NCBI GenBank assembly: GCA_019309045.1
Contig: JAFDGZ010000023.1
Coordinates: 1 to 54,594 of the forward strand
Length of the DNA stretch: 54,594 nt
Direction: 5' to 3'
From: Deltaproteobacteria bacterium
GTDB taxonomy: Bacteria; Desulfobacterota; Syntrophobacteria; BM002
Shown here: piece after piece, positions 1 through 54,594 of the stretch
Numbering within the stretch: position 1 is the first letter of the stretch
How the letters are laid out: every line of letters begins with the position of its first letter
Notes under the pieces: model-generated
Told to the model about the DNA's origin: nothing
The model's input: only the letters and a program-made list of their open reading frames with translations
Database searches by the model: none
Translations under genes and position numbers: made by a program

Positions 1-1382
1 CATAGCACAGTTGCTGCAAACACTTCTTTCAAAAGCAACATCTGCACGCTAACCCCAGGGAGTAGCCTCGCAGCCCACACGGCAATTGGCACTAACAGGG
101 CAAGCATAACACCAGGCCAACTTGCCTTTAGAAGTTCAGCGCAGCTAACCCCTGTTATTCCCAGAACCTTGCTCCACTGGGGAACTGTCGCCAGCATTCC
201 CAGAACCACAGCGAGCGAGGTGCCGGCAACTCCGAATAGCATGGTCAAAGGATATATTATTAGAGCCATAACGAGAACCCGCCAGAAATTCATCCAGAAG
301 TCCAGCTGCGGTTTTCCAGTTCCAGTAAACACCGCCCCTCCCACAGCTGCAACCGATCGAAGGAAGCCGGCCAAAGTCAACAATTGCAGGGGCACGATTG
401 CGGCTTCCCATTTAGCACCTAAAAGACCGGTTATGATTTCAGGGGCTGCCGCTATCAAGAAAACGGTTAGCGGCAAAGAAAGCGTCATTATTATTTCAAA
501 TACACTCAAAAACGCTCTTCTGAGCCTCTCCTTCTCATCTTGAATCTCCGCATAGGCAGGAAACATTACAGCATTTGTCACATGCGTGATTTCGGTTGCC
601 GGCATATTGGACAAGCGATAGGCAACTTGATAAACACCCAGAGCACTTGCTCCCAGCAACTTACCCAGAAAGGCGTCGTCCCCTTGAGTTGCAAGAAACA
701 GGATGACTGTATAGGCAAGAACCCATCGGCCATATTCAAACAGTTCGACTGCTTCTTCTTTGTGCAAACGGAACGAGGGACGATATTCTAGAAGCACATA
801 GGAAAGAATTACTCGGGTTACAGCTCCTGCCATGCCAGCCCAGATAAGTGCCCAGGCAGAGTGAAGCTGAAGAGCGAAAGCCACCCCCACAACAAGACTG
901 ACCAGGGCTGAGCCCACATCATAGACAAAATTCCTTCGGAATTTGAACTCTCTCTGAAAAAACACAACGCCGACGTTTTCGCAGCCGCCTAGCACAACTG
1001 AGATGCACATTACCCGAAGGAGGGACACTACCCGGATCTCATTGAAAAACCAGCCGATTACTGGGGCTGCCGTAAACAGAATTAGTGCTAGTAGAATCCC
1101 TCTGATAATCTGCACAGTCCAGGCAGTATCTAGATAGGGCTTGATGTCCCCCCTTCTCTGAACTAGAGCTTTATCGAAGCCGGTTCTGGAGAAAGTCTGC
1201 AGGGTAGCTATAGAAAGCAGGACTAGACCATATAGGCCGAAATCTGCTTTGGAGAGCAATCTAGCAAGTATGACAACCTTGCCGAGGGTCAGAGCCTGTG
1301 CAATAATTTTGCTGGCAGAAACCCAACCCATCCCCCGGAGAACTCGCTCAGTAAGAGACGACTGTGAGTTTACTCTAGACAT
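1..1382 (-). CDS. Polysaccharide flippase of the Wzx/MATE-like (MOP) superfamily, 3' end outside the window
   Basis: An uninterrupted frame runs from an ATG at 1382 to the left edge, about 460 codons with no stop. The translation begins MSRVNSQSSLTERVLRGMGW and holds many hydrophobic helices. Early it has the motif ILARLLSKADFGLYGLV, typical of Polysacc_synt_3/WzxC lipid-linked oligosaccharide flippases, and later GDDAFLGKLLGASALGVYQV, another signature stretch of that family. Members move undecaprenyl-linked repeat units across the inner membrane for exopolysaccharide or O-antigen assembly. It lies about 80 bases downstream of the glycosidase-like orphan and in the same direction as the ligase, epimerase and Wzc/Wza genes. 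The family is clear. The exact start is less so, since the only purine-rich stretch (GAGGA) lies rather far upstream of the ATG. Confidence 0.87.
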   Translation of the reverse strand, partial: MSRVNSQSSLTERVLRGMGWVSASKIIAQALTLGKVVILARLLSKADFGLYGLVLLSIATLQTFSRTGFDKALVQRRGDIKPYLDTAWTVQIIRGILLALILFTAAPVIGWFFNEIRVVSLLRVMCISVVLGGCENVGVVFFQREFKFRRNFVYDVGSALVSLVVGVAFALQLHSAWALIWAGMAGAVTRVILSYVLLEYRPSFRLHKEEAVELFEYGRWVLAYTVILFLATQGDDAFLGKLLGASALGVYQVAYRLSNMPATEITHVTNAVMFPAYAEIQDEKERLRRAFLSVFEIIMTLSLPLTVFLIAAAPEIITGLLGAKWEAAIVPLQLLTLAGFLRSVAAVGGAVFTGTGKPQLDFWMNFWRVLVMALIIYPLTMLFGVAGTSLAVVLGMLATVPQWSKVLGITGVSCAELLKASWPGVMLALLVPIAVWAARLLPGVSVQMLLLKEVFAATVL

Positions 1383-1459
1383 GTTGGGTGTTTGCGTTGT
1401 CCTCGATATGTTGATTTACGAGTATTGTGGCAACATCCGCTTTTGGATAGATGGAAGGG

Positions 1460-2836
1460 TTAGTATACAGTTGAATGAAGTTTACCTTCGGTGGACGCCG
1501 CCGAGAGATCCAAATTTTCTTTTGTTTCTGGAAAAACGAACACTTTACACCCTTCGCACACAACTCCCACCTGCCAGGTCTTCCAAGATTTCCACCTGGC
1601 AGTAACTGGCAAGACCGCGACTGCAACACTCTTGCCGGGAACGTTAACCGTTCCCCGGGCAAAGACGTCGCCGCCTTTTTCTTTCGGGTTGCGAAGTTGA
1701 AGCTTGATGTTGGTGGCATCTTTTTCGCCCAGGTTCATCAGCAGTACGCGCATGGTTTTAGGTACCACGAGTCTGCTGGGATTTGACCAGCTCCTGTCTG
1801 GCTCCACCCATCGACTGGATGCAACAATCATCGGCCTCTTCCATGGTTCAGTAAATGTCTTGTATAGTTCGATCACCTCTCTGGGGAGTCCTGAACCATC
1901 CGTTGGAATCTGGTCAAATCTGTTGCATAACTCGTCTGCGTATGCCAACAACCCCGGCTCCCCACGGTTAACTCCTGCAGCAAAAAAGGCCACGCCGGGA
2001 GATTCCGGTGCAATGAGGCGGAGAAACCTAATCTGTTGCTCGAGCTCCTTCTTGGTGGCAGCCCACTTGTCGCCTGGATTGCCGCCAATGCCCAGACCAA
2101 GACCAACAATGGTCTTGTGCATCAGGCCCTGATACTGCGCTGCCCGAACCTGGCTAATGATATGCCAGTATCCTTCCATACTGCCCACATATGCTTCGGG
2201 CAAAACCAGATCTACCACCTCACGGTATGCTTCGGCCAGAACCGGCGAAATAGGTCCCCGCATATGCCAGACTACCAGCCGCAATTGTGGAGATTTCTTC
2301 CTGGTCTCGCGGAGGATCAAGGCGGTCTTCTGGTCTGTCTGCCCACCAAAGTCGAAGCCGAATTCGTCAATGCACACCACAGGTTCAGGATTGCCGCCGT
2401 AGTCAATTGAAGCGAGAATCTTCACAGCTTCAGAAACAGGATTGCGAAGCAGACTGAACCACGTTTTTCCCTGGCAGGTAATCACCCCTCTTTCTCTCCA
2501 GTACTTCCAATCGCCAGGCTTGCTGAGAATTAAATTCGCTGAGTGCAGAGTGACAGGCTTCTTGTTTTTGGGTAGATACAAGAAAGCAAAAATATGCTTT
2601 TTCCCCAGAACCTCAGCATTTGCTTGAATCTGGCCTAATTGCACCAAAAAGATGAGAATGGTAAACCAGGAAACAATAAACAACGAATTCTTGCATGCCG
2701 ACTGCAACCTGCTTCCACTGGAATGTTTAAATTCTCTGGCTGTGACCTGCAAAATCATTTCAAGGCTTCGTGCTCTTTCGCGATTCTGATTGTGAAGGTG
2801 ACATCTTGAGTTGTGCGGATTGCGGATCATTCCCAA
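1460..2836 (-). CDS. Membrane-anchored or secreted glycosidase-like protein of unknown specificity
   Basis: 458 residues from the ATG at 2836. An alternative Met27 start puts one hydrophobic segment (about residues 48-70, LFIVSWFTILIFLVQLGQIQ) nearer the N-terminus, as a signal peptide or anchor. The following 250 residues resemble a TIM-barrel glycoside hydrolase: a short strand ending in acidic residues (VVCIDEFGFDFGG, about 155-167), a second acidic strand end (VVDLVLPEAY, about 209-218) and several Trp residues. The C-terminal 110 residues look like a beta-sandwich. I do not recognise a named family. Its place between a flippase and a sugar epimerase suggests a role in trimming or processing the polysaccharide outside the cytoplasm. 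That role is inferred from context only. Confidence 0.7.
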   Translation of the reverse strand: MGMIRNPHNSRCHLHNQNRERARSLEMILQVTAREFKHSSGSRLQSACKNSLFIVSWFTILIFLVQLGQIQANAEVLGKKHIFAFLYLPKNKKPVTLHSANLILSKPGDWKYWRERGVITCQGKTWFSLLRNPVSEAVKILASIDYGGNPEPVVCIDEFGFDFGGQTDQKTALILRETRKKSPQLRLVVWHMRGPISPVLAEAYREVVDLVLPEAYVGSMEGYWHIISQVRAAQYQGLMHKTIVGLGLGIGGNPGDKWAATKKELEQQIRFLRLIAPESPGVAFFAAGVNRGEPGLLAYADELCNRFDQIPTDGSGLPREVIELYKTFTEPWKRPMIVASSRWVEPDRSWSNPSRLVVPKTMRVLLMNLGEKDATNIKLQLRNPKEKGGDVFARGTVNVPGKSVAVAVLPVTARWKSWKTWQVGVVCEGCKVFVFPETKENLDLSAASTEGKLHSTVY

Positions 2837-2871
2837 AAAAACCGTTCCAGCAACAATTGACGGCTGAGTTG

Positions 2872-3849
2872 CTAATCTGATGCTGTTCTCCTTTTCCTGA
2901 CCTGGTCTTCAATCCATGTATAGGTTTTCCTGAGCCCTACCTCCAGAGGCTGCGATGGCTTCCAACCTAATTTCTTATAGATCAAGCGATTATCAGAATT
3001 TCTCCCTCTCACCCCTAGCGGACCCTCGATGTGCTTCTTGGTCAATTTCTTCCCAGCAATTGTCATTATCAAGTCAGCAAGCTGATTTATTGAAACCATC
3101 TCTTCTGAGCCGATATTCACGGGACCAGCAAAGTCCGAACGCATGAATCTGATCGTGCCTTCGAGGCACTCGTCGATATACAAGAAAGATCTTGTTTGTT
3201 CCCCATCGCCCCAGATCTCTATCTCTCCTCCATCAGGGGCTTCTGCGACTTTTCTGCAGATTGCTGCGGGAGCTTTTTCTCTGCCATCACACCATGAACC
3301 TTCTGGTCCAAATATGTTATGGTAACGTGCTATTCGCACCTCCAGACCATAGTTTCTCTGAAATGCCAGGTACATACGTTCACTGAACAGCTTCTCCCAG
3401 CCATATTCGCTGTCCGGCTCGGCGGGATAGACACTATCTTCCGAACAATTCGGATTGCTTGGATCCATCTGGTTGTACTCAGGGTAAACACACGCAGAGG
3501 ATGAATAGAAAATCTTCCTTGCATTCGTCCTGTAGCATGCTTCCAACATGTTAAGATTGATCATTGCGGAGTTGTGCATCACATCCGCATCATTTTCCCC
3601 AGTAAAAACATAGCCAGCCCCACCCATATCAGCAGCCAGTTGATATACTTCATCAAATCTTTGATCTACTATTGTTATGCATAGTTGTGGATCACGAAGA
3701 TCGCCTATGACGAAATCGTCGGCCAGTGTATCTGCAAACTCGGGATACTTGAGGTCAACCCCTCTGACCCAGAAACCTTCCTTTTTGAGCCTCTTGACCA
3801 GATGATTGCCAATGAAGCCACCGGCTCCACACACTAGAGCTTTTTTCAT
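2872..3849 (-). CDS. NAD-dependent sugar epimerase closely resembling GDP-mannose 3,5-epimerase
   Basis: 325-residue extended short-chain dehydrogenase/reductase. The N-terminal Rossmann motif is GAGGFIG (about residues 8-14). The catalytic Ser and the YxxxK pair appear as YSSSACVYPE (about 115-124) and EYGWEK (about 148-153). The stretches AADMGGAGYVF, REKAPAAICRK, WGDGEQTRSFLYIDECLEG and GPLGVRGRNSDN match the plant GDP-mannose-3,5-epimerase pattern almost word for word. That enzyme makes GDP-L-galactose (and gulose) from GDP-mannose. In this exopolysaccharide locus it would supply an activated sugar for the repeat unit rather than ascorbate. The protein is full length for the family. Other NDP-sugar epimerases are less likely given the RxRNSDN and REKAPAA signatures. 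Confidence 0.88.
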   Translation of the reverse strand: MKKALVCGAGGFIGNHLVKRLKKEGFWVRGVDLKYPEFADTLADDFVIGDLRDPQLCITIVDQRFDEVYQLAADMGGAGYVFTGENDADVMHNSAMINLNMLEACYRTNARKIFYSSSACVYPEYNQMDPSNPNCSEDSVYPAEPDSEYGWEKLFSERMYLAFQRNYGLEVRIARYHNIFGPEGSWCDGREKAPAAICRKVAEAPDGGEIEIWGDGEQTRSFLYIDECLEGTIRFMRSDFAGPVNIGSEEMVSINQLADLIMTIAGKKLTKKHIEGPLGVRGRNSDNRLIYKKLGWKPSQPLEVGLRKTYTWIEDQVRKRRTASD

Positions 3850-3879
3850 TGAATTATCTCAAAGAGGTGGTTGGGGTGC

Positions 3880-4040
3880 CTCTCCCGCTGTTGAAATAGT
3901 ATGCGCAGCACAGTGGGTACTAGTGCTCCGCGCTTGCCGGTTATCGGCTGTGGTCACCATGCCCGTTTCCGTCTACCGCCACGTCAGGAGGTTTTTCTTT
4001 GTTGCCAGGAACCATTGCCGATGCGGACTTCGTTACCTTC
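3880..4040. repeat. REP/BIME-like repeat block between epimerase and ligase genes
   Basis: This 207-base gap carries a degenerate pair of the window-wide REP-like repeat. One arm (about 3945-3980) reads CACCATGCCCGTTTCCG. The opposing arm (about 4014-4040) reads TGCCGATGCGGACTTCGTTA. The arms are imperfect reverse complements. It lies immediately after the stop codon of the ligase gene. Confidence 0.55.
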
Positions 4041-4056
4041 ACCCTGGCCAAAATCC

Positions 4057-5391
4057 TCAATACTCGAAAACCGCACTCCTACCTTCTAAACCTATTGAGC
4101 GATGTCTGCTGTTTTTCTCGCTCAGGGCCAACCCAACCAAGACACAAAAGAGTATTCCATTCGAGGTGATCTGGATGTTGAAATCGACCAGACTATGGAT
4201 TAGCATGGCCACGATGGCGCCCAGGGCGCCTAGAGTAATAGCCGTCTGGAAACGGTCTCCTCCTGAATGCTTGAGCCTCTTGAATACTGTTCTGAATATC
4301 AGAAAAAGCCCCCACCCAAGGGGTATCAACACTGGCAGACCCATCTCACTGGCAATCTGCACATAGTCGTTATGCGCCTCTCGCCATCTTATGTTGGACC
4401 CAGCAGGGCTTACTGCAGTAAATGACCACGGGAAGGTGCCCAGGCCCGTGCCCCACAGTGGGTATTCTTCAATCAGTTGAGTGGTTGTCTTCGCTGCACC
4501 CAGTCTACCATTGAAACCAATTTCCTGTTGATTGCTGAATGACCCTATACGTCTGAACAGGTCATTGGATCCAAGGAAACAAAGGGTAACCACAAGCACA
4601 AAAGAAGTTATAGCCAGCGAGATCTTCCACCTTTGCCAGCCCAGGCGGCTGTAGAAAACAGCACCCATAAACATGAGTGAAGCAGAAGTTGCAATCCAGC
4701 CGCCCCTGGACATGCTTAACAGAAGGGCAATGAAGATGAGCGCAAGGCACGAGCCAAGGAGCATCTTCTCCGCCCTGGAACGGAAAAAAAGATAGCCCAG
4801 ACCAAACAGAAACACCATTTCTAGATAGCCAGCAGCGTGATTGGGGTTGACAAAAGTTGAGTTCAATCGGTGGCCATCCAGTCTATACTTCCAGAATGCT
4901 GGGATGGATCCACCAGCATATTTGATAAAACCCAGCAGGGAAATCAGCACGCCCATGCCAAGGAGCAAGACGAGCATCCTGCGGATAGCAGCCTTCGAAG
5001 ATGCAAGATCATATGTCAGGTAGAAGGCGGCTATATAGAGAAGCAGGCGCATGAATGCCCAGGAAGTGGCTTGTCTGTACATAGAAAAGAACCATGACAC
5101 GCCTGCCAGGAGCAGAAGCAAACCGATTGGCAGATCCAGGACCGTCCTAGGCAACAAAGGCTCACCCTGCCAGAGTCTCCTGATCATCATGGCGGTGAGC
5201 GCCAGGAGTACCAGCCAGAGAGAGATGCAGAAGGCCCAGCGCTCTGTAGCCCCGCGGGCAAGAGGAGCGAAGATCAGCAGGCCGAAAAAGGCGGCTTGCT
5301 GGATCGCAGCTGCCAGGGCCGCGTTGCGGGTCGCAGGTTGCAACTTCCGCGTTCTGCGTCGCGAGTTTGTCGAGTTTATTTTACTTTTCAC
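4057..5391 (-). CDS. O-antigen ligase / polymerase-like membrane protein (Wzy_C family)
   Basis: 444 residues with about 10-12 hydrophobic helices and a large periplasmic loop in the second half. The loop contains YPLWGTGLGTFPWSF and REAHNDYVQIASEMGLPVLI (about residues 315-358), the HNDYL/Q-type signature of the O-antigen ligase (Wzy_C/WaaL) superfamily. These proteins polymerise repeat units or join glycan to lipid A or protein on the periplasmic face. Given the neighbouring Wzx-, Wzc- and Wza-type genes, a polymerase role is at least as likely as lipid A ligation. Sequence alone does not separate the two. The N-terminus is basic and Ser/Thr-rich before the first helix. Confidence 0.85.
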   Translation of the reverse strand: MKSKINSTNSRRRTRKLQPATRNAALAAAIQQAAFFGLLIFAPLARGATERWAFCISLWLVLLALTAMMIRRLWQGEPLLPRTVLDLPIGLLLLLAGVSWFFSMYRQATSWAFMRLLLYIAAFYLTYDLASSKAAIRRMLVLLLGMGVLISLLGFIKYAGGSIPAFWKYRLDGHRLNSTFVNPNHAAGYLEMVFLFGLGYLFFRSRAEKMLLGSCLALIFIALLLSMSRGGWIATSASLMFMGAVFYSRLGWQRWKISLAITSFVLVVTLCFLGSNDLFRRIGSFSNQQEIGFNGRLGAAKTTTQLIEEYPLWGTGLGTFPWSFTAVSPAGSNIRWREAHNDYVQIASEMGLPVLIPLGWGLFLIFRTVFKRLKHSGGDRFQTAITLGALGAIVAMLIHSLVDFNIQITSNGILFCVLVGLALSEKNSRHRSIGLEGRSAVFEY

Positions 5392-5468
5392 TTCTAGCTC
5401 TTGACCCCCGACCCTTGACTCTTGGGCCTCAACCTGAAGTGGTTACCGGTTATCTACCTGAACAAACC

Positions 5469-5496
5469 TTGACAAAATCATAACGACCATTATAAT
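5469..5496 (+). promoter_or_regulatory. Sigma70-type promoter and palindromic operator of the toxin-antitoxin pair
   Basis: TTGACA at 5469-5474 and TATAAT at 5491-5496, separated by 16 bases, are perfect consensus hexamers. The -10 box sits inside a perfect 10-base palindrome CATTATAATG (5488-5497), where an autoregulating antitoxin could bind. An AGGAGGG ribosome binding site follows at about 5512-5518. Confidence 0.75.
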
Positions 5497-5522
5497 GACT
5501 ATACCAAAAGCAGGAGGGCCCT

Positions 5523-5792
5523 ATGCAGCCTATTGATCAATTTGTACCTGTCACCAAGGCCAAGAGCATATTCTTGGAGCTGGTCAGGAAGATCAGCGAG
5601 ACTGATGACACTATAGCCATTACCAAGAACGGGGTGCCTGAGGTAGTTCTTCTCAGCATGAGCAAATTTCAGAACCTTCTCGAAACCCTGGAAATCCTCT
5701 CTGATGAGAAGGCCATGAAGTCCATCCGAAAATCGATCCGTGAGGCCAAAAAAGGAATATGGGTTGACTTCGAGCAGGTTATGGCAGAATGA
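5523..5792 (+). CDS. Type II antitoxin, Phd/YefM family
   Basis: 89 residues. The N-terminal half, FVPVTKAKSIFLELVRKISE followed by DDTIAITKNGVPEVVLLSMSKFQ, is the Phd/YefM fold: one DNA-binding strand-helix unit followed by 'TKNGxPxxVLLS'. The C-terminal 35 residues are the charged helix that usually wraps and blocks the toxin. It overlaps the next gene by 4 bases (ATGA), so the pair is translationally coupled. A consensus promoter and palindrome lie upstream. It is one of the few plus-strand genes inside the polysaccharide locus and was probably inserted there. It should neutralise the toxin and repress its own operon. Confidence 0.9.
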   Translation: MQPIDQFVPVTKAKSIFLELVRKISETDDTIAITKNGVPEVVLLSMSKFQNLLETLEILSDEKAMKSIRKSIREAKKGIWVDFEQVMAE

Positions 5793-6076
5793 AAAGCTTC
5801 AGAATCAGATTCACCGCTGAGGCTGCCAGATTAATATCCAAACTTCACCCTGAGAACAAGAAGCTTATCAAGGCCGCCCTGCGAGAGCTCCGTGAAGCTC
5901 CTTACTCCGGCCATGACCTGCAGGAGGAGCTTGCCGGCTTCAAGTCGTTCAAGTCAAAAAGATATCGCATCATCTATAGGGTAAACGATGATGAACAGTT
6001 CATTGAAATCTATTATGTCGGCCACAGAAAAGATATCTATGAACAGTTCAGGGAGTTGTTAGATCAGCTCACATAA
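5789..6076 (+). CDS. Type II toxin, RelE/ParE superfamily
   Basis: 95 residues with the RelE/ParE pattern: FRIRFTAEAARLISKLHPEN, then an amphipathic helix, then SFKSKRYRIIYRVND and EIYYVGHRKDIYEQF at the C-terminus. RelE-like members cut mRNA on the ribosome and ParE-like members poison gyrase. The basic residues SKRYRIIYR and the terminal YVGHRKDIY fit RelE-type mRNA interferases better, but the activity is inferred. It starts inside the last codons of the antitoxin and is followed by repeat DNA. Confidence 0.88.
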   Translation: MKSFRIRFTAEAARLISKLHPENKKLIKAALRELREAPYSGHDLQEELAGFKSFKSKRYRIIYRVNDDEQFIEIYYVGHRKDIYEQFRELLDQLT

Positions 6077-6476
6077 GCCGGGATGTTTCTTCTCACGGCA
6101 AGATGCCGCTCCGAGAGAAGGCGCAAAGCACAGGCTTAAGGATTTATTGCATCACTGTTCGCTTTCTCACACTGCTTCGCCGCACAAGACCTTCTACGCT
6201 GCCGATACGGGCTTCGTTAACGTTGCCGGTTGAGGAGCTGGGTTACGGCTAGGGTTACGAGGCCCGTTTTGTCCATCGGCCACGTCCATCGGCTTTTTTT
6301 GCTACTGCGAACCGTTTCTTGTTGAGGCAGATGCCACTCCCACGGTTGAGCCAGTAGGCACTACGCAGTAAGCACCAGCCACCATCTGAGTTGTTCCTGA
6401 CAATCAATACCTGATAACCGACACTGGCCAACGCAGTCTGAAGCCTGCGGCTACCGACATTTGGCCATGATCACGA
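6077..6476. repeat. 400-base repeat mosaic after the toxin gene
   Basis: No gene seen. It holds a GGCAAGATGCCGCTCC hairpin unit (about 6098-6115), the REP-like arms CCGATACGGGCTTCGTTA (about 6199-6216) and GGTTACGAGGCCCGTTTTG (about 6251-6270), a CAGTAGGCACTACGCAGTAA tract (from about 6353), and a copy of the hairpin repeat CGCAGTCTGAAGCCTGCG at 6432-6449 with one arm mutated. Confidence 0.6.
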
Positions 6477-7466
6477 CTACTCCACAGTGTTGCTGCTCTT
6501 GCTCTCACTGCCTGTGGGAAGAGGACTGCTTCTGACATCAGTGGACTTGATGGTACGGTCGAATTGCCTGTCGTGACCCGTGCCAAGCGGTGGTTGAGGC
6601 GGCGGCGTAACACCAATACGCCCGGGGCCGCCTGTTGTATATGTGCGAATTTCTACAGGGTCAGCAAGGTCGCGCAGGAGATCCCAATCACTGCCGGTGG
6701 CTCCGCGAGCTCTTTCGAAGTATCGCGATGTAACCGAAGCAATTTGTCGTGCGCCGATGAGATCACAGATTGTTTCTTCTATGACCACGCCGCACAATTC
6801 TACCAGCCCCGAGAGAACCAGCACCCTGGTTCGGTAGTCTTTTTTTACTGGTTCTTCATTGGCGGCGAACAGGTTGCTGAGGTCCAAGCTTGCCACACGC
6901 GCTGCAACACCCTGTTCTACTGACAGGTTGACCGGCAGCATGTTATTGAGAGCGGCAAGGGCCGGATGTCTGGCCTGGCTCCGGGGGACATCTGCCAGGG
7001 AGTACTCCACAACGAAGTCAGTGCCGCGAGTGCCTGCAGTGGCATTCTGGGTCTGCACAACGTAGCCTTTCTCCTTGAAGCCAAACAGATCATTCACAAT
7101 GAAACGTGCCTTGCCGGCCCAGAGGGAAAGCTTGCTCTTCCTCTTTCTTTCCACCGGTTTGAAGAGATACTCGGTGATCTCCAGGGTAGAGTTGGGGGCC
7201 ATCCGTACACGACTCTCGTCTACAAACAGAATCTCTGCCCGGCTGTCCGTACCTGTTTTCAGCTGATCGTGCAGCTGGATCTCCTCTCCCACAGTAACCT
7301 GCCAGCTCTTGCCTTCCCGCTCTACTCGCACGATGCCGTTGAAGCTGACCACCTCACCTACAGCACCGTTGGCGGAGTGGGAAGGCGGCGGCATCAGCAA
7401 ACACATGCTCAGCAGGAGCATGAAACAAAGTAGACATCTGGTAAAATTCTTCCTGTCAATATGCAT
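6477..7466 (-). CDS. Secreted FecR-domain protein with C-terminal extension
   Basis: 329 residues. An N-terminal signal peptide (about 1-32, hydrophobic CLLCFMLLLSMCLLMPPP) is followed by a FecR/LPS-binding beta domain: GEVVSFNGIVRVEREGKSW, DQLKTGTDSRAEILFVDESR, VRMAPNSTLEITEY and TAGTRGTDFVVEY (about 36-155). The C-terminal 170 residues have no family I recognise and end in a Pro/Ser-rich tail. It shares about half its residues in the FecR domain with the 164-residue protein encoded at 7712-8206, so the two come from a gene duplication. In exopolysaccharide loci such proteins are periplasmic, possibly binding glycan. No sigma factor or FecA partner is nearby, so iron-citrate signalling is unlikely. 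Confidence 0.82.
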   Translation of the reverse strand: MHIDRKNFTRCLLCFMLLLSMCLLMPPPSHSANGAVGEVVSFNGIVRVEREGKSWQVTVGEEIQLHDQLKTGTDSRAEILFVDESRVRMAPNSTLEITEYLFKPVERKRKSKLSLWAGKARFIVNDLFGFKEKGYVVQTQNATAGTRGTDFVVEYSLADVPRSQARHPALAALNNMLPVNLSVEQGVAARVASLDLSNLFAANEEPVKKDYRTRVLVLSGLVELCGVVIEETICDLIGARQIASVTSRYFERARGATGSDWDLLRDLADPVEIRTYTTGGPGRIGVTPPPQPPLGTGHDRQFDRTIKSTDVRSSPLPTGSESKSSNTVE

Positions 7467-7711
7467 TCTCTCTATCTCCTTTCAGCGAGGCGAGCGCCTC
7501 GGGGTTACAGCTATGGCTACGGCCAGGGCAACGATGCCCGTTTCGTCTGTCGGCCACGTCAAGCGGTCTTTGTTCGTTACCGATACACGTTGCCGATACG
7601 GGCTTCGTTACCGTTGCCCGTTAACGGCCTCAGCAGGCACAGAGGCCTGCCCTACCGGGAAAGGTGGTGCGGGCGTCTCTGCCCGCTTAACTCGTAACCC
7701 GCCTCGCCTAA
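7467..7711. repeat. REP/BIME-like pair between the two FecR genes
   Basis: The arms GGCAACGATGCCCGTTTCG (about 7527-7545) and CGATACGGGCTTCGTTACCG (about 7594-7613) are near reverse complements separated by about 50 bases. This is the head-to-head layout of a bacterial interspersed mosaic element. The rest is GC-rich spacer. Confidence 0.6.
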
Positions 7712-8206
7712 CTACTTTGCCTTGACTTCTTCAACCTCCACTATGAAGTCAGTGCCTCTTACACCAGCGGTGCCGCTCGGGGTCTGGACTACAAAGCCCT
7801 TCGTTTTGAAACCGAATACCTTGTTGACGATGAAACGAGCTTTTCCTGACCAGAGAGAAAGAAGGGTCTGTCGCTTTTTGTTTTCCGGCTGGTAGAGATA
7901 TTCAGTGATCTCCAGGGTGGAGCCTGGGGCCATTCTCACCCGGCTTCTGTCAATGAAGAGAATCTCGACCTTGCCATCTTTTCCGGTCTTGAGCTGGTCA
8001 AGCAATTGCAGAGCTTCTCCTTTTTGTGCCTGCCAGATCTTTCCTTGCCTTTCGACATAGACACTTCCAGAAAAGCTCGTCACCTCTCCTACCACATCGG
8101 CAGCAACCAGGGCGGGAACCGGAGCCAGGAAACACCAGGCAAGAAAAATCAGGAGAGGAGGGAGCCATAGTCTATGATGGTTTCGATCCATTTTCCTTCG
8201 GTTCAT
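7712..8206 (-). CDS. Short secreted FecR-domain protein
   Basis: 164 residues. A signal peptide at about 1-36 (hydrophobic LPPLLIFLAWCFLAPVPALV) is followed by a complete FecR domain: GEVTSFSGSVYVERQGKIW, DQLKTGKDGKVEILFIDRSR, VRMAPGSTLEITEYLYQP and TAGVRGTDFIVEVEEV. It ends right after the domain and lacks the C-terminal extension of its paralogue at 6477-7466. A strong GGAGGTGA ribosome binding site 5 bases before the ATG supports the chosen start. It is transcribed in the same direction as the surrounding polysaccharide genes. The function is unknown beyond likely periplasmic glycan or protein binding. Confidence 0.82.
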   Translation of the reverse strand: MNRRKMDRNHHRLWLPPLLIFLAWCFLAPVPALVAADVVGEVTSFSGSVYVERQGKIWQAQKGEALQLLDQLKTGKDGKVEILFIDRSRVRMAPGSTLEITEYLYQPENKKRQTLLSLWSGKARFIVNKVFGFKTKGFVVQTPSGTAGVRGTDFIVEVEEVKAK

Positions 8207-8209
8207 GTG

Positions 8210-8345
8210 GTCACCTCCTCTTTTATACGGTAATGGGTTAGGGCTACGGCTACGAGGCCCGTTTCGTCTCTCGGCTACGCCGTTCGGCTTTTTGTTCGTT
8301 ACCGATACACGTTGCCGATACGGGCTTCGTTACCGTTGCCCGTTA
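8210..8345. repeat. REP/BIME-like pair between FecR and TPR genes
   Basis: Arm one (8240-8268, GGCTACGGCTACGAGGCCCG and following) and arm two (8311-8341, CCGATACGGGCTTCGTTACC and following) are imperfect reverse complements. The second arm runs into the 3' end of the TPR gene at 8330, so that gene's last codons come from repeat-like sequence. Confidence 0.6.
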
Positions 8346-9862
8346 ACGATTTCACTTCTTTTCTTCGCCTCCTCCAGTTCTCGGCGGAGGTTCTTGTCGT
8401 CTGGTCTGAGATTCAGGGCCAGGTGGTAGTAGCGCACTGCCGAGTTGTACTCTTGCAGTTCGGTGTAGGTTCTGGCGATTCGTCGTGGATAGTTCGCATT
8501 CTGCGGTACTATTTTCCGGGCTGCCTGCCAGGCCTGAATGGCGGCCCGACGGTTGCCAAGCTTAAGAAAGAGCTGGGCCTGAATATTGTAGAGATCATCT
8601 CTTGTAGGAGATACATAACGAATGGCTCTCGTGATGGCCTCCAGTGCAGCTGCGTACTTCTTCTGAGCCTCAAGCGAGCGCACATATAACAGATGATAAC
8701 TGCTGTTTGCTGGCTTCAGTATGGCAGCTTTCTGGCTCTCCAGCTCTACAGCATTCCAATCTCTTCTCTTTGCGGCGATCTCTGCCAGGTAGTAGTGGGC
8801 CTCGGCTGTTTCTTTATGCTGTAGAGACTGCTGTAAATAGTGAGCAGCAGCCTCTAGATGTCCGTTGCGATAGAAGGCTTTTCCGAGAATAAGCGGCAGA
8901 GATTCTGCCACGGCTGGCTCGAATTTGGCTGTCTCCTGACAAAGTTGTACATAAACGCCGAGATCGTCAGAGTTCTTGAAATACCCTGCAAAATGCTGCA
9001 AGGCCTCATAGCGGTCAGGGGAAAATTCGAGGGCCCGGAGAAAAGCTTGCTGCGCTTTGCTCTTATCACCAAGTTGGAGGTAGTAGCGGCCGAGATTCAC
9101 ATATAGGCCCGGCGACGGATTGAAACCCGACTTATTGATCAGCTCTTCAGTATAAGCTGCGGCCTTCAACCAATCCTTTTCAGAGGCGGCCATTGCGGCC
9201 AGCTGAGCCAGGGCCTGCCTGGCCACCAGAGGGTTGCTGACTGCTGCCTGCAACCCCTGCCGGAACTGATCTTCCATAGTGGTCGTCCAGAGAGGAAGCT
9301 TTCTTAAGTCTCTGTAAATCCCCGGAGAAACCTGAGCGAGCCGCTTGACATAAGGCAGGCTTCTGGTGGGCTGGCCAGACACCAGATAATAGTTCACCAC
9401 GTGATAGAGAAATTCAGGATTTTTCGGATCTGTAACCAGGGCCTGGAGGAAAAGGCTCTCTACTTTGTCACCCTCCTGTTTATGCCCCTTAAATTTAGAG
9501 AGCCACCAGGAGGTCCTGGCGAGATCAAACCAGTGTATAGCTTCGTACGGGTTGAGTTCCGCGGCCTTCCTGTAGAGTTCACGCGCTCGCAGCAGCAGCT
9601 CGATAGTTGTTTCAGTACCCCCAGCATCGATCGCTGCTTCATAGAGAGTGTCTCCATAAACCCTGTGGTAGGCAGCATTGCTCGGCGCTTTGTCAATGCT
9701 GCGGGCAAAGTCCTGCTCCGCTGTGTGGTAGTCACCAGCAACAAGGCTGGCCTTGCCGGCCCTCGCTTCCAGATCGGCTATGGTGAACTGGAAAAGCCGC
9801 AAGCTCGCATAGCAGAAAAGTCCAATGACTGCAAGGCCAATGACTGCCTCCTTAACCTTCAT
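8330..9862 (-). CDS. Membrane-anchored TPR protein of the exopolysaccharide locus
   Basis: 510 residues. One N-terminal transmembrane helix (about 7-25, AVIGLAVIGLFCYASLRLF) is followed by at least ten tetratricopeptide-like repeats through to the end. Clear units include GDYHTAEQDFARSIDKAPSN, GDKSKAQQAFLRALEFSPDR, GNRRAAIQAWQAARKIVPQN and QEYNSAVRYYHLALNLRPDD. TPR proteins anchored like this serve as periplasmic scaffolds in secretion complexes, for example in alginate, PEP-CTERM-type and other EPS systems. Its position between the FecR and Wzc genes supports such a role. The partners cannot be told from sequence. Confidence 0.85.
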   Translation of the reverse strand: MKVKEAVIGLAVIGLFCYASLRLFQFTIADLEARAGKASLVAGDYHTAEQDFARSIDKAPSNAAYHRVYGDTLYEAAIDAGGTETTIELLLRARELYRKAAELNPYEAIHWFDLARTSWWLSKFKGHKQEGDKVESLFLQALVTDPKNPEFLYHVVNYYLVSGQPTRSLPYVKRLAQVSPGIYRDLRKLPLWTTTMEDQFRQGLQAAVSNPLVARQALAQLAAMAASEKDWLKAAAYTEELINKSGFNPSPGLYVNLGRYYLQLGDKSKAQQAFLRALEFSPDRYEALQHFAGYFKNSDDLGVYVQLCQETAKFEPAVAESLPLILGKAFYRNGHLEAAAHYLQQSLQHKETAEAHYYLAEIAAKRRDWNAVELESQKAAILKPANSSYHLLYVRSLEAQKKYAAALEAITRAIRYVSPTRDDLYNIQAQLFLKLGNRRAAIQAWQAARKIVPQNANYPRRIARTYTELQEYNSAVRYYHLALNLRPDDKNLRRELEEAKKRSEIVNGQR

Positions 9863-10613
9863 CTCTACCGACTATCCTCGTTCATCCGCTGATGGTTATC
9901 TTGCATTTTGTCACACCCAGGAGAGACAAGAGTCCATGGCGGATGTATCTTGTTGCCGGATTGGCGATTGACTTCGCATAAGGTTAGCCAGGGCAGAGCT
10001 CCGCCATAATGGTTTCTTCAACCAATTAAAATAATTCAGGGTTTGTGATTGACAGTTTCACTTTTCCTGGCGGCGCTTCGCGCCGCGGCGCACGGTGCAG
10101 GGCACAGGGCGCAGTGTCATCATACCTGTTTCTTCTCGCGGCAAGATGCCGCTCCCACAGTTCAGGCCACGGCTACGGTTACGGGGCCCGTTTCGTTTTT
10201 CGGCAACGTCGAACGTCGGGTTCTAACAAGTTACCATGAGCCTTGCGCCCATCCCAATAACTGGCAACGGTTGATGGCAAAATGAAAGTGCACCCCTTTC
10301 TCTAGCCGATTGCTGGCGGCTAACCTGCATTACAATGGCGCCAAGGCGCAATTGCTTGCCAAAATTGATATCAACACAGGACAACGCAGGCTAAAGCCTG
10401 CGGCTACCAACATATTGCCAACACCTCCACCATCAACTGATAACCGATAACCCCGGCGAAGCCGGAAGCCTCCTAGCTTCCTAGCTTCCTAGTTTAGCGG
10501 TAACCCGCAGCTCGCAAATCATGACGTGCACGGTCTATCTATTCGATCGCGGCTAGAGAGCCGCTCCTACAGTAATTGTTACTTGCAAGGAATAACTTTT
10601 TACTTTTTCCATT
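9863..10613. repeat. 751-base repeat mosaic upstream of the TPR gene
   Basis: No coding region is convincing. It contains GCGGCAAGATGCCGCTCCCA (about 10138), a REP-like arm GGTTACGGGGCCCGTTTCG (about 10178), a longer composite unit (about 10270-10420) whose core is the perfect hairpin CGCAGGCTAAAGCCTGCG at 10385-10402, and a CGCGGCTAGAGAGCCGCTCC hairpin at about 10550-10569. Near-identical composite units recur at 38110-38270 and, inverted, at 29723-29880. Confidence 0.65.
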
Positions 10614-13397
10614 TCACGTCTCGCCGTGCCTTTCCTCCGCTACCTCCGTCTTCTCCTCAGGCCGGCGGTAATAGTCGTCATAGTCTGAAGCGTAGCGGCC
10701 GTAGTAATAGGGGTCTTTTTTAGAATCCAGCATATTGAGCACCACCCCCACTACCTTGGCTTCCACTGCATCCAGTTGATCCAGAGCCCTTTTAATGAGC
10801 CTCAGATCCGTAGCCCCTGCCCTGACCACCAGGACCACCCCATCGCACTCACCCGCGAGCACTGCTGCATCGCTCACTGTGGCCACCGGCGGTGTGTCGA
10901 TTAGAATCACGTCGAACTGACGCCGCAGCAGCTCCATCAGAACTCGCAGCCGTCTGCTTGCCAACAGTTCCGGTGGATTGGGAGGAACGCTGCCGCTGGG
11001 AAGGACCCAGAGGTCGCTCCCAGGCAGTTGACAGACCCGCTTTGTTATTTCTGCAAGGAGATAGGGCGCGGTATACGAAGAAATGCCGTCCAGCCCCCCC
11101 ATTGCTTCTCTAAGCGCCATCTCTTTAGGATCCGCTGCCGCTGTTGATGTTGACGGCTCTTCTTTGAAGCTGAACCTCGCCTGCTTGCATGCATCTTGCT
11201 GGCATTTATTGAGCGCTCTGACGTTCTCACTGATGTGGAGCTTGAGAGGCCCAGCCAGTTCCTCTGGCGTTATAAAACCCAGATGGAGCAGCACCTGCCC
11301 CAACCGCTGGTCAGTGCTTCGCTGCTTGGCCATGGCTATCTGAGCCTGTTCTCTGGTAATCTTGCCGCAGCGCAGCAGCAAATTGCCAAGCCGCGTTCTG
11401 CTCGGGCGGCTGGGCCAGTCTACATGGATAATCTGTCCCTTTTCGAAAGAGACAGTGAACACGTCGGTGCCATTTTCATAGGTGAGCACGCCAGTTCTTT
11501 CCTGGAGTTCCAGTAGCCTGTGAATGTCACCAGCGCCCAGCTCACCGAGAAGTCCCTGAGTGATGGGTGTGTTGAAGGTATCCACCAGGATTTCAACGAG
11601 AGAGCCGTTGTCAGCAAACCTTATGATCTTCTTGTTCGCTGGCAAGCGCAGATCAGCATCTATAAGCAGCGTCTTCCTGCCGAGCTGGGACAGGGTCAGG
11701 CCAAGATTGAGGCAGGTGGTGGACTTTCCCTCACTGGGAGAGCTGCTGGTTATCATGTAAACCCCCCGCCGGTTCAAATCTGCAAATCTGAGATTGGTGG
11801 CAAGGGTGCTGAAGGCCTCATAAAAACGGCCTGTAAGAGGCTGATTCAACACCGTGGGTCCACATACTGCATCTTGCGATTCCTGAGGCTTTGTCTTGCA
11901 AAAGGCTCTGGGTATTTCCGCCAGTACCGGCAGATCGAGGGACCATTCGAGCTCTTCCCGGTTGTGCACGGTCTGATCCATGTATTCTAGAAAGAAGGCC
12001 AATCCCATGCCGGCCACGAGACCGAAGATAATGCTGAGTATAATGTTCTTTGCCTTCTTTGGTCGTATTGGCCGCGAAGGAGCGGATGCAGGGTCTACAA
12101 GGCGCAGGCTGGTCTTGGTGATCTCATCGGTAATGTTCGCCTCTTTGATTTTGGCGAGAAGAATGTTGTAGATTTCCCGGTTAGACTCCACCTCTCTTTT
12201 GAGAATCGCATACTGCAGCTCACTGCGATTGGTATCGATAGCTTCCTTTTCATAGCTTGCCATTGCCTCCTTGAGAGCTTTCTCCTTGGCCATCAGAACG
12301 GCGCGTTCTGATTCGGCATTGACCAATGACTTTTCTATCTGTTCGCGGATCTTGCGGCGGAGTTCGGTGAGCTTCGAGGTTACCTTTATCATCTCAGGAT
12401 GCTTGTGTTTGAAAACGCCGCTCATCTTCTTGTAATCGATCTCTGTTGCAAGCAGTTCCGAGTAAAGGCTCTCAACTATGCTGTTTTTTATGAAGGTGGG
12501 AATATTTTGAATATGGCCATTGGCGCTGTTTTTGATGAACTTCTTCAATTCATTGATCTTGGCCTCCACAGCCATCCTTTGACTTCGCGCTTCCAGATAG
12601 CTGGCGTTCATATCTTCTATTTTCTGTGTGTTGAGCCGCTGTTTGCCCTCAATGGAAAAGAGGTTGGCCTTCTCTTTGAAATCAAGAAAAGCCTTTTCTG
12701 CTTCCTCCACCTTCTTTCTCATTGCATAGAGCTGGTTGTTCAGCCATTGGAGCATCTTGCGTGAGCTCTCCAGTCGTGTACTGGAATCATAGATGATGTA
12801 GTTCTCCGCCAGGGCATTGGCGAGATCTCTTGCTGTTCGCGGGTTGTAATCTTCTACCTGGATTCTGAGCAGCCGGGTGTCCTCGACCTCCTTGACTCTG
12901 ATTTTGCTTCGCAATCGAGCGATCCTGTCAGCAAGGAGGCTCTCGCGGCTGGGCGGCTGTTTTTCCTCATTGGACCCGGGGAAAATGCTTTTGAGCAAAC
13001 GGCTGATATTAGTTTTCACCGTACTGAAAAATTTAGCAATTGGAGGGAGTTCCAGGGAGTCATCTGAGATGTCCACCTGTTCCAGGACGCGCTCGAGGAC
13101 TGGACGTGCGGTTACCATCTGAAAGTGTGTCCTGAAGGTAAGCTGCTGAGAGACATAGCTGTCGTACTCCAGAAGCTTGCCAGTCAATGGGCTCCTTTTG
13201 GCTTCTTTGCCGATGATAATCCCTGCAGTGGCCTGGTAGACCGACCTCATGGAAAAGGTGTACAGGGTAGTAACCAGCACGGTCACGAAGAGGATGGAAA
13301 CGATCAACCAGAGCCGTTTTCGCAGGACGAAATAGTAGTCCAGCAAATGGGTCCGCCTGCCCGGTTCTTCCTGTATGTTCACATGTGTGTTTTCCAT
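10614..13397 (-). CDS. Wzc-type chain-length determinant / BY-kinase with an inserted PATAN (DUF4388)-like domain
   Basis: 927 residues. Wzz domain with first membrane helix at about 28-48; long coiled coil at about 200-420; second helix at about 450-470. The cytoplasmic bacterial tyrosine kinase has Walker A SSPSEGKSTT (552-561), Walker A' TLLIDADLR (576-584), Walker B FDVILIDTPP (828-837) and a Tyr-rich tail DPYYYGRYASDYDDYYR (895-911) for autophosphorylation. It sets exopolysaccharide chain length and export together with Wza. The oddity is about 170 extra residues (about 598-775) between Walker A' and the LWVLPSG strand. They resemble a PATAN/DUF4388 domain (ERTGVLTYENGTD, FEKGQIIHVDWP) followed by MshEN-like repeats (RLGNLLLRCGKITREQ, RLGQVLLHLGFITPEE). 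Standard Wzc kinases have only about 25 residues there. Confidence 0.93.
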   Translation of the reverse strand: MENTHVNIQEEPGRRTHLLDYYFVLRKRLWLIVSILFVTVLVTTLYTFSMRSVYQATAGIIIGKEAKRSPLTGKLLEYDSYVSQQLTFRTHFQMVTARPVLERVLEQVDISDDSLELPPIAKFFSTVKTNISRLLKSIFPGSNEEKQPPSRESLLADRIARLRSKIRVKEVEDTRLLRIQVEDYNPRTARDLANALAENYIIYDSSTRLESSRKMLQWLNNQLYAMRKKVEEAEKAFLDFKEKANLFSIEGKQRLNTQKIEDMNASYLEARSQRMAVEAKINELKKFIKNSANGHIQNIPTFIKNSIVESLYSELLATEIDYKKMSGVFKHKHPEMIKVTSKLTELRRKIREQIEKSLVNAESERAVLMAKEKALKEAMASYEKEAIDTNRSELQYAILKREVESNREIYNILLAKIKEANITDEITKTSLRLVDPASAPSRPIRPKKAKNIILSIIFGLVAGMGLAFFLEYMDQTVHNREELEWSLDLPVLAEIPRAFCKTKPQESQDAVCGPTVLNQPLTGRFYEAFSTLATNLRFADLNRRGVYMITSSSPSEGKSTTCLNLGLTLSQLGRKTLLIDADLRLPANKKIIRFADNGSLVEILVDTFNTPITQGLLGELGAGDIHRLLELQERTGVLTYENGTDVFTVSFEKGQIIHVDWPSRPSRTRLGNLLLRCGKITREQAQIAMAKQRSTDQRLGQVLLHLGFITPEELAGPLKLHISENVRALNKCQQDACKQARFSFKEEPSTSTAAADPKEMALREAMGGLDGISSYTAPYLLAEITKRVCQLPGSDLWVLPSGSVPPNPPELLASRRLRVLMELLRRQFDVILIDTPPVATVSDAAVLAGECDGVVLVVRAGATDLRLIKRALDQLDAVEAKVVGVVLNMLDSKKDPYYYGRYASDYDDYYRRPEEKTEVAEERHGET

Positions 13398-13739
13398 TGG
13401 TCTTCCGTCCTCACGGTTTCAGTAGGCACTATGCACCAAATGAATTGCTCCTGAAAACCGATAACTGATCACCGGTAACCGTAACCGGCCAGGGTTATTG
13501 GCTTTTTCCCGTTACCGTCAACCGTTTGCCGATACGGGCTTCGTTACCGTTGCCGTAAACCGTGACCCCAAAGCTCCACAACGCAGGCTAAAGCCTGCGG
13601 CTACCAACATATTGCCATGACGTCTACGGCTTAGGCTACGGCTATGATGCCCGTCTCGTTTCCAGGGTCAATCGGCCTTTGCTTCGTTACCGTGAGCCTT
13701 GCGCCCTGTGCCTTGCGCCATCTTCCTCTAACTGGTGCC
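13398..13739. repeat. 342-base repeat block between Wzc-like and Wza-like genes
   Basis: No gene seen. It holds a CAGTAGGCACTATGCACCAA tract (13421), a REP-like arm CCGATACGGGCTTCGTTACC (about 13532), the perfect hairpin CGCAGGCTAAAGCCTGCG (13582-13599) followed by GCTACCAACATATTGCCA, another arm with GATGCCCGTCTCG (about 13645), and a CCTTGCGCCCTGTGCC tract (about 13697). Confidence 0.65.
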
Positions 13740-14630
13740 TCACAACCACGACTCCGGCACATAGATGCGGTCTCCTGGCTTCAAGAGCACGTCTTTTTCT
13801 TTTCCATTCTTCACCTTGTCCAGGTTGATCTTCACTATCTCCTGAGTGCCGTCAGGCTCCCTGCGCGTAATGGTGCTGCGGTTCGGGGCTGCGTATTTAG
13901 CAAAGCCGCCGGCCAGAATACAGGCATCCAGGGCTGTGAGACCCTCCTGAAAGTCGTAGACACCCGGCCGGTTCACCTTGCCCAGAACATAAATCTTGTA
14001 CTGGGTGAGGTCTGAAAACGATGTGGGCGGAATATAGACCACATCTCCTGGCTGGAGTTCCACATTTCTTTCGGCAATGCCGAGATCTAGCAGCTCCCGC
14101 AGGTTGACCTTGATGGATTTTTTCTTCTGTACAAGTTCATTTATCTTGGTGTTGCTGTCGAGATCCTTCAGCGAACCACGAAGGATGTAGGCATAATTGC
14201 TGCGGTTTTCAGTGACTCCTCCGGCCTTGGCGATCAGCTCCAGCAATGTTGTGGTACTGCTGTCCAGGGGAAAGAGCCCGGACATCTTCACTGCTCCGGT
14301 AAGATAAACTCTTTTACTCTTGTAATCTCTGACACTGATGAGCACCTGCGGATTGACAAAATAATCCTCGGCCAGCGGTCTGCTAACTGTCTGCGTGAGT
14401 TCTGCAACAGACAGACCTTCTGCCTTGATTTCACCGAGGAATGGAAAATTGATGGTACCATTGGCTGATACAGTGAGATCAATTGCCTCCTGAGACTGGC
14501 CTCCTGCAAAAATATTGATGGAAAGCACATCGCCCGGGCCAATGATGTACGGCTTGTCTTGGGCTGACACAGCCGTAGTCGTGATAATCAACAGCAGCGA
14601 TACTGTTATTGAAATAATTCGCGATTTCAT
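13740..14630 (-). CDS. Wza-type polysaccharide export protein
   Basis: 296 residues. The signal peptide (about 1-23) ends TTAVSAQ, with no lipobox cysteine. The Poly_export domain follows (YIIGPGDVLSINIF, GTINFPFLGEIKAEGLSV, about 28-75) and then two SLBB-type modules (VYLTGAVKMSGLFPLDSSTT, IYVLGKVNRPGVYDFQEGLT). The end is LLKPGDRIYVPESWL. Proteins of this kind form the outer-membrane or periplasmic channel that receives polysaccharide from the Wzc-type partner encoded just upstream in transcription order. Lack of a lipidation site suggests it is not acylated like E. coli Wza, or works with the separate barrel protein at 15260-16495. Confidence 0.9.
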   Translation of the reverse strand: MKSRIISITVSLLLIITTTAVSAQDKPYIIGPGDVLSINIFAGGQSQEAIDLTVSANGTINFPFLGEIKAEGLSVAELTQTVSRPLAEDYFVNPQVLISVRDYKSKRVYLTGAVKMSGLFPLDSSTTTLLELIAKAGGVTENRSNYAYILRGSLKDLDSNTKINELVQKKKSIKVNLRELLDLGIAERNVELQPGDVVYIPPTSFSDLTQYKIYVLGKVNRPGVYDFQEGLTALDACILAGGFAKYAAPNRSTITRREPDGTQEIVKINLDKVKNGKEKDVLLKPGDRIYVPESWL

Positions 14631-15259
14631 GGCTCAAATCACTCCAACCTACTTGCTGCCAGGCAGTAAGCACAGGCACTGAGCGGCCAGTACGGCTCAC
14701 TGCCAAGGTTACGATGCCCGTTTCGTCTGTCGGCCACGGTTAACGGCTTTTCTTCGTTGCCGTAAACTGTCCACGGATATGGGCTTCGTGACCGTTGTCC
14801 CTTGACGACCTGGGTTATGGCTATCGTCATTTCAAGACATGTTGCAATGCCCATTCTTTTCGCGGCAAGATGCCGCTCCCACAGAAAGTGCAAAAGACCT
14901 TTTTATTTTTCGCTCCCTTGGTTGCTGGTCACGGTTAGAGAACCGTTCCTGCAGCTGATCTGCCAGTTTTACAGGGAACAACGTACTTTCAACCTCATGC
15001 CCTCCAATTCGAAATTCGCAATTCCAAATTAGAAATCTAGACACCGTAGCCGTGAGCCTTGCTCCTTTCCCCATAGCCGATAACTTCACCTTCATACTGA
15101 CCAACCCAGGCTAAAGCCTGCGGCTACCAACATATTGCCAACACATCTGGCGATAGCCGGTAACCCGGCACCTCCCAATTCCAAGTTCGCAATCCTGAAG
15201 GCGTTGCCGTGAGGCGTTGCCAATACAGGCTTCGTGACCGCTGCCCTGAGCCGTCCACA
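14631..15259. repeat. 629-base repeat mosaic
   Basis: No gene seen. Order: CAGGCAGTAAGCACAGGCAC tract (14660), head-to-head REP-like arms (about 14706-14800), GCGGCAAGATGCCGCTCCCA (about 14861), GGTTAGAGAACCGTTCCTGC (about 14934), an AT-rich tract of repeated ATTCGAAATTCGCAATTCCA type (about 15004-15040), the hairpin CCAGGCTAAAGCCTGCGG (about 15106-15123), and a truncated REP-like arm near 15220. Confidence 0.65.
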
Positions 15260-16495
15260 TTATTGTCTCGTAAAAAACTCCGTAATGTCGTACACGGTAG
15301 TCAACCGAAAAAACACCCTGTTTTCCTTGTAACGCCTGCCTCTTTCATTGGAACCGCGCTCCGTATAGTTGTATTCAACACTCAATTCAAAGATATCTCT
15401 CAAGAACCTGTAGCCCAGGCCGCCAAAACCGTTATAGGTATCGTCCTTACGCGGGCTGCCGATGTAGTCGCTGTTCTGGTAATAGCCGCCCAGATATGCT
15501 CGGATTTTTTCCAGGAAAATATGTTCAGCATACAGGTCAAATCTGTATGCTTCAAAGTACTGGTCCTCTGTGGTGAAATCTACGAAGTTACGTTCAAAGG
15601 AGACGTCCAGCTTCGAACGATCAGTAGCTCCGGTAAGAGTGGTGTGAAATACGAAGGAGTCCTGATTGCTGAGACCACTCTCATCGAATGTCCGCCGCTG
15701 GTAGCCTGCTCCCGCCTCACCGCTGAGATAGGTGTTGAATTCGTGTCTGAAGACGAGCTTGGCCTGGTAAGCATCATAGTCGCTCAACCCGGCGTCATAG
15801 GACCGCCTCCAGTATTGCTGTTCCAGGTCAAGGTGATTGGTGGAGTTGAGATTGTATGTCAGGGTCACAATGCCTCGATTTTCCCAGGAATCTCCCTGCC
15901 CTGGATCTGGATTCTTCCACTTCAGCCGCTCGTTGCGATAGCCAAGTGTAATGGCCCCTTTTTCGGCAAGGTCGTATTTGATTGACGGACTCACTCTGTT
16001 GCGCCAGTATTTCTTCCTGCTCACAATGTCACTGAACTGATCGGAGGAGGCAGGCTCCCGGGTGAGAAAGAACTCCTCTGTGAGCCCAAGTGTCAATCTA
16101 GAAGTGGGCCGATGGGCAGCTGAAAGCCCGAGGTTATGGCCGAGGTAATTCTGTCCCGAACCATTGACACTGCTCCTCTGGGAGTTATGCCAATAGTAAC
16201 CAAAGCCATAGTCCAGAGAGAGAAAACTGCGTTCTGTGAAGGCTTCCACATTGATACCGGGCGACACACTGGTTACCCAAAAGGTGGTTTTGTTTCGTTC
16301 AGCCCGATACCAGTTGTCATTGTATTCTTCTTCGAGAATTATCCGAGGCTTCACCTTCACGTCTGCAAGAGTGGGACCAACAACTTCTGAGGATTTAGCA
16401 TGGCCCACCTTCTTTCGTTCGGAGTTGCTTGTCGCTACCCTCTGGTTTTTCCCATCCTTCCCATTGCCCTTGTCCGACCAGACTACGAGGAACAA
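15260..16495 (-). CDS. Outer-membrane beta-barrel protein of the exopolysaccharide locus, N-terminus uncertain
   Basis: 411 residues from a TTG at 16495. From about residue 50 the protein is a run of alternating amphipathic strands rich in Tyr, Phe, Trp, Ser and Asn (for example RSFLSLDYGFGYYW, GIVTLTYNLNSTNHLDLEQQ, FELSVEYNYTE), ending FFRLTTVYDITEFFTRQ. This resembles the barrel proteins often coded next to Wza and Wzc homologues in Desulfobacterota. It probably provides the outer-membrane pore for export. No signal peptide is present in this frame and no ATG precedes the barrel. The frame is closed upstream by the stop codon of the PilZ gene only 18 bases away, so the N-terminus may be damaged or the start misjudged. 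Confidence 0.75.
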   Translation of the reverse strand: MFLVVWSDKGNGKDGKNQRVATSNSERKKVGHAKSSEVVGPTLADVKVKPRIILEEEYNDNWYRAERNKTTFWVTSVSPGINVEAFTERSFLSLDYGFGYYWHNSQRSSVNGSGQNYLGHNLGLSAAHRPTSRLTLGLTEEFFLTREPASSDQFSDIVSRKKYWRNRVSPSIKYDLAEKGAITLGYRNERLKWKNPDPGQGDSWENRGIVTLTYNLNSTNHLDLEQQYWRRSYDAGLSDYDAYQAKLVFRHEFNTYLSGEAGAGYQRRTFDESGLSNQDSFVFHTTLTGATDRSKLDVSFERNFVDFTTEDQYFEAYRFDLYAEHIFLEKIRAYLGGYYQNSDYIGSPRKDDTYNGFGGLGYRFLRDIFELSVEYNYTERGSNERGRRYKENRVFFRLTTVYDITEFFTRQ

Positions 16496-16513
16496 CTGAC
16501 TGCTGCCATCCGC

Positions 16514-16834
16514 TCAGTGGCTGTTCAGGCACATGATCTGATAGTCCTTGTCAAATCTGATTGCTATTCCGTCGGAGTTGGAGCGCTGCACTCTTCCCTT
16601 CACTCGTATTAACGAATGACACCCGGTGAGCTGCCGCAGCCGCTCATTTTCCACCGTGATGTCCAGATGAACCTCTGTACCCCGGGCTATCTGAACGCTG
16701 CCAGCAATGAAAGCCCCACCTGCCGAGATATCCCTGGTACGGAAATCGAACACCTGTTTCTGTACCGGCGATTTCACTTCGACTCGTGCGGGAAGACCCA
16801 AAGAAAACCTCTCATACTCTCGTCGCTCTTGCAT
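16514..16834 (-). CDS. Single-domain PilZ protein (probable c-di-GMP receptor)
   Basis: 106 residues covering one PilZ domain. The c-di-GMP-binding signature is complete: an RRxxxR-type motif in ERREYERFSLGL near the N-terminus and D-x-S-x-x-G as TRDISAGGAFI (about 33-43). The remainder is beta strands ending GIAIRFDKDYQIM. Proteins like this switch partner enzymes on or off when c-di-GMP rises. Located directly upstream of the export-barrel gene and within 20 bases of it, it is a good candidate for post-translational control of exopolysaccharide export. No diguanylate cyclase is in the window. Confidence 0.88.
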   Translation of the reverse strand: MQERREYERFSLGLPARVEVKSPVQKQVFDFRTRDISAGGAFIAGSVQIARGTEVHLDITVENERLRQLTGCHSLIRVKGRVQRSNSDGIAIRFDKDYQIMCLNSH

Positions 16835-17532
16835 TTTCTCAATCCATGTGAGCCTGCGCCCAATTAAAAATTACTGGTTCACGATCCGTACCATATTATG
16901 TAAACGCAACCGACCATATGGGTGCCGTGTTGAAGGTGACGCCTTCGGTTGCCGTTACCAGGCCAGTTGAGTCAGTAGGCACCAGGAAGTAAGCAGTAGG
17001 CAGCGGCGCTATACGCGCAGACGGCACAGGGTACATGTTTAGGGCACAGGGCTGAAGATTAACGACACGGCTACTCGTTTTTCCACAATGCCAAATCCCA
17101 TATCTCCTTCTACCTTGCCGTGTACCCTGGCCGATGCGGGCTTCGTTACCGTTGCCCCTGACGTTCCGTATCGCGGCAAGATGCCGCTCCCACAGTTTGA
17201 CCAGGCAGTAAGCACTAAGCACAATATAACTGGAGCACCTGATAGGGTCTTCACAATAGAGCTGGTCGCGGCTAGAGCTCCGGTCCTACCACATTGTTTC
17301 TGGCATCTGATTACTGATAACCAGCGGAGGCCTTTCAGCCTTCCTTGCTGCAGACTAACCCACAAAACCCAAAACTTGCAGTTATTAACTCCTATCCTGT
17401 TTGTTTTTGAGATAAAACACAATCGGGGAATGGTATGGTTTTTTTCGTATTTTTCCGTGGGGGGATGTCTAAGAAACCAGTAGGCAGATAGTATTAGGAA
17501 GAAAGGGAAGACTAGTACTTTCGTCTTATTCG
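16835..17532. repeat. 698-base gap: repeat mosaic
   Basis: No convincing gene. It includes an 'AGTCAGTAGGCACCAGGAAG' tract (about 16970), a REP-like arm CCGATGCGGGCTTCGTTACC (about 17131), CGCGGCAAGATGCCGCTCCC (about 17173) and CGCGGCTAGAGCTCCGGTCC (about 17267). The part nearest the regulator gene (about 17380-17530) looks non-repetitive and AT-rich and has no recognised signal. Confidence 0.55.
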
Positions 17533-18216
17533 CTAGAGGTTTTTGGCAGCCCAGAAAGCGGCCTGCAGACGGTTGGGTACTTTTATTTTCTTAAATATAT
17601 TATAGAGATGCGTCTTTACGGTGTGCGGACTTATGCAGAGTTTCTCAGCGATCTGTTCATTGGTGGCTCCTATAGCCACCAGGGCAAGTATCTCTTCCTG
17701 ACGAGGAGTGAGCAAAGTCAGCCCCTTTCTTGTGGGGTCGTGTCCGCTTTTACCCTCTGTAATACACTTTGCCATAATCCCCCTGGAGACCCACATTTCT
17801 CCCTCGAGCACCCTGCATACGCCCTTGACAAAGTGATCCGTGGGGTCATGTTGATAGATAAGCCCTCTGACGCCCTCCCACACACATCTTTCTTCATTTT
17901 CCAATTCAGAGCTGACATTGAAAAGAACCATCTCGTATCTGGTGGAATCCTGCGCGGCCAATGTTCTGAGGTCGGTGAGAAGTTGCTCCATATCTTTTCC
18001 CTGGGAATCCAGGAGCACCAGGGCATATTCTCCCTCCTCCTTTTCCGCTGCAATCACCTGAGAAATCTCTTTCTTGACCAGACAGCGCACTCCAGTTTCA
18101 CGCTTTATACATTGGGCTATGAGCTCATTCTGCACCGCACTGGGTCCTACCACATAGACACTCTTCGCCCTTGAAGAAGCAGAGCTTTTAGATTTTCGAG
18201 GGTCCTCTGATACCAT
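17533..18216 (-). CDS. LuxR/CsgD-type transcriptional regulator with degenerate receiver-like domain
   Basis: 227 residues. The N-terminal 140 residues resemble a response-regulator receiver (SVYVVGPSAVQNELIAQCIK, ALVLLDSQGKD, GVRGLIYQHDP), but the acidic pocket is incomplete and the phosphoryl Asp is uncertain, as in CsgD/VpsT-type regulators. The C-terminal HTH (about 165-220, LTPRQEEILALVAIGATNEQ then ISPHTVKTHLYNIFKKI) is a full GerE/LuxR domain. Sitting at the upstream edge of the exopolysaccharide genes, it probably controls them. Regulation by a small molecule or by c-di-GMP instead of phosphorylation is possible but not shown. Confidence 0.88.
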   Translation of the reverse strand: MVSEDPRKSKSSASSRAKSVYVVGPSAVQNELIAQCIKRETGVRCLVKKEISQVIAAEKEEGEYALVLLDSQGKDMEQLLTDLRTLAAQDSTRYEMVLFNVSSELENEERCVWEGVRGLIYQHDPTDHFVKGVCRVLEGEMWVSRGIMAKCITEGKSGHDPTRKGLTLLTPRQEEILALVAIGATNEQIAEKLCISPHTVKTHLYNIFKKIKVPNRLQAAFWAAKNL

Positions 18217-18695
18217 GGCAGGGAAAACCTAGCGTTCTTGAAAGTTGACTACGGTTACCGTACGACGTTTTTCTTACCACGTCAATACGAAAAGTTCCAA
18301 GTTCCCACCTATCGGTTATTGCAAGACGGCACATGGCCCAGGGCACAAGGCAAAGGGATCACGGCCAGGGTTACGAGGCCCGTTTCGTCTTTCGGCAATG
18401 TCAAGCGCCGTACTGTGACACGTAGCCATACCCACTCTTTTCGCTGCAAGATGCCGCTCCCACGATTGGACCAGCAGGCAGTAAGCACCAAGCACAGCAT
18501 GAATCGATCCCCTGAAAGGATTCCTCCAATAGGGCTCGCCGCGGTTAGAGAACCGTTCCCACAGGAGAATCGTCAGCAATATTGGGGAAAACGTGCTCCC
18601 GACTTCGTATTCTAAATTAGAAATCCGCAATTCCAAATTCGAAATCTAGATGCTGTTGCCGCAAGCCTTGCGCCCTGTGCCGTTTGCCCGTTCTT
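18217..18695. repeat. 479-base repeat mosaic between regulator and cyclase genes
   Basis: No gene seen. It contains a REP-like arm GGTTACGAGGCCCGTTTCG (about 18369), GCTGCAAGATGCCGCTCCCA (about 18444), a CAGGCAGTAAGCACCAAGCA tract (18476), GGTTAGAGAACCGTTCCCAC (about 18543), AATTAGAAATCCGCAATTCC AT-rich repeat (about 18614-18650), and GCCTTGCGCCCTGTGCC (about 18664). Confidence 0.6.
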
Positions 18696-20963
18696 TTACT
18701 TCGTTCGTGCGATGAACACACCGTCCCATTCCCCCTCGGGAGGGCTCTTGCAGTAAATGAGACAGCGCTCTTTCATGACCCTGGCAGGCCCGTCCTCAGG
18801 AAGGATCTCCAGCACGCGTTCAAATTGGGTAAGAGCTTCCTGCCAGCGCTGCTGCCTGTAAAGTTCCAACCCCCGGGCAAAGTGAGCATAACCCTTCTTT
18901 TTTTCCGGTGGGAGGGAAGTACCGGCCTCGGCCAGCAGTTCATAAACTCGCACCGGCTGTTGCCTGCCCTTGACTCGCACCATGTCCACCTCACGGAGCT
19001 GAAAAGAATCGCCAATCAGATCTGCTGTGTTTTCACCTATTAGAATTTCCGTACTGTAGACCTTGTTCAGCCCCTCAAGACGGGAGCCAAGATTCACCTG
19101 ATCTCCCAGTGCCCCGTAGGCAAAGCGGTAGCGAGAGCCGATGTTGCCGATCAGCATGCGGCCAGAATTGACACCTGTACGGGCCGTCAAAGGAGGCCTG
19201 CCAATCTTGGTCCATTCCTCTCGCAGCCGATGCAGGGCATCCCGCATCGCCAGGGCAGCAGCGCACGCTCGCTGGGCATGGTCTTCCTGATCCAGGGGCG
19301 CCCCAAAAATGGCCATCAGCTCATCTCCCACGTATTCTTTGAGAGTACCCTGATAAGCGAAGACCTGTTCGGTCATCTCTGCGAAATAATCACTCAAAAT
19401 GCTAATCATCTCATGGGGTGCATAGCGCTCAGAGTAACTGGTGAATCCTGCCAGATCACTGAATAGTACAGTGAGCACCTTTTCTTCACCCCCAAGCTTC
19501 AGGCGACCAGGTTCCCTGAGCATTTCTTCGATCACTATCGGGGCCACATAGTGCCTGAATGCGCCCTTGATTTTCTTGCGTTCTCTCTCTTCCGTGAAGT
19601 AGTGATAGACAGTAAGGGCAAGATAAGTTACGGACAGAACAAACAGGGGATAGACTATATTCAGCCAGACGCCAGAGCGCACGAACAGCCATTGAGCAAT
19701 GGCGATATGACAGATAAAAAGCACTGAAGCAAGCAGCAGACCTTTGAGAGCACTCATTCTGGGGATGGCTATTGCTGTGATGAACCCGAGTACAATAATG
19801 GCAAACAAGTCGTAGACTTTCGACCATTTGGGTCTGGTGATGAAGTTTTGCGAGAAGATATTGTCAATAACCGTGGCATGAACTTCCACCCCGGGATACA
19901 GTGGACTGAAAGGAGTACTACGCAAATCATGAGTTCCCATAGCTGTAGCCCCTACCAGCACGATCTTGTCTTTAAAGGTGCCGGCAGCAAGCTTGCCATG
20001 GAGAATGTCGGTTATGGAGTAATGAGGAAAAGTCTTGGGCGGACCCAGATAGTTGATGAGCATCTGGCCGTTCTCGTCTGTGGGAATAAAACGGCGTCCC
20101 ATCTGGATGCCTTCCACTCCGTAAACAGCAACTTTGATCATCAGCTGGGGTTTATCGAGGTAAAACCAGGCACTCAGCAGAGAAAGGGGAGGAAAGGCTT
20201 CCTTGCCACACTGGATAACGAGAGGCAGCCAGCGCACCACCCCGTCGCGGTCAGTGGTTACATTGAAATATCCAGAAGCGGCTGCTTTGCTGGTAAATAT
20301 TTTCAGATTGCTCTCCGGTGCATAGGCTTTGATAAATGGTGAAACTCCCGTGTCCTGGCCTTCAAAAATAATGAGCGAGTACTTGGATGAGTTGATGCGG
20401 GCAAGCTGCTCTTTGATTTCTTTCTCGCCTATCTTATATCCCAGGCTGCCTTCGTCCATGTGAAAGAAATAGCCGAGGACCACCGAGGCGGCACAGTTGC
20501 CGATAGCCCTGGCCAGCAGCAGGTCATTATCTGCAGCCATCCTTGTTCGGGCTAAAAACTCAGACAGCAGATGATTCTTGATCTCTAGAGAGGCAACCTG
20601 TCTGTTCAATTCCCTGATCAAACTCAATTGCGAATTCTCGTCAGGCTCCAGGAAACCCACATCGAAACTGATGACCTTTGCTCCATCTTTGGAAAGGATA
20701 TTCAATAGATCAGCGAACTTGGAGCGCGGCCAGGGCCAGCGTCCTTCCACATCGAGACTTTTCTCATCTATCAGTGCCAGGACTACGGGCGCGGTGGGTT
20801 GCACAGAACCGCGGGAGAGAAAACGAAGATCGTAAGTTTTCAACTCGATCAAATCGAGAATAGGTATTCCCACTAGAAACGACAGCACAACCAGGACAGT
20901 GATACCCAGTGAAATGGAAAATGGATTAAGGCTGAATAATGATTTCAGGCGAAATTTCATCAC
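18696..20963 (-). CDS. CHASE2-domain class III nucleotide cyclase
   Basis: 755 residues. One N-terminal helix (about 15-37) precedes a large CHASE2 sensor (DLRFLSRG, DEKSLDVEGRWPWPRSKFAD, DKIVLVGATAMGTHDLRSTP, up to about 375). Three helices follow (about 380-455). The class III cyclase domain (about 490-660) has metal Asp residues in LFSDLAGFT and EYVGDELMAIFG, and the N/R pair in GDQVNLGSRLEG. The C-terminus is a TPR-like tail. It converts ATP or GTP to a cyclic nucleotide in response to an extracytoplasmic signal. The position normally holding the substrate-specifying Lys of adenylate cyclases appears to be Glu (KEYVGD rather than xKFIGD), so cGMP cannot be excluded. Three cyclic-nucleotide-binding domains are coded just upstream in the same direction. 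Confidence 0.92.
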   Translation of the reverse strand: MMKFRLKSLFSLNPFSISLGITVLVVLSFLVGIPILDLIELKTYDLRFLSRGSVQPTAPVVLALIDEKSLDVEGRWPWPRSKFADLLNILSKDGAKVISFDVGFLEPDENSQLSLIRELNRQVASLEIKNHLLSEFLARTRMAADNDLLLARAIGNCAASVVLGYFFHMDEGSLGYKIGEKEIKEQLARINSSKYSLIIFEGQDTGVSPFIKAYAPESNLKIFTSKAAASGYFNVTTDRDGVVRWLPLVIQCGKEAFPPLSLLSAWFYLDKPQLMIKVAVYGVEGIQMGRRFIPTDENGQMLINYLGPPKTFPHYSITDILHGKLAAGTFKDKIVLVGATAMGTHDLRSTPFSPLYPGVEVHATVIDNIFSQNFITRPKWSKVYDLFAIIVLGFITAIAIPRMSALKGLLLASVLFICHIAIAQWLFVRSGVWLNIVYPLFVLSVTYLALTVYHYFTEERERKKIKGAFRHYVAPIVIEEMLREPGRLKLGGEEKVLTVLFSDLAGFTSYSERYAPHEMISILSDYFAEMTEQVFAYQGTLKEYVGDELMAIFGAPLDQEDHAQRACAAALAMRDALHRLREEWTKIGRPPLTARTGVNSGRMLIGNIGSRYRFAYGALGDQVNLGSRLEGLNKVYSTEILIGENTADLIGDSFQLREVDMVRVKGRQQPVRVYELLAEAGTSLPPEKKKGYAHFARGLELYRQQRWQEALTQFERVLEILPEDGPARVMKERCLIYCKSPPEGEWDGVFIARTK

Positions 20964-21415
20964 GAATTGTCCTGGTTAAGTATCTTTCGTCGCGGCAAGG
21001 TGCCGCTTCCTCTGTCTGGGTTACGGCAACGGTTATGAAGCCCTTTTCGTTCGTCGGTAACGTCAGTCGGCGTTTTCTTCGTTGCCGATAACCGATAACC
21101 TCATTTTCTTGACTGGCCAACGCAGGCTAAAGCCTGCGACTACCAACATATTGCCCAGACATTTACCGAGAACCAACAAAAGCTCATCGGCTTAACAGCT
21201 TCCCCCTGTCCGCCGTCTTGTCCGATGACTTGTCCGCCGAAGCCGGAGGCGAAATCGGAAGTCAAAGGCGAAGGCGGAAGCCGGGAGATTGCTGGTCGCG
21301 GCTAGAGATCCGCTCCTACAGATGAATCGCCAGCGTTTTAGGTACAATGTAGCCTGAACCTCGCATCCTCCAATTCGAAATTCGAAATCTATGACCCGCA
21401 ACTCACAACCCTTTT
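20964..21415. repeat. 452-base repeat mosaic between cyclase and hydrogenase genes
   Basis: No gene seen. It holds CGCGGCAAGGTGCCGCTTCC (about 20991), a REP-like arm (about 21015-21055), the perfect hairpin CGCAGGCTAAAGCCTGCG (21121-21138), a GCCGAAGCCGGAGGCGAAAT tract (about 21235), a GGTCGCGGCTAGAGATCCGC hairpin (about 21294), and an ATTCGAAATTCGAAATC tract (about 21372). Confidence 0.6.
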
Positions 21416-22717
21416 TTAATGCGTTGCACAGCTCAGACACGGGTCGAATATACGAACGCAGCGGCCTATTAATCGTTCACCGGCTGGGGAAAGTCTGTCA
21501 TTGTGGAGGTGTTTCTGAGCCAGATCTTTTATCAGCAAATTGATGTAGGCATTATTGAACTGAGTAGCCACCAGAAGCCGCATTCGCTCCAGATAGCCAC
21601 GTTTGACTAGATAGCTGTGTACCAGTACGCCGCGGGGAGCCTCCAATACGCCAATGCCTTTACCGCTCACTTTGAAGTCAACATCCACCGCTGTCTGTTT
21701 GAGATCCACTTCCGTGAGAAGATGCTCAATTCGTTTGGCCGCCCAGAGGATCTCCGCCAACCGGCAAACATCGTAGCTTTCGAGATTGGCGGGCTCTTTT
21801 TCCTTGAAAGAAGCTACGATTTCCAGAGAAGCTATTTCCGGATCGTCCAGAAAGCCGCCTTCGAGATATTTTCTGGAAAACGGACCCACCAGTACCATGC
21901 CGGCAGGAAAGCCGAATGAGCGAAGATAGGGAAATTTGGCAAATGTCCATTCTGCCCTCATCTCGGCAACATTTTCCTCGAACTCTTCCCTGGCAAAGGT
22001 CGCCACAGTCCTGCCTTCCTTACTGTAGGCTCTGAAAACATCCTGCCCTTCGCGACCGTCGTATATCAGACAGAGGGCTTCCTGGTCAGGTGGCAGTTCG
22101 ATGCTGTCCTGGTCAAGCTGAATTTTTCCAGCCTCCACCAGCAGTGTTCTCGCCCGTACTTGCACCTCAGCTGCAATTTGTTGCACCTGCTCCAGCTCAC
22201 TCTCTGTAGGAGGTATGAGAAAACGTCCGATCCCCATGGCAACTGGATGCGAGGCGCGCTTGCCGAGCAGTTCCACTATTCTCTGTCCGGCCTTGCGCAG
22301 GGCGAACGCCTCTGTGGCAATCTCTGGATGAGTTTTCATGAGCTCGAAGACTCCTCCAGCTGCGCCAAGAAAGTCAGGAACCGTAAGGAAAAAATAGCTC
22401 AGGGCATGACTGCCTATCCATTCACCCAGGACGATGATCTCCCGCAGATTCTTTATTGAGGCCGGCACCTCCACTGAAAGTGCTTCTTCGATCGCCTTGA
22501 GGCTTGCGACCTGGTGAGAACTGCTGCACAAGCCACATACGCGGGATATGAGTTGCGGTACAAATTCCACCCGCCTTCCCTTGCAGAACCGTTCAAAGCC
22601 ACGAAAGTCTCCCACCAGAAAGCGGGCAATTTTGATCTCGCCTTCTTCCACCTCAATGAGGATATCTGCATTTCCTTCTACACGAGTTGCTTTCTCGAGA
22701 AGAATCTTCCTACTCAT
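21416..22717 (-). CDS. [NiFe]-hydrogenase large subunit, group 3c/Mvh-like, without C-terminal peptide
   Basis: 433 residues of the [NiFe]-hydrogenase large-subunit family, closest in style to the F420-non-reducing (MvhA) type. Both active-site motifs are present: RVCGLCSSSH (Cys61, Cys64) and DPCLSCATH (Cys427, Cys430). They should hold the Ni-Fe(CN)2CO centre. The protein ends exactly at the His of the last motif, so the C-terminal extension that maturation proteases normally remove is missing. A similar ending is reported for some regulatory and some membrane-bound hydrogenases. The gene overlaps the small-subunit gene by 4 bases (ATGA), so the subunits are made together. It probably oxidises or senses H2 in the cytoplasm. 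No Tat signal is present on either subunit. Confidence 0.93.
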   Translation of the reverse strand: MSRKILLEKATRVEGNADILIEVEEGEIKIARFLVGDFRGFERFCKGRRVEFVPQLISRVCGLCSSSHQVASLKAIEEALSVEVPASIKNLREIIVLGEWIGSHALSYFFLTVPDFLGAAGGVFELMKTHPEIATEAFALRKAGQRIVELLGKRASHPVAMGIGRFLIPPTESELEQVQQIAAEVQVRARTLLVEAGKIQLDQDSIELPPDQEALCLIYDGREGQDVFRAYSKEGRTVATFAREEFEENVAEMRAEWTFAKFPYLRSFGFPAGMVLVGPFSRKYLEGGFLDDPEIASLEIVASFKEKEPANLESYDVCRLAEILWAAKRIEHLLTEVDLKQTAVDVDFKVSGKGIGVLEAPRGVLVHSYLVKRGYLERMRLLVATQFNNAYINLLIKDLAQKHLHNDRLSPAGERLIGRCVRIFDPCLSCATH

Positions 22718-24567
22718 CGTATCCTCGATGGGTCCAGGACCATGTTGTGAGAGAAGTTCATGAGGCTGTAACCACAGCTGCGCAGGATTCTCATGACTGT
22801 CTTCAGCTCTTCTTCGTCATGGTGGCAACGTCTTCGTAAGGAACTCAGGATTATCTGCTCGAGGGTCTCTCCCTTTTTCATACGCTTCAGGACCTTCGCT
22901 GATGGTCCCCGGCATCCCCAGCAGGGCAGGCCATTGCTGGGGCATATGGCACCGCAGCCCCCTTTGGTCAGAAAACCCAGGCACAGAGAAGCACCCGATG
23001 AGAAACAGAGAGCAGGGTCCCAGTCCTGCCGAGGGTAGACGAACATGGCATCAGCCTCCACTTTCCTGGGCTTTCGGCTGCATTCGGCACAGACGATCTG
23101 CCGCAGCTTCAGACTTTGTTGCTCTCCTCTCAGTTCTTTTACGAGTTGGATAAGGTAATCTATCCGCGCGGGGCAGCCCGGCAAGTAATAATCAACCCGG
23201 ACAAAATCATCCAGCTTTCCAGCCCGACGAAGCAGGGCCATCTGGCTGCGTTGATAGGTTCCTCCAGCACCAGCTCTGGTACCAGATAGGTAATAGTCGA
23301 AAGGATCCTGAGTCTCGCCATAAGATGCTTCAACTATCTCTTCCAGCTCGAACATGTTGGCGAGACTGGGTATTCCCCCCTGGGCAGCGCAGGTGCCCCA
23401 GGCTACCAGGTAGTCGCTCTTGTATCTCACCTCTCGCAGCAGTTCCTCATCCTCTCGCATCCGCACCGCCCCATCTATTGCTACTATGTCTGCTTCAGAA
23501 ATCTCGCTCTGATCCATCAGCATCGGACAGTAGACGATGCGAACGCGTTCCAGCAACTCTCCCAGCTTTTGTTGATCTTCCAGGAGCACTGCCGCACCAC
23601 TACCGCAGGTAGAAAGCGACACCAATGCCATCCGGATTCGCTGCTCTTTTCGCAATGGTGGCAAAAGGCTCATCTGGACTATATCCACCCATTTCTCCGG
23701 ATCAGCCATGGCCTGATGGAGTCGGCGCAACCGCAGGGTTAGAACCTGCAACACATAGAGTGCAAGGCCGGGATCGCGTTTCACTTTATTGAAAAAGGCA
23801 CTTCGCATGATCGGCACCAACTGACAGCGCTCGGTCGCCACTGCGGATGCCGAGCGAGGTCGGCTGGTAAGAAGCGCCATCTCACCGAAAATATCTCCAC
23901 GCCCAAGGCGAGTCAGGAAACATCGAACACCTCTCTTTTCCTGATAAATCTCGACCGCACCCTGGGCGATGATATACATGGCCTCGCCTGGATCACCCTG
24001 GCGAAAAATATTCTCGTAAGAATCGAAGGTAACGCTTTCTGCACGGGCCAGTGCCTTGATGTCCAGAGGTGCACTCAGGGGAAGCTGCAGAAAGGTCTCG
24101 CTCCCGTCATTACCCCGGCCGCGCCTTTCTTCGGTAAACGACAGCTGGCACTCCATCTGTCTTCTTTTTTCGAGAGCCACTCGCAAAGATTCACTTTCTT
24201 CAACCTTCCGCTGCAAGAGTTTGCTCGTCTCCTCAATCCTCCTGCTCAAAGCCCTGAGCAGATGAATGGCCACCCCAGGGTCCTGACGCACCCTTTCGAG
24301 CAACGTCTCCCGGGTGAGGTAAAGCAGTCTGCCTGATTTTATGACAGTTACTGTGGCTGATCTCGGTTTTTCGTCAACCAGGGCCATTTCGCCGAAGAAA
24401 TCTCCTGCTTCCATGAGCCCCAGCACAACTTCCTGCCCCCCCTGAAGCTGGCTTACCTCCACCGCGCCGGACTGGATTATGTACATGGTGTCGCCCGGCT
24501 CCCCCTGACGACACACAACCTCTCCCTTTTCATAAAAAGTGCCGAATATTTCTTCGTTGTACGCCAT
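22714..24567 (-). CDS. Two cyclic-nucleotide-binding domains fused to a [NiFe]-hydrogenase small subunit
   Basis: 617 residues. The first cNBD (about 1-110) has the phosphate-binding cassette GDFFGEMAL...PRSATV and the second (about 170-285) has GDIFGEMALL...PRSASA. Both keep the Gly-Glu and Arg residues that bind cAMP or cGMP. Residues 312-617 form an MvhG/FrhG-type hydrogenase small subunit: STCGSGAAVLLED (319-331), AWGTCAAQGG (389-398), YYLPGCPARID (460-470), then LCLGFLTKGGCGAICPSNG and PCWGCRGPS (528-555) for further Fe-S clusters. The second Cys of the usual CxxC proximal-cluster motif is Gly324, so that [4Fe-4S] has lost a ligand. The fusion suggests that a cyclic nucleotide gates the hydrogenase, or that the hydrogenase acts as a sensor arm. 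I do not know a characterised example. Confidence 0.93.
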   Translation of the reverse strand: MAYNEEIFGTFYEKGEVVCRQGEPGDTMYIIQSGAVEVSQLQGGQEVVLGLMEAGDFFGEMALVDEKPRSATVTVIKSGRLLYLTRETLLERVRQDPGVAIHLLRALSRRIEETSKLLQRKVEESESLRVALEKRRQMECQLSFTEERRGRGNDGSETFLQLPLSAPLDIKALARAESVTFDSYENIFRQGDPGEAMYIIAQGAVEIYQEKRGVRCFLTRLGRGDIFGEMALLTSRPRSASAVATERCQLVPIMRSAFFNKVKRDPGLALYVLQVLTLRLRRLHQAMADPEKWVDIVQMSLLPPLRKEQRIRMALVSLSTCGSGAAVLLEDQQKLGELLERVRIVYCPMLMDQSEISEADIVAIDGAVRMREDEELLREVRYKSDYLVAWGTCAAQGGIPSLANMFELEEIVEASYGETQDPFDYYLSGTRAGAGGTYQRSQMALLRRAGKLDDFVRVDYYLPGCPARIDYLIQLVKELRGEQQSLKLRQIVCAECSRKPRKVEADAMFVYPRQDWDPALCFSSGASLCLGFLTKGGCGAICPSNGLPCWGCRGPSAKVLKRMKKGETLEQIILSSLRRRCHHDEEELKTVMRILRSCGYSLMNFSHNMVLDPSRIR

Positions 24568-25010
24568 GATGTCATTGCCTCACTGGTTGAGCACCGGTTG
24601 TGGACAATGGTTAACAGGCCCATATCTGGATAACGGTAAAGGCTAGGGCAACGGCCACGAAACCCGTATCGGTAAACGGCTCGCGGCAACGAAGAAAAAG
24701 CCAACCAACGTTACCGAATGCCGAAACGGGTTTCGTAACCCTGGCCGCAAACCGTGCCCCCAAAGCCTCACAACGCAGGCTAAAACCTGAGGCTACCAGC
24801 ATATTGCCAAGACGTCTACCTAGAGCTGATAACCCACTGCCTCCCAATTCGAAATTCGCAATTCCAAATTCGAATTCCTGAAGCCCTTGCCATGAGCCCT
24901 GCGCCCTGTGCCTAACGCCTTTCCCAATAACTGACAACCAATAACAGCTCACCAGGTTCCCAGCCTCCTAGCTTCCAAGTCCTCCAGTGACCAATAACCC
25001 AACTAACCCG
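24568..25010. repeat. 443-base repeat block with a clear head-to-head REP-like pair
   Basis: No gene seen. Arms at 24642-24671 (GGCAACGGCCACGAAACCCG and following) and 24718-24744 (CCGAAACGGGTTTCGTAACC and following) are the best-preserved inverted pair in the window. Next come a mutated copy of the hairpin repeat (24773-24791, AACGCAGGCTAAAACCTGAG), the AT-rich ATTCGAAATTCGCAATTCC tract (about 24846) and a GAGCCCTGCGCCCTGTGCC tract (about 24894). Confidence 0.65.
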
Positions 25011-27782
25011 TCAAAACGGTTTCCCACACACCTCACAGATGTGCTGCCGACAAATCCACTCCTCGGTCCTGACTGCCAGTCTTTCACCAAGGATCTTGGA
25101 AATGTTGAGAAATAGCCGCGAACTTATGTGTGGGAAAATCCTTCGGAGGCGCTGCAATGATTCCCAATCTATACAGAGGACCTCGGATTCATTTACTGCA
25201 ACCACATCAGCGGTGCGGCGCACCGCATTCACCAGGGCAATTTCGCCGAAGACATCACCAGGATGAAGCTCTTGCAATTGCTCTTTTCTGCCGTCTTTTC
25301 TATCCACTTCTGCCCTTGCAGTGCCATCCAGGAGCATATACATGACCCTCTCGAGCTCATTCTTGCGAATAATATACGAGCCGGGTGAAAATGTCTGGAC
25401 GTGAGAAACCAGCACAATTTTCTTCATTTGCCACGAACTCATACCCTCAAAGAGCGGCGACTTTTTGACCACACGCTCGCGGAGATCCAGGGTGAGCATA
25501 TCCCACAGAGTAATGAGACGTGTGGAGATCAACAGCACAGGCGTAAGAAACAAATCACCTATCAGGGCAAGCAGCATTACCAGAGCCGAAAGCACACCAA
25601 AGTAAATCACTGGCACAAAGTGAGAAAAGCTCAACAAGGCGAAGCCCACAGCCAGTGCCATGGAGGTTGTCATCACCGGCCTGATTTCGCTGTGAATAGA
25701 GGTCACCATAGCCTCTTCCTGGTCATTTAGTCTCTTCATTTCACTATTGTAGCGAACCATCAGATGAACAGTATCATCTACAGCGATGCCGATGGCTATA
25801 GCAGCAATCATGGCGGTGCCCGTATTCAGCGGGATGTTGGCCAGTCCCATGATTCCGAAGATGATAATGATAGGAAAAAGGTTGGGAATCAATGAGAGGA
25901 ACCCCGCCTTGAATCGCACAAAGAGGAAGCTCATCAAAATGAAGATGACCAGAAGCAGCAAAGACAGAGATAGGGCTTGCCCGGTGGCCATGGTATCTGC
26001 CGCCTTGTTTATGAGAATTCCCTCACTGGTGACAGTATAAGAGACTCCGGGCCCCAGCGTCTTGCTCATGAAGCTCTCCAGGTCCTTTACCACCCCTCTG
26101 AGCTCGTGCGAGGAGGAAATGTTGTGCCGGACAATAATATTGGTTTTGCTGTAGTCGGCCGAGACGTACCGTTCCAGGTCATACCGTTGAAAAAGGAGAA
26201 GGTATTGAGCTATGAGGTCGGCAGATTCAGGGATCACATAGGCCTCATTTTGTCCTCCTTTCATCTCGCGATTTACCAGGGCTATGTAATCAGCCAGAGA
26301 AAGTGTTGCATCAATCCGGCCACCATCCTGCAAGTATTTCTCTATGGCAAAGATCTTGTCGAGCTTCTCTGGAAGCTTGAACGCTCCTGCCAATCCCGCA
26401 TCCAGGGTAATAAAGAAGTTTTGCGCGCCGCTCATGTCCCGATGCAGCATTCTGCTCCTGACATTAATGGGAGAGTCCTGTTTGAAATAGCCCAACAGGT
26501 CATTATTCACCCTGATCTTGAGGCTGCCCATGCCAATGAGGTAGGCCCCGGCAAGGAGTCCCCAGAGCACCACACCTCTCCTTGTCCTTACCAGCCGCAC
26601 CACCACCGTTGCTAGCCGGTTGAAAAAGGAGTGACCTGCAGCATTAACCTTTACTCGCCTCTGTGCCGGCGACTTTCTGTCGCCAAAATATCGAAGGTAG
26701 ACTGGATCCACGGAGAGAGTTATCAAGAAATTTGCCGCCAGCCCAAAGGAGGCCACCAGGCCAAATTCTCGCAGCAGGGTTATCTTGTTGACGGCGATGG
26801 AAAGAAAGCCCAGGTAGGTTGTCACGGCAGTGAGCAAAATTGCCAGACCAACCTGGTGGGCCGTGTGTTCAATGGCAGCCATGCGCTCGTGGCCCGCCTC
26901 CAGACCGGCAAAATACTCAGAAACGATGTGCATGTCTTCAGTGGAGCCTATGACAATGATCAGAGACGGCACGATGACAGTGAGGACGTTTACCGGAATA
27001 TCCAGCAAGGCCATGAAGCCGAGAGTCCAGATGATGCTCAAGCTCGCAGTCAGGCAGGGAATTATGGCTCCGTTGACGCTGCGCAAACAGACCATCAGGA
27101 TGAGCAGCACTACCCCGATTGACAGAGGCACCAGGGTCAACTGGTCGCCAAGAATGAGTTCTGCCAGCTCAGTCCGCAGATAAGGCATCCCCAGCTGGAA
27201 GACCTCCTCTACCTGCCCCTTGAGGGGCTGGATGGCTGTTTCAATATCCGCAGTGATGCGTTTGTAATAATCAGTCGCACCGCTTTTCGGTTCGACCATG
27301 ATGTTTATGGCCATGCCCTGGCCATCCCTTGATATCAGGGTTTTATACAGCAACGGGTTGTGGACGGCATCCTGGCGAATCAGAGCCAGTTCTTCAGAAT
27401 CTTCTGGAATCCAGTCCAGTAGCGGCCCTGCAAAAATGACTCCGCCGTCGTTCTTGAGATTTACGGCATTGAAAAGGCTGTCTACCCTGGTGACGCCGGG
27501 AATATCCTGCAGAGCATAATAGACGGCTTGCACAGCCTGCAGCACTCCGGGAGTGAAAAGGTTCTTGTCACGGATATAGACAACCGTAACGTCGTCGCTG
27601 CCAAAAGTCTTCAGGGCATTCTGGTAGAGGTGCAGCTCCGGGTCGCCTTCAATCATCATACCCGAGGCTGAAGCATCTATCCTGGTGCGGAGGGCAAAAT
27701 ATCCAAAGAAAACGGTAATGGCCAGTATTATAGCCAGGACAAGCAAGCCATGGTCTCTGCACCATATCATAACCCTGGCCAT
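25011..27782 (-). CDS. RND/MMPL-family transporter with C-terminal cyclic-nucleotide-binding domain
   Basis: 923 residues. Two homologous halves, each with a membrane helix, a large periplasmic domain and a five-helix bundle; sterol-sensing/MMPL-like signatures include SLIIVIGSTEDMHIVSEYF (first half) and AIAIGIAVDDTVHLMVRYN (second half) with conserved acidic residues for proton use. The helices end near residue 770. A cNBD follows (about 785-895) with GDVFGEIALVNAVRRTADVV, keeping the Glu and an Arg for the cyclic phosphate. The last residues contain CRQHICEVCGKPF, a small Cys-rich tail that might bind metal. Such pumps usually move lipids or hydrophobic compounds, often with a LolA-like periplasmic partner, and one is coded next door. 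Control by the neighbouring cyclase is inferred. Confidence 0.92.
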   Translation of the reverse strand: MARVMIWCRDHGLLVLAIILAITVFFGYFALRTRIDASASGMMIEGDPELHLYQNALKTFGSDDVTVVYIRDKNLFTPGVLQAVQAVYYALQDIPGVTRVDSLFNAVNLKNDGGVIFAGPLLDWIPEDSEELALIRQDAVHNPLLYKTLISRDGQGMAINIMVEPKSGATDYYKRITADIETAIQPLKGQVEEVFQLGMPYLRTELAELILGDQLTLVPLSIGVVLLILMVCLRSVNGAIIPCLTASLSIIWTLGFMALLDIPVNVLTVIVPSLIIVIGSTEDMHIVSEYFAGLEAGHERMAAIEHTAHQVGLAILLTAVTTYLGFLSIAVNKITLLREFGLVASFGLAANFLITLSVDPVYLRYFGDRKSPAQRRVKVNAAGHSFFNRLATVVVRLVRTRRGVVLWGLLAGAYLIGMGSLKIRVNNDLLGYFKQDSPINVRSRMLHRDMSGAQNFFITLDAGLAGAFKLPEKLDKIFAIEKYLQDGGRIDATLSLADYIALVNREMKGGQNEAYVIPESADLIAQYLLLFQRYDLERYVSADYSKTNIIVRHNISSSHELRGVVKDLESFMSKTLGPGVSYTVTSEGILINKAADTMATGQALSLSLLLLVIFILMSFLFVRFKAGFLSLIPNLFPIIIIFGIMGLANIPLNTGTAMIAAIAIGIAVDDTVHLMVRYNSEMKRLNDQEEAMVTSIHSEIRPVMTTSMALAVGFALLSFSHFVPVIYFGVLSALVMLLALIGDLFLTPVLLISTRLITLWDMLTLDLRERVVKKSPLFEGMSSWQMKKIVLVSHVQTFSPGSYIIRKNELERVMYMLLDGTARAEVDRKDGRKEQLQELHPGDVFGEIALVNAVRRTADVVAVNESEVLCIDWESLQRLRRIFPHISSRLFLNISKILGERLAVRTEEWICRQHICEVCGKPF

Positions 27783-27971
27783 AAGGAGCCTCTCAGAAAG
27801 AATCGGTTGCCATTACAAGCGGCGGTATCAATGAAGGCTGTGGGCAAATTCACGACTATGGAAGAGGATGCTTGCTGTCATCCGCCCCGCCTTCCATATC
27901 TCCAGTTCCAGCCCGTTTCACCTGACAGGCCTTCCGAGATTATCATTGTGGCGTCAGGGCGGTTTTTTAAT

Positions 27972-28790
27972 TTACTTCTTTGTTTTGGCTTGTTTTACGT
28001 GCTTACCTTTCAGGATGAAATGGGTGGTAAACATTTCATTGGGCATATCTATATTGATCTTTCTTTCGAGAGATTTGAGAATGGTCTTGTGGCGGCGTTG
28101 GACGTTTTCCATAGTCCCCTGTTGGGGCCTCCATACTTCAGAGGTCACCTGCTCCCAGTCTGATCCCTGAAGTACTTTCAGTAACTTGCCGCGTTTATCA
28201 TAAAACTCGGCTTTTGGAGAAAAAAATGTGTCCTGCCGAACCCAGATGATCCGTTTACTGTAACCGCTGTCTCTCTTGGCTTCTCTGGTATTCGGCACTG
28301 CCTCCACAACAAAGCATGGTTTGCCGTCAATGATCTCATCCGGCAGACGGTAATAGGCGTGCATGCTCAAATCATCTGTGCGCATGTCTTCATAAGCAAA
28401 ATCAGTCCCCATAAAATAGGTTCGCTGATTTCCCTTGGCAATCCGCCGCAGATTCCCCAGGGCCGGCAGGTATAAGTACTGCTCATCTTCTTCATTCCTG
28501 TGCTGAATAAGCAACAGGGCTGTACCACGAACATCAGCGGGACTCAAGAATACCAGCAGGGTCCGATAAATATCCGGTTCTACTTCTTTGATATAACGGC
28601 AGACCTCTCTCTTTTCCTGGTTGCCCTGAGAGTCCACCAGTATCATTTCAAAAAGCTCTTGTTCCGTCCTGGTCTTCTGCCGCCGGCCCGCTTCTTCCAG
28701 AATCTGTCGCCCGCTCATTTCCACAGCCGGACTGAAGGCGGGAATACACAAGAGTCCTGTGAGGAGCAGCGCCACCATTCTCAACATCAT
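27972..28790 (-). CDS. Periplasmic LolA-like protein (outer membrane lipoprotein-sorting family)
   Basis: 272 residues with a signal peptide (about 1-22, MVALLLTGLLCIPAFSPAV). The mature part has the LolA/LppX-like pattern found beside RND/MMPL pumps: ILVDSQGNQEKREVCRYIKE, LLIQHRNEEDEQYLYLPALG, YEDMRTDDLSMHAYYRL and KRIIWVRQDTFFSPKAEFYD. These proteins carry lipids or lipoproteins through the periplasm in a curved beta sheet. It lies 190 bases upstream of the RND gene in transcription order and very likely works with it. The product carried is unknown. A tandem lysine-rich tail (KGKHVKQAKTKK) ends the protein. Confidence 0.87.
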   Translation of the reverse strand: MMLRMVALLLTGLLCIPAFSPAVEMSGRQILEEAGRRQKTRTEQELFEMILVDSQGNQEKREVCRYIKEVEPDIYRTLLVFLSPADVRGTALLLIQHRNEEDEQYLYLPALGNLRRIAKGNQRTYFMGTDFAYEDMRTDDLSMHAYYRLPDEIIDGKPCFVVEAVPNTREAKRDSGYSKRIIWVRQDTFFSPKAEFYDKRGKLLKVLQGSDWEQVTSEVWRPQQGTMENVQRRHKTILKSLERKINIDMPNEMFTTHFILKGKHVKQAKTKK

Positions 28791-29898
28791 AAGGTACCCT
28801 CCCGCTGTGCACTCTTGGGTGTTCAGTGCTTATCCAATCGAAATGCCCCGAGTCGGAGCAGTTTCTAAATCCGAGATAGCCAAATTATGTGTCATTAAAA
28901 GGCCCGGACAAAACAAGACATATCTTGGTCAGAATGTATATACCCTTTTTGATACTACAAAGATGCCAGGATAGCAAGATGCAAGGCACATGGTGCAGGG
29001 TGCCGGGTAAAGATGCCTGGCAACGTGACTCGTTTTCTTGCTCTGTCAGTACCACACCTCTAACGTGAGCCGTTTACCCAAATGCGCTCCATAACCCCAC
29101 CCAACAACAGAACTGGCAACACCTGCCAACCCAGGCTAAAGCCTGCGGCTACCTGAGATATCTGACTATGCTATTTGCGGAGCAGCCACTCCCGCCAAGC
29201 ACCTCCGCTCGAGGACCCCGGTTGCGGTCAGGGTTACGATGCCCGTTTCGTCCAGCGGCCACGGCTTTCGGCTATTCTTATTATCTCAGACATAGGCCAA
29301 TCAGAACAGCCCTCCTGGTGAGACGGCGGGAATGGCTGCGCAGCAAAGAGCATTCGGAGCTACCGACAACTCATTTCTAGGAGCTCGGCTACGGTTACGG
29401 TCACGAGGCCCGTTTCGGCTCTCGGCAACGGCTCTCGGCTATTTACCTGGAAAAACTCATGGAAAAAACCTCCAAGTGTAACGGCAGGAATGGCTGCGCA
29501 GCAAAGAACATTCGGAGCCACCGACAACTCATTACCCGCCAAAAGAACAACCAAGGTTAATATGAAAACATGCCATGCCCAAAGGCCAACTGCGGCTGCC
29601 TGGAATTTGCGACTATGTTCTTTGCGGAGCAGCCCTTCCTGCCAAGCACCTCCGCTCGAGGACCCCGGTTGAGGTCAGGGCTCCATAAGCCTGCCCAACA
29701 ACAGAACTGGCAACACTTGCCAACCCAGGCTAAAGCCTGCGTTGTCCTGTGTTGATATCGATTTCGAGAAGCAATAGTCCCGTGGCACCGTTGTAATAGC
29801 GGCCGCAGGCTTGGCTTTGAGGCTAGCCAGCAGCAGCGCGGCGGTAAAGGGGGTGCACTTTTATTTTGCCGTCAACCGATAACCGATAACCCTCTCCC
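28791..29898. repeat. 1.1-kb repeat island
   Basis: No gene seen. Beyond the first 200 bases nearly everything is repeat: hairpins CCAGGCTAAAGCCTGCGG (29131-29147) and CAGGCTAAAGCCTGCG (29726-29741), REP-like arms (about 29224-29270 and 29388-29440), two GAATGGCTGCGCAGCAAAGA units (about 29330 and 29489), inverted forms TTCTTTGCGGAGCAGCCCTT (about 29619) and similar near 29170, and an inverted copy of the composite unit (29723-29880) whose forward copies are at about 10270-10420 and 38110-38270. Confidence 0.65.
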
Positions 29899-31509
29899 CT
29901 ATGCCTTGCGCCCTGCGCCTTGCGCCTTTTCCAATAACCGCTGTTCCATAGAGACCAGGGGGCGCACCCTGATGCCAGCCTGTAATCCTTCAACAGGGCA
30001 TTTGTTTTCACAGATACCGCAGCCGATACAACGATCTAGAATCACCACTGGCAGCTTCACTGTGACCACTTTCCCATGGGGATTCATCTTTTTCTGGGGT
30101 CTCAGCACTATCGCCTTGGGCGAGGTGGGACAATGCTCTTCGCAAACCAGACAGTTCTGTCCACGAGCGTAAGGAATGCACCGACTCGGATCAGTCACTG
30201 CTTTGCCGATCACAGTGCGCTGCTTTTCAGCCACCGAAAGTGCCCTGATGGCCCCTGTGGGGCAGGCCTGACCGCAAAGAGTGCAGTGAAACTCACAGTA
30301 TCCCTGGCGGGGAACAAGGCTTGGTGTCCACAAGGCATCGAGGCCACCTTGCAATAGGAGCGGCTGCAGGCCGTTGGTGACACAGACTTTCATGCAGGCA
30401 CCGCAGCGAAGGCAGCGCTGCAGAAACTCAGATTCTGGCAAGGCGCCAGCAGGCCTGATAGCTTGTGCCTGCGCCCGCTTAGATCCCACCTTGAGCAGGG
30501 GCAAAGATACTGCAGCGCTCACGACTGCCAGAACGATCCTCCGTCTACCAATGTCGGGATGCGGCACTGCTGGCTGGGAAGCTTTGAACCTGTATTGCAC
30601 CCTATTTTCCCGGCAACTGACCTGGCAGCTCATGCAGAGAATACACTCTCGGAGATTCTGACGGCCGCTCTCTGTTGCAAATGAATCCATTTTACACAGA
30701 AACTTGCACTCGCCACAGTCCCCGCAGAGTTTGGCGGGCAGGCGGCGCAGACGGCGCCAGCGGGCGAACAAGCCAAACAGGGCTCCCAGGGGACAGAGGT
30801 TCTTGCACCAGAATCTGCGTTCAACCAGTTCGAGGAGCAACACTCCTATGAAGAGCAGGCCAGTAAAAACTAGTAAATGATAGGACAGGGCGCGCTCCGC
30901 CAACAACGGCCCCTTCAAGACGCTATAGATGGCATCCAGACTATCGCCCCATTTTTCCGGGGAGAGTCCGAACAACAAGTCGAAGAGCCGCTCTCCGGAA
31001 TAGGAAGCAGCTGGATAGATTGCCAGAGCAAGAGAACGGAAAAAGAGTGCCAGAGGATCAAAGATGCCAATCCAGTTAAAGCCAAAGATCGCCAGTACAA
31101 TCAGGACTAGCAGCAGGAGGTATTTGATCAGGCGGTAAGAGGGAGAGAGGTTGCCAGGTTGTCTCCCACGCCGTGCATTCAGGGCTGTACCAATGCCATC
31201 GAACAGGGCCCCCAGCGGGCAAATCCAGGCGCAGAAAAATCTGCCCAACAAAACTGTCAGCAGTAAAACAGCCAGGGCAGGCAGAAAAAACCACGTCCAT
31301 CGCCAGGAAGCAACGATCTCAGATAACCAGAGAAGGGGATCGAGCCGAAAAAAAAGGTGAAGCGGGCCCTGCAACAGATTTTGATCCTGGTAACGGTAGC
31401 GAAGAAAAAGATAGAGGAAAAAACAGAGTGAAATTACCTGGCTGAAACGGCGAAGCCACAGCCACGCCAACCCACGCTGGCGCAGGCCGTTCCCCGACTG
31501 CTCGCTCAT
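29899..31509 (-). CDS. Polyferredoxin membrane protein, NapH-like and NapG-like parts joined
   Basis: 536 residues. The N-terminal part (about 1-260) has five or six helices and two NapH/CcoG-type motifs CxxxCPxGAL (CAWICPLGALFDG, CKNLCPLGALFG). It is followed by CGDCGECKFLCKM and CILCMSCQVSC. The C-terminal part (about 350-520) adds four ferredoxin-like clusters (CLRCGACMKVC, CTLCGQACP, CLVCEEHCP, CIGCGICENKCPVEG), as in NapG/MauM. Such proteins pass electrons between the quinone pool and periplasmic or cytoplasmic partners. It overlaps the DUF362 gene by 4 bases (ATGA). No nitrate reductase is present, so the partner is probably the DUF362 protein or the hydrogenases nearby. The fusion of H and G parts is inferred from order and length. 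Confidence 0.85.
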   Translation of the reverse strand: MSEQSGNGLRQRGLAWLWLRRFSQVISLCFFLYLFLRYRYQDQNLLQGPLHLFFRLDPLLWLSEIVASWRWTWFFLPALAVLLLTVLLGRFFCAWICPLGALFDGIGTALNARRGRQPGNLSPSYRLIKYLLLLVLIVLAIFGFNWIGIFDPLALFFRSLALAIYPAASYSGERLFDLLFGLSPEKWGDSLDAIYSVLKGPLLAERALSYHLLVFTGLLFIGVLLLELVERRFWCKNLCPLGALFGLFARWRRLRRLPAKLCGDCGECKFLCKMDSFATESGRQNLRECILCMSCQVSCRENRVQYRFKASQPAVPHPDIGRRRIVLAVVSAAVSLPLLKVGSKRAQAQAIRPAGALPESEFLQRCLRCGACMKVCVTNGLQPLLLQGGLDALWTPSLVPRQGYCEFHCTLCGQACPTGAIRALSVAEKQRTVIGKAVTDPSRCIPYARGQNCLVCEEHCPTSPKAIVLRPQKKMNPHGKVVTVKLPVVILDRCIGCGICENKCPVEGLQAGIRVRPLVSMEQRLLEKAQGAGRKA

Positions 31510-32429
31510 ACTTCCACCAGGTTGATTTTGTTCAGGTCTATCTGGCCAAAACCCATCTGATATCCGTAGCGAATGTAACCGATGTCCTCACCTTGCAGGC
31601 CAAAAAGGGTGGCTGCATAAGAGTCGACCGCTACGGGATCAGCACTGGCCGCTACCCGGTTGAGCACCCGGACATCATCCAGGCTGCCCCCCGAAGGTCC
31701 ATTTGCCACCATCATGTGGGTGGCATCTATAATGCTCAGATCAGCCCGCAAACCAGTGTTCAGATCGGCAATGTGCTGATGCAGACCGCCCACGTGCAAC
31801 CGCTCCCGCCGTCCGCCCACCAATCCCATGATGTTTTTCATGCTCAAGCTCAAACGGGCACTGCCATGCTGCTTTGCAGGGGCAGCGACAATCAGGACGT
31901 CAGCCTCCAGAGCATCCCGGTAAAAGGGCCACTGTTTCAGGGAAACTCCGCGGGGTAACTTCACTTCCACAAAGCGCCTGGGATTCAAATGTTTGATCTT
32001 TGCCCTGTCACTGCCAATACTTCTAACTGCATCCAGAATGCCACTATCCCTATAGCACCGCCGCGGATCGTTGCAAGGACGATCCATCACAGTTACCTCT
32101 CCGGCTCCAGCTTCGAGACAGAGCTCCACCAGCCGTTTCACCACCAGCGGATTAGTATTGGCGCCAAACTCCGGCCTCCTGTCCCAGCTGATATTCGGTT
32201 TGACCACCACCCGCTGGCCGGGCTTGACAAATCGTTCCATACCCCCCAGGGCATGCATGATGTCGGTAAGCAGGCGAGAATAATCCTGGTTAGTGCCAGT
32301 TGCCACCCGAGGCAAATCCGGAGCAGCCAGGGCAAATTCAGAGAAAAACTTCTGGAAGAGGCTTCCATCCAGACCAAGAGCCATGGCGAAGGTGGCAAGC
32401 ATTCTCTTGAGAAAAGTTCTCCTTCGCAT
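31506..32429 (-). CDS. Tat-exported DUF362 protein
   Basis: 307 residues from the ATG at 32429. The start is chosen because AGGAGAGAGGT lies directly in front of it and it places RRRTFLKRMLATFAMALG at the N-terminus, a twin-arginine signal. A longer reading begins at 32486. The body has the DUF362 pattern: GQRVVVKPNISWDRRPEFGA (about 100), VTVMDRPCNDPRRC, ADVLIVAAPAKQHGSARLSL and KNIMGLVGGRR. DUF362 proteins often sit beside ferredoxin-like membrane proteins and are thought to be redox proteins of unknown substrate. Tat export suggests folding or cofactor insertion in the cytoplasm. It is co-transcribed with the polyferredoxin gene. Confidence 0.87.
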   Translation of the reverse strand: MRRRTFLKRMLATFAMALGLDGSLFQKFFSEFALAAPDLPRVATGTNQDYSRLLTDIMHALGGMERFVKPGQRVVVKPNISWDRRPEFGANTNPLVVKRLVELCLEAGAGEVTVMDRPCNDPRRCYRDSGILDAVRSIGSDRAKIKHLNPRRFVEVKLPRGVSLKQWPFYRDALEADVLIVAAPAKQHGSARLSLSMKNIMGLVGGRRERLHVGGLHQHIADLNTGLRADLSIIDATHMMVANGPSGGSLDDVRVLNRVAASADPVAVDSYAATLFGLQGEDIGYIRYGYQMGFGQIDLNKINLVEV

Positions 32430-32644
32430 ACCTCTCTCCTGAAATCCATATGCAAATACGCTAGCACCTTTTATATCAGCATGCAAGAGTTACTTTACCT
32501 TAAAAGAATCATATTCATGTAAGTGTGTACAAAAATGTTCATGAGACTTTCTAGACGATCTCTCACTGGTAATGCATCCGCCATACCAGCCTATCCTTTT
32601 GGTGCAATACTCCTTCGTTACTGCTGGGTCAGATAGGGAAAGCT

Positions 32645-33121
32645 TCATGGGGTGTTCTCTATATGAGTGCTCACCTCTTCCAGCACCAGCTCCAGAAGCT
32701 TCGGCATCTTCGCTGCTACAATCGGGCTCAGTTCCATGCCCCAACCGATCACTGCTGGTTCCATGCCGTAGATCACCGCAGGACCAATTTGATAGCCCAT
32801 CAATTCCGCCATCTTCATCAGATGAGCAAAATCCACCTGGTGTAGACTCAGGGGTTGCTCTTGATTTTCTTGCAGGTCTTCAGGCCGACAGCGGTATATG
32901 TCCCCAGGCTCACCGCCTGCTTTTATTACATCTATAATGATTACCCGGCGCGCCTTGTGCAGATGCGGCAGCAGGTCTAACGTGGAAGTACCGCCATCCA
33001 CTACCTCCACCTCTGCTGGGAGCTTGCGCCTCATCAGCTCCTGAACAGCATGAATGCCCACACCCTCGTCTGACATGAGAAGATTGCCAACACCAAGTAT
33101 GACGATTTTGCCTTCAAACAT
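32645..33121 (-). CDS. [NiFe]-hydrogenase maturation endopeptidase (HyaD/HybD/HycI family)
   Basis: 158 residues. The family marks are all present: VILGVGNLLMSDEGVGIHAV with the Ni-binding Glu (about 8-27), VEVVDGGTSTLDLLP with the Asp (about 39-53), and VIIIDVIKAGGEPG and HQVDF (about 60-98) with the His. The enzyme cuts the C-terminal peptide of the hydrogenase large subunit after Ni insertion. The nearby HysA has a 15-residue tail after DP-Sec-LGCAVH and is the obvious substrate. The MvhA-like protein at 21416 has no tail and should not need it. It is separated from hysA by repeat DNA and a terminator, so it is not in the same transcript. Confidence 0.92.
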   Translation of the reverse strand: MFEGKIVILGVGNLLMSDEGVGIHAVQELMRRKLPAEVEVVDGGTSTLDLLPHLHKARRVIIIDVIKAGGEPGDIYRCRPEDLQENQEQPLSLHQVDFAHLMKMAELMGYQIGPAVIYGMEPAVIGWGMELSPIVAAKMPKLLELVLEEVSTHIENTP

Positions 33122-33475
33122 TTTCCGCTACCCTTTTGACTATTACGCTGACGGCCAGGGCTATGAGGTCAGTTTCGACTAGCGGCTATGTCAATCGGTT
33201 CTTTATTCGTTGCTGTGACCCGTTTACTGTCGCGGCAAGATGCCGCTCCCACAGAAAGAAATTGTTGCTCATATCCTTCTGTGGGAGCAGCGTCTCGCTG
33301 CGATACCTCAATCGGCCAATCATTACACCTTGCCGTCAACCGTCTAACGAAACGCGCTTCGTAACCGTAGCCACAAACCATGCTCCAAAGCCTCACAACG
33401 CAGTCTGAAGCCTGCGGCTACCAATATATTGCCAAGACGTCTACTGATAACCAATAAGCGATAACTGACAATCCC
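33122..33475. repeat. Repeat block between hysA and the maturation protease gene
   Basis: No gene seen. It contains a degenerate REP-like arm (about 33150), CGCGGCAAGATGCCGCTCCC (about 33233) with an inverted partner CTGTGGGAGCAGCGTCTCGC (about 33280), a CTAACGAAACGCGCTTCGTA arm (about 33344), and a hairpin copy with mutated left arm (33399-33416) followed by GGCTACCAATATATTGCCA. Confidence 0.6.
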
Positions 33476-33511
33476 AAAAAAGAGGCTGCCCAGAACATCC
33501 TCTGAGCAGCC
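33476..33511 (-). terminator. Rho-independent terminator of hysBA
   Basis: An 11-base-pair stem (33484-33494 with 33501-33511, one G-T pair) is followed in the minus direction by TCTTTTTT. It lies 30 bases after the hysA stop at 33542. It also supports the longer, selenocysteine-containing reading: the first TGA would leave about 100 bases of conserved coding sequence before the terminator. Confidence 0.82.
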
Positions 33512-33541
33512 CCCCAATCGAGCAGTTTAACTTTTCCGAGA

Positions 33542-35086
33542 TCAAGCAATCTTGAACTCGTAGCGCTTCTTGCTGTCAAGGTGCAGCACGTGCACCGCAC
33601 ATCCCAGTCACGGGTCAAAGGCGCGTACCACCCTCACCACGTTCACCGGATTCTTCGGGTCAGGAACAGGCGCTCCGATAAGGGCCTGCTCAATCGGTCC
33701 CGGAATGTCCTTGTCATCCCTGGGGCCAGCGTTCCAGAGCGTCGGTGAAACCACTTGATAGTTGTCTATCTTTTTGTCCTTGATAACGATCCAGTGAGTC
33801 ACCGAACCCCGGGGCGCTTCGTTCAGTCCCATGCCCTTCGATGAGGCTGGAATTGGCGCCTCTTTGTAAGTGGCAGCTCCTGGCTTGAGCTGCATAGCCC
33901 ACTCTATGCACTTGTCGACTATCAGGGCACACTCTTCGGCCCTGGCCGCATGGCGTCCCATTATGGAGAATGCCTTGTCGCCCAGAGCGCGGAATGGCAC
34001 CTCTTTGCTGGTGGAAACGCCGAGGAACCTCTTGGCATGATCGCTCACCGGTGGATTGGTGATCCACATTCTTGCCAGCGGGCCAACCTCGTGCGGTTTA
34101 CCGTTATACCGAGGTGCCTTGATGAAGGAGTAAGCGCCCGACTTGGGGTACATGGGCACAGTGCGACCTTCAAATGGGTGCAGGTTGGTGTAGTTTTCAA
34201 ACCAGGAATGTTTTACCTGCTCCCTGATAAGCATGGGATCTAATGGGTAGTCTTTCCCTTCTGTGTACACCCCACGTTTGAGAAGGTGAGTCTTGTCCTC
34301 GTTGTCCAGTGGAAAGACGCCGGTGGAAAGGAAATTCTTGCAGCCGGTACCTACTTCGAAAAGATCCATGTAGACTCCAGCCACCTGGTACACGGTTGGC
34401 ACATAGGTTTCGTGGACAAACTTTTGAATTTCTTTCATGCGCCATACATAGTCAACGATCATGTCTGCCGAAGGCTTCTCTGTTGTGCCGCCAACCACAA
34501 CACCCTGCACATGAGGCATCCTGCCGCCAAATATGGCCAGGGCCTCCTGAGCCTTCATCCTCATATCCAGCGCCTTCAGGTACTGCTTTACGGCTGCGTC
34601 ATTAACGGCTTTAGGCAGACGATACACATCAGGCCCGTCGTATCGTGGCACGAAGGGGGCGATTTCAGGCCCCTTGACGTAATCGAGAGCAGCCAGATGA
34701 TAGAAATGAAGGATATGGGACTGCACGTAGTTGGCGCCCAAGATGAGGTTGCGGATAATGCGGCCATTGGTGGGCGGGGTAACGCCGAAGGCATCATCCA
34801 GTGCCAGCACCGAAGCCTGGCAGTGACCGGTGGGACAGACGCCACAGATGCGCTGGCTGATCTGGCTGGCATCGCGCGGATCTCTCCCCTTGAGTATGAT
34901 TTCGAACCCTCTGAACATACCGCCGGTCGTCTTGGCATCGACTACTTTGCCGCCCGCCACCGTCACCTCCACTTTGAGATGCCCTTCGATGCGGGTTACC
35001 GGATCCACCACAATCTTTTGGGGCCCGGCAGCCGCTGCAGCTGGCGCAGCTTTCTTGCCGCCCGACGGAGTAAGACAGCTTGCCAT
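33542..35086 (-). CDS. hysA: Periplasmic [NiFeSe]-hydrogenase large subunit, selenocysteine at residue 493
   Basis: Read through the TGA at 33608-33610, the protein has 514 residues. The first active-site motif is RICGVCPTGH (Cys81, Cys84). The second is D-P-Sec-L-G-C-A-V-H (Sec493, Cys496), where Sec replaces the terminal Ni-ligand Cys. A 15-residue tail VLHLDSKKRYEFKIA follows, to be removed by the protease at 32645. A SECIS-like hairpin lies 17 bases after the TGA. Stopping at the TGA would delete an essential Ni ligand pair, so readthrough is far more likely than an early stop. The small subunit gene precedes it by 21 bases, and a terminator follows. [NiFeSe] enzymes are fast, fairly oxygen-tolerant H2-uptake enzymes in Desulfovibrio, exported with the Tat-bearing small subunit. 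The N-terminal 20 residues are Ala/Lys-rich. Confidence 0.94.
33580..33596 (-). promoter_or_regulatory. Candidate SECIS element in hysA
   Basis: In the minus direction GGTGCA-CGTGC-TGCACC forms a perfect 6-base-pair stem with a five-base loop. The loop starts 18 bases after the TGA and has G at its second position. Bacterial SECIS elements need a short upper stem, a G in the first two loop bases and about 16-37 bases of distance, and this one fits all three. Confidence 0.65.
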
Positions 35087-35107
35087 GTTCTCTCCTCCTT
35101 ATTTTCC

Positions 35108-36025
35108 CTATCCAAGAGATTCGTAGATAGGCTCGTATTTATCCCAGAAATCCGGCTGGACGCAGCCTATGCACAAAGCGTTCTGGACGCACCAGTTGAC
35201 ACCGTTGTTCCAACGCCTCTTCCAGCAGTCAGCATAGGTTTCCGGCCCCTTGCAGCCGAGTTCGTAGCGGCATCCTTCGTCGCCAAACTTTTTGGCGAAT
35301 ACACCGTATTCGAAGTAGCCACGGTAAGGGCAATTGTCATGAATCAACTGGCCATAAAAGAGAAGAGGCCGGCCAAGTTCATCAAGTTCTGGGATTCCGT
35401 AGAGCAGAACATGGGCGAGCGTCCCCACCATCCAGTCGGGGTTAGGCGGGCAACCGGGAATGTTGATGACCGGCGTCTTTATCCCGTATTCTTTGAAAAT
35501 TTCCATGACGCTCTTGGCGCCAGTAGGGTTTGGTCTTGCCGCTGGAATGCCACCGTAGCATGCGTCGGTACCCACTGCTGCCACGGCTGCAGCTTTCCTG
35601 CCCAGCTCTACCACTTCGGTCAAAATTGTTCGGGTATTGCCGTGATACGTGCCTACCTGACAATACATGCCATCCTTGTCCGTGGGAATCGAACCTTCCA
35701 CCACGAGATAAAATTTGCCAGGATATTCCTCTGCCGTCTTTTCCATCGCCTCGATTGCCAACTCACCAGACGCAGCCATGACAGTCTCGTGGAACTTCAT
35801 ACTGATTATCTTGGTGAGCACCTCTTCGATGGTAGGGTGCACCGTGTTCAGGATGGATACCGAGCACCCCGTACAACCCTGTCCCATGATCCACACCACA
35901 GGCGGATTGCCGGCAGCCGCTTTCTCCAGAGCCTCTACAATGGGGGCCGGAGCCAATTGGGAAAGGCCGACACCCGCAGCGGAGGCCCCGCACAGCTTGA
36001 TAAATTCTCTTCGAGATAGACTCAT
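35108..36025 (-). CDS. hysB: Periplasmic [NiFeSe]-hydrogenase small subunit with Tat signal
   Basis: 305 residues. Twin-arginine signal SRREFIKLCG at the N-terminus, exporting the folded heterodimer. Proximal-cluster ligands are CTGC (51, 54), C156 in GTDACYGG and C192 in PGCPPNP. Distal ligands are His229, Cys232, Cys252 and Cys258. The medial cluster has Cys267, Cys279 (in VNWCVQNALC), Cys285 and Cys288. The Cys279 position is Pro in standard [NiFe] enzymes with a [3Fe-4S] cluster, and its Cys here is the mark of [NiFeSe] types with three [4Fe-4S] clusters. A GGAGGGG ribosome binding site precedes the ATG. A strong promoter with a leader of about 350 bases lies upstream, and the Tat genes are nearby. 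Confidence 0.95.
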   Translation of the reverse strand: MSLSRREFIKLCGASAAGVGLSQLAPAPIVEALEKAAAGNPPVVWIMGQGCTGCSVSILNTVHPTIEEVLTKIISMKFHETVMAASGELAIEAMEKTAEEYPGKFYLVVEGSIPTDKDGMYCQVGTYHGNTRTILTEVVELGRKAAAVAAVGTDACYGGIPAARPNPTGAKSVMEIFKEYGIKTPVINIPGCPPNPDWMVGTLAHVLLYGIPELDELGRPLLFYGQLIHDNCPYRGYFEYGVFAKKFGDEGCRYELGCKGPETYADCWKRRWNNGVNWCVQNALCIGCVQPDFWDKYEPIYESLG

Positions 36026-36430
36026 CTAAAACCCCTCCATCCACTTCATGTTTATCAGCTCTTTGCTCCCCTCAAATAAAACTACCCGCTATCCCTCCTT
36101 TCCTAGAGAAATGTAACTCCAACAAGATATTGCTCAGGTGCCAAATAAACCCCCGCAGTGCTGCTTGAACCTCTGCACAGGGGCATATTCTGGCTTCAAC
36201 TTTAAGACCTCGAGCTATCGCCAAAAGCCTTTTGGGCTGTACAACTAACAGCTATTCGATGCAAATAAGTACGTCAGTTGATCAAGAATCGATTACGTTT
36301 GTGTTCTCAGGTTATGACTGGTGAGAAAATATGGTCTATTGGATGCTTCGTGCTTGTTCTTACATAAACTATGATGTAGCACTCTGTATATATGAGCAGA
36401 AAGTTTTTGTCAAGAGAGCCGGGGGTCCTG
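36026..36430. other. 405-base gap: long hysBA leader
   Basis: No gene seen and no copy of the repeat families found elsewhere. It holds the hysBA promoter near its far end (36385-36413), leaving about 350 untranslated bases before hysB. No known riboswitch class is recognisable to me. Confidence 0.5.
36385..36413 (-). promoter_or_regulatory. Sigma70-type promoter upstream of hysBA
   Basis: In the minus direction TTGACA (36408-36413), 17 bases, TATACA (36385-36390). It starts just after the stop codon of the ModE-type gene, so hysBA has its own promoter. Confidence 0.65.
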
Positions 36431-36757
36431 TTAGCCCGGATTGAGATTTTTTTTCTGGATTTCTGCAGTGGTTTTCTCGATTTCGACGGCAACGGCATGA
36501 AAAACATCCAGCAGCTTTCTGGCCTGTGGAGTTAGCTCCATGCCTCGTTTCCCGGGTTTGATTTCTACCAGGGGCTCACCCAGCCGCTGTTCAGAAGCTC
36601 GCAGCTTGCCCCAGGCCGCCCTGTAGGATATGCGGCAGACTCTTGCTGCCTCTCGCAGGGATCCCTTGCGATCAATTGCTTCCAACAGCATACAGCGACC
36701 TTTGCCGAGTACAAGACCGCCATTTTCCTCGAGCCACCACTTTACCTTGAGCTCCAT
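36431..36757 (-). CDS. ModE-type winged-helix regulator without metal-binding domain
   Basis: 108 residues covering the ModE N-terminal DNA-binding domain only: LLEAIDRKGSLREAARVCRI, SYRAAWGKLRASEQRLGEPL and KPGKRGMELTPQARKLLDVF, followed by a helical tail. The molybdate-binding TOBE domains of full ModE are absent, as in many short ModE-like proteins of anaerobes. It is coded upstream of hysBA and divergently from tatAC, so it may control either. A link to molybdate or tungstate supply is possible given the tungstate transporter elsewhere in the window. Without a sensing domain, the signal is unknown. Confidence 0.85.
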   Translation of the reverse strand: MELKVKWWLEENGGLVLGKGRCMLLEAIDRKGSLREAARVCRISYRAAWGKLRASEQRLGEPLVEIKPGKRGMELTPQARKLLDVFHAVAVEIEKTTAEIQKKNLNPG

Positions 36758-36852
36758 GGACTTTCCCTTGTTATGGCATATGTCGTTCGCATCTCATTCT
36801 GGATAGGACTTATCATGGAACTGTGATTCAATCAATCAACATCTGAAAACAG

Positions 36853-36881
36853 TTGACAGGGTCTGCAAAAGAATCTACAAT
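36853..36881 (+). promoter_or_regulatory. Sigma70-type promoter of tatAC
   Basis: TTGACA (36853-36858), 17 bases, TACAAT (36876-36881), about 60 bases before the tatA start. It is divergent from the ModE-type gene. Confidence 0.7.
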
Positions 36882-36944
36882 TCACCCATTACAAGTGCAG
36901 TATTTTATTAGAAATTTTCTCTTACCGGATTGGAGAATCCTCAA

Positions 36945-37295
36945 ATGTTCGGAATAGGGATGCCAGAACTTCTTTTGATTCTGGCTATCGCCTTGATTGT
37001 GGTCGGGCCCAAGAAGCTGCCCGAGTTGGCTCGCGCCCTGGGCAAAGGCATCAACGAATTCAGGCGAGCCACAAATGAACTCAAAGACAGTTTAGAGGTG
37101 GACAGCGCCATTTCCGAGGTCAAAGAGACCATAAGCGAGGCCAAGGCACAAATGGCAGACGTCAAGATCCCTCCTGAACCTTCCAGCAAGGCAGAGGACA
37201 GCGCGGAAACCGGCGACACCCTGGAAAACGACAATACAGAAACCGATTCGCCCGCCTCTGCAGCTCCTGAGAAACCGTCCCATGGCAGAGAATGA
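36945..37295 (+). CDS. tatA: Twin-arginine translocase subunit TatA/TatB
   Basis: 116 residues from the ATG at 36945. A GGAG box 9 bases upstream supports this start over a TTG at 36930. The single helix and hinge, [20 protein letters not shown] then [19 protein letters not shown], are typical. An amphipathic helix and an acidic, Pro/Ser-rich tail follow. The Glu at position 8 of the helix (MPEL) leans towards TatB, but single-copy TatA/B proteins in this group often look like this. It overlaps tatC by 14 bases. The Tat system is needed for the HysB, DsrO and DUF362 proteins coded in this window. Confidence 0.92.
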
Positions 37296-38049
37296 GACTC
37301 TCGATGACAAGATGCCTTTCACCGAGCATCTCGAGGAACTGCGACAGCGCCTTATTGTGTGCTTCGTGGCCATCGGTGTTGGTTTTGTAATCTGTTACTT
37401 TTTTGCCAAGCAGCTCTTTGCCATCCTCATGCGGCCCCTCATCCAGGTCATGCCTGCGGGTGACAAGCTCATCTTTACTGCTCTTCCTGAAGCATTTTTT
37501 ACTTATCTCAAGGTGGCATTTCTGGCAGGGGTTGGTCTTGCTACCCCGGTAATCATTTACGAATTCTGGCGTTTCATCGCCCCGGGTCTCTATCAGAAAG
37601 AACGACGGGCCCTCCTGCCAATCGTGCTTTTTTCTACTTTCTTTTTTGTAGGAGGGGCGCTTTTCGGCTATTTCGTGGTGTTTCCTTTCGGATTCAAATT
37701 CTTCATCGGTTTTGCCAGCGAAAACATCAAGGCGCTGCCGAGCATTCGAGAATATCTCAGCTTTGCGGCCAAACTACTTTTTGCTTTTGGTCTAATTTTC
37801 GAACTGCCGCTATTCACCTTCTTTCTAGCAAGGCTGGGCCTGGTAGATGCGAAGCTGCTGAGAAGCAAACAGAAGTATGCCATTCTCATTATTTTTGTAG
37901 TCGCAGCAATCCTCACTCCACCTGATGTGGTCACCCAGATAATGATGTCAGGTCCTCTCATCCTGCTTTACGAATTAAGCATATGGATTGCCAGGATATT
38001 TGGCAAGAAATCACCTGCGGCTGAAGAAAAGGAAGAACCTGCTGCTTGA
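37282..38049 (+). CDS. tatC: Twin-arginine translocase receptor TatC
   Basis: 255 residues with six helices. The N-terminal signature [20 protein letters not shown] and the later [40 protein letters not shown] and [20 protein letters not shown] are diagnostic of TatC. TatC binds the SRRxFLK signal and, with TatA, moves folded proteins over the inner membrane. The charged cytoplasmic C-terminus ([14 protein letters not shown]) is common. The gene overlaps the end of tatA, showing a two-gene operon, and repeat DNA starts right after its stop. Confidence 0.96.
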
Positions 38050-39238
38050 AACTGCAGTGAGGGCTACGGCTACGGTTACGAGGCCCGGTGAATCACTAGG
38101 CAACACTGGTTGGTGGCAAAATGAAAGTGCCCCCCTTTCACTAGCCAATTGCTGCGGCTAACCTGAAGGCTGAGCCAGCGCCCAGTATTAGATTGGCGCC
38201 ATGGCGCAATTGCTTGCCGAAATAGCTATCAACACAGGACAACGCAGGCTAAAGCCTGCGGCTACCAACTCGTTGCCGTTGCCCTTTTGACGTGCTCGGC
38301 TAGGGCCAGGGCTACGAGGCCCGTTTCGGCTGGCGGCCACGGCTTTCGGTTTATCTTGACCTACAACAAAGGTCAAAGAGAAAAGCCCTCCCAGGGAGAC
38401 GGCAGGAATGCCTGCGGAGCAAAGAACATTCGGAGCCACCGACAACTCATTTCGGGGAGCTCGGCTACGGCTACGGTCACGATGCCCGTTTCGGCTTCCG
38501 GCCACGACTCTCGGCTCTTCCTTCGTTGCTGTGACCCGTTCACCTTCGCGATAAGATGCCGCTCCCACGTTTATCGGTTACGGCCAGGGTTAGGATGCCC
38601 GTTTCGGTTCTCGGCCACGGCCCCCGGCAAATCTTCATACGCAACATTGCTCAATGGAAACACCCTCCTGATGTGATGGCAGGAATGGCTGCGCAGCAAA
38701 GAACATTCGGAGCCACCGACAACTCATTTCTAGGAGCTCGGCTACGGCCAGGGCTACGAGGCCCGTTTCGGCTGCCGGCCACGGCTCTCGCCTAATCTTG
38801 TTATCCGATACTTAAGCCAATGAGAACAGCCATCCTGGTGAGACGGCAGGAATGTCTGCGGAGCAAAGAACATTCGGAGCCACCGACAACTCATTACCCG
38901 CGAGGTGAATTGCCGAGGTTGATATGAAAACATGCCATGCCCAAAGGCCAACTGAGGCTGCCTGAAATGCGCGACTATGTTCTTTGCGGAGCAGGCCTTC
39001 CTGCCAAGCACTTCCGCTCGGGGAGCTCGGCTACGGCCAGGGCTACGAGGCCCGTTTCGGCTGGCGGCCACGGCTCTCGGCTCTTTCTTCGTTGTTGTGA
39101 GACGTTCACTTTTGCTGCAAGATGCCGCTCCTACTTTAGAACCACCAGACACTAGGCAGCATGCAGCAGACACCGACTGAATTGTTCCTGACAACCGATA
39201 CCCAATGACCCATAACCAGCGGTGTTCATGAATCCAGC
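38050..39238. repeat. 1.2-kb repeat island with tandem units of about 276 bp
   Basis: No gene seen. It opens with the composite unit (about 38110-38270, hairpin 38243-38260). The junction GGAGCTCGGCTACGG recurs at 38457, 38733 and 39022, giving steps of 276 and 289 bases. Each step holds REP-like arms (GATGCCCGTTTCGGCTTCCG), CGATAAGATGCCGCTCCCAC, the tract CGCAACATTGCTCAATGGAA and GAATGGCTGCGCAGCAAAGA with AACATTCGGAGCCACCGACA. An inverted form, TTCTTTGCGGAGCAGGCCTT, occurs at about 38980. The same unit recurs at 53885-54594. Confidence 0.75.
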
Positions 39239-39267
39239 TTGACAAAATTTTCACATTTCGGTATACA
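39239..39267 (+). promoter_or_regulatory. Sigma70-type promoter of the cytochrome c3 gene
   Basis: TTGACA (39239-39244), 17 bases, TATACA (39262-39267). AT-rich palindromic sequence (TATATTGTATATGC) follows. The start codon is about 80 bases downstream, preceded by AAAGGGGGTGA. Confidence 0.72.
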
Positions 39268-39347
39268 TCATATATTGTATATGCATTATTCTGTGGGTGA
39301 GGTTTTGTTTGACGAGGCTACCTCGAGAAAGGGGGTGAAACAGAGTC

Positions 39348-39803
39348 ATGGGTCGAAAAACTCTGATAGTACTCGCGATTGCGGCTTTTCTGAGCGGTGC
39401 GGTGTTTTTGAGCTTGAGCGGTGCAGCAGACGCTCCCAAAGTGCCTGATGTGATCAGCCTGAAGTCAACCCTGTGGACGACTCACACCAAGAGTGCCGTG
39501 GAATTCCACCATAAAAACCACATTGAAAAGTACAAGATTGCCTGTACCGAATGTCATCACCACTATGAGGGCGGCAAGAATGTCTGGAAAGAGGGGGATC
39601 CTGTCAAGAAATGCCAGGATTGTCACAACGAGCCCACCGTGAAAGGCGAGATGAAGCTGCCGCCGGACAAGAAAAAGCTCAATCTAAAACTTGCCTTCCA
39701 CAACAATTGCATTGGCTGTCACAAGAAGCTGAAGAAAGAAGACCGGAAAAAGTACGCCAAAATTCCGACAACTTGTGCCAAATGTCATCCAAAGAAAAAG
39801 TAA
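39348..39803 (+). CDS. Periplasmic tetraheme cytochrome c3
   Basis: 151 residues with a Sec signal peptide (about 1-27). Four CxxCH heme sites: CTECH, CQDCH, CIGCH and CAKCH. Extra His residues for bis-His ligation lie in AVEFHHKNHIEKY and CHHHYEGG. The layout HHxxH-then-CxxCHHHY is that of type I cytochrome c3 of sulfate reducers. This protein accepts electrons from periplasmic hydrogenases such as HysAB and passes them to membrane complexes. It has its own promoter and strong terminator, so it is a single-gene transcript. Lysine-rich patches, especially in the second half, fit docking to acidic partners. Confidence 0.95.
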   Translation: MGRKTLIVLAIAAFLSGAVFLSLSGAADAPKVPDVISLKSTLWTTHTKSAVEFHHKNHIEKYKIACTECHHHYEGGKNVWKEGDPVKKCQDCHNEPTVKGEMKLPPDKKKLNLKLAFHNNCIGCHKKLKKEDRKKYAKIPTTCAKCHPKKK

Positions 39804-39851
39804 CAGAAAAACTGTTATAATTGCAGCCAGAGGATTTGCTGCTGTTGAGCT

Positions 39852-39892
39852 AAACAACCGGGGCCTTTTGAAAGTGGCCCCGGTTGTTTTTT
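39852..39892 (+). terminator. Rho-independent terminator after cytochrome c3
   Basis: A 13-base-pair stem (39852-39864 with 39875-39887) with GC-rich core CCGGGGCC, 10-base loop and TTTTTTT tail. It also separates this gene from the convergent ferredoxin gene. Confidence 0.92.
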
Positions 39893-39949
39893 TCCTAGTG
39901 AGTCAACTGCGACCCCAAAACTTTTCAAGCCCAGATGTTTCACAAAAGA

Positions 39950-40135
39950 TCAGACTTCTTCTACAGTGATGGCTTCCACCGGGCAGACTTCAACACAGCT
40001 TTCGCAACCGAGGCATTCATCGGCCCTCTCTGGCTCTGCCTTACCTTCCACCAGATCGTAGACGTCAACAGGACAGACATCAACGCACTCGCCGTCACCG
40101 ACACATTTTTCCTTATCCACAGTAATCTGCCACAT
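39950..40135 (-). CDS. Small 8Fe/7Fe-type ferredoxin with Asp in the first cluster motif
   Basis: 61 residues from the ATG at 40135. It is preferred over the ATG 9 bases upstream because of the AGGAGGG box about 10 bases away and because it matches the sister protein at 40349. First motif: CVGDGECVDVCP, where the second Cys is Asp. Second motif: CLGCESCVEVCP, complete. The Cys-to-Asp change is known from ferredoxins with an interconvertible [3Fe-4S]/[4Fe-4S] cluster or Asp ligand, as in Desulfovibrio ferredoxin III and Pyrococcus ferredoxin. It carries electrons in the cytoplasm. Partner unknown. Confidence 0.92.
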   Translation of the reverse strand: MWQITVDKEKCVGDGECVDVCPVDVYDLVEGKAEPERADECLGCESCVEVCPVEAITVEEV

Positions 40136-40266
40136 ACGTTCCATCCCTCCTGCCAGACAGCTGTTTGGCTTGATCTTTCTTTATGCCAGTAAAGCAATAC
40201 CAGACCATCAGGGTTTCCTTTCGCTACAGACAGAAATCTCCGCTAACAATACCCTCTCTCCCGACA

Positions 40267-40305
40267 ATAGAAAAGCCGGAGTCCTGTTTGCAGGACTCCG
40301 GCTTT
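40267..40305 (-). terminator. Rho-independent terminator after the first ferredoxin gene
   Basis: A 15-base-pair perfect stem (40272-40286 with 40291-40305) with a 4-base loop. In the minus direction it ends in CTTTTCTATT. It separates the two ferredoxin genes into distinct transcripts or makes readthrough partial. Confidence 0.85.
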
Positions 40306-40348
40306 CAAAGCTTTTCTATGAACATGAACATCCGGGGTGCGAACCGTG

Positions 40349-40534
40349 CTAGACTTCTTCCACTGTAATCGCACCTGCCTCGCAGACCTCGACACAACTC
40401 TCGCAACCCAGGCACTCCTCGGCATTCACTGGTTCGGACTTGCCGTCCTCTATTTCGTAGACATCCACTGGGCAGACCTCTACGCATTCCTCACAGCCTG
40501 TACACTTGTCCTTATCCACAGTTACTTCCCACAT
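40349..40534 (-). CDS. Small 2[4Fe-4S]-type ferredoxin
   Basis: 61 residues with motifs CTGCEECVEVCP and CLGCESCVEVCE, each with four Cys. The last residue after the second motif is Glu rather than the usual Pro. It is about 60 per cent identical to the neighbour at 39950-40135, so the two arose by tandem duplication. An unusually strong AAGGAGGTGA ribosome binding site and a consensus-like promoter point to high expression. A housekeeping electron carrier of the cytoplasm is the natural role, for instance to pyruvate:ferredoxin oxidoreductase or similar, which is not in the window. Confidence 0.93.
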   Translation of the reverse strand: MWEVTVDKDKCTGCEECVEVCPVDVYEIEDGKSEPVNAEECLGCESCVEVCEAGAITVEEV

Positions 40535-40925
40535 CGATTCGTCACCTCCTTAAGAAGTTCTGCGTTTACCTCACCAAAATACGGTTCCAGGTAACTCTTA
40601 AGATAAACAATGATTCCAAGTGGTTAATGCTTTAAAATCTACCTAGCATCTGCCAGCGCCCAATCTATCGTGAATATTTTCTTTTGTCAACCTTTTCTCG
40701 CTACCGCCGCGTCTCGTTTTTGATCCTGGAGCGTACGAGGCAAAAGATCTACACAGCAAAAACGAGGTGCCTTTCATGATTTCACTGGTCGAATCGGCTC
40801 AGTATTCCTTTCCCAGAGCAAAGAGCTGGGTTGCAAGCGCCTTTTCTATACTTGTAGATCAATCAGCCGTCAAGTGTTATTCTTTTGATCCGTATGCGGA
40901 CTTCTTTACCAGCTGGGGGAAAACT
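40535..40925. other. 391-base gap between ferredoxin and VOC genes
   Basis: It holds the divergent ferredoxin promoter (40662-40690) and the upstream region of the VOC gene. An open frame extends the VOC reading back to 40767, but a better start lies at 40926. No repeat family member or RNA gene seen. Confidence 0.5.
40662..40690 (-). promoter_or_regulatory. Sigma70-type promoter of the ferredoxin gene
   Basis: In the minus direction TTGACA (40685-40690), 17 bases, TAGATT (40662-40667). A leader of about 125 bases ends in AAGGAGGTGA. Confidence 0.6.
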
Positions 40926-41522
40926 ATGATCAAATTCACTGGCATTCATCACCTGGCCATGGTTACGGCAGACATGGACCGAACCATTCGCTTCTGGCGC
41001 GATCTTCTTGGCATGCGACTGGTTGCTGGTCTCGGCAAACCTGGCTATCGTCACTATTTTTTTGAAATTTCTCCACATGACCTGCTCGCTTTTTTTGAAT
41101 GGTCTGGAGCCGAACCCGTGAAGGAAAAGGACCACGGCTACCCGGTGGCTGGTCCGGTGATCTTTGATCACGTCTCCTTCGGTGTAGAAAGTGTGCATGA
41201 TCTCTGGGAACTCAAGAACAGGCTCGAGTTGGCAGGCTTCTGGGCCTCAGAAATAATCGACCATGGCTTTATTCATTCACTCTACTCTTTCGACCCGAAC
41301 GGAATTCCCATAGAGTTCAGTCATTGTGTGAAGGGGGTCGATATCCGCAAGGAGCCCACAATGGTGGACAGGTCGCCTTCAGCAGCAACCAGAGAAGGAC
41401 CCGAGCCTTCTTTAGACTGGTGGCCCATCTCGGAAAAGGGCGAATTCGAGGAAGATCGGCAGGTCTATCCTGGGGAGGGCCTGGAGCTGCTACGTGCCGA
41501 CAAGAACATCTGGCTTAAATAA
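40926..41522 (+). CDS. VOC-superfamily (glyoxalase-like) metalloprotein
   Basis: 198 residues from the ATG at 40926, chosen because GGGGGA precedes it and the conserved domain begins there (FTGIHHLAMVTADMDRTIRF). A further upstream ATG at 40767 would add 53 residues with no domain. Metal-site candidates are the His of IHHLAM, Glu in YFFEISP, His in VIFDHVSFGVE and Glu in GIPIEFSH. This is the two-module betaalphabetabetabeta fold of glyoxalase I, methylmalonyl-CoA epimerase and ring-cleaving dioxygenases. The reaction cannot be told. It is convergent with the dsr operon, with no link beyond proximity. Confidence 0.8.
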   Translation: MIKFTGIHHLAMVTADMDRTIRFWRDLLGMRLVAGLGKPGYRHYFFEISPHDLLAFFEWSGAEPVKEKDHGYPVAGPVIFDHVSFGVESVHDLWELKNRLELAGFWASEIIDHGFIHSLYSFDPNGIPIEFSHCVKGVDIRKEPTMVDRSPSAATREGPEPSLDWWPISEKGEFEEDRQVYPGEGLELLRADKNIWLK

Positions 41523-41552
41523 AAATGGCCCCCACCTCGAGCTGGGGGCCAT
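41521..41552 (-). terminator. Rho-independent terminator of the dsrMKJOP operon
   Basis: A 10-base-pair stem (41525-41534 with 41543-41552). In the minus direction it is followed by TTTTATTT. There is no T-run on the plus side, so it serves the dsr operon rather than the VOC gene. Confidence 0.83.
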
Positions 41553-41583
41553 GAATGCCACTATGGAGCAGTGTGAATGGTTG

Positions 41584-42744
41584 CTAGGCCGTCTCCTCTT
41601 TCACGGTGATGGCAATTTTATAGAGAACCGTGAGGATCAGGAAGCCGGTGGCCCACACCCCTAAAGTAATGCCGATTTCAGGGGGTGTAGGGGCGTATTC
41701 GGTGATTTTTTCGAATGGATCCGGAATAAAACCGGCAATCACCAGGGTAATTCCCTTTTCTATCCACAAAGACAGGAAGACCATGGCGCAGGCAATGGCC
41801 AGGGTGGTGTCGTTTTGTCGCAAAGAGGGAGTGAGCAGCATCAAGGTGGCTATCAAGATGAGAACCACAAAGGCCCACCACCAGGCAACCAGGTTGCTGT
41901 GTCCATGCAGACCGGTAAACAGGTAAACAAACGTGCTGGTATGGCCTGGAATCTGGCTGTAAAAGGCGGTAAACAGTTCAAGGATGACGAAGAAAATACT
42001 GATGATCGTCGCATAGAGGACAATATTGGTCAGCTTCTGAATAGCAACTTCCCCCGGATCGAACTTGGAGACCTTTCTGACAATCATGCAAAGGAGGATA
42101 AGCAGAGCCGGACCAGCAGCGAATGCTGAACCGAGAAAGCGGGCGGCCATGATGGCCGTGAGCCAGAAGTGCCTGCCCGGCAAACCAGCATATAGAAACG
42201 CCGTAACAGTGTGGATGCTCACTGCCCAGGGTATGGACAGGTAAATAAAAGGCTTGATCCAGGCGGGCGGCTTTACCTGTTTCCGTTCCGCGGCCAGCAC
42301 AGTCCAGCCGATCAGGAGATTCAAGAACAGGTAGCCATTCAGCACTATCATGTCCCAGAACAGAATCGAATTTGGCGTGGGGTGCAGAATTACATTCAGG
42401 GCCCGCATGGGTTTGCCAAGGTCCACCAGAATGAACATCAAACACATGGAAACCGACGCGATAGCCAGAAACTCCCCCAGGATGGTAATCTTGCCAAATT
42501 CTTTGACGTTGTGAAGGTAATATGGCAGCACCACCATCACCGCCGAAGCCGCCACCCCAACAAGGAAGGTGAATTGAGCAATATAGAGTCCCCAGGACAC
42601 ATCTCTGCTCATGCCGGTTATGGTCAAGCCCTTGCTCAGCTGATAGAGGAAACAGCTGGCACCCAACCCATGGAGACCAAACAAGAGAAACAACAGTCCC
42701 CAGTATTTCTTGCTTCCTTTGAGCGCAGTCTCAAACATAGCCAC
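41584..42744 (-). CDS. dsrP: DsrP, NrfD-family quinone-interacting membrane subunit
   Basis: 386 residues with about ten helices, the NrfD/PsrC fold. Conserved-looking stretches include FGLHGLGASCFLYQLSKGLT near the N-terminus, LVDLGKPMRALNVILHPTPN (about 107-126) and WWWAFVVLILIATLMLLTPS. DsrP is the last gene of the DsrMKJOP complex, which links the menaquinone pool and the periplasm to cytoplasmic dissimilatory sulfite reduction via DsrC. With the iron-sulfur protein DsrO it forms the second quinone module. It begins 1 base after dsrO, and a terminator follows at 41521. The gene order M-K-J-O-P is the usual one in sulfate reducers. Confidence 0.96.
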   Translation of the reverse strand: MAMFETALKGSKKYWGLLFLLFGLHGLGASCFLYQLSKGLTITGMSRDVSWGLYIAQFTFLVGVAASAVMVVLPYYLHNVKEFGKITILGEFLAIASVSMCLMFILVDLGKPMRALNVILHPTPNSILFWDMIVLNGYLFLNLLIGWTVLAAERKQVKPPAWIKPFIYLSIPWAVSIHTVTAFLYAGLPGRHFWLTAIMAARFLGSAFAAGPALLILLCMIVRKVSKFDPGEVAIQKLTNIVLYATIISIFFVILELFTAFYSQIPGHTSTFVYLFTGLHGHSNLVAWWWAFVVLILIATLMLLTPSLRQNDTTLAIACAMVFLSLWIEKGITLVIAGFIPDPFEKITEYAPTPPEIGITLGVWATGFLILTVLYKIAITVKEETA

Positions 42745-42745
42745 C

Positions 42746-43537
42746 TCACACTAAGTAGTAAATGTTGGGGCTTGTCCCCAGTTCGGCCTTGCGACGAATG
42801 GCAAATCGTGTGCGAAGCACTTCCCTGATCTCAGAGTCCGGGTCGTCCAGGTCACCAAAAATGAGCGCTTTGGTATCCGCAACCGCTTCCACGCAGGCAG
42901 GAGGCAACCCTTCAGCCAACCTCTCATCGCAAAAAGTGCACTTTTCCACCACGCCCTTTCCCCGCAAAGGATACTTCGGGTTGGGCGGTTCATTCTCCTT
43001 CCAGTATGTTGCCTTGGCATCCCTCCAATTGAAGCTGCGAGCCCCAAATGGGCAGGCCGCCATGCAGTACCTGCAGCCTATGCAGCGGTGCTGATCCATC
43101 ATGACCACACCATCAGGCCGCTGCCAGGTTGCCCTGGTAGGGCACACCCTCACGCAGGGCGGGTTGCTGCAATGATTACAAAGGAGGAGAAACGGCTTCT
43201 CGTGGATCTCCTCCGGCAGGTAGTCATACTCTTGACCGGGAAATACGTGCTCAAAAGAATCATGCCAGATCCACTTGATCTCTTCCTCCGAATTATCGTA
43301 CTGGGGGATGTTGTGCTCCCGGTTGCAAGCGTCAATGGCCTTCTTTACTGTCTCTTCGTCAAGCTTTGCCACGTCTACAGCAATGGCCCATCGCTTCCCT
43401 GTCAGAGCTTTGCTGTCTGTGGTAAGCTCCTGCGCACCCAGTTCCACTCGCTCAAACAGGTCGAAAGCTGACAGGGCCCCCAGCCCTGCCATGGAGATAC
43501 CCACCAACTTCAGAAAGCGTCGTCTGCTGCTCTCCAT
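42746..43537 (-). CDS. dsrO: DsrO, periplasmic iron-sulfur subunit with Tat signal
   Basis: 263 residues. The twin-arginine signal is SSRRRFLKLVGISMAGLGAL. The DMSO-reductase-type ferredoxin subunit follows, with Cys clusters in LLCNHCSNPPCVRVCPT, CIGCRYCMAACPFGAR and CTFCDERLAEGLPPACVEA, enough for three to four [4Fe-4S] clusters. It relays electrons between DsrJ hemes and the DsrP quinone site on the outer face of the membrane. Its stop codon overlaps the dsrJ side by one base and dsrP begins immediately after, so all are co-translated. Confidence 0.96.
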   Translation of the reverse strand: MESSRRRFLKLVGISMAGLGALSAFDLFERVELGAQELTTDSKALTGKRWAIAVDVAKLDEETVKKAIDACNREHNIPQYDNSEEEIKWIWHDSFEHVFPGQEYDYLPEEIHEKPFLLLCNHCSNPPCVRVCPTRATWQRPDGVVMMDQHRCIGCRYCMAACPFGARSFNWRDAKATYWKENEPPNPKYPLRGKGVVEKCTFCDERLAEGLPPACVEAVADTKALIFGDLDDPDSEIREVLRTRFAIRRKAELGTSPNIYYLV

Positions 43538-43923
43538 TACTTCGTCTCCTTCGGCTCAATATGGCATTCCCAGCAGTAGGGGGTCACATCCATATAATTA
43601 TGGCACTTGTCGCAGAACTTGCTCTTGTTGGAGTGACACTCCAAACAGGTGTTTTGCAAACTTACCGTATAGTGCTTGCCAGTGCTGGACAAATACACCC
43701 TTTCAGCTTGACGTACGGCAGCATTTCTCCACTGGTCAAGCAGCTGCATGTGATATTCAGTCATATACGCCTTGGACTCCACGCATTGTTTAGCTTGCTT
43801 GGCCTTGGGTGAAAGTTCAGGCTCGGGAGCCGGCCCGTGTCGTACCAGCCCAATCAAGAAGGGAGAAGTGAAAAAGATGACAAACACGACGATGCCGGTG
43901 ATGACCTTACCTTTATCATACAT
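43537..43923 (-). CDS. dsrJ: DsrJ, triheme cytochrome c subunit
   Basis: 128 residues from the ATG at 43923, 8 bases inside the end of dsrK; a longer reading from 43968 adds only DsrK-overlapping residues. A signal anchor (about 6-24, KVITGIVVFVIFFTSPFLIG) precedes a periplasmic domain with three heme sites CLECH, CDKCH and CWECH. In Allochromatium and Desulfovibrio, DsrJ hemes include an unusual His/Cys-ligated one. Here Cys residue candidates exist outside the heme motifs (AKQCVESK). It exchanges electrons with periplasmic partners such as cytochrome c3. Confidence 0.95.
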   Translation of the reverse strand: MYDKGKVITGIVVFVIFFTSPFLIGLVRHGPAPEPELSPKAKQAKQCVESKAYMTEYHMQLLDQWRNAAVRQAERVYLSSTGKHYTVSLQNTCLECHSNKSKFCDKCHNYMDVTPYCWECHIEPKETK

Positions 43924-45550
43924 CTTCCTCGTCCTCCTCTTCTTCCATGCCAGGCAAAGGTTCTCCACGGAGGTCCATGGTTCTCTTCTTCTCCCCCTTT
44001 AGTATGAGGGCATTGGCGACCAACTCGTGAACACCGGTAACGTCCACTTCTGGTACCCAATACTCCATCAAGGGTGGCAGGGTGGCCCTGTCTATAGCAC
44101 AGATGCAGGCCAGCATGTTGACCCCGTACTTATCATGAACGTACTTGACTGCATTTGCTCTTGGAAAACCTCCCCTCATTCGCATATCCATATATTCATC
44201 TGTGTTCAAACCGGAACCCCCACCGCAACAGTAGGTCTGCTCCCTGATGGTATTCGGCGGCATCTCATAGAAATTATTACAGACGTTCTTGATAATATAG
44301 CGTGGCTCCTCAAAAATCCCCATTGCCCTGGCTGGATTACATGAGTCATGAAAGGTAACCTTAAGATGATCGTTTCGGCTCGGATCGAGGTTCAGTTTGC
44401 CGTGTGTGATGAGATCAGCGGTGAACTCGGTGATATGAACCATCTTTGTCGACTTGGCATTCTCAAACTTGGTTCCTGTAATTGGCGAAACAGGTTCTTC
44501 AAGGAAATCGGCAGGGCCATTAAAAGTGTCCATGTACTGGTTGACCACCCTCCACATGTGGCCGCACTCTCCGCCAAGAATCCACTTGACTCCCAACCTT
44601 TTGGCTTCGGCGTACATTTTGGCATTGAGCCTCTTGGCCATCTCATGCGAGGTAAAGTAGCCGAAATTACCGCCTTCCGAGGCATACGTACTCCAGGTGA
44701 GGTCGAGCCCAAGATCCTGTAGATAGTGAAAAAGCATCATGTAACCCATGCAGGTATAGGTACCAGGGTCAGCAAAGACATCACCGGAGGGTGTGATAAA
44801 AAGAATCTCAGCGCCCTTTCTGTTAAAGCTTGGTTCAACTGTGACTCCCGTTATCTCCTCTATTTCCTCAGAAAAAAACTCCAGCATGGAAACGTAGGCA
44901 TGTGGTTGGATGCCAAGGTGATTCCCCGTACGGTAGCAGTTAGCCACCGGCGCCATAATCCAGTCCAGGTTACAGCCGACTAGGTTCAGCAACTCCCTAC
45001 CGATGATGGTGATTTCAGCAGTATCGATGCCGTAAGGACAGAAAACTGAGCAACGGCGGCATTCTGTGCATTGGAAGAAGTAATAGAACCATTCCTTGAA
45101 CACCTGGTAGGTAAGTTTTCTGGCACCGGCAAGTCTGCCGAGAATTTTACCGGCTTTGGTAAATTCTCCCCGGTAGACGGAGCGTATGAGTTCGGCCCGC
45201 AATACGGGCATATTCTTTGGGTCTCCGGAACCGATAAAAAAGTGGCACTTGTCTGCACAGGCGCCGCAGCGTACACAGATATCCATAAAGAGTCTGAACG
45301 AACGATACTTGTGCAGCCTTTCCCTCATGCCCTCGAGGACAATCTCGAGCCAGTTTTCCGGCAGTTTCCAGTCCTCATCCAGGGGAGACCAATCTCTGGG
45401 GTTGGGAAAATCTACAATTTTATGATCCTTCGGCTTTGAGCCGTAACACCACCTTCCCTCCCTAAACTCGGGGGGAATATCCATCCATGCTTTGTCAGGA
45501 GGCCTGTGCTCAATCTGTACAAGTTCTTCAGGAGGCGCAACCTTAGCCAT
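43916..45550 (-). CDS. dsrK: DsrK, HdrD-like catalytic iron-sulfur subunit
   Basis: 544 residues. Two [4Fe-4S] motifs CVRCGACADKCHFF (about 92-105) and CTECRRCSVFCPYG (about 160-173) are followed by the CCG-type domain that holds the non-cubane [4Fe-4S] centre: GGECGHMWRVVNQY (about 330), HDSCNPARAMG and TYCCGGGSGLN (about 420-460). The centre is proposed to reduce the trisulfide/disulfide of DsrC in sulfite reduction. The Cys in GGECGHMW is the position that is selenocysteine in the related protein at 49610. An acidic tail EEEEDEEDV ends the protein and overlaps dsrJ. DsrM provides the membrane anchor and starts 3 bases before. Confidence 0.96.
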   Translation of the reverse strand: MAKVAPPEELVQIEHRPPDKAWMDIPPEFREGRWCYGSKPKDHKIVDFPNPRDWSPLDEDWKLPENWLEIVLEGMRERLHKYRSFRLFMDICVRCGACADKCHFFIGSGDPKNMPVLRAELIRSVYRGEFTKAGKILGRLAGARKLTYQVFKEWFYYFFQCTECRRCSVFCPYGIDTAEITIIGRELLNLVGCNLDWIMAPVANCYRTGNHLGIQPHAYVSMLEFFSEEIEEITGVTVEPSFNRKGAEILFITPSGDVFADPGTYTCMGYMMLFHYLQDLGLDLTWSTYASEGGNFGYFTSHEMAKRLNAKMYAEAKRLGVKWILGGECGHMWRVVNQYMDTFNGPADFLEEPVSPITGTKFENAKSTKMVHITEFTADLITHGKLNLDPSRNDHLKVTFHDSCNPARAMGIFEEPRYIIKNVCNNFYEMPPNTIREQTYCCGGGSGLNTDEYMDMRMRGGFPRANAVKYVHDKYGVNMLACICAIDRATLPPLMEYWVPEVDVTGVHELVANALILKGEKKRTMDLRGEPLPGMEEEEDEEDV

Positions 45551-45553
45551 TCC

Positions 45554-46546
45554 TTACTCCTTTTCCACCGGGAGGCCGACTTCTTTCATTTTCTCCCTGA
45601 ACTCGTCCTCATATTCTTCGTATGTATGCACTTTAACAGGATAATCCCAAGGATTGATGTGTCTGACCATGCGGCTGTTGTTGGCAAGATTTCTCGTTGG
45701 GCTGAAAAAGACACCTGGCATATGCAACAGCTTGCTGAAAGGGAAATAAGCAAGCAGAACAGAGAGCAGGAAAAGGTGCACAAAGAAAATGCTGCCGATT
45801 CCCTCCGGGACCGTGGGTCGGAAGCTCACGAGACCACTGGCCAGCTCCTTGACGCTGACAATATCCACTCTGACAAAGTAGCGCATGAGGATGCCGGACA
45901 GAGTCAAGCCAAGGAGCAGAAACAGAGGGAAGTAGTCTGAAGCCAGAGAAATATACCTCAATTGCGGAACTGCCGCTCTCCGCAAGAACAGATAAAGCAA
46001 GGCAAGAACTACGATGATATCCGTAATGAACAGTCCTGGTATGCCTGCCTCGAAAAAGCCGTCCACACTCTCGAGCAGAGTAACAAAGCCGGGAACAGGA
46101 TCGGCAAAGAAGCGGAAGTGCCTGAGAAAAATTACCAGGAAGCTGTAGTGAAAAGCCAGTGCTGCCAGCCACAGCCACTTGTTGGAACCATAGTCGAGTT
46201 TGGGGCCGTCCCTTAATTCGAGCCGGGTGTTGCGGAACAGAGAGCGAAAAGCGAAAACCTCCAGAATCATCCTACCGATGACACCAGCAGTGGTAGTAGG
46301 ATTGTCAAGAGGGCTAGCTTTCACCCATGAGTGAGACTTCTGTTGCCCGCCTGTTGTAGGAATACGGAAAGGCACTGGCACATTAGCCCACTGGACAATG
46401 CGGTATATTATGCCCACAAGGAAGGTGAGCACCGCCAGATACGGGACAATGATGCCGAAAAGGGTATAGAGCCCCATACCCTTTACCCCCACCCAGGCAA
46501 CGAGAATCAGGACCACAACCGAGATAAAAGAAAACCACGCTCCCAT
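45554..46546 (-). CDS. dsrM: DsrM, NarI-like heme b membrane subunit
   Basis: 330 residues. Two N-terminal helices (WFSFISVVVLILVAWVGVKG onward) and then the NarI-like bundle with His residues for two b hemes in ALAFHYSFLVIFLRHFRFF and FFVHLFLLSVLLAYFPFSKLLH, the typical placement. It links DsrK to the menaquinone pool. The last 30 residues form a charged cytoplasmic tail. It is the first of the five dsr genes and starts only 16 bases after the RsbRD_N-type gene, so that gene probably leads the operon. Confidence 0.95.
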   Translation of the reverse strand: MGAWFSFISVVVLILVAWVGVKGMGLYTLFGIIVPYLAVLTFLVGIIYRIVQWANVPVPFRIPTTGGQQKSHSWVKASPLDNPTTTAGVIGRMILEVFAFRSLFRNTRLELRDGPKLDYGSNKWLWLAALAFHYSFLVIFLRHFRFFADPVPGFVTLLESVDGFFEAGIPGLFITDIIVVLALLYLFLRRAAVPQLRYISLASDYFPLFLLLGLTLSGILMRYFVRVDIVSVKELASGLVSFRPTVPEGIGSIFFVHLFLLSVLLAYFPFSKLLHMPGVFFSPTRNLANNSRMVRHINPWDYPVKVHTYEEYEDEFREKMKEVGLPVEKE

Positions 46547-46562
46547 GTATCGTCCCCTCGCT

Positions 46563-47117
46563 TCAAGTTACGAGATCCAGATTTATGTCACGAAGATCAT
46601 CAGAGATCTCCGGATTCTTACAAATCAGATCAGCTTTCTCCAAGAGTCTACCAACCTGGTTTTTAACCTCTTTTATCCTTAGTTCGTAGACCTTTTCACG
46701 GCACTTTGTATACAGGTCGAGTGAAAGCAATCCCACCTCATCAATACTCCGGTCAAAATCGGAAAGATCGGTGCCATATCGTTCTTCTTGGCCCTCTTTG
46801 CTCAATTCCGCCCTTACCACATCTTTGAGAGCAAATATGAAGCCGAGCGCCTCAGAAGGAGAAAACTCTTGCACCGCCCTGATTCTTATGACTTTGTCCA
46901 GAAATGGAGAAAACTCCTCAGCTTCAGAACCCGAGGCAAGCTGATCAAGGAGCCCTTCCATGCCTGTGATAATCTCGTGCGCCACGGGATTGGCAAAGCG
47001 GTTCTTTTGCCTCTTCAGAAATCTTCTCGTATCTTCCGGGTAGGTCTGCAAGATGATGTCAAACCACCTGTCTAAAATGGCGGCTCTTTTTTGCTCGAGA
47101 AAATCCGTCAAGTTCAT
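46563..47117 (-). CDS. RsbRD_N-type helical protein leading the dsr operon
   Basis: 184 residues from the ATG at 47117 with GGGTGAG 7 bases upstream; a GTG at 47129 would add four. The protein is all-helical: LTDFLEQKRAAILDRWFDII near the start, then SPSEALGFIFALKDVVRAEL and a C-terminal charged helix. This is the RsbRD N-terminal sensor domain, in other species part of stressosome proteins with STAS domains. Here it stands alone. Such genes are commonly found directly in front of dsrM in sulfate reducers. A role in regulation or assembly of the complex is plausible but not established by the sequence. Confidence 0.85.
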   Translation of the reverse strand: MNLTDFLEQKRAAILDRWFDIILQTYPEDTRRFLKRQKNRFANPVAHEIITGMEGLLDQLASGSEAEEFSPFLDKVIRIRAVQEFSPSEALGFIFALKDVVRAELSKEGQEERYGTDLSDFDRSIDEVGLLSLDLYTKCREKVYELRIKEVKNQVGRLLEKADLICKNPEISDDLRDINLDLVT

Positions 47118-47497
47118 ATCAAGGCTCACCCACAGACAGGAACAAATTTACTGGCAATCCATGCAGTACGGCACGCTCGCTTGCCCAAGCCTAGCCATTT
47201 GTGATGGTGGTACCCTAGTTGCGTGTAACTCATTTACTCCTCCCGTGGGAAGAGCCTTATATTCTGTATAGTTGTAATCGGTATTTTCGAATTTCTCTTG
47301 AACCCGTCATCTCTGACAGGCCAAGAGGACTCAGCCAACAGCAAGCCACTTTGTGAAAGTTATTTCTAGGATGTGCACTTTAGGGAAAAATTCCCGACAT
47401 GTCAAGGAAAATTTTCGCGGAGTTGAACCATTTTTTGCCATTAAACGTACAGGTGTCCGCCCACACGGGTCAAGTCTACCAGCAAAGCAACGCCTAC
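47118..47497. promoter_or_regulatory. 380-base upstream region of the dsr operon
   Basis: No gene seen. A minus-strand promoter candidate is TTGACA (47400-47405), 17 bases, TAAAGT (47377-47382). The spacer carries an inverted repeat, GGGAATTTTTCCC (about 47384-47396), where a regulator would block or aid RNA polymerase. About 250 leader bases follow. A lone TTGTGAA (47351-47357) resembles half a Rex redox-sensor box, but its partner half is not matched. Confidence 0.5.
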
Positions 47498-47896
47498 CTA
47501 TATGGCCTGAAACTGAACTATAAGACGCCGATTTCTAGGACCATCAAATTCACAGAAAAATATTTTTTGCCAGGTTCCTAGCAGAAGACGTCCTCCCTTG
47601 ACCAGAACAGTTTCGGAGGCCCCCACCAGGGTCGCCTTTACGTGGGCGGGTGAATTGCCCTCCATGTGTTTATAAGGAGCTTCCCAGGGCACCATTTTGT
47701 TGAGAACCATCAAAATGTCAGCCTTGACCGCGGGATCCGCCCCCTCATTTATGGTAATGGCCGCAGTGGTGTGTGGCACGTAGAGGGTGAGTATGCCTTC
47801 TTGCATATCAGTCCCCGCCAGCTCGCCTGTCACCTGGCTGGTTACATCTATCATCTCGGTGCGGGTCGAACTCTTTACCTGGATGGTCTTGATCAT
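47498..47896 (-). CDS. YjbQ/UPF0047 family protein
   Basis: 132 residues from the ATG at 47896, with GGAGG 6 bases upstream; the frame extends back to 47938. The family mark YVPHTTAAITINEGADPAVK is complete, with further conserved pieces in GNSPAHVKATLVGASETVLV and LLLGTWQKIFFCEFDGPRNR. Proteins of this family are small trimers with weak thiamine-phosphate synthase activity shown for E. coli YjbQ, but the physiological role is unclear. It lies divided from dsr by a regulatory gap and is transcribed in the same direction. Confidence 0.92.
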   Translation of the reverse strand: MIKTIQVKSSTRTEMIDVTSQVTGELAGTDMQEGILTLYVPHTTAAITINEGADPAVKADILMVLNKMVPWEAPYKHMEGNSPAHVKATLVGASETVLVKGGRLLLGTWQKIFFCEFDGPRNRRLIVQFQAI

Positions 47897-48005
47897 GGCA
47901 GCCTCCGAACTTCTATTGCTGGGCATCTGCCTCGCCATACGAAGCCGTTTTCCCGGTTGGGGGCGCTAACCTCTGAGCACAGAGGGAAAACCTTCGCTCT
48001 TTCTG

Positions 48006-49235
48006 TTATCTTCCCGGGATGATCAAACCTGAATCAGTGGTGCGCTCGGCGCCCTCTTTTTGTGCTTCAAAATCCTGGATTACGTCGGCGCCTATGGAAC
48101 GCCTGACAAGGCCCAGCAGGAAAGTATTCTCTGTCAGCAGGCTTACCTCTGCTTGCAGGTCAACAGCCACGGCAAGCGCCCGCTTTGCCTCTTCTTTACT
48201 TTCCTCCAGACAGAGAAGCAAACTGCACTCCTCCATTATCCTGCGGTATCGCCGGCGAACTTTTTCCGAGAAGATTTCTGCGGTGGCCTCCCTTATGATC
48301 TGCTCCATTCTGTCCAGCTGCATCGCTTCAGAAATGACCAGGCGACTCTCAGTTAACTCCTTCATCTTTTGCACAAAAGGTTGCACCGTTTCGGGAGGCA
48401 GCCGCCATGAATCCAGCACCGGCAATTCGAGCAAACTGTCTGAAGACCTCAACAACATGAGATTTCCTGCCACCTCCTCGGTCTTCACGAGTTCATAGAC
48501 GTATGGCTGGGTTGCAGCCGCAGCCCAGGAAGAAAGATACTTTGTCAGCAGCGCGGACTCATTGGGTAGAGGCAGATGCTGCTCCTGATGGATTTTTGTC
48601 ATTTCCTCAAAGAGATAGCGCAGGTGAGCCATGGGTATTTCTATTAGTTTGCTCGGCCCCCTTTCCTCCATCTCCTTGAGAAGACTGCGCAATTCCTTGT
48701 GGCTCGTCTTGAGCACACTGAAGTCTTCAAAGCCCCTGTCTGGATCCATCACAGCCAGGGTGAGAAAAAAGCCGCCCTCAGGATCAGGAAGCTTCACCAC
48801 CACGGCCTGGCTACCGAGGGCCTCTGGCATCGCTGCCCACGCCTGCGGCTGCCGCTCAGCAGGTCTGGGCACCAGCACCCGGGGTTCGGCAGTCTCTTCT
48901 TCAGCCAGCAAACCCTGGCGGCGCAGGCGAAAAAGCGCGGCTTTAACCGCTCGCCTGAGCGGCTTGTCAGCGGGGATCTCCTGTAATGCTTGCAGGGCGG
49001 CAACCGCAGCTGGGTTTGCCAGCTTGCCCAGAGCATCCACCAGTGCATGAAAGAGGGCGGGAGAAGAAGAGAGCAGCGGTTTGACACTTTCCAGGAACTG
49101 CGTAAAACTGGCTCCCTCGGGGTCCTGGGCGGCTATGCGATCCAGCAGCATTTGCAACTGGAGTTGATCTTCCTCTGACAATGGCTGCTGTGCTCGTCTT
49201 TTTCTTTCTTTGTGGCGGCGTCTTTTTTTTGTCAT
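48006..49235 (-). CDS. Orphan protein with basic N-terminus and helical repeats
   Basis: 409 residues. I do not recognise the family. The first 15 residues are strongly basic (TKKRRRHKERKRRAQQ), suggesting nucleic acid or ribosome contact. Residues about 25-120 form helical, HEAT-like units (LFHALVDALGKLANPAAVAA, LRRAVKAALFRLRRQGLLAE). A mixed region with PDPEGGFFLTLAVMDPDRGF and KTSHKELRSLLKEMEERGPS follows, then more helices. The gene is GC-richer than the repeat DNA flanking it and has no clear operon partner. It may be widespread only in related sulfate reducers. Confidence 0.75.
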   Translation of the reverse strand: MTKKRRRHKERKRRAQQPLSEEDQLQLQMLLDRIAAQDPEGASFTQFLESVKPLLSSSPALFHALVDALGKLANPAAVAALQALQEIPADKPLRRAVKAALFRLRRQGLLAEEETAEPRVLVPRPAERQPQAWAAMPEALGSQAVVVKLPDPEGGFFLTLAVMDPDRGFEDFSVLKTSHKELRSLLKEMEERGPSKLIEIPMAHLRYLFEEMTKIHQEQHLPLPNESALLTKYLSSWAAAATQPYVYELVKTEEVAGNLMLLRSSDSLLELPVLDSWRLPPETVQPFVQKMKELTESRLVISEAMQLDRMEQIIREATAEIFSEKVRRRYRRIMEECSLLLCLEESKEEAKRALAVAVDLQAEVSLLTENTFLLGLVRRSIGADVIQDFEAQKEGAERTTDSGLIIPGR

Positions 49236-49551
49236 GGAATTTCCCGAGTCTAATTATTGTCTCTGGACAGGCCGCAACCTTCAGGTTGCGCCTGCGGCCA
49301 TTATGGGAGCATGGCGCAATTTCTTTTGGGAATGGATATCAACAATGGGCAACGCAGGCTAAAGCCTGCGGCTACCAGCTTGTTGCCCTGCAGCCAACCT
49401 CCTGCACCATCTGTTGACCAATATTGGTTATCAAGGTGCACTTTCATTTTGCCATCAACCGTTAGCCTATAAAAGTAATGGATACTTCGAGATCAAGTCA
49501 ATGAGAAAACTGGGCCTCAATTCTTTGTGCACTCTCCGGTAAATCTCAAAC
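49236..49551. repeat. Repeat block between the orphan and the selenoprotein gene
   Basis: No gene seen. It carries CCTTCAGGTTGCGCC (about 49280), a composite-unit relative (about 49300-49400) with the perfect hairpin CGCAGGCTAAAGCCTGCG (49353-49370), and a GGTGCACTTTCATTTTGCCA tract (about 49436), matching in reverse the start of the composite units at 10280 and 38120. Confidence 0.6.
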
Positions 49552-49586
49552 AAGAAAAGCCCCTGGTAAGGCATTGACCAGGGGCT
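49552..49586 (-). terminator. Rho-independent terminator after the DsrK-like selenoprotein gene
   Basis: A 10-base-pair stem (49558-49567 with 49577-49586), with TTTTCTTG following in the minus direction. It lies 24 bases after the gene's stop. Confidence 0.85.
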
Positions 49587-49609
49587 TATTATCTACGCTC
49601 AAGCGAGCA

Positions 49610-50857
49610 TCATTCTTCCGTGTCAGTTACTCCCTCGATCACCAGCGAGTCGGCCACCAGTTCCCAGAGATACTTCACCTCCACGTTCATCATGTCATAC
49701 TCTTTGCGCAGACTCTTCATGATCTGATCGCGGCAGTTGTGGCAGGGTGCTATAAGAAGTTCTGCTCCGGTGTCTTTGATCTGTCTAGCCTTTACCCTGC
49801 CGTAATAGATGCGCTCCTCCGCATAGGGCGAAGCCCAGGCGCCGCCGCCGGCACCGCAACAATGATTGTTGGCTCGGTTGGGATACATATCGACAAAATT
49901 ATCCACGCACTGCTGGGTGATCCAGCGCGGTTCCTCATAGTAGCCATGGCCAAAGACCATCTCCGACTTCCGGCCGTAGTTGCAGGGGTCATGAAAGGTG
50001 GTAAGTTCCGGGTGTTTGGACTTATCCACCTTGATGCGCCCGGTTTCGAGGTATTCCTTCAACAAATCGTGGACGCTCATGTACTTGACTTCACCGGGAA
50101 ACCACAGTTCGAGACCAACACGGGTCGCGAAGTAGGCATGGCCTCACTCCGGCAAGAGCAGATACTCGCATTCCAGCTCTTTATAATTCTCCACAATCCT
50201 CCGGACAATCTCCTTCATGGCCTCGTCGTCGCCGGTGAAAAGGCCCCAGTTGACCCCTTCCCAGTTCTCCGAGGGGACGGTCCAGGATTCCTTGGCAGCG
50301 TAAAAGATCTTCCACCAAAAGAACATATCTTCGGGTTCACCAAAAGGCTCCTTGGAGTTTATGGTCAGCATGATCCTGGCGCCCTTCTTGTCTACAGGCA
50401 CCTCGAAACCTGGCAGTTCCTCAGCCAACTCCGCCGCTAGATCCTCCAGCAGAAACAGATAATCTTCCTTGGGGATGCCCACGTTGTTGCCCGACTTTAG
50501 GCACTGGGCCACTCCCTTGTGTAAAACTCCGGGCACCTCCTCCCGCGGTCGCAGCCAGCGTGCGCTGCGAATCATCCGGACCAGGTCGATGTGCATCGGA
50601 CAACCGTGCTCGCAACGGCCGCATAGAGTGCAAACCCAGGGAAATTTTGAGTCGATGAGCTCCTGTTCCAGGCCCAGGAGAACCGCGCGTACCGCCTTGC
50701 GCATGTCCCAACCGTCCACTCCGGTCACTGGGCAGCCACCAGCACAGGTACCACAGGTAAGGCAGAGGTCGAGAATCCCCGGTCCAGTTGTGACTTCCTC
50801 CTTCATGAAATGGTCACGCAGCGTAAACGGCCTGCCCTCAAGCTTCAACGGTTCCAT
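49610..50857 (-). CDS. DsrK/TmcB/HmcF-like iron-sulfur reductase with selenocysteine at residue 238
   Basis: Read through the TGA at 50144-50146, the protein has 415 residues from the ATG at 50857 (GGAGAG box 6 bases upstream). Two ferredoxin motifs CLTCGTCAGGCP (32-43) and CTLCGRCEHGCP (76-87) precede a CCG-type part with HDPCNYGRKS, NHCCGAGGGAWA and APCHNCRDQ. At the TGA the frame reads LLLPE-Sec-GHAYFATR. DsrK in this window has ECGHMWR at the same place, with Cys instead of Sec. A SECIS-like hairpin follows 21 bases after the TGA. It probably handles electrons to a disulfide-type substrate through a non-cubane cluster, with Sec as a ligand or catalytic residue. It stands alone with its own terminator and no membrane partner. 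Confidence 0.9.
50110..50129 (-). promoter_or_regulatory. Candidate SECIS element in the DsrK-like selenoprotein gene
   Basis: In the minus direction a hairpin with four inner pairs (GACC/GGTC), one mismatch and two outer pairs encloses a six-base loop CGTGTT. The loop begins 22 bases after the TGA and has G at its second position. Distance and loop fit the bacterial SECIS rules. Confidence 0.55.
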
Positions 50858-51041
50858 GAATAGCTCTCCTCTAGTGATGGTTGTACTCTTGATCTCTGGC
50901 TTTTTGGGAAGTGACAAAATCTGGAGTAACTGCAAATAAATTCACAAACAACAAAATTATATTAAGGTCTTTCCCCAAAGTCAAACTATTTTAGCGATGC
51001 CACACCCTGGCAAGGCAATGTCCCGGGTCAATTATGGACCA

Positions 51042-51983
<942 letters not shown>

Positions 51984-52075
51984 CTACCTCCGAAATCTGG
52001 CAAGGGCAAGGGTCTGTAAAAATCTGTAAAAAAAAGGACAAGCTGCATCTGAACTGTGCGGCACGATTTGCTCTC

Positions 52076-52104
52076 ACCCTAGAGCAAAGGTAAAACAAAG
52101 TCAA
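52076..52104 (-). promoter_or_regulatory. Possible promoter of mdh
   Basis: In the minus direction TTGACT (52099-52104), 17 bases, TAGGGT (52076-52081). The -10 is poor. It is the best match in the 150-base gap. Confidence 0.35.
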
Positions 52105-52127
52105 CAAGGGTTGTGACAGAGAGAATC

Positions 52128-53129
52128 TCAGATTATTGTTATGCTCTCCGCTGGAAAGTTCAGCCAGACCTTCTCCCCCACACGCATGGGGGAGAAGTCT
52201 TGTTTGGGGATGAGCACACTGATGGGAAGGCCCACATCGACCAGGGCCCGCACCATTGTCTTTTGTTCTGTCAACTGCAGCAATCTGCCGGCAAAGGTGT
52301 TTTCAGGTGGAAGACAAGCCGCATCACCTTCCACCCGAAGCAGCCTTGGATTGATGGCTAGCCGCACCATCCCCGGGGAGCCTTCCCGCAGTCTCAAGTG
52401 CAGACCACTTTGTATGGCACAACAAAGGCTGCCATCCTGGCGACGCTCGACATGGCCGCTAAAAATATTTTCATAAGGGAACGGCGCCCGTTTGCCCTCA
52501 AAGAGAAAGACGATTTCCTGAGCCAATCTGGAAACCTGACTCATGTCATGGCTGCTGAAGATCACGGAGATCCCCTGACTGCGGCTGATGTGCTCTATTA
52601 TGTTTTCGATGACATTCTGGTGCTCCACGTCAACACTGGCTGTAGGTTCATCGAAGAGTATCACCTCGGGGGAGCATGCCAGCGCTCTCGCTATGGCCAC
52701 CCTTTGCGTTTCACCCCCGGAGAGCCTGGATGCCTCAGCGTTTCTGAATTCCCACATGCCCACCAGTTCGAGATATTCTCTGACTGTGCTGTGGCGAGAT
52801 TTTTTTGGCTGTTGCCGGATCTTCAAGGGATACTCCACATTGCTCCAGACGGTTCCCGTGAACATGATGGGCTGCTGCTGGACGAGCACCACCCGACGAC
52901 GCAGTTTCTGCAAATTGTTTCTATTGAAGAGAACCCTTTTCCCTTGAAAGCGAATTTCACCGACAGTGGGCTGAGAGAGAAATGCCAGCACTTCCAGCAA
53001 AGTGGTCTTGCCCGCGCCATTGGGTCCCAGGAGCCCTATGGTTCTGCCCGCCTCCAGCGACAACTCACGGAGGTCCAGAACCGCACGATCGCCATACACC
53101 TTTTTCACTTCAAACAGTTCGTAGAGCAC
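52128..53129 (-). CDS. tupC: Tungstate ABC transporter ATP-binding protein with C-terminal TOBE-like domain
   Basis: 333 residues. Walker A GPNGAGKTT (about 34-42), Q-loop VVLVQQQPIMF, signature LSGGETQRVAIARAL, Walker B EVILFDEPTASVD and the switch His in FSSHDMSQV. After residue 235 a TOBE-like domain follows (NTFAGRLLQLTEQKTMVRAL, GEKVWLNFPAESITII). With the permease 9 bases upstream this is the TupBC pair. The specificity for tungstate rather than molybdate is inferred from the permease type and short ATPase. It would serve tungsten enzymes such as formate dehydrogenase, not in the window. TupA, the binding protein, is not found here. Confidence 0.88.
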   Translation of the reverse strand: MLYELFEVKKVYGDRAVLDLRELSLEAGRTIGLLGPNGAGKTTLLEVLAFLSQPTVGEIRFQGKRVLFNRNNLQKLRRRVVLVQQQPIMFTGTVWSNVEYPLKIRQQPKKSRHSTVREYLELVGMWEFRNAEASRLSGGETQRVAIARALACSPEVILFDEPTASVDVEHQNVIENIIEHISRSQGISVIFSSHDMSQVSRLAQEIVFLFEGKRAPFPYENIFSGHVERRQDGSLCCAIQSGLHLRLREGSPGMVRLAINPRLLRVEGDAACLPPENTFAGRLLQLTEQKTMVRALVDVGLPISVLIPKQDFSPMRVGEKVWLNFPAESITII

Positions 53130-53138
53130 CGCTCTTGT

Positions 53139-53843
53139 TCAAGCCTCCGATGTTTCGGTTCTGCCCTGTACGTAGTTGAAAAGAAGGTTCACCGCGAAAC
53201 TCACCGAGAGCAAGACCATTCCGAGAGCCAGACTCAGAACAAATTCTCCCTTGTCGTACTCCAGAGCCATTGCGGTAGTCATGGTTCGCGTGAATCCCCG
53301 GGCATTTCCACCCAGCATCATACTGATCCCCACCTCGGCAATAACCCGGCCAAAGGCAGCAATAACCGCTGCCACGATGCCAAAACGTGCTTCCCGCACA
53401 ATAATCAGAGCTGTCTGCAGAGGAGAAGCTCCGAGAGTCATGGCGGTCTGTTTGTAGCGTTCATCGATTCTGCTGATGGCAGAGATGGTAAACACGGTTA
53501 CTATTGGCAGGATGAGAATCACCTGCCCAAGAATGATTGCCTTCTGGGTGTAGAGTAGATTGAGAGCCCCCAGAACTCCTCGTCTCGAAATGAAGCTGTA
53601 AACAAGCAGGCCCACCACCACTGTTGGCAGAGCCAGCAAAGTATTGAGAATAGTGATCAGCAGCCGCTTGCCCCGGAAATCCTGGCAGGCGATGAAAAAG
53701 CCTGCCGGGATGCCAGCAACACTGGCAATCAGGGTGGAACTGAGGCTCACTTTCAACGACACCGAGACGATGTTGACGAGCTCAGGATCGAGCGAGCCCA
53801 CCAGAAGAATTGCTGAAAAGATGCTGTCAGCGAGGAAGCCCAT
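53139..53843 (-). CDS. tupB: Tungstate ABC transporter permease
   Basis: 234 residues with five or six helices and the EAA loop EVGISMMLGGNARGFTRTMT preceded by FGRVIAEVG. Earlier stretches ALPTVVVGLLVYSFISRRG and QTAMTLGASPLQTALIIVRE match TupB/ModB-type permeases, with the GASPLQTA segment docking to the ATPase. It moves tungstate from the periplasmic binding protein into the cytoplasm. It is transcribed just ahead of tupC. The gene upstream would be tupA but that region is occupied by repeat DNA up to the window edge. Confidence 0.88.
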   Translation of the reverse strand: MGFLADSIFSAILLVGSLDPELVNIVSVSLKVSLSSTLIASVAGIPAGFFIACQDFRGKRLLITILNTLLALPTVVVGLLVYSFISRRGVLGALNLLYTQKAIILGQVILILPIVTVFTISAISRIDERYKQTAMTLGASPLQTALIIVREARFGIVAAVIAAFGRVIAEVGISMMLGGNARGFTRTMTTAMALEYDKGEFVLSLALGMVLLSVSFAVNLLFNYVQGRTETSEA

Positions 53844-54594
53844 GATCTCTTACTCCGGCTTTTTCATCTTCGTCGACATGTGCAAGCTCGGCTACGGCTA
53901 CGGCTACGATGCGCGTTTCGGCTTCCGGCAACGTTGTTCGGCTCTTCCTTCGTTGCTGTGACCCGCTCACTTTCGCGGCAAACGGCCAGGGTTAGGATGC
54001 CCGTTTCGGTGCTCGGCCACGGCCCCCGGCAAATCTTCATACGCAACATTGCTCAATGGAAACACCCTCCTGATGGTGATGGCGGGAATGACTGCGCAGC
54101 AAAGAACATTCGGAGCCACCGACAACTCATTTCTAGGAGCTCGGCTACGGCTACGGTTACGATGCCCGTTTCGGCTTCCGGCAACGTTGTTCGGCTCTTC
54201 CTTCGTTGTTGTGACCCGCTCACTTTCGCGGCAAGATGCCCCTCCCACATTTATCGGTTACGGCCAGGGCTAGGATGCCCGTTTCGGTTCTCGGCCACGG
54301 CCCCCGGCAAATCTTCATACGCAACATTGCTCAATGGAAACACCCTCCTGATGTGATGGCAGGAATGACTGCGCAGCAAAGAACATTCGGAGCCACCGGC
54401 AACTCATTTCTAGGAGCTCGGCTACGGCCAGGGCTACGATGCCCGTTTCGGTTCTCGGCCACGGCTTGCGGCTCTTCCTTCGTTGCTGGGACCCGTTCAC
54501 TTTCGCTGCAACATCCCCCTCCCACGTTTATCGGTTACGGCCAGGCCTGCGAGGCGCACTGAATCAATGGGTACCAGCCAATAAGCAGTAGGCA
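53844..54594. repeat. 750-base repeat island at the right edge
   Basis: No gene seen. Copies of the unit of about 276 bp begin at about 53885 (with an internal deletion), 54136 and 54413, the last cut by the window edge. The two junctions at 54136 and 54413 are 277 bases apart. Within each unit are GATGCCCGTTTCGGCTTCCG, GCGGCAAGATGCCCCTCCCA, CGCAACATTGCTCAATGGAA and GAATGACTGCGCAGCAAAGA. These match the island at 38457-39022 almost base for base, so the two islands have exchanged or copied sequence recently. Confidence 0.75.

Follow-up and report, generated by a model that had tools for sequence, protein, structure and literature searches.

Gene organization of the locus

The window, a 54,594-nucleotide stretch of contig JAFDGZ010000023.1 from a deltaproteobacterium resembling sulfate reducers, carries five consecutive genes on the minus strand. 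These genes had been proposed in an earlier sequence-only reading, and Pfam domain matches located all of them where that reading had placed them (Table 1). The central pair encodes cyclic nucleotide-binding domains (cNBDs) fused to a [NiFe]-hydrogenase small subunit, and the large subunit.

Table 1. Features of the cNBD-hydrogenase locus in the window
Feature	Position	Strand	Support
LolA-like outer-membrane lipoprotein-sorting protein	27972-28790	-	LolA_like E 5.9e-54
MMPL/RND exporter with C-terminal cNBD	25011-27782	-	cNBD E 1.4e-18
Two cNBDs and MvhG-like [NiFe]-hydrogenase small subunit, 617 aa	22714-24567	-	cNBD E 2.2e-48; Oxidored_q6 E 8e-23
[NiFe]-hydrogenase large subunit, 433 aa	21416-22717	-	Pfam NiFeSe_Hases E 5.6e-25; PDB matches
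CHASE2 - class III nucleotide cyclase - TPR, 755 aa	18696-20963	-	Pfam E 4.5e-62 and 5.7e-24
ATGA overlap of fusion stop and large-subunit start, 4 bp	22714-22717	-	Sequence and orthologous loci
Degenerate proximal [4Fe-4S] motif, TGC GGT AGT GGT = C-G-S-G	23594-23605	-	Sequence

Tight linkage among the five genes is limited to the fusion and its large subunit, which share the ATGA overlap. The fusion is separated from the pump gene by 443 bp and the large subunit from the cyclase gene by 452 bp. Each of these gaps contains one copy of a dispersed palindromic repeat, leaving no evident five-gene operon. Many dispersed repeats are found in the surroundings. A NiFeSe hydrogenase is encoded 9 kb from the locus. 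An Rfam scan of the window detected no RNA family, and promoter and terminator scans gave counts near the shuffled level.

Sequence features of the fusion protein and its large subunit

The fusion comprises a first cNBD (residues ∼11-95), a second cNBD (∼177-265), the small subunit (∼310-560), and a C-terminal tail ending in RIR. The best PDB sequence matches to the small-subunit part were MvhG/VhuG (E 6e-43), and the best Foldseek matches to the cNBDs were the tandem cNBDs of the PKA regulatory subunit (PKA-R) and PKG. As had been claimed, the Glu and Arg of the phosphate-binding cassette are retained in all three cNBDs encoded in the window (GEMAL...PRSAT, GEMAL...PRSAS, and GEIAL...RRTAD), including that at the C terminus of the pump. 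Within the fusion family described below these residues (E60/R69 and E229/R238 in the window numbering) are invariant in 10/10 cNBDs of five proteins.

All five fusions contain the extra C-terminal cysteines of the MvhG type, which carry electrons outwards. Four Cys ligands to the proximal [4Fe-4S] cluster are present in the other four fusions but only three in the window protein, in which Gly replaces the second Cys of the proximal CxxC, a change overlooked in the earlier reading. The proximal pair reads C-x-G-C in the four remaining fusions, and all ordinary small subunits compared have C-x-x-C. In a predicted structure of the whole fusion the cNBDs had pLDDT values mostly of 70-90 and the hydrogenase half values of about 25-60. 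The poor quality of the hydrogenase half reflects the fact that only three sequences were usable, and nothing was concluded from it. The fusion and large subunit are predicted to be soluble.

The window large subunit retains the four Ni-Fe cysteines (RVCGLC and DPCLSCATH), with equivalents in 5/5 family members, and has the L0 motif RVEGN. All five large subunits stop exactly at DPCL(S/T)CATH, with the His conserved, and have no C-terminal maturation peptide. The other complete large subunits, when followed through to the stop codon, had a C-terminal extension of 9-35 residues, whereas the positive control, HoxC from the H2 sensor of C. necator, likewise ends without one. Among characterized hydrogenases, those lacking the extension are the H2 sensors of groups 2b and 2d and those of groups 4c, 4e, and 4g (PMC7294309). 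The maturation peptide is also absent in catalytic group 4 enzymes, and its absence is no proof of sensing.

Distribution and phylogeny of the fusion family

A search of ∼1,500 genomes yielded only five family members. The fusion and large subunit recur as a pair at 41-47% identity in four other genomes, apparently deltaproteobacterial. The five fusion copies are independent and have the same length and domain order; the 4-bp overlap is also present at loci L055, L092, and L093 and is the same wherever it could be read. The family is rare: at least 3 of the 258 genomes searched from one class carry it, as does 1 of 56 from the class to which the window belongs. No cNBD-hydrogenase fusion was found in a tblastn search of plasmids with the fusion as query, and literature searches for such a fusion returned nothing relevant. 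Longer open frames that gave the appearance of fusions at L027, L031, and L032 were rejected because no cNBD was present on reading.

On both subunit trees the five members form one deep clade with 100/100 support, on a long stem (1.4-1.6 changes per site) and separate from Mvh/Vhu. The clade is placed on the group 3 side (100/100), apart from the group 2b sensors; the HoxC row is long and its own position unsure. When scored against NCBIfam equivalog models the proteins remain well short of the cut-offs (197.9 of 800 for VhuA and 161.5 of 450 for VhuG), and no MvhD, Hdr, or diaphorase gene was seen among the ORFs flanking the five loci. An ordinary Mvh-Hdr hydrogenase was rejected on these scores, the tree position, and the lack of partners in the flanks. 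A kinase-MvhG fusion in another genome indicates that MvhG-type subunits have joined signaling domains more than once.

Linkage to class III cyclases

At three of the five loci the next gene downstream encodes a class III cyclase, and the three input domains differ (CHASE2 in the window, receiver and GAF in the other two). Adjacency at three or more of five loci is expected by chance with a probability of about 4e-9 to 3e-7, and at two or more of four loci, leaving out the window, with a probability of 3e-6 to 5e-5. The remaining two loci have no adjacent cyclase. A CHASE2-Ser/Thr kinase and a PP2C adjoin a fourth fusion locus, and a GAF-SpoIIE phosphatase adjoins L055. PADLOC models for Pycsar anti-phage systems matched only generic cyclase or cNBD stretches, with no TIR or TM effector, and this assignment was rejected.

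Alignment to 2w01 (Cya2) and CyaB showed that the window cyclase has the substrate-specifying pair Glu/Gly, as in the guanylate cyclase Cya2. Lys/Thr, the adenylate cyclase pair, is present in the cyclases at L055 and L092. The E488K substitution confers adenylate cyclase activity on Cya2 (PMC5995499). From these active site residues the window cyclase is predicted to make cGMP and the other two linked cyclases cAMP; the messenger in the window species is probably cGMP.

The pump and LolA genes

Searches with tblastn for LolA and the pump cNBD found neither LolA nor the pump near the fusion at the other four loci. In the four other fusion genomes all pump matches stop before the cNBD, and genomes of the same family as that of the window have the cNBD-bearing pump but not the fusion. 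The LolA/RND pump pair, with LolA as the partner of the pump, are neighbors outside the conserved module. The cyclase product had been proposed to control both hydrogenase and pump, with joint conservation of the neighbors in other genomes as a test. By this test the hydrogenase/cyclase half of the proposal is supported, since its linkage recurs above chance, whereas the half comprising the pump and LolA is not conserved.

Proposed function

We propose, with a probability of about 0.5, that the fusion and large subunit constitute a cytoplasmic group 3-type [NiFe] hydrogenase that acts as a cyclic nucleotide-responsive H2 (redox) sensor. The features pointing to this function are the intact tandem cNBD cassettes, an MvhAG-like core with Ni-Fe ligands, the sensor-type C terminus of the large subunit, the lack of an adjoining electron-acceptor subunit, and the recurrent class III cyclase linkage. 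In such a sensor the linked cyclase would convert an outside or cellular signal, received by CHASE2, a phospho-receiver, or GAF, into cGMP or cAMP. Binding of the nucleotide to the two cNBDs would alter the assembly of small and large subunits. Conversely, a core that has bound H2 or whose clusters are reduced may influence the affinity for nucleotide or act on a partner. The fusion would thereby integrate H2 level and second messenger, much as PKG or the effector XC_0249 joins nucleotide and enzyme domains.

Several observations count against sensing. The clade groups with group 3 and not with the group 2b sensors, the window copy is one proximal-cluster Cys short, two of the five loci lack an adjacent cyclase, and the intergenic distances of 198-452 bp leave co-transcription with the cyclase no more than a possibility. 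Enzymes with cNBDs usually have their output domain at the C terminus, an arrangement that favors gating of catalysis over sensing.

Direct gating of H2 turnover is, indeed, a close rival to the sensor reading, and we regard it as a tentative possibility. The protein would be a catalytic hydrogenase engaged in metabolic H2 oxidation or production, with a PKG-like cNBD-cNBD-enzyme layout in which the cNBDs switch catalysis or electron exit and electrons pass to ferredoxin or an Hdr-type partner encoded elsewhere. Tandem N-terminal cNBDs ahead of an enzyme are the arrangement in PKG, in keeping with the Foldseek matches, and the conserved electron-exit cysteines and complete Ni-Fe ligands would suit such an enzyme. 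However, no electron-acceptor gene adjoins any copy, the maturation peptide of the ordinary group 3 enzymes compared is missing, and the incomplete proximal cluster of the window copy is also unfavorable.

A structural role for the cNBDs, or binding of some other ligand, with the cyclase linkage incidental, is unlikely. A precedent exists in the separate cNBD-fold protein found in some group 3b/3d hydrogenase operons (L097 and L099); HoxI is thought to bind NADP, according to PMC12319191, citing Burgdorf 2005. Nevertheless, each of these accessory proteins lacks one of the paired Glu and Arg that are invariant in the fusion family, and the cyclase linkage exceeds chance. Less probable still is decay of the window copy, with the proximal cluster lost and the hydrogenase inactive while the family is functional elsewhere. 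The change from C-x-x-C to C-x-x-G in this copy alone and its repeat-rich surroundings fit decay, but both frames are full length, the remaining ligands to the clusters and to Ni-Fe are all present, an altered cluster could be held by three Cys, and the missing Cys may be a metagenome base error. Least probable is a single five-gene system in which the cyclase controls both hydrogenase and lipid export pump: the genes are consecutive on one strand and the pump cNBD also has its Glu and Arg, but the cNBD-bearing pump and fusion occur together in the window genome only, and the repeat-bearing gaps flank the hydrogenase pair on both sides.

With similarly even odds, the pair may represent a new class of [NiFe] hydrogenase, deep in group 3, in which tandem cNBDs on the small subunit place H2 chemistry under the direct control of cyclic mononucleotide signaling, or the signaling under that of H2 chemistry, with cGMP or cAMP as messenger depending on lineage. 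The data suggest a previously undescribed way of coupling H2 sensing or use to a second messenger. To our knowledge, few hydrogenase groups include H2 sensors, and these signal through histidine kinases or, putatively, through c-di-GMP. If the proposal is correct, one protein joins H2 metabolism to cAMP/cGMP signaling through its own receptors on a group 3 hydrogenase, and a cofactor-coupled hydrogenase lineage has been turned into a signaling part. Anaerobes could then balance the supply of H2 with other inputs, and a natural nucleotide-switchable hydrogenase would be available for engineering. We know of few receptors for bacterial cGMP signaling, so nucleotide binding by the fusion would, if true, count in itself. 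The hypothesis is directly testable, as it involves two genes and clear predicted binding site residues.

Comparison with known systems

The closest relatives of the hydrogenase part are MvhAG/VhuAG (group 3c, Hdr-linked; PDB 5odc, 9sfi, and 9sw2), which provide the best match to the small subunit, including the extra C-terminal cluster cysteines, and whose large subunit lies in the same half of the tree with the same Ni-Fe ligands. Unlike these enzymes, the fusion family has two N-terminal cNBDs, forms its own deep clade, and has no MvhD/Hdr partner; its large subunit has no maturation peptide and has EGN rather than EGH in the L0 motif. With HoxBC/HupUV (group 2b) it shares a large subunit without maturation peptide and a link to signaling proteins. 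For the putative, diguanylate cyclase-linked group 2c a similar connection between H2 and a second messenger has been put forward (PMC5037454). Nevertheless, the trees place the fusion family in a different hydrogenase group from 2b and 2c, its signaling part is on the small subunit, and it uses cyclic mononucleotide domains in place of a histidine kinase or c-di-GMP cyclase.

In HoxI-type proteins of soluble group 3d/3b hydrogenases, a cNBD fold is similarly tied to a group 3 hydrogenase, but as a separate protein with one cNBD, thought to bind NADP. The C. necator cNBD gene at the HoxI position (L097) lacks the binding Arg, and the Rhodococcus group 3b cNBD gene (L099) lacks the binding Glu. 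PKG and the PKA regulatory subunit, the top Foldseek and PDB matches to the cNBDs, also combine tandem cNBDs with an enzyme; their output is a kinase and not a hydrogenase. Finally, the linkage of a class III cyclase gene to a cNBD-bearing enzyme is found in Xanthomonas, where the guanylate cyclase XC_0250 adjoins the cNBD-GGDEF effector XC_0249 and cGMP action has been demonstrated (PMC3770947). Unlike the fusion, XC_0249 has a single cNBD, and its output is c-di-GMP synthesis.

Hydrogenase fusion and gene organization

Window sequence and domain annotation bore out the positions and products that the sequence-only reading had assigned to five genes, encoding a LolA-like protein, an RND pump ending in a cyclic-nucleotide-binding domain (cNBD), a fusion of two cNBDs to a [NiFe]-hydrogenase small subunit, the partner large subunit and a CHASE2 cyclase. 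Only the fusion and large subunit genes are tightly linked, overlapping by ATGA. The spacers between fusion and pump (443 bp) and between the hydrogenase pair and the cyclase (452 bp) are non-coding, and each holds one copy of a dispersed, REP-like palindromic repeat (consensus TTGGCAATATGTTGGTAGCCGCAGGCTTTAGCCTGCGTTG; nine copies in the window). The repeat core, CAGGCTTTAGCCTG, has an extended consensus of ~40 bp and is expected less than once in the window, versus the nine copies seen.

Coordinates of features in the window and of a kinase fusion in another genome
Feature	Position	Strand
Fusion	22714-24567	minus
Large subunit	21416-22717	minus
Dispersed palindromic repeat copies	10387, 13584, 15107, 21123, 24776, 29132, 29726, 38245, 49355	
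Exopolysaccharide locus	1-18216	
HycI/HyaD-like protease gene	32645-33121	
NiFeSe hydrogenase genes (HysAB)	33608-36025	
NrfD, Hdr-like Fe-S and nitrate-reductase-gamma-like genes	41584-46546	
Kinase-MvhG fusion, genome G462	L094:719-2563	minus

An MvhG-like small subunit makes up the C-terminal half of the fusion (top PDB sequence match MvhG, 5odc_E, E 6e-43) and keeps the MvhG-type extra cysteines toward its C terminus. The large subunit, which has all four Ni-Fe cysteines, matched HydL (from 7t2r), VhuA, and MvhA with E values of 2e-63 to 5e-54; both subunits score far below the VhuA/VhuG NCBIfam equivalog cut-offs. A structure model of the fusion was built from three sequences, and its hydrogenase half was poor and left out of use. 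The N-terminal half, comprising the two cNBDs, was modeled well (pLDDT mostly 70-90); its closest structural matches were the tandem cNBDs found in PKA regulatory subunits and in PKG.

A family of cNBD-hydrogenase fusions

Scanning 84,980 species genomes returned two orthologues of the fusion, L054 (Desulfobulbaceae MAG CSMAG_1653) and L055 (Deltaproteobacteria MAG Ww484), and searching relatives of these genomes added L092 (genome G699) and L093 (G672). Judging by the titles of the first two, the family is probably deltaproteobacterial. These four fusions (614-621 aa) have the same domain order as that of the window and are 41-47% identical to it, and the cassette Glu and Arg are invariant in both cNBDs of all five proteins. 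The 4-bp overlap with the downstream large subunit recurs in L055, L092, and L093; in the L054 genome there is a gap and then a large subunit crossing a contig break, the rest of which was read from another contig. In the window alone among the five, the second cysteine of the proximal cluster motif is glycine (STCGSG versus STC[S/G]GC), which may be a true lineage change, a first step of decay, or a metagenome-assembly base error.

In trees of each subunit the five members form one clade with 100/100 support and a stem of 1.4-1.6 changes per site; it falls on the group 3 side, apart from HoxC and HoxG. No sixth member turned up in ~1,500 genomes searched. On these grounds the family is real, old, and rare. 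In genome G462, a 614-aa protein joins a Ser/Thr protein kinase domain to an MvhG-like small subunit, with an Hdr-like protein and a large subunit encoded next to it; it is a second, independent union of a signaling domain with an MvhG-type subunit.

All five large subunits stop at the conserved His (DPCL[S/T]CATH, then the stop codon). The survey showed the same end point for HoxC, from the H2 sensor of C. necator, and ordinary large subunits readable to the stop ran 9-35 residues further. Hydrogenases without a C-terminal maturation peptide are those of H2-sensing groups 2b and 2d and of groups 4c, 4e, and 4g (PMC7294309). The L0 motif is RxEGN in the family versus EGH or EGE in others and EGD in HoxC. 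Four MvhA-like large subunits from other genomes (L112, L113, L114, and L119), three from the same class as the window, have reading frames that halt directly past ...VRAYDP, as expected if selenocysteine (TGA) comes next, and would then represent a selenium-containing form of group 3c hydrogenase.

Linkage to cyclases

A class III cyclase is the next same-strand downstream gene in the window, L055, and L092, although such cyclases number only 4-6 per genome across the five. The chance of a cyclase beside three of five loci is ~4e-9 (3e-7 with a generous neighborhood); leaving the window out, that for two of four is 3e-6 (5e-5). The input domains differ, being CHASE2 (window), receiver (L055), and GAF (L092). 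At L055 a GAF-SpoIIE phosphatase additionally lies upstream, at L093 a PP2C and a divergent CHASE2-Ser/Thr kinase are present in place of the cyclase, and in the L054 genome the large subunit is convergent with a sulfate adenylyltransferase-like gene, as read, with no cyclase there.

The window cyclase aligns with a Glu/Gly pair as in the guanylate cyclase Cya2 (2w01), which acquires adenylate cyclase activity through the substitution E488K (PMC5995499). The L055 and L092 cyclases have Lys/Thr, as in adenylate cyclases. These pairs predict cGMP as the product in the window and cAMP in L055 and L092; the Ser/Thr following the cassette Arg did not separate the predicted cases. Directly downstream of the CHASE2 cyclase is an exopolysaccharide locus, which the cyclase might also serve; it encodes a Wzy-like protein, a Wzz/GNVR kinase carrying a DUF4388 insert, a Wza-like export protein, and a CsgD/VpsT-like LuxR regulator.

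Inclusion of the pump and LolA, proposed as part of the same system, finds no support. Pump relatives with a cNBD occur in 5 of 11 same-family genomes checked, all five lacking the fusion, and in the other four fusion genomes the pump matches end short of the cNBD. Searches with LolA and the pump cNBD found neither gene near the fusion at the other loci, the sole matches there being the fusion's own cNBDs. In same-family genomes, RND/MMPL pumps that end in a cNBD (L124-L128) have open frames of 1066-1083 aa versus 923 aa in the window.

Proposed function and known systems

Domain make-up, conservation, the absent maturation peptide, and cyclase linkage lead us to favor a cyclic-nucleotide-responsive H2 sensor formed by the fusion and large subunit (probability about one-half); for it we infer nucleotide binding, the direction of control, and the output. 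The NiFeSe hydrogenase genes ~9 kb from the pair would suit such a sensor, as a single case. They encode a periplasmic HysAB in which an in-frame TGA marks the selenocysteine site (DPULGCAVH), followed by a HycI/HyaD-like protease gene; farther along the window, a cluster of NrfD, Hdr-like Fe-S and nitrate-reductase-gamma-like genes resembles the DsrMKJOP complex of sulfate reducers. A nucleotide-gated catalytic hydrogenase ranks second, as a less likely but close rival. Third comes the improbable reading that the cNBDs have a structural or an NAD(P)-type function; both cassette residues are kept throughout the family.

HoxI-type cNBD proteins accompany some group 3 hydrogenases, but in each of the two read here one residue of the binding pair is missing; NADP is the ligand proposed for HoxI (PMC12319191). 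The open-access literature searched held no description of a cNBD-hydrogenase fusion. Linkage of a guanylate cyclase to a cNBD enzyme is already known from Xanthomonas (PMC3770947). Among hydrogenases, HydDB lists sensors of group 2b, linked to histidine kinases, and group 2c, putatively linked to diguanylate cyclases (PMC5037454). By that description neither belongs to group 3 or carries cNBDs.
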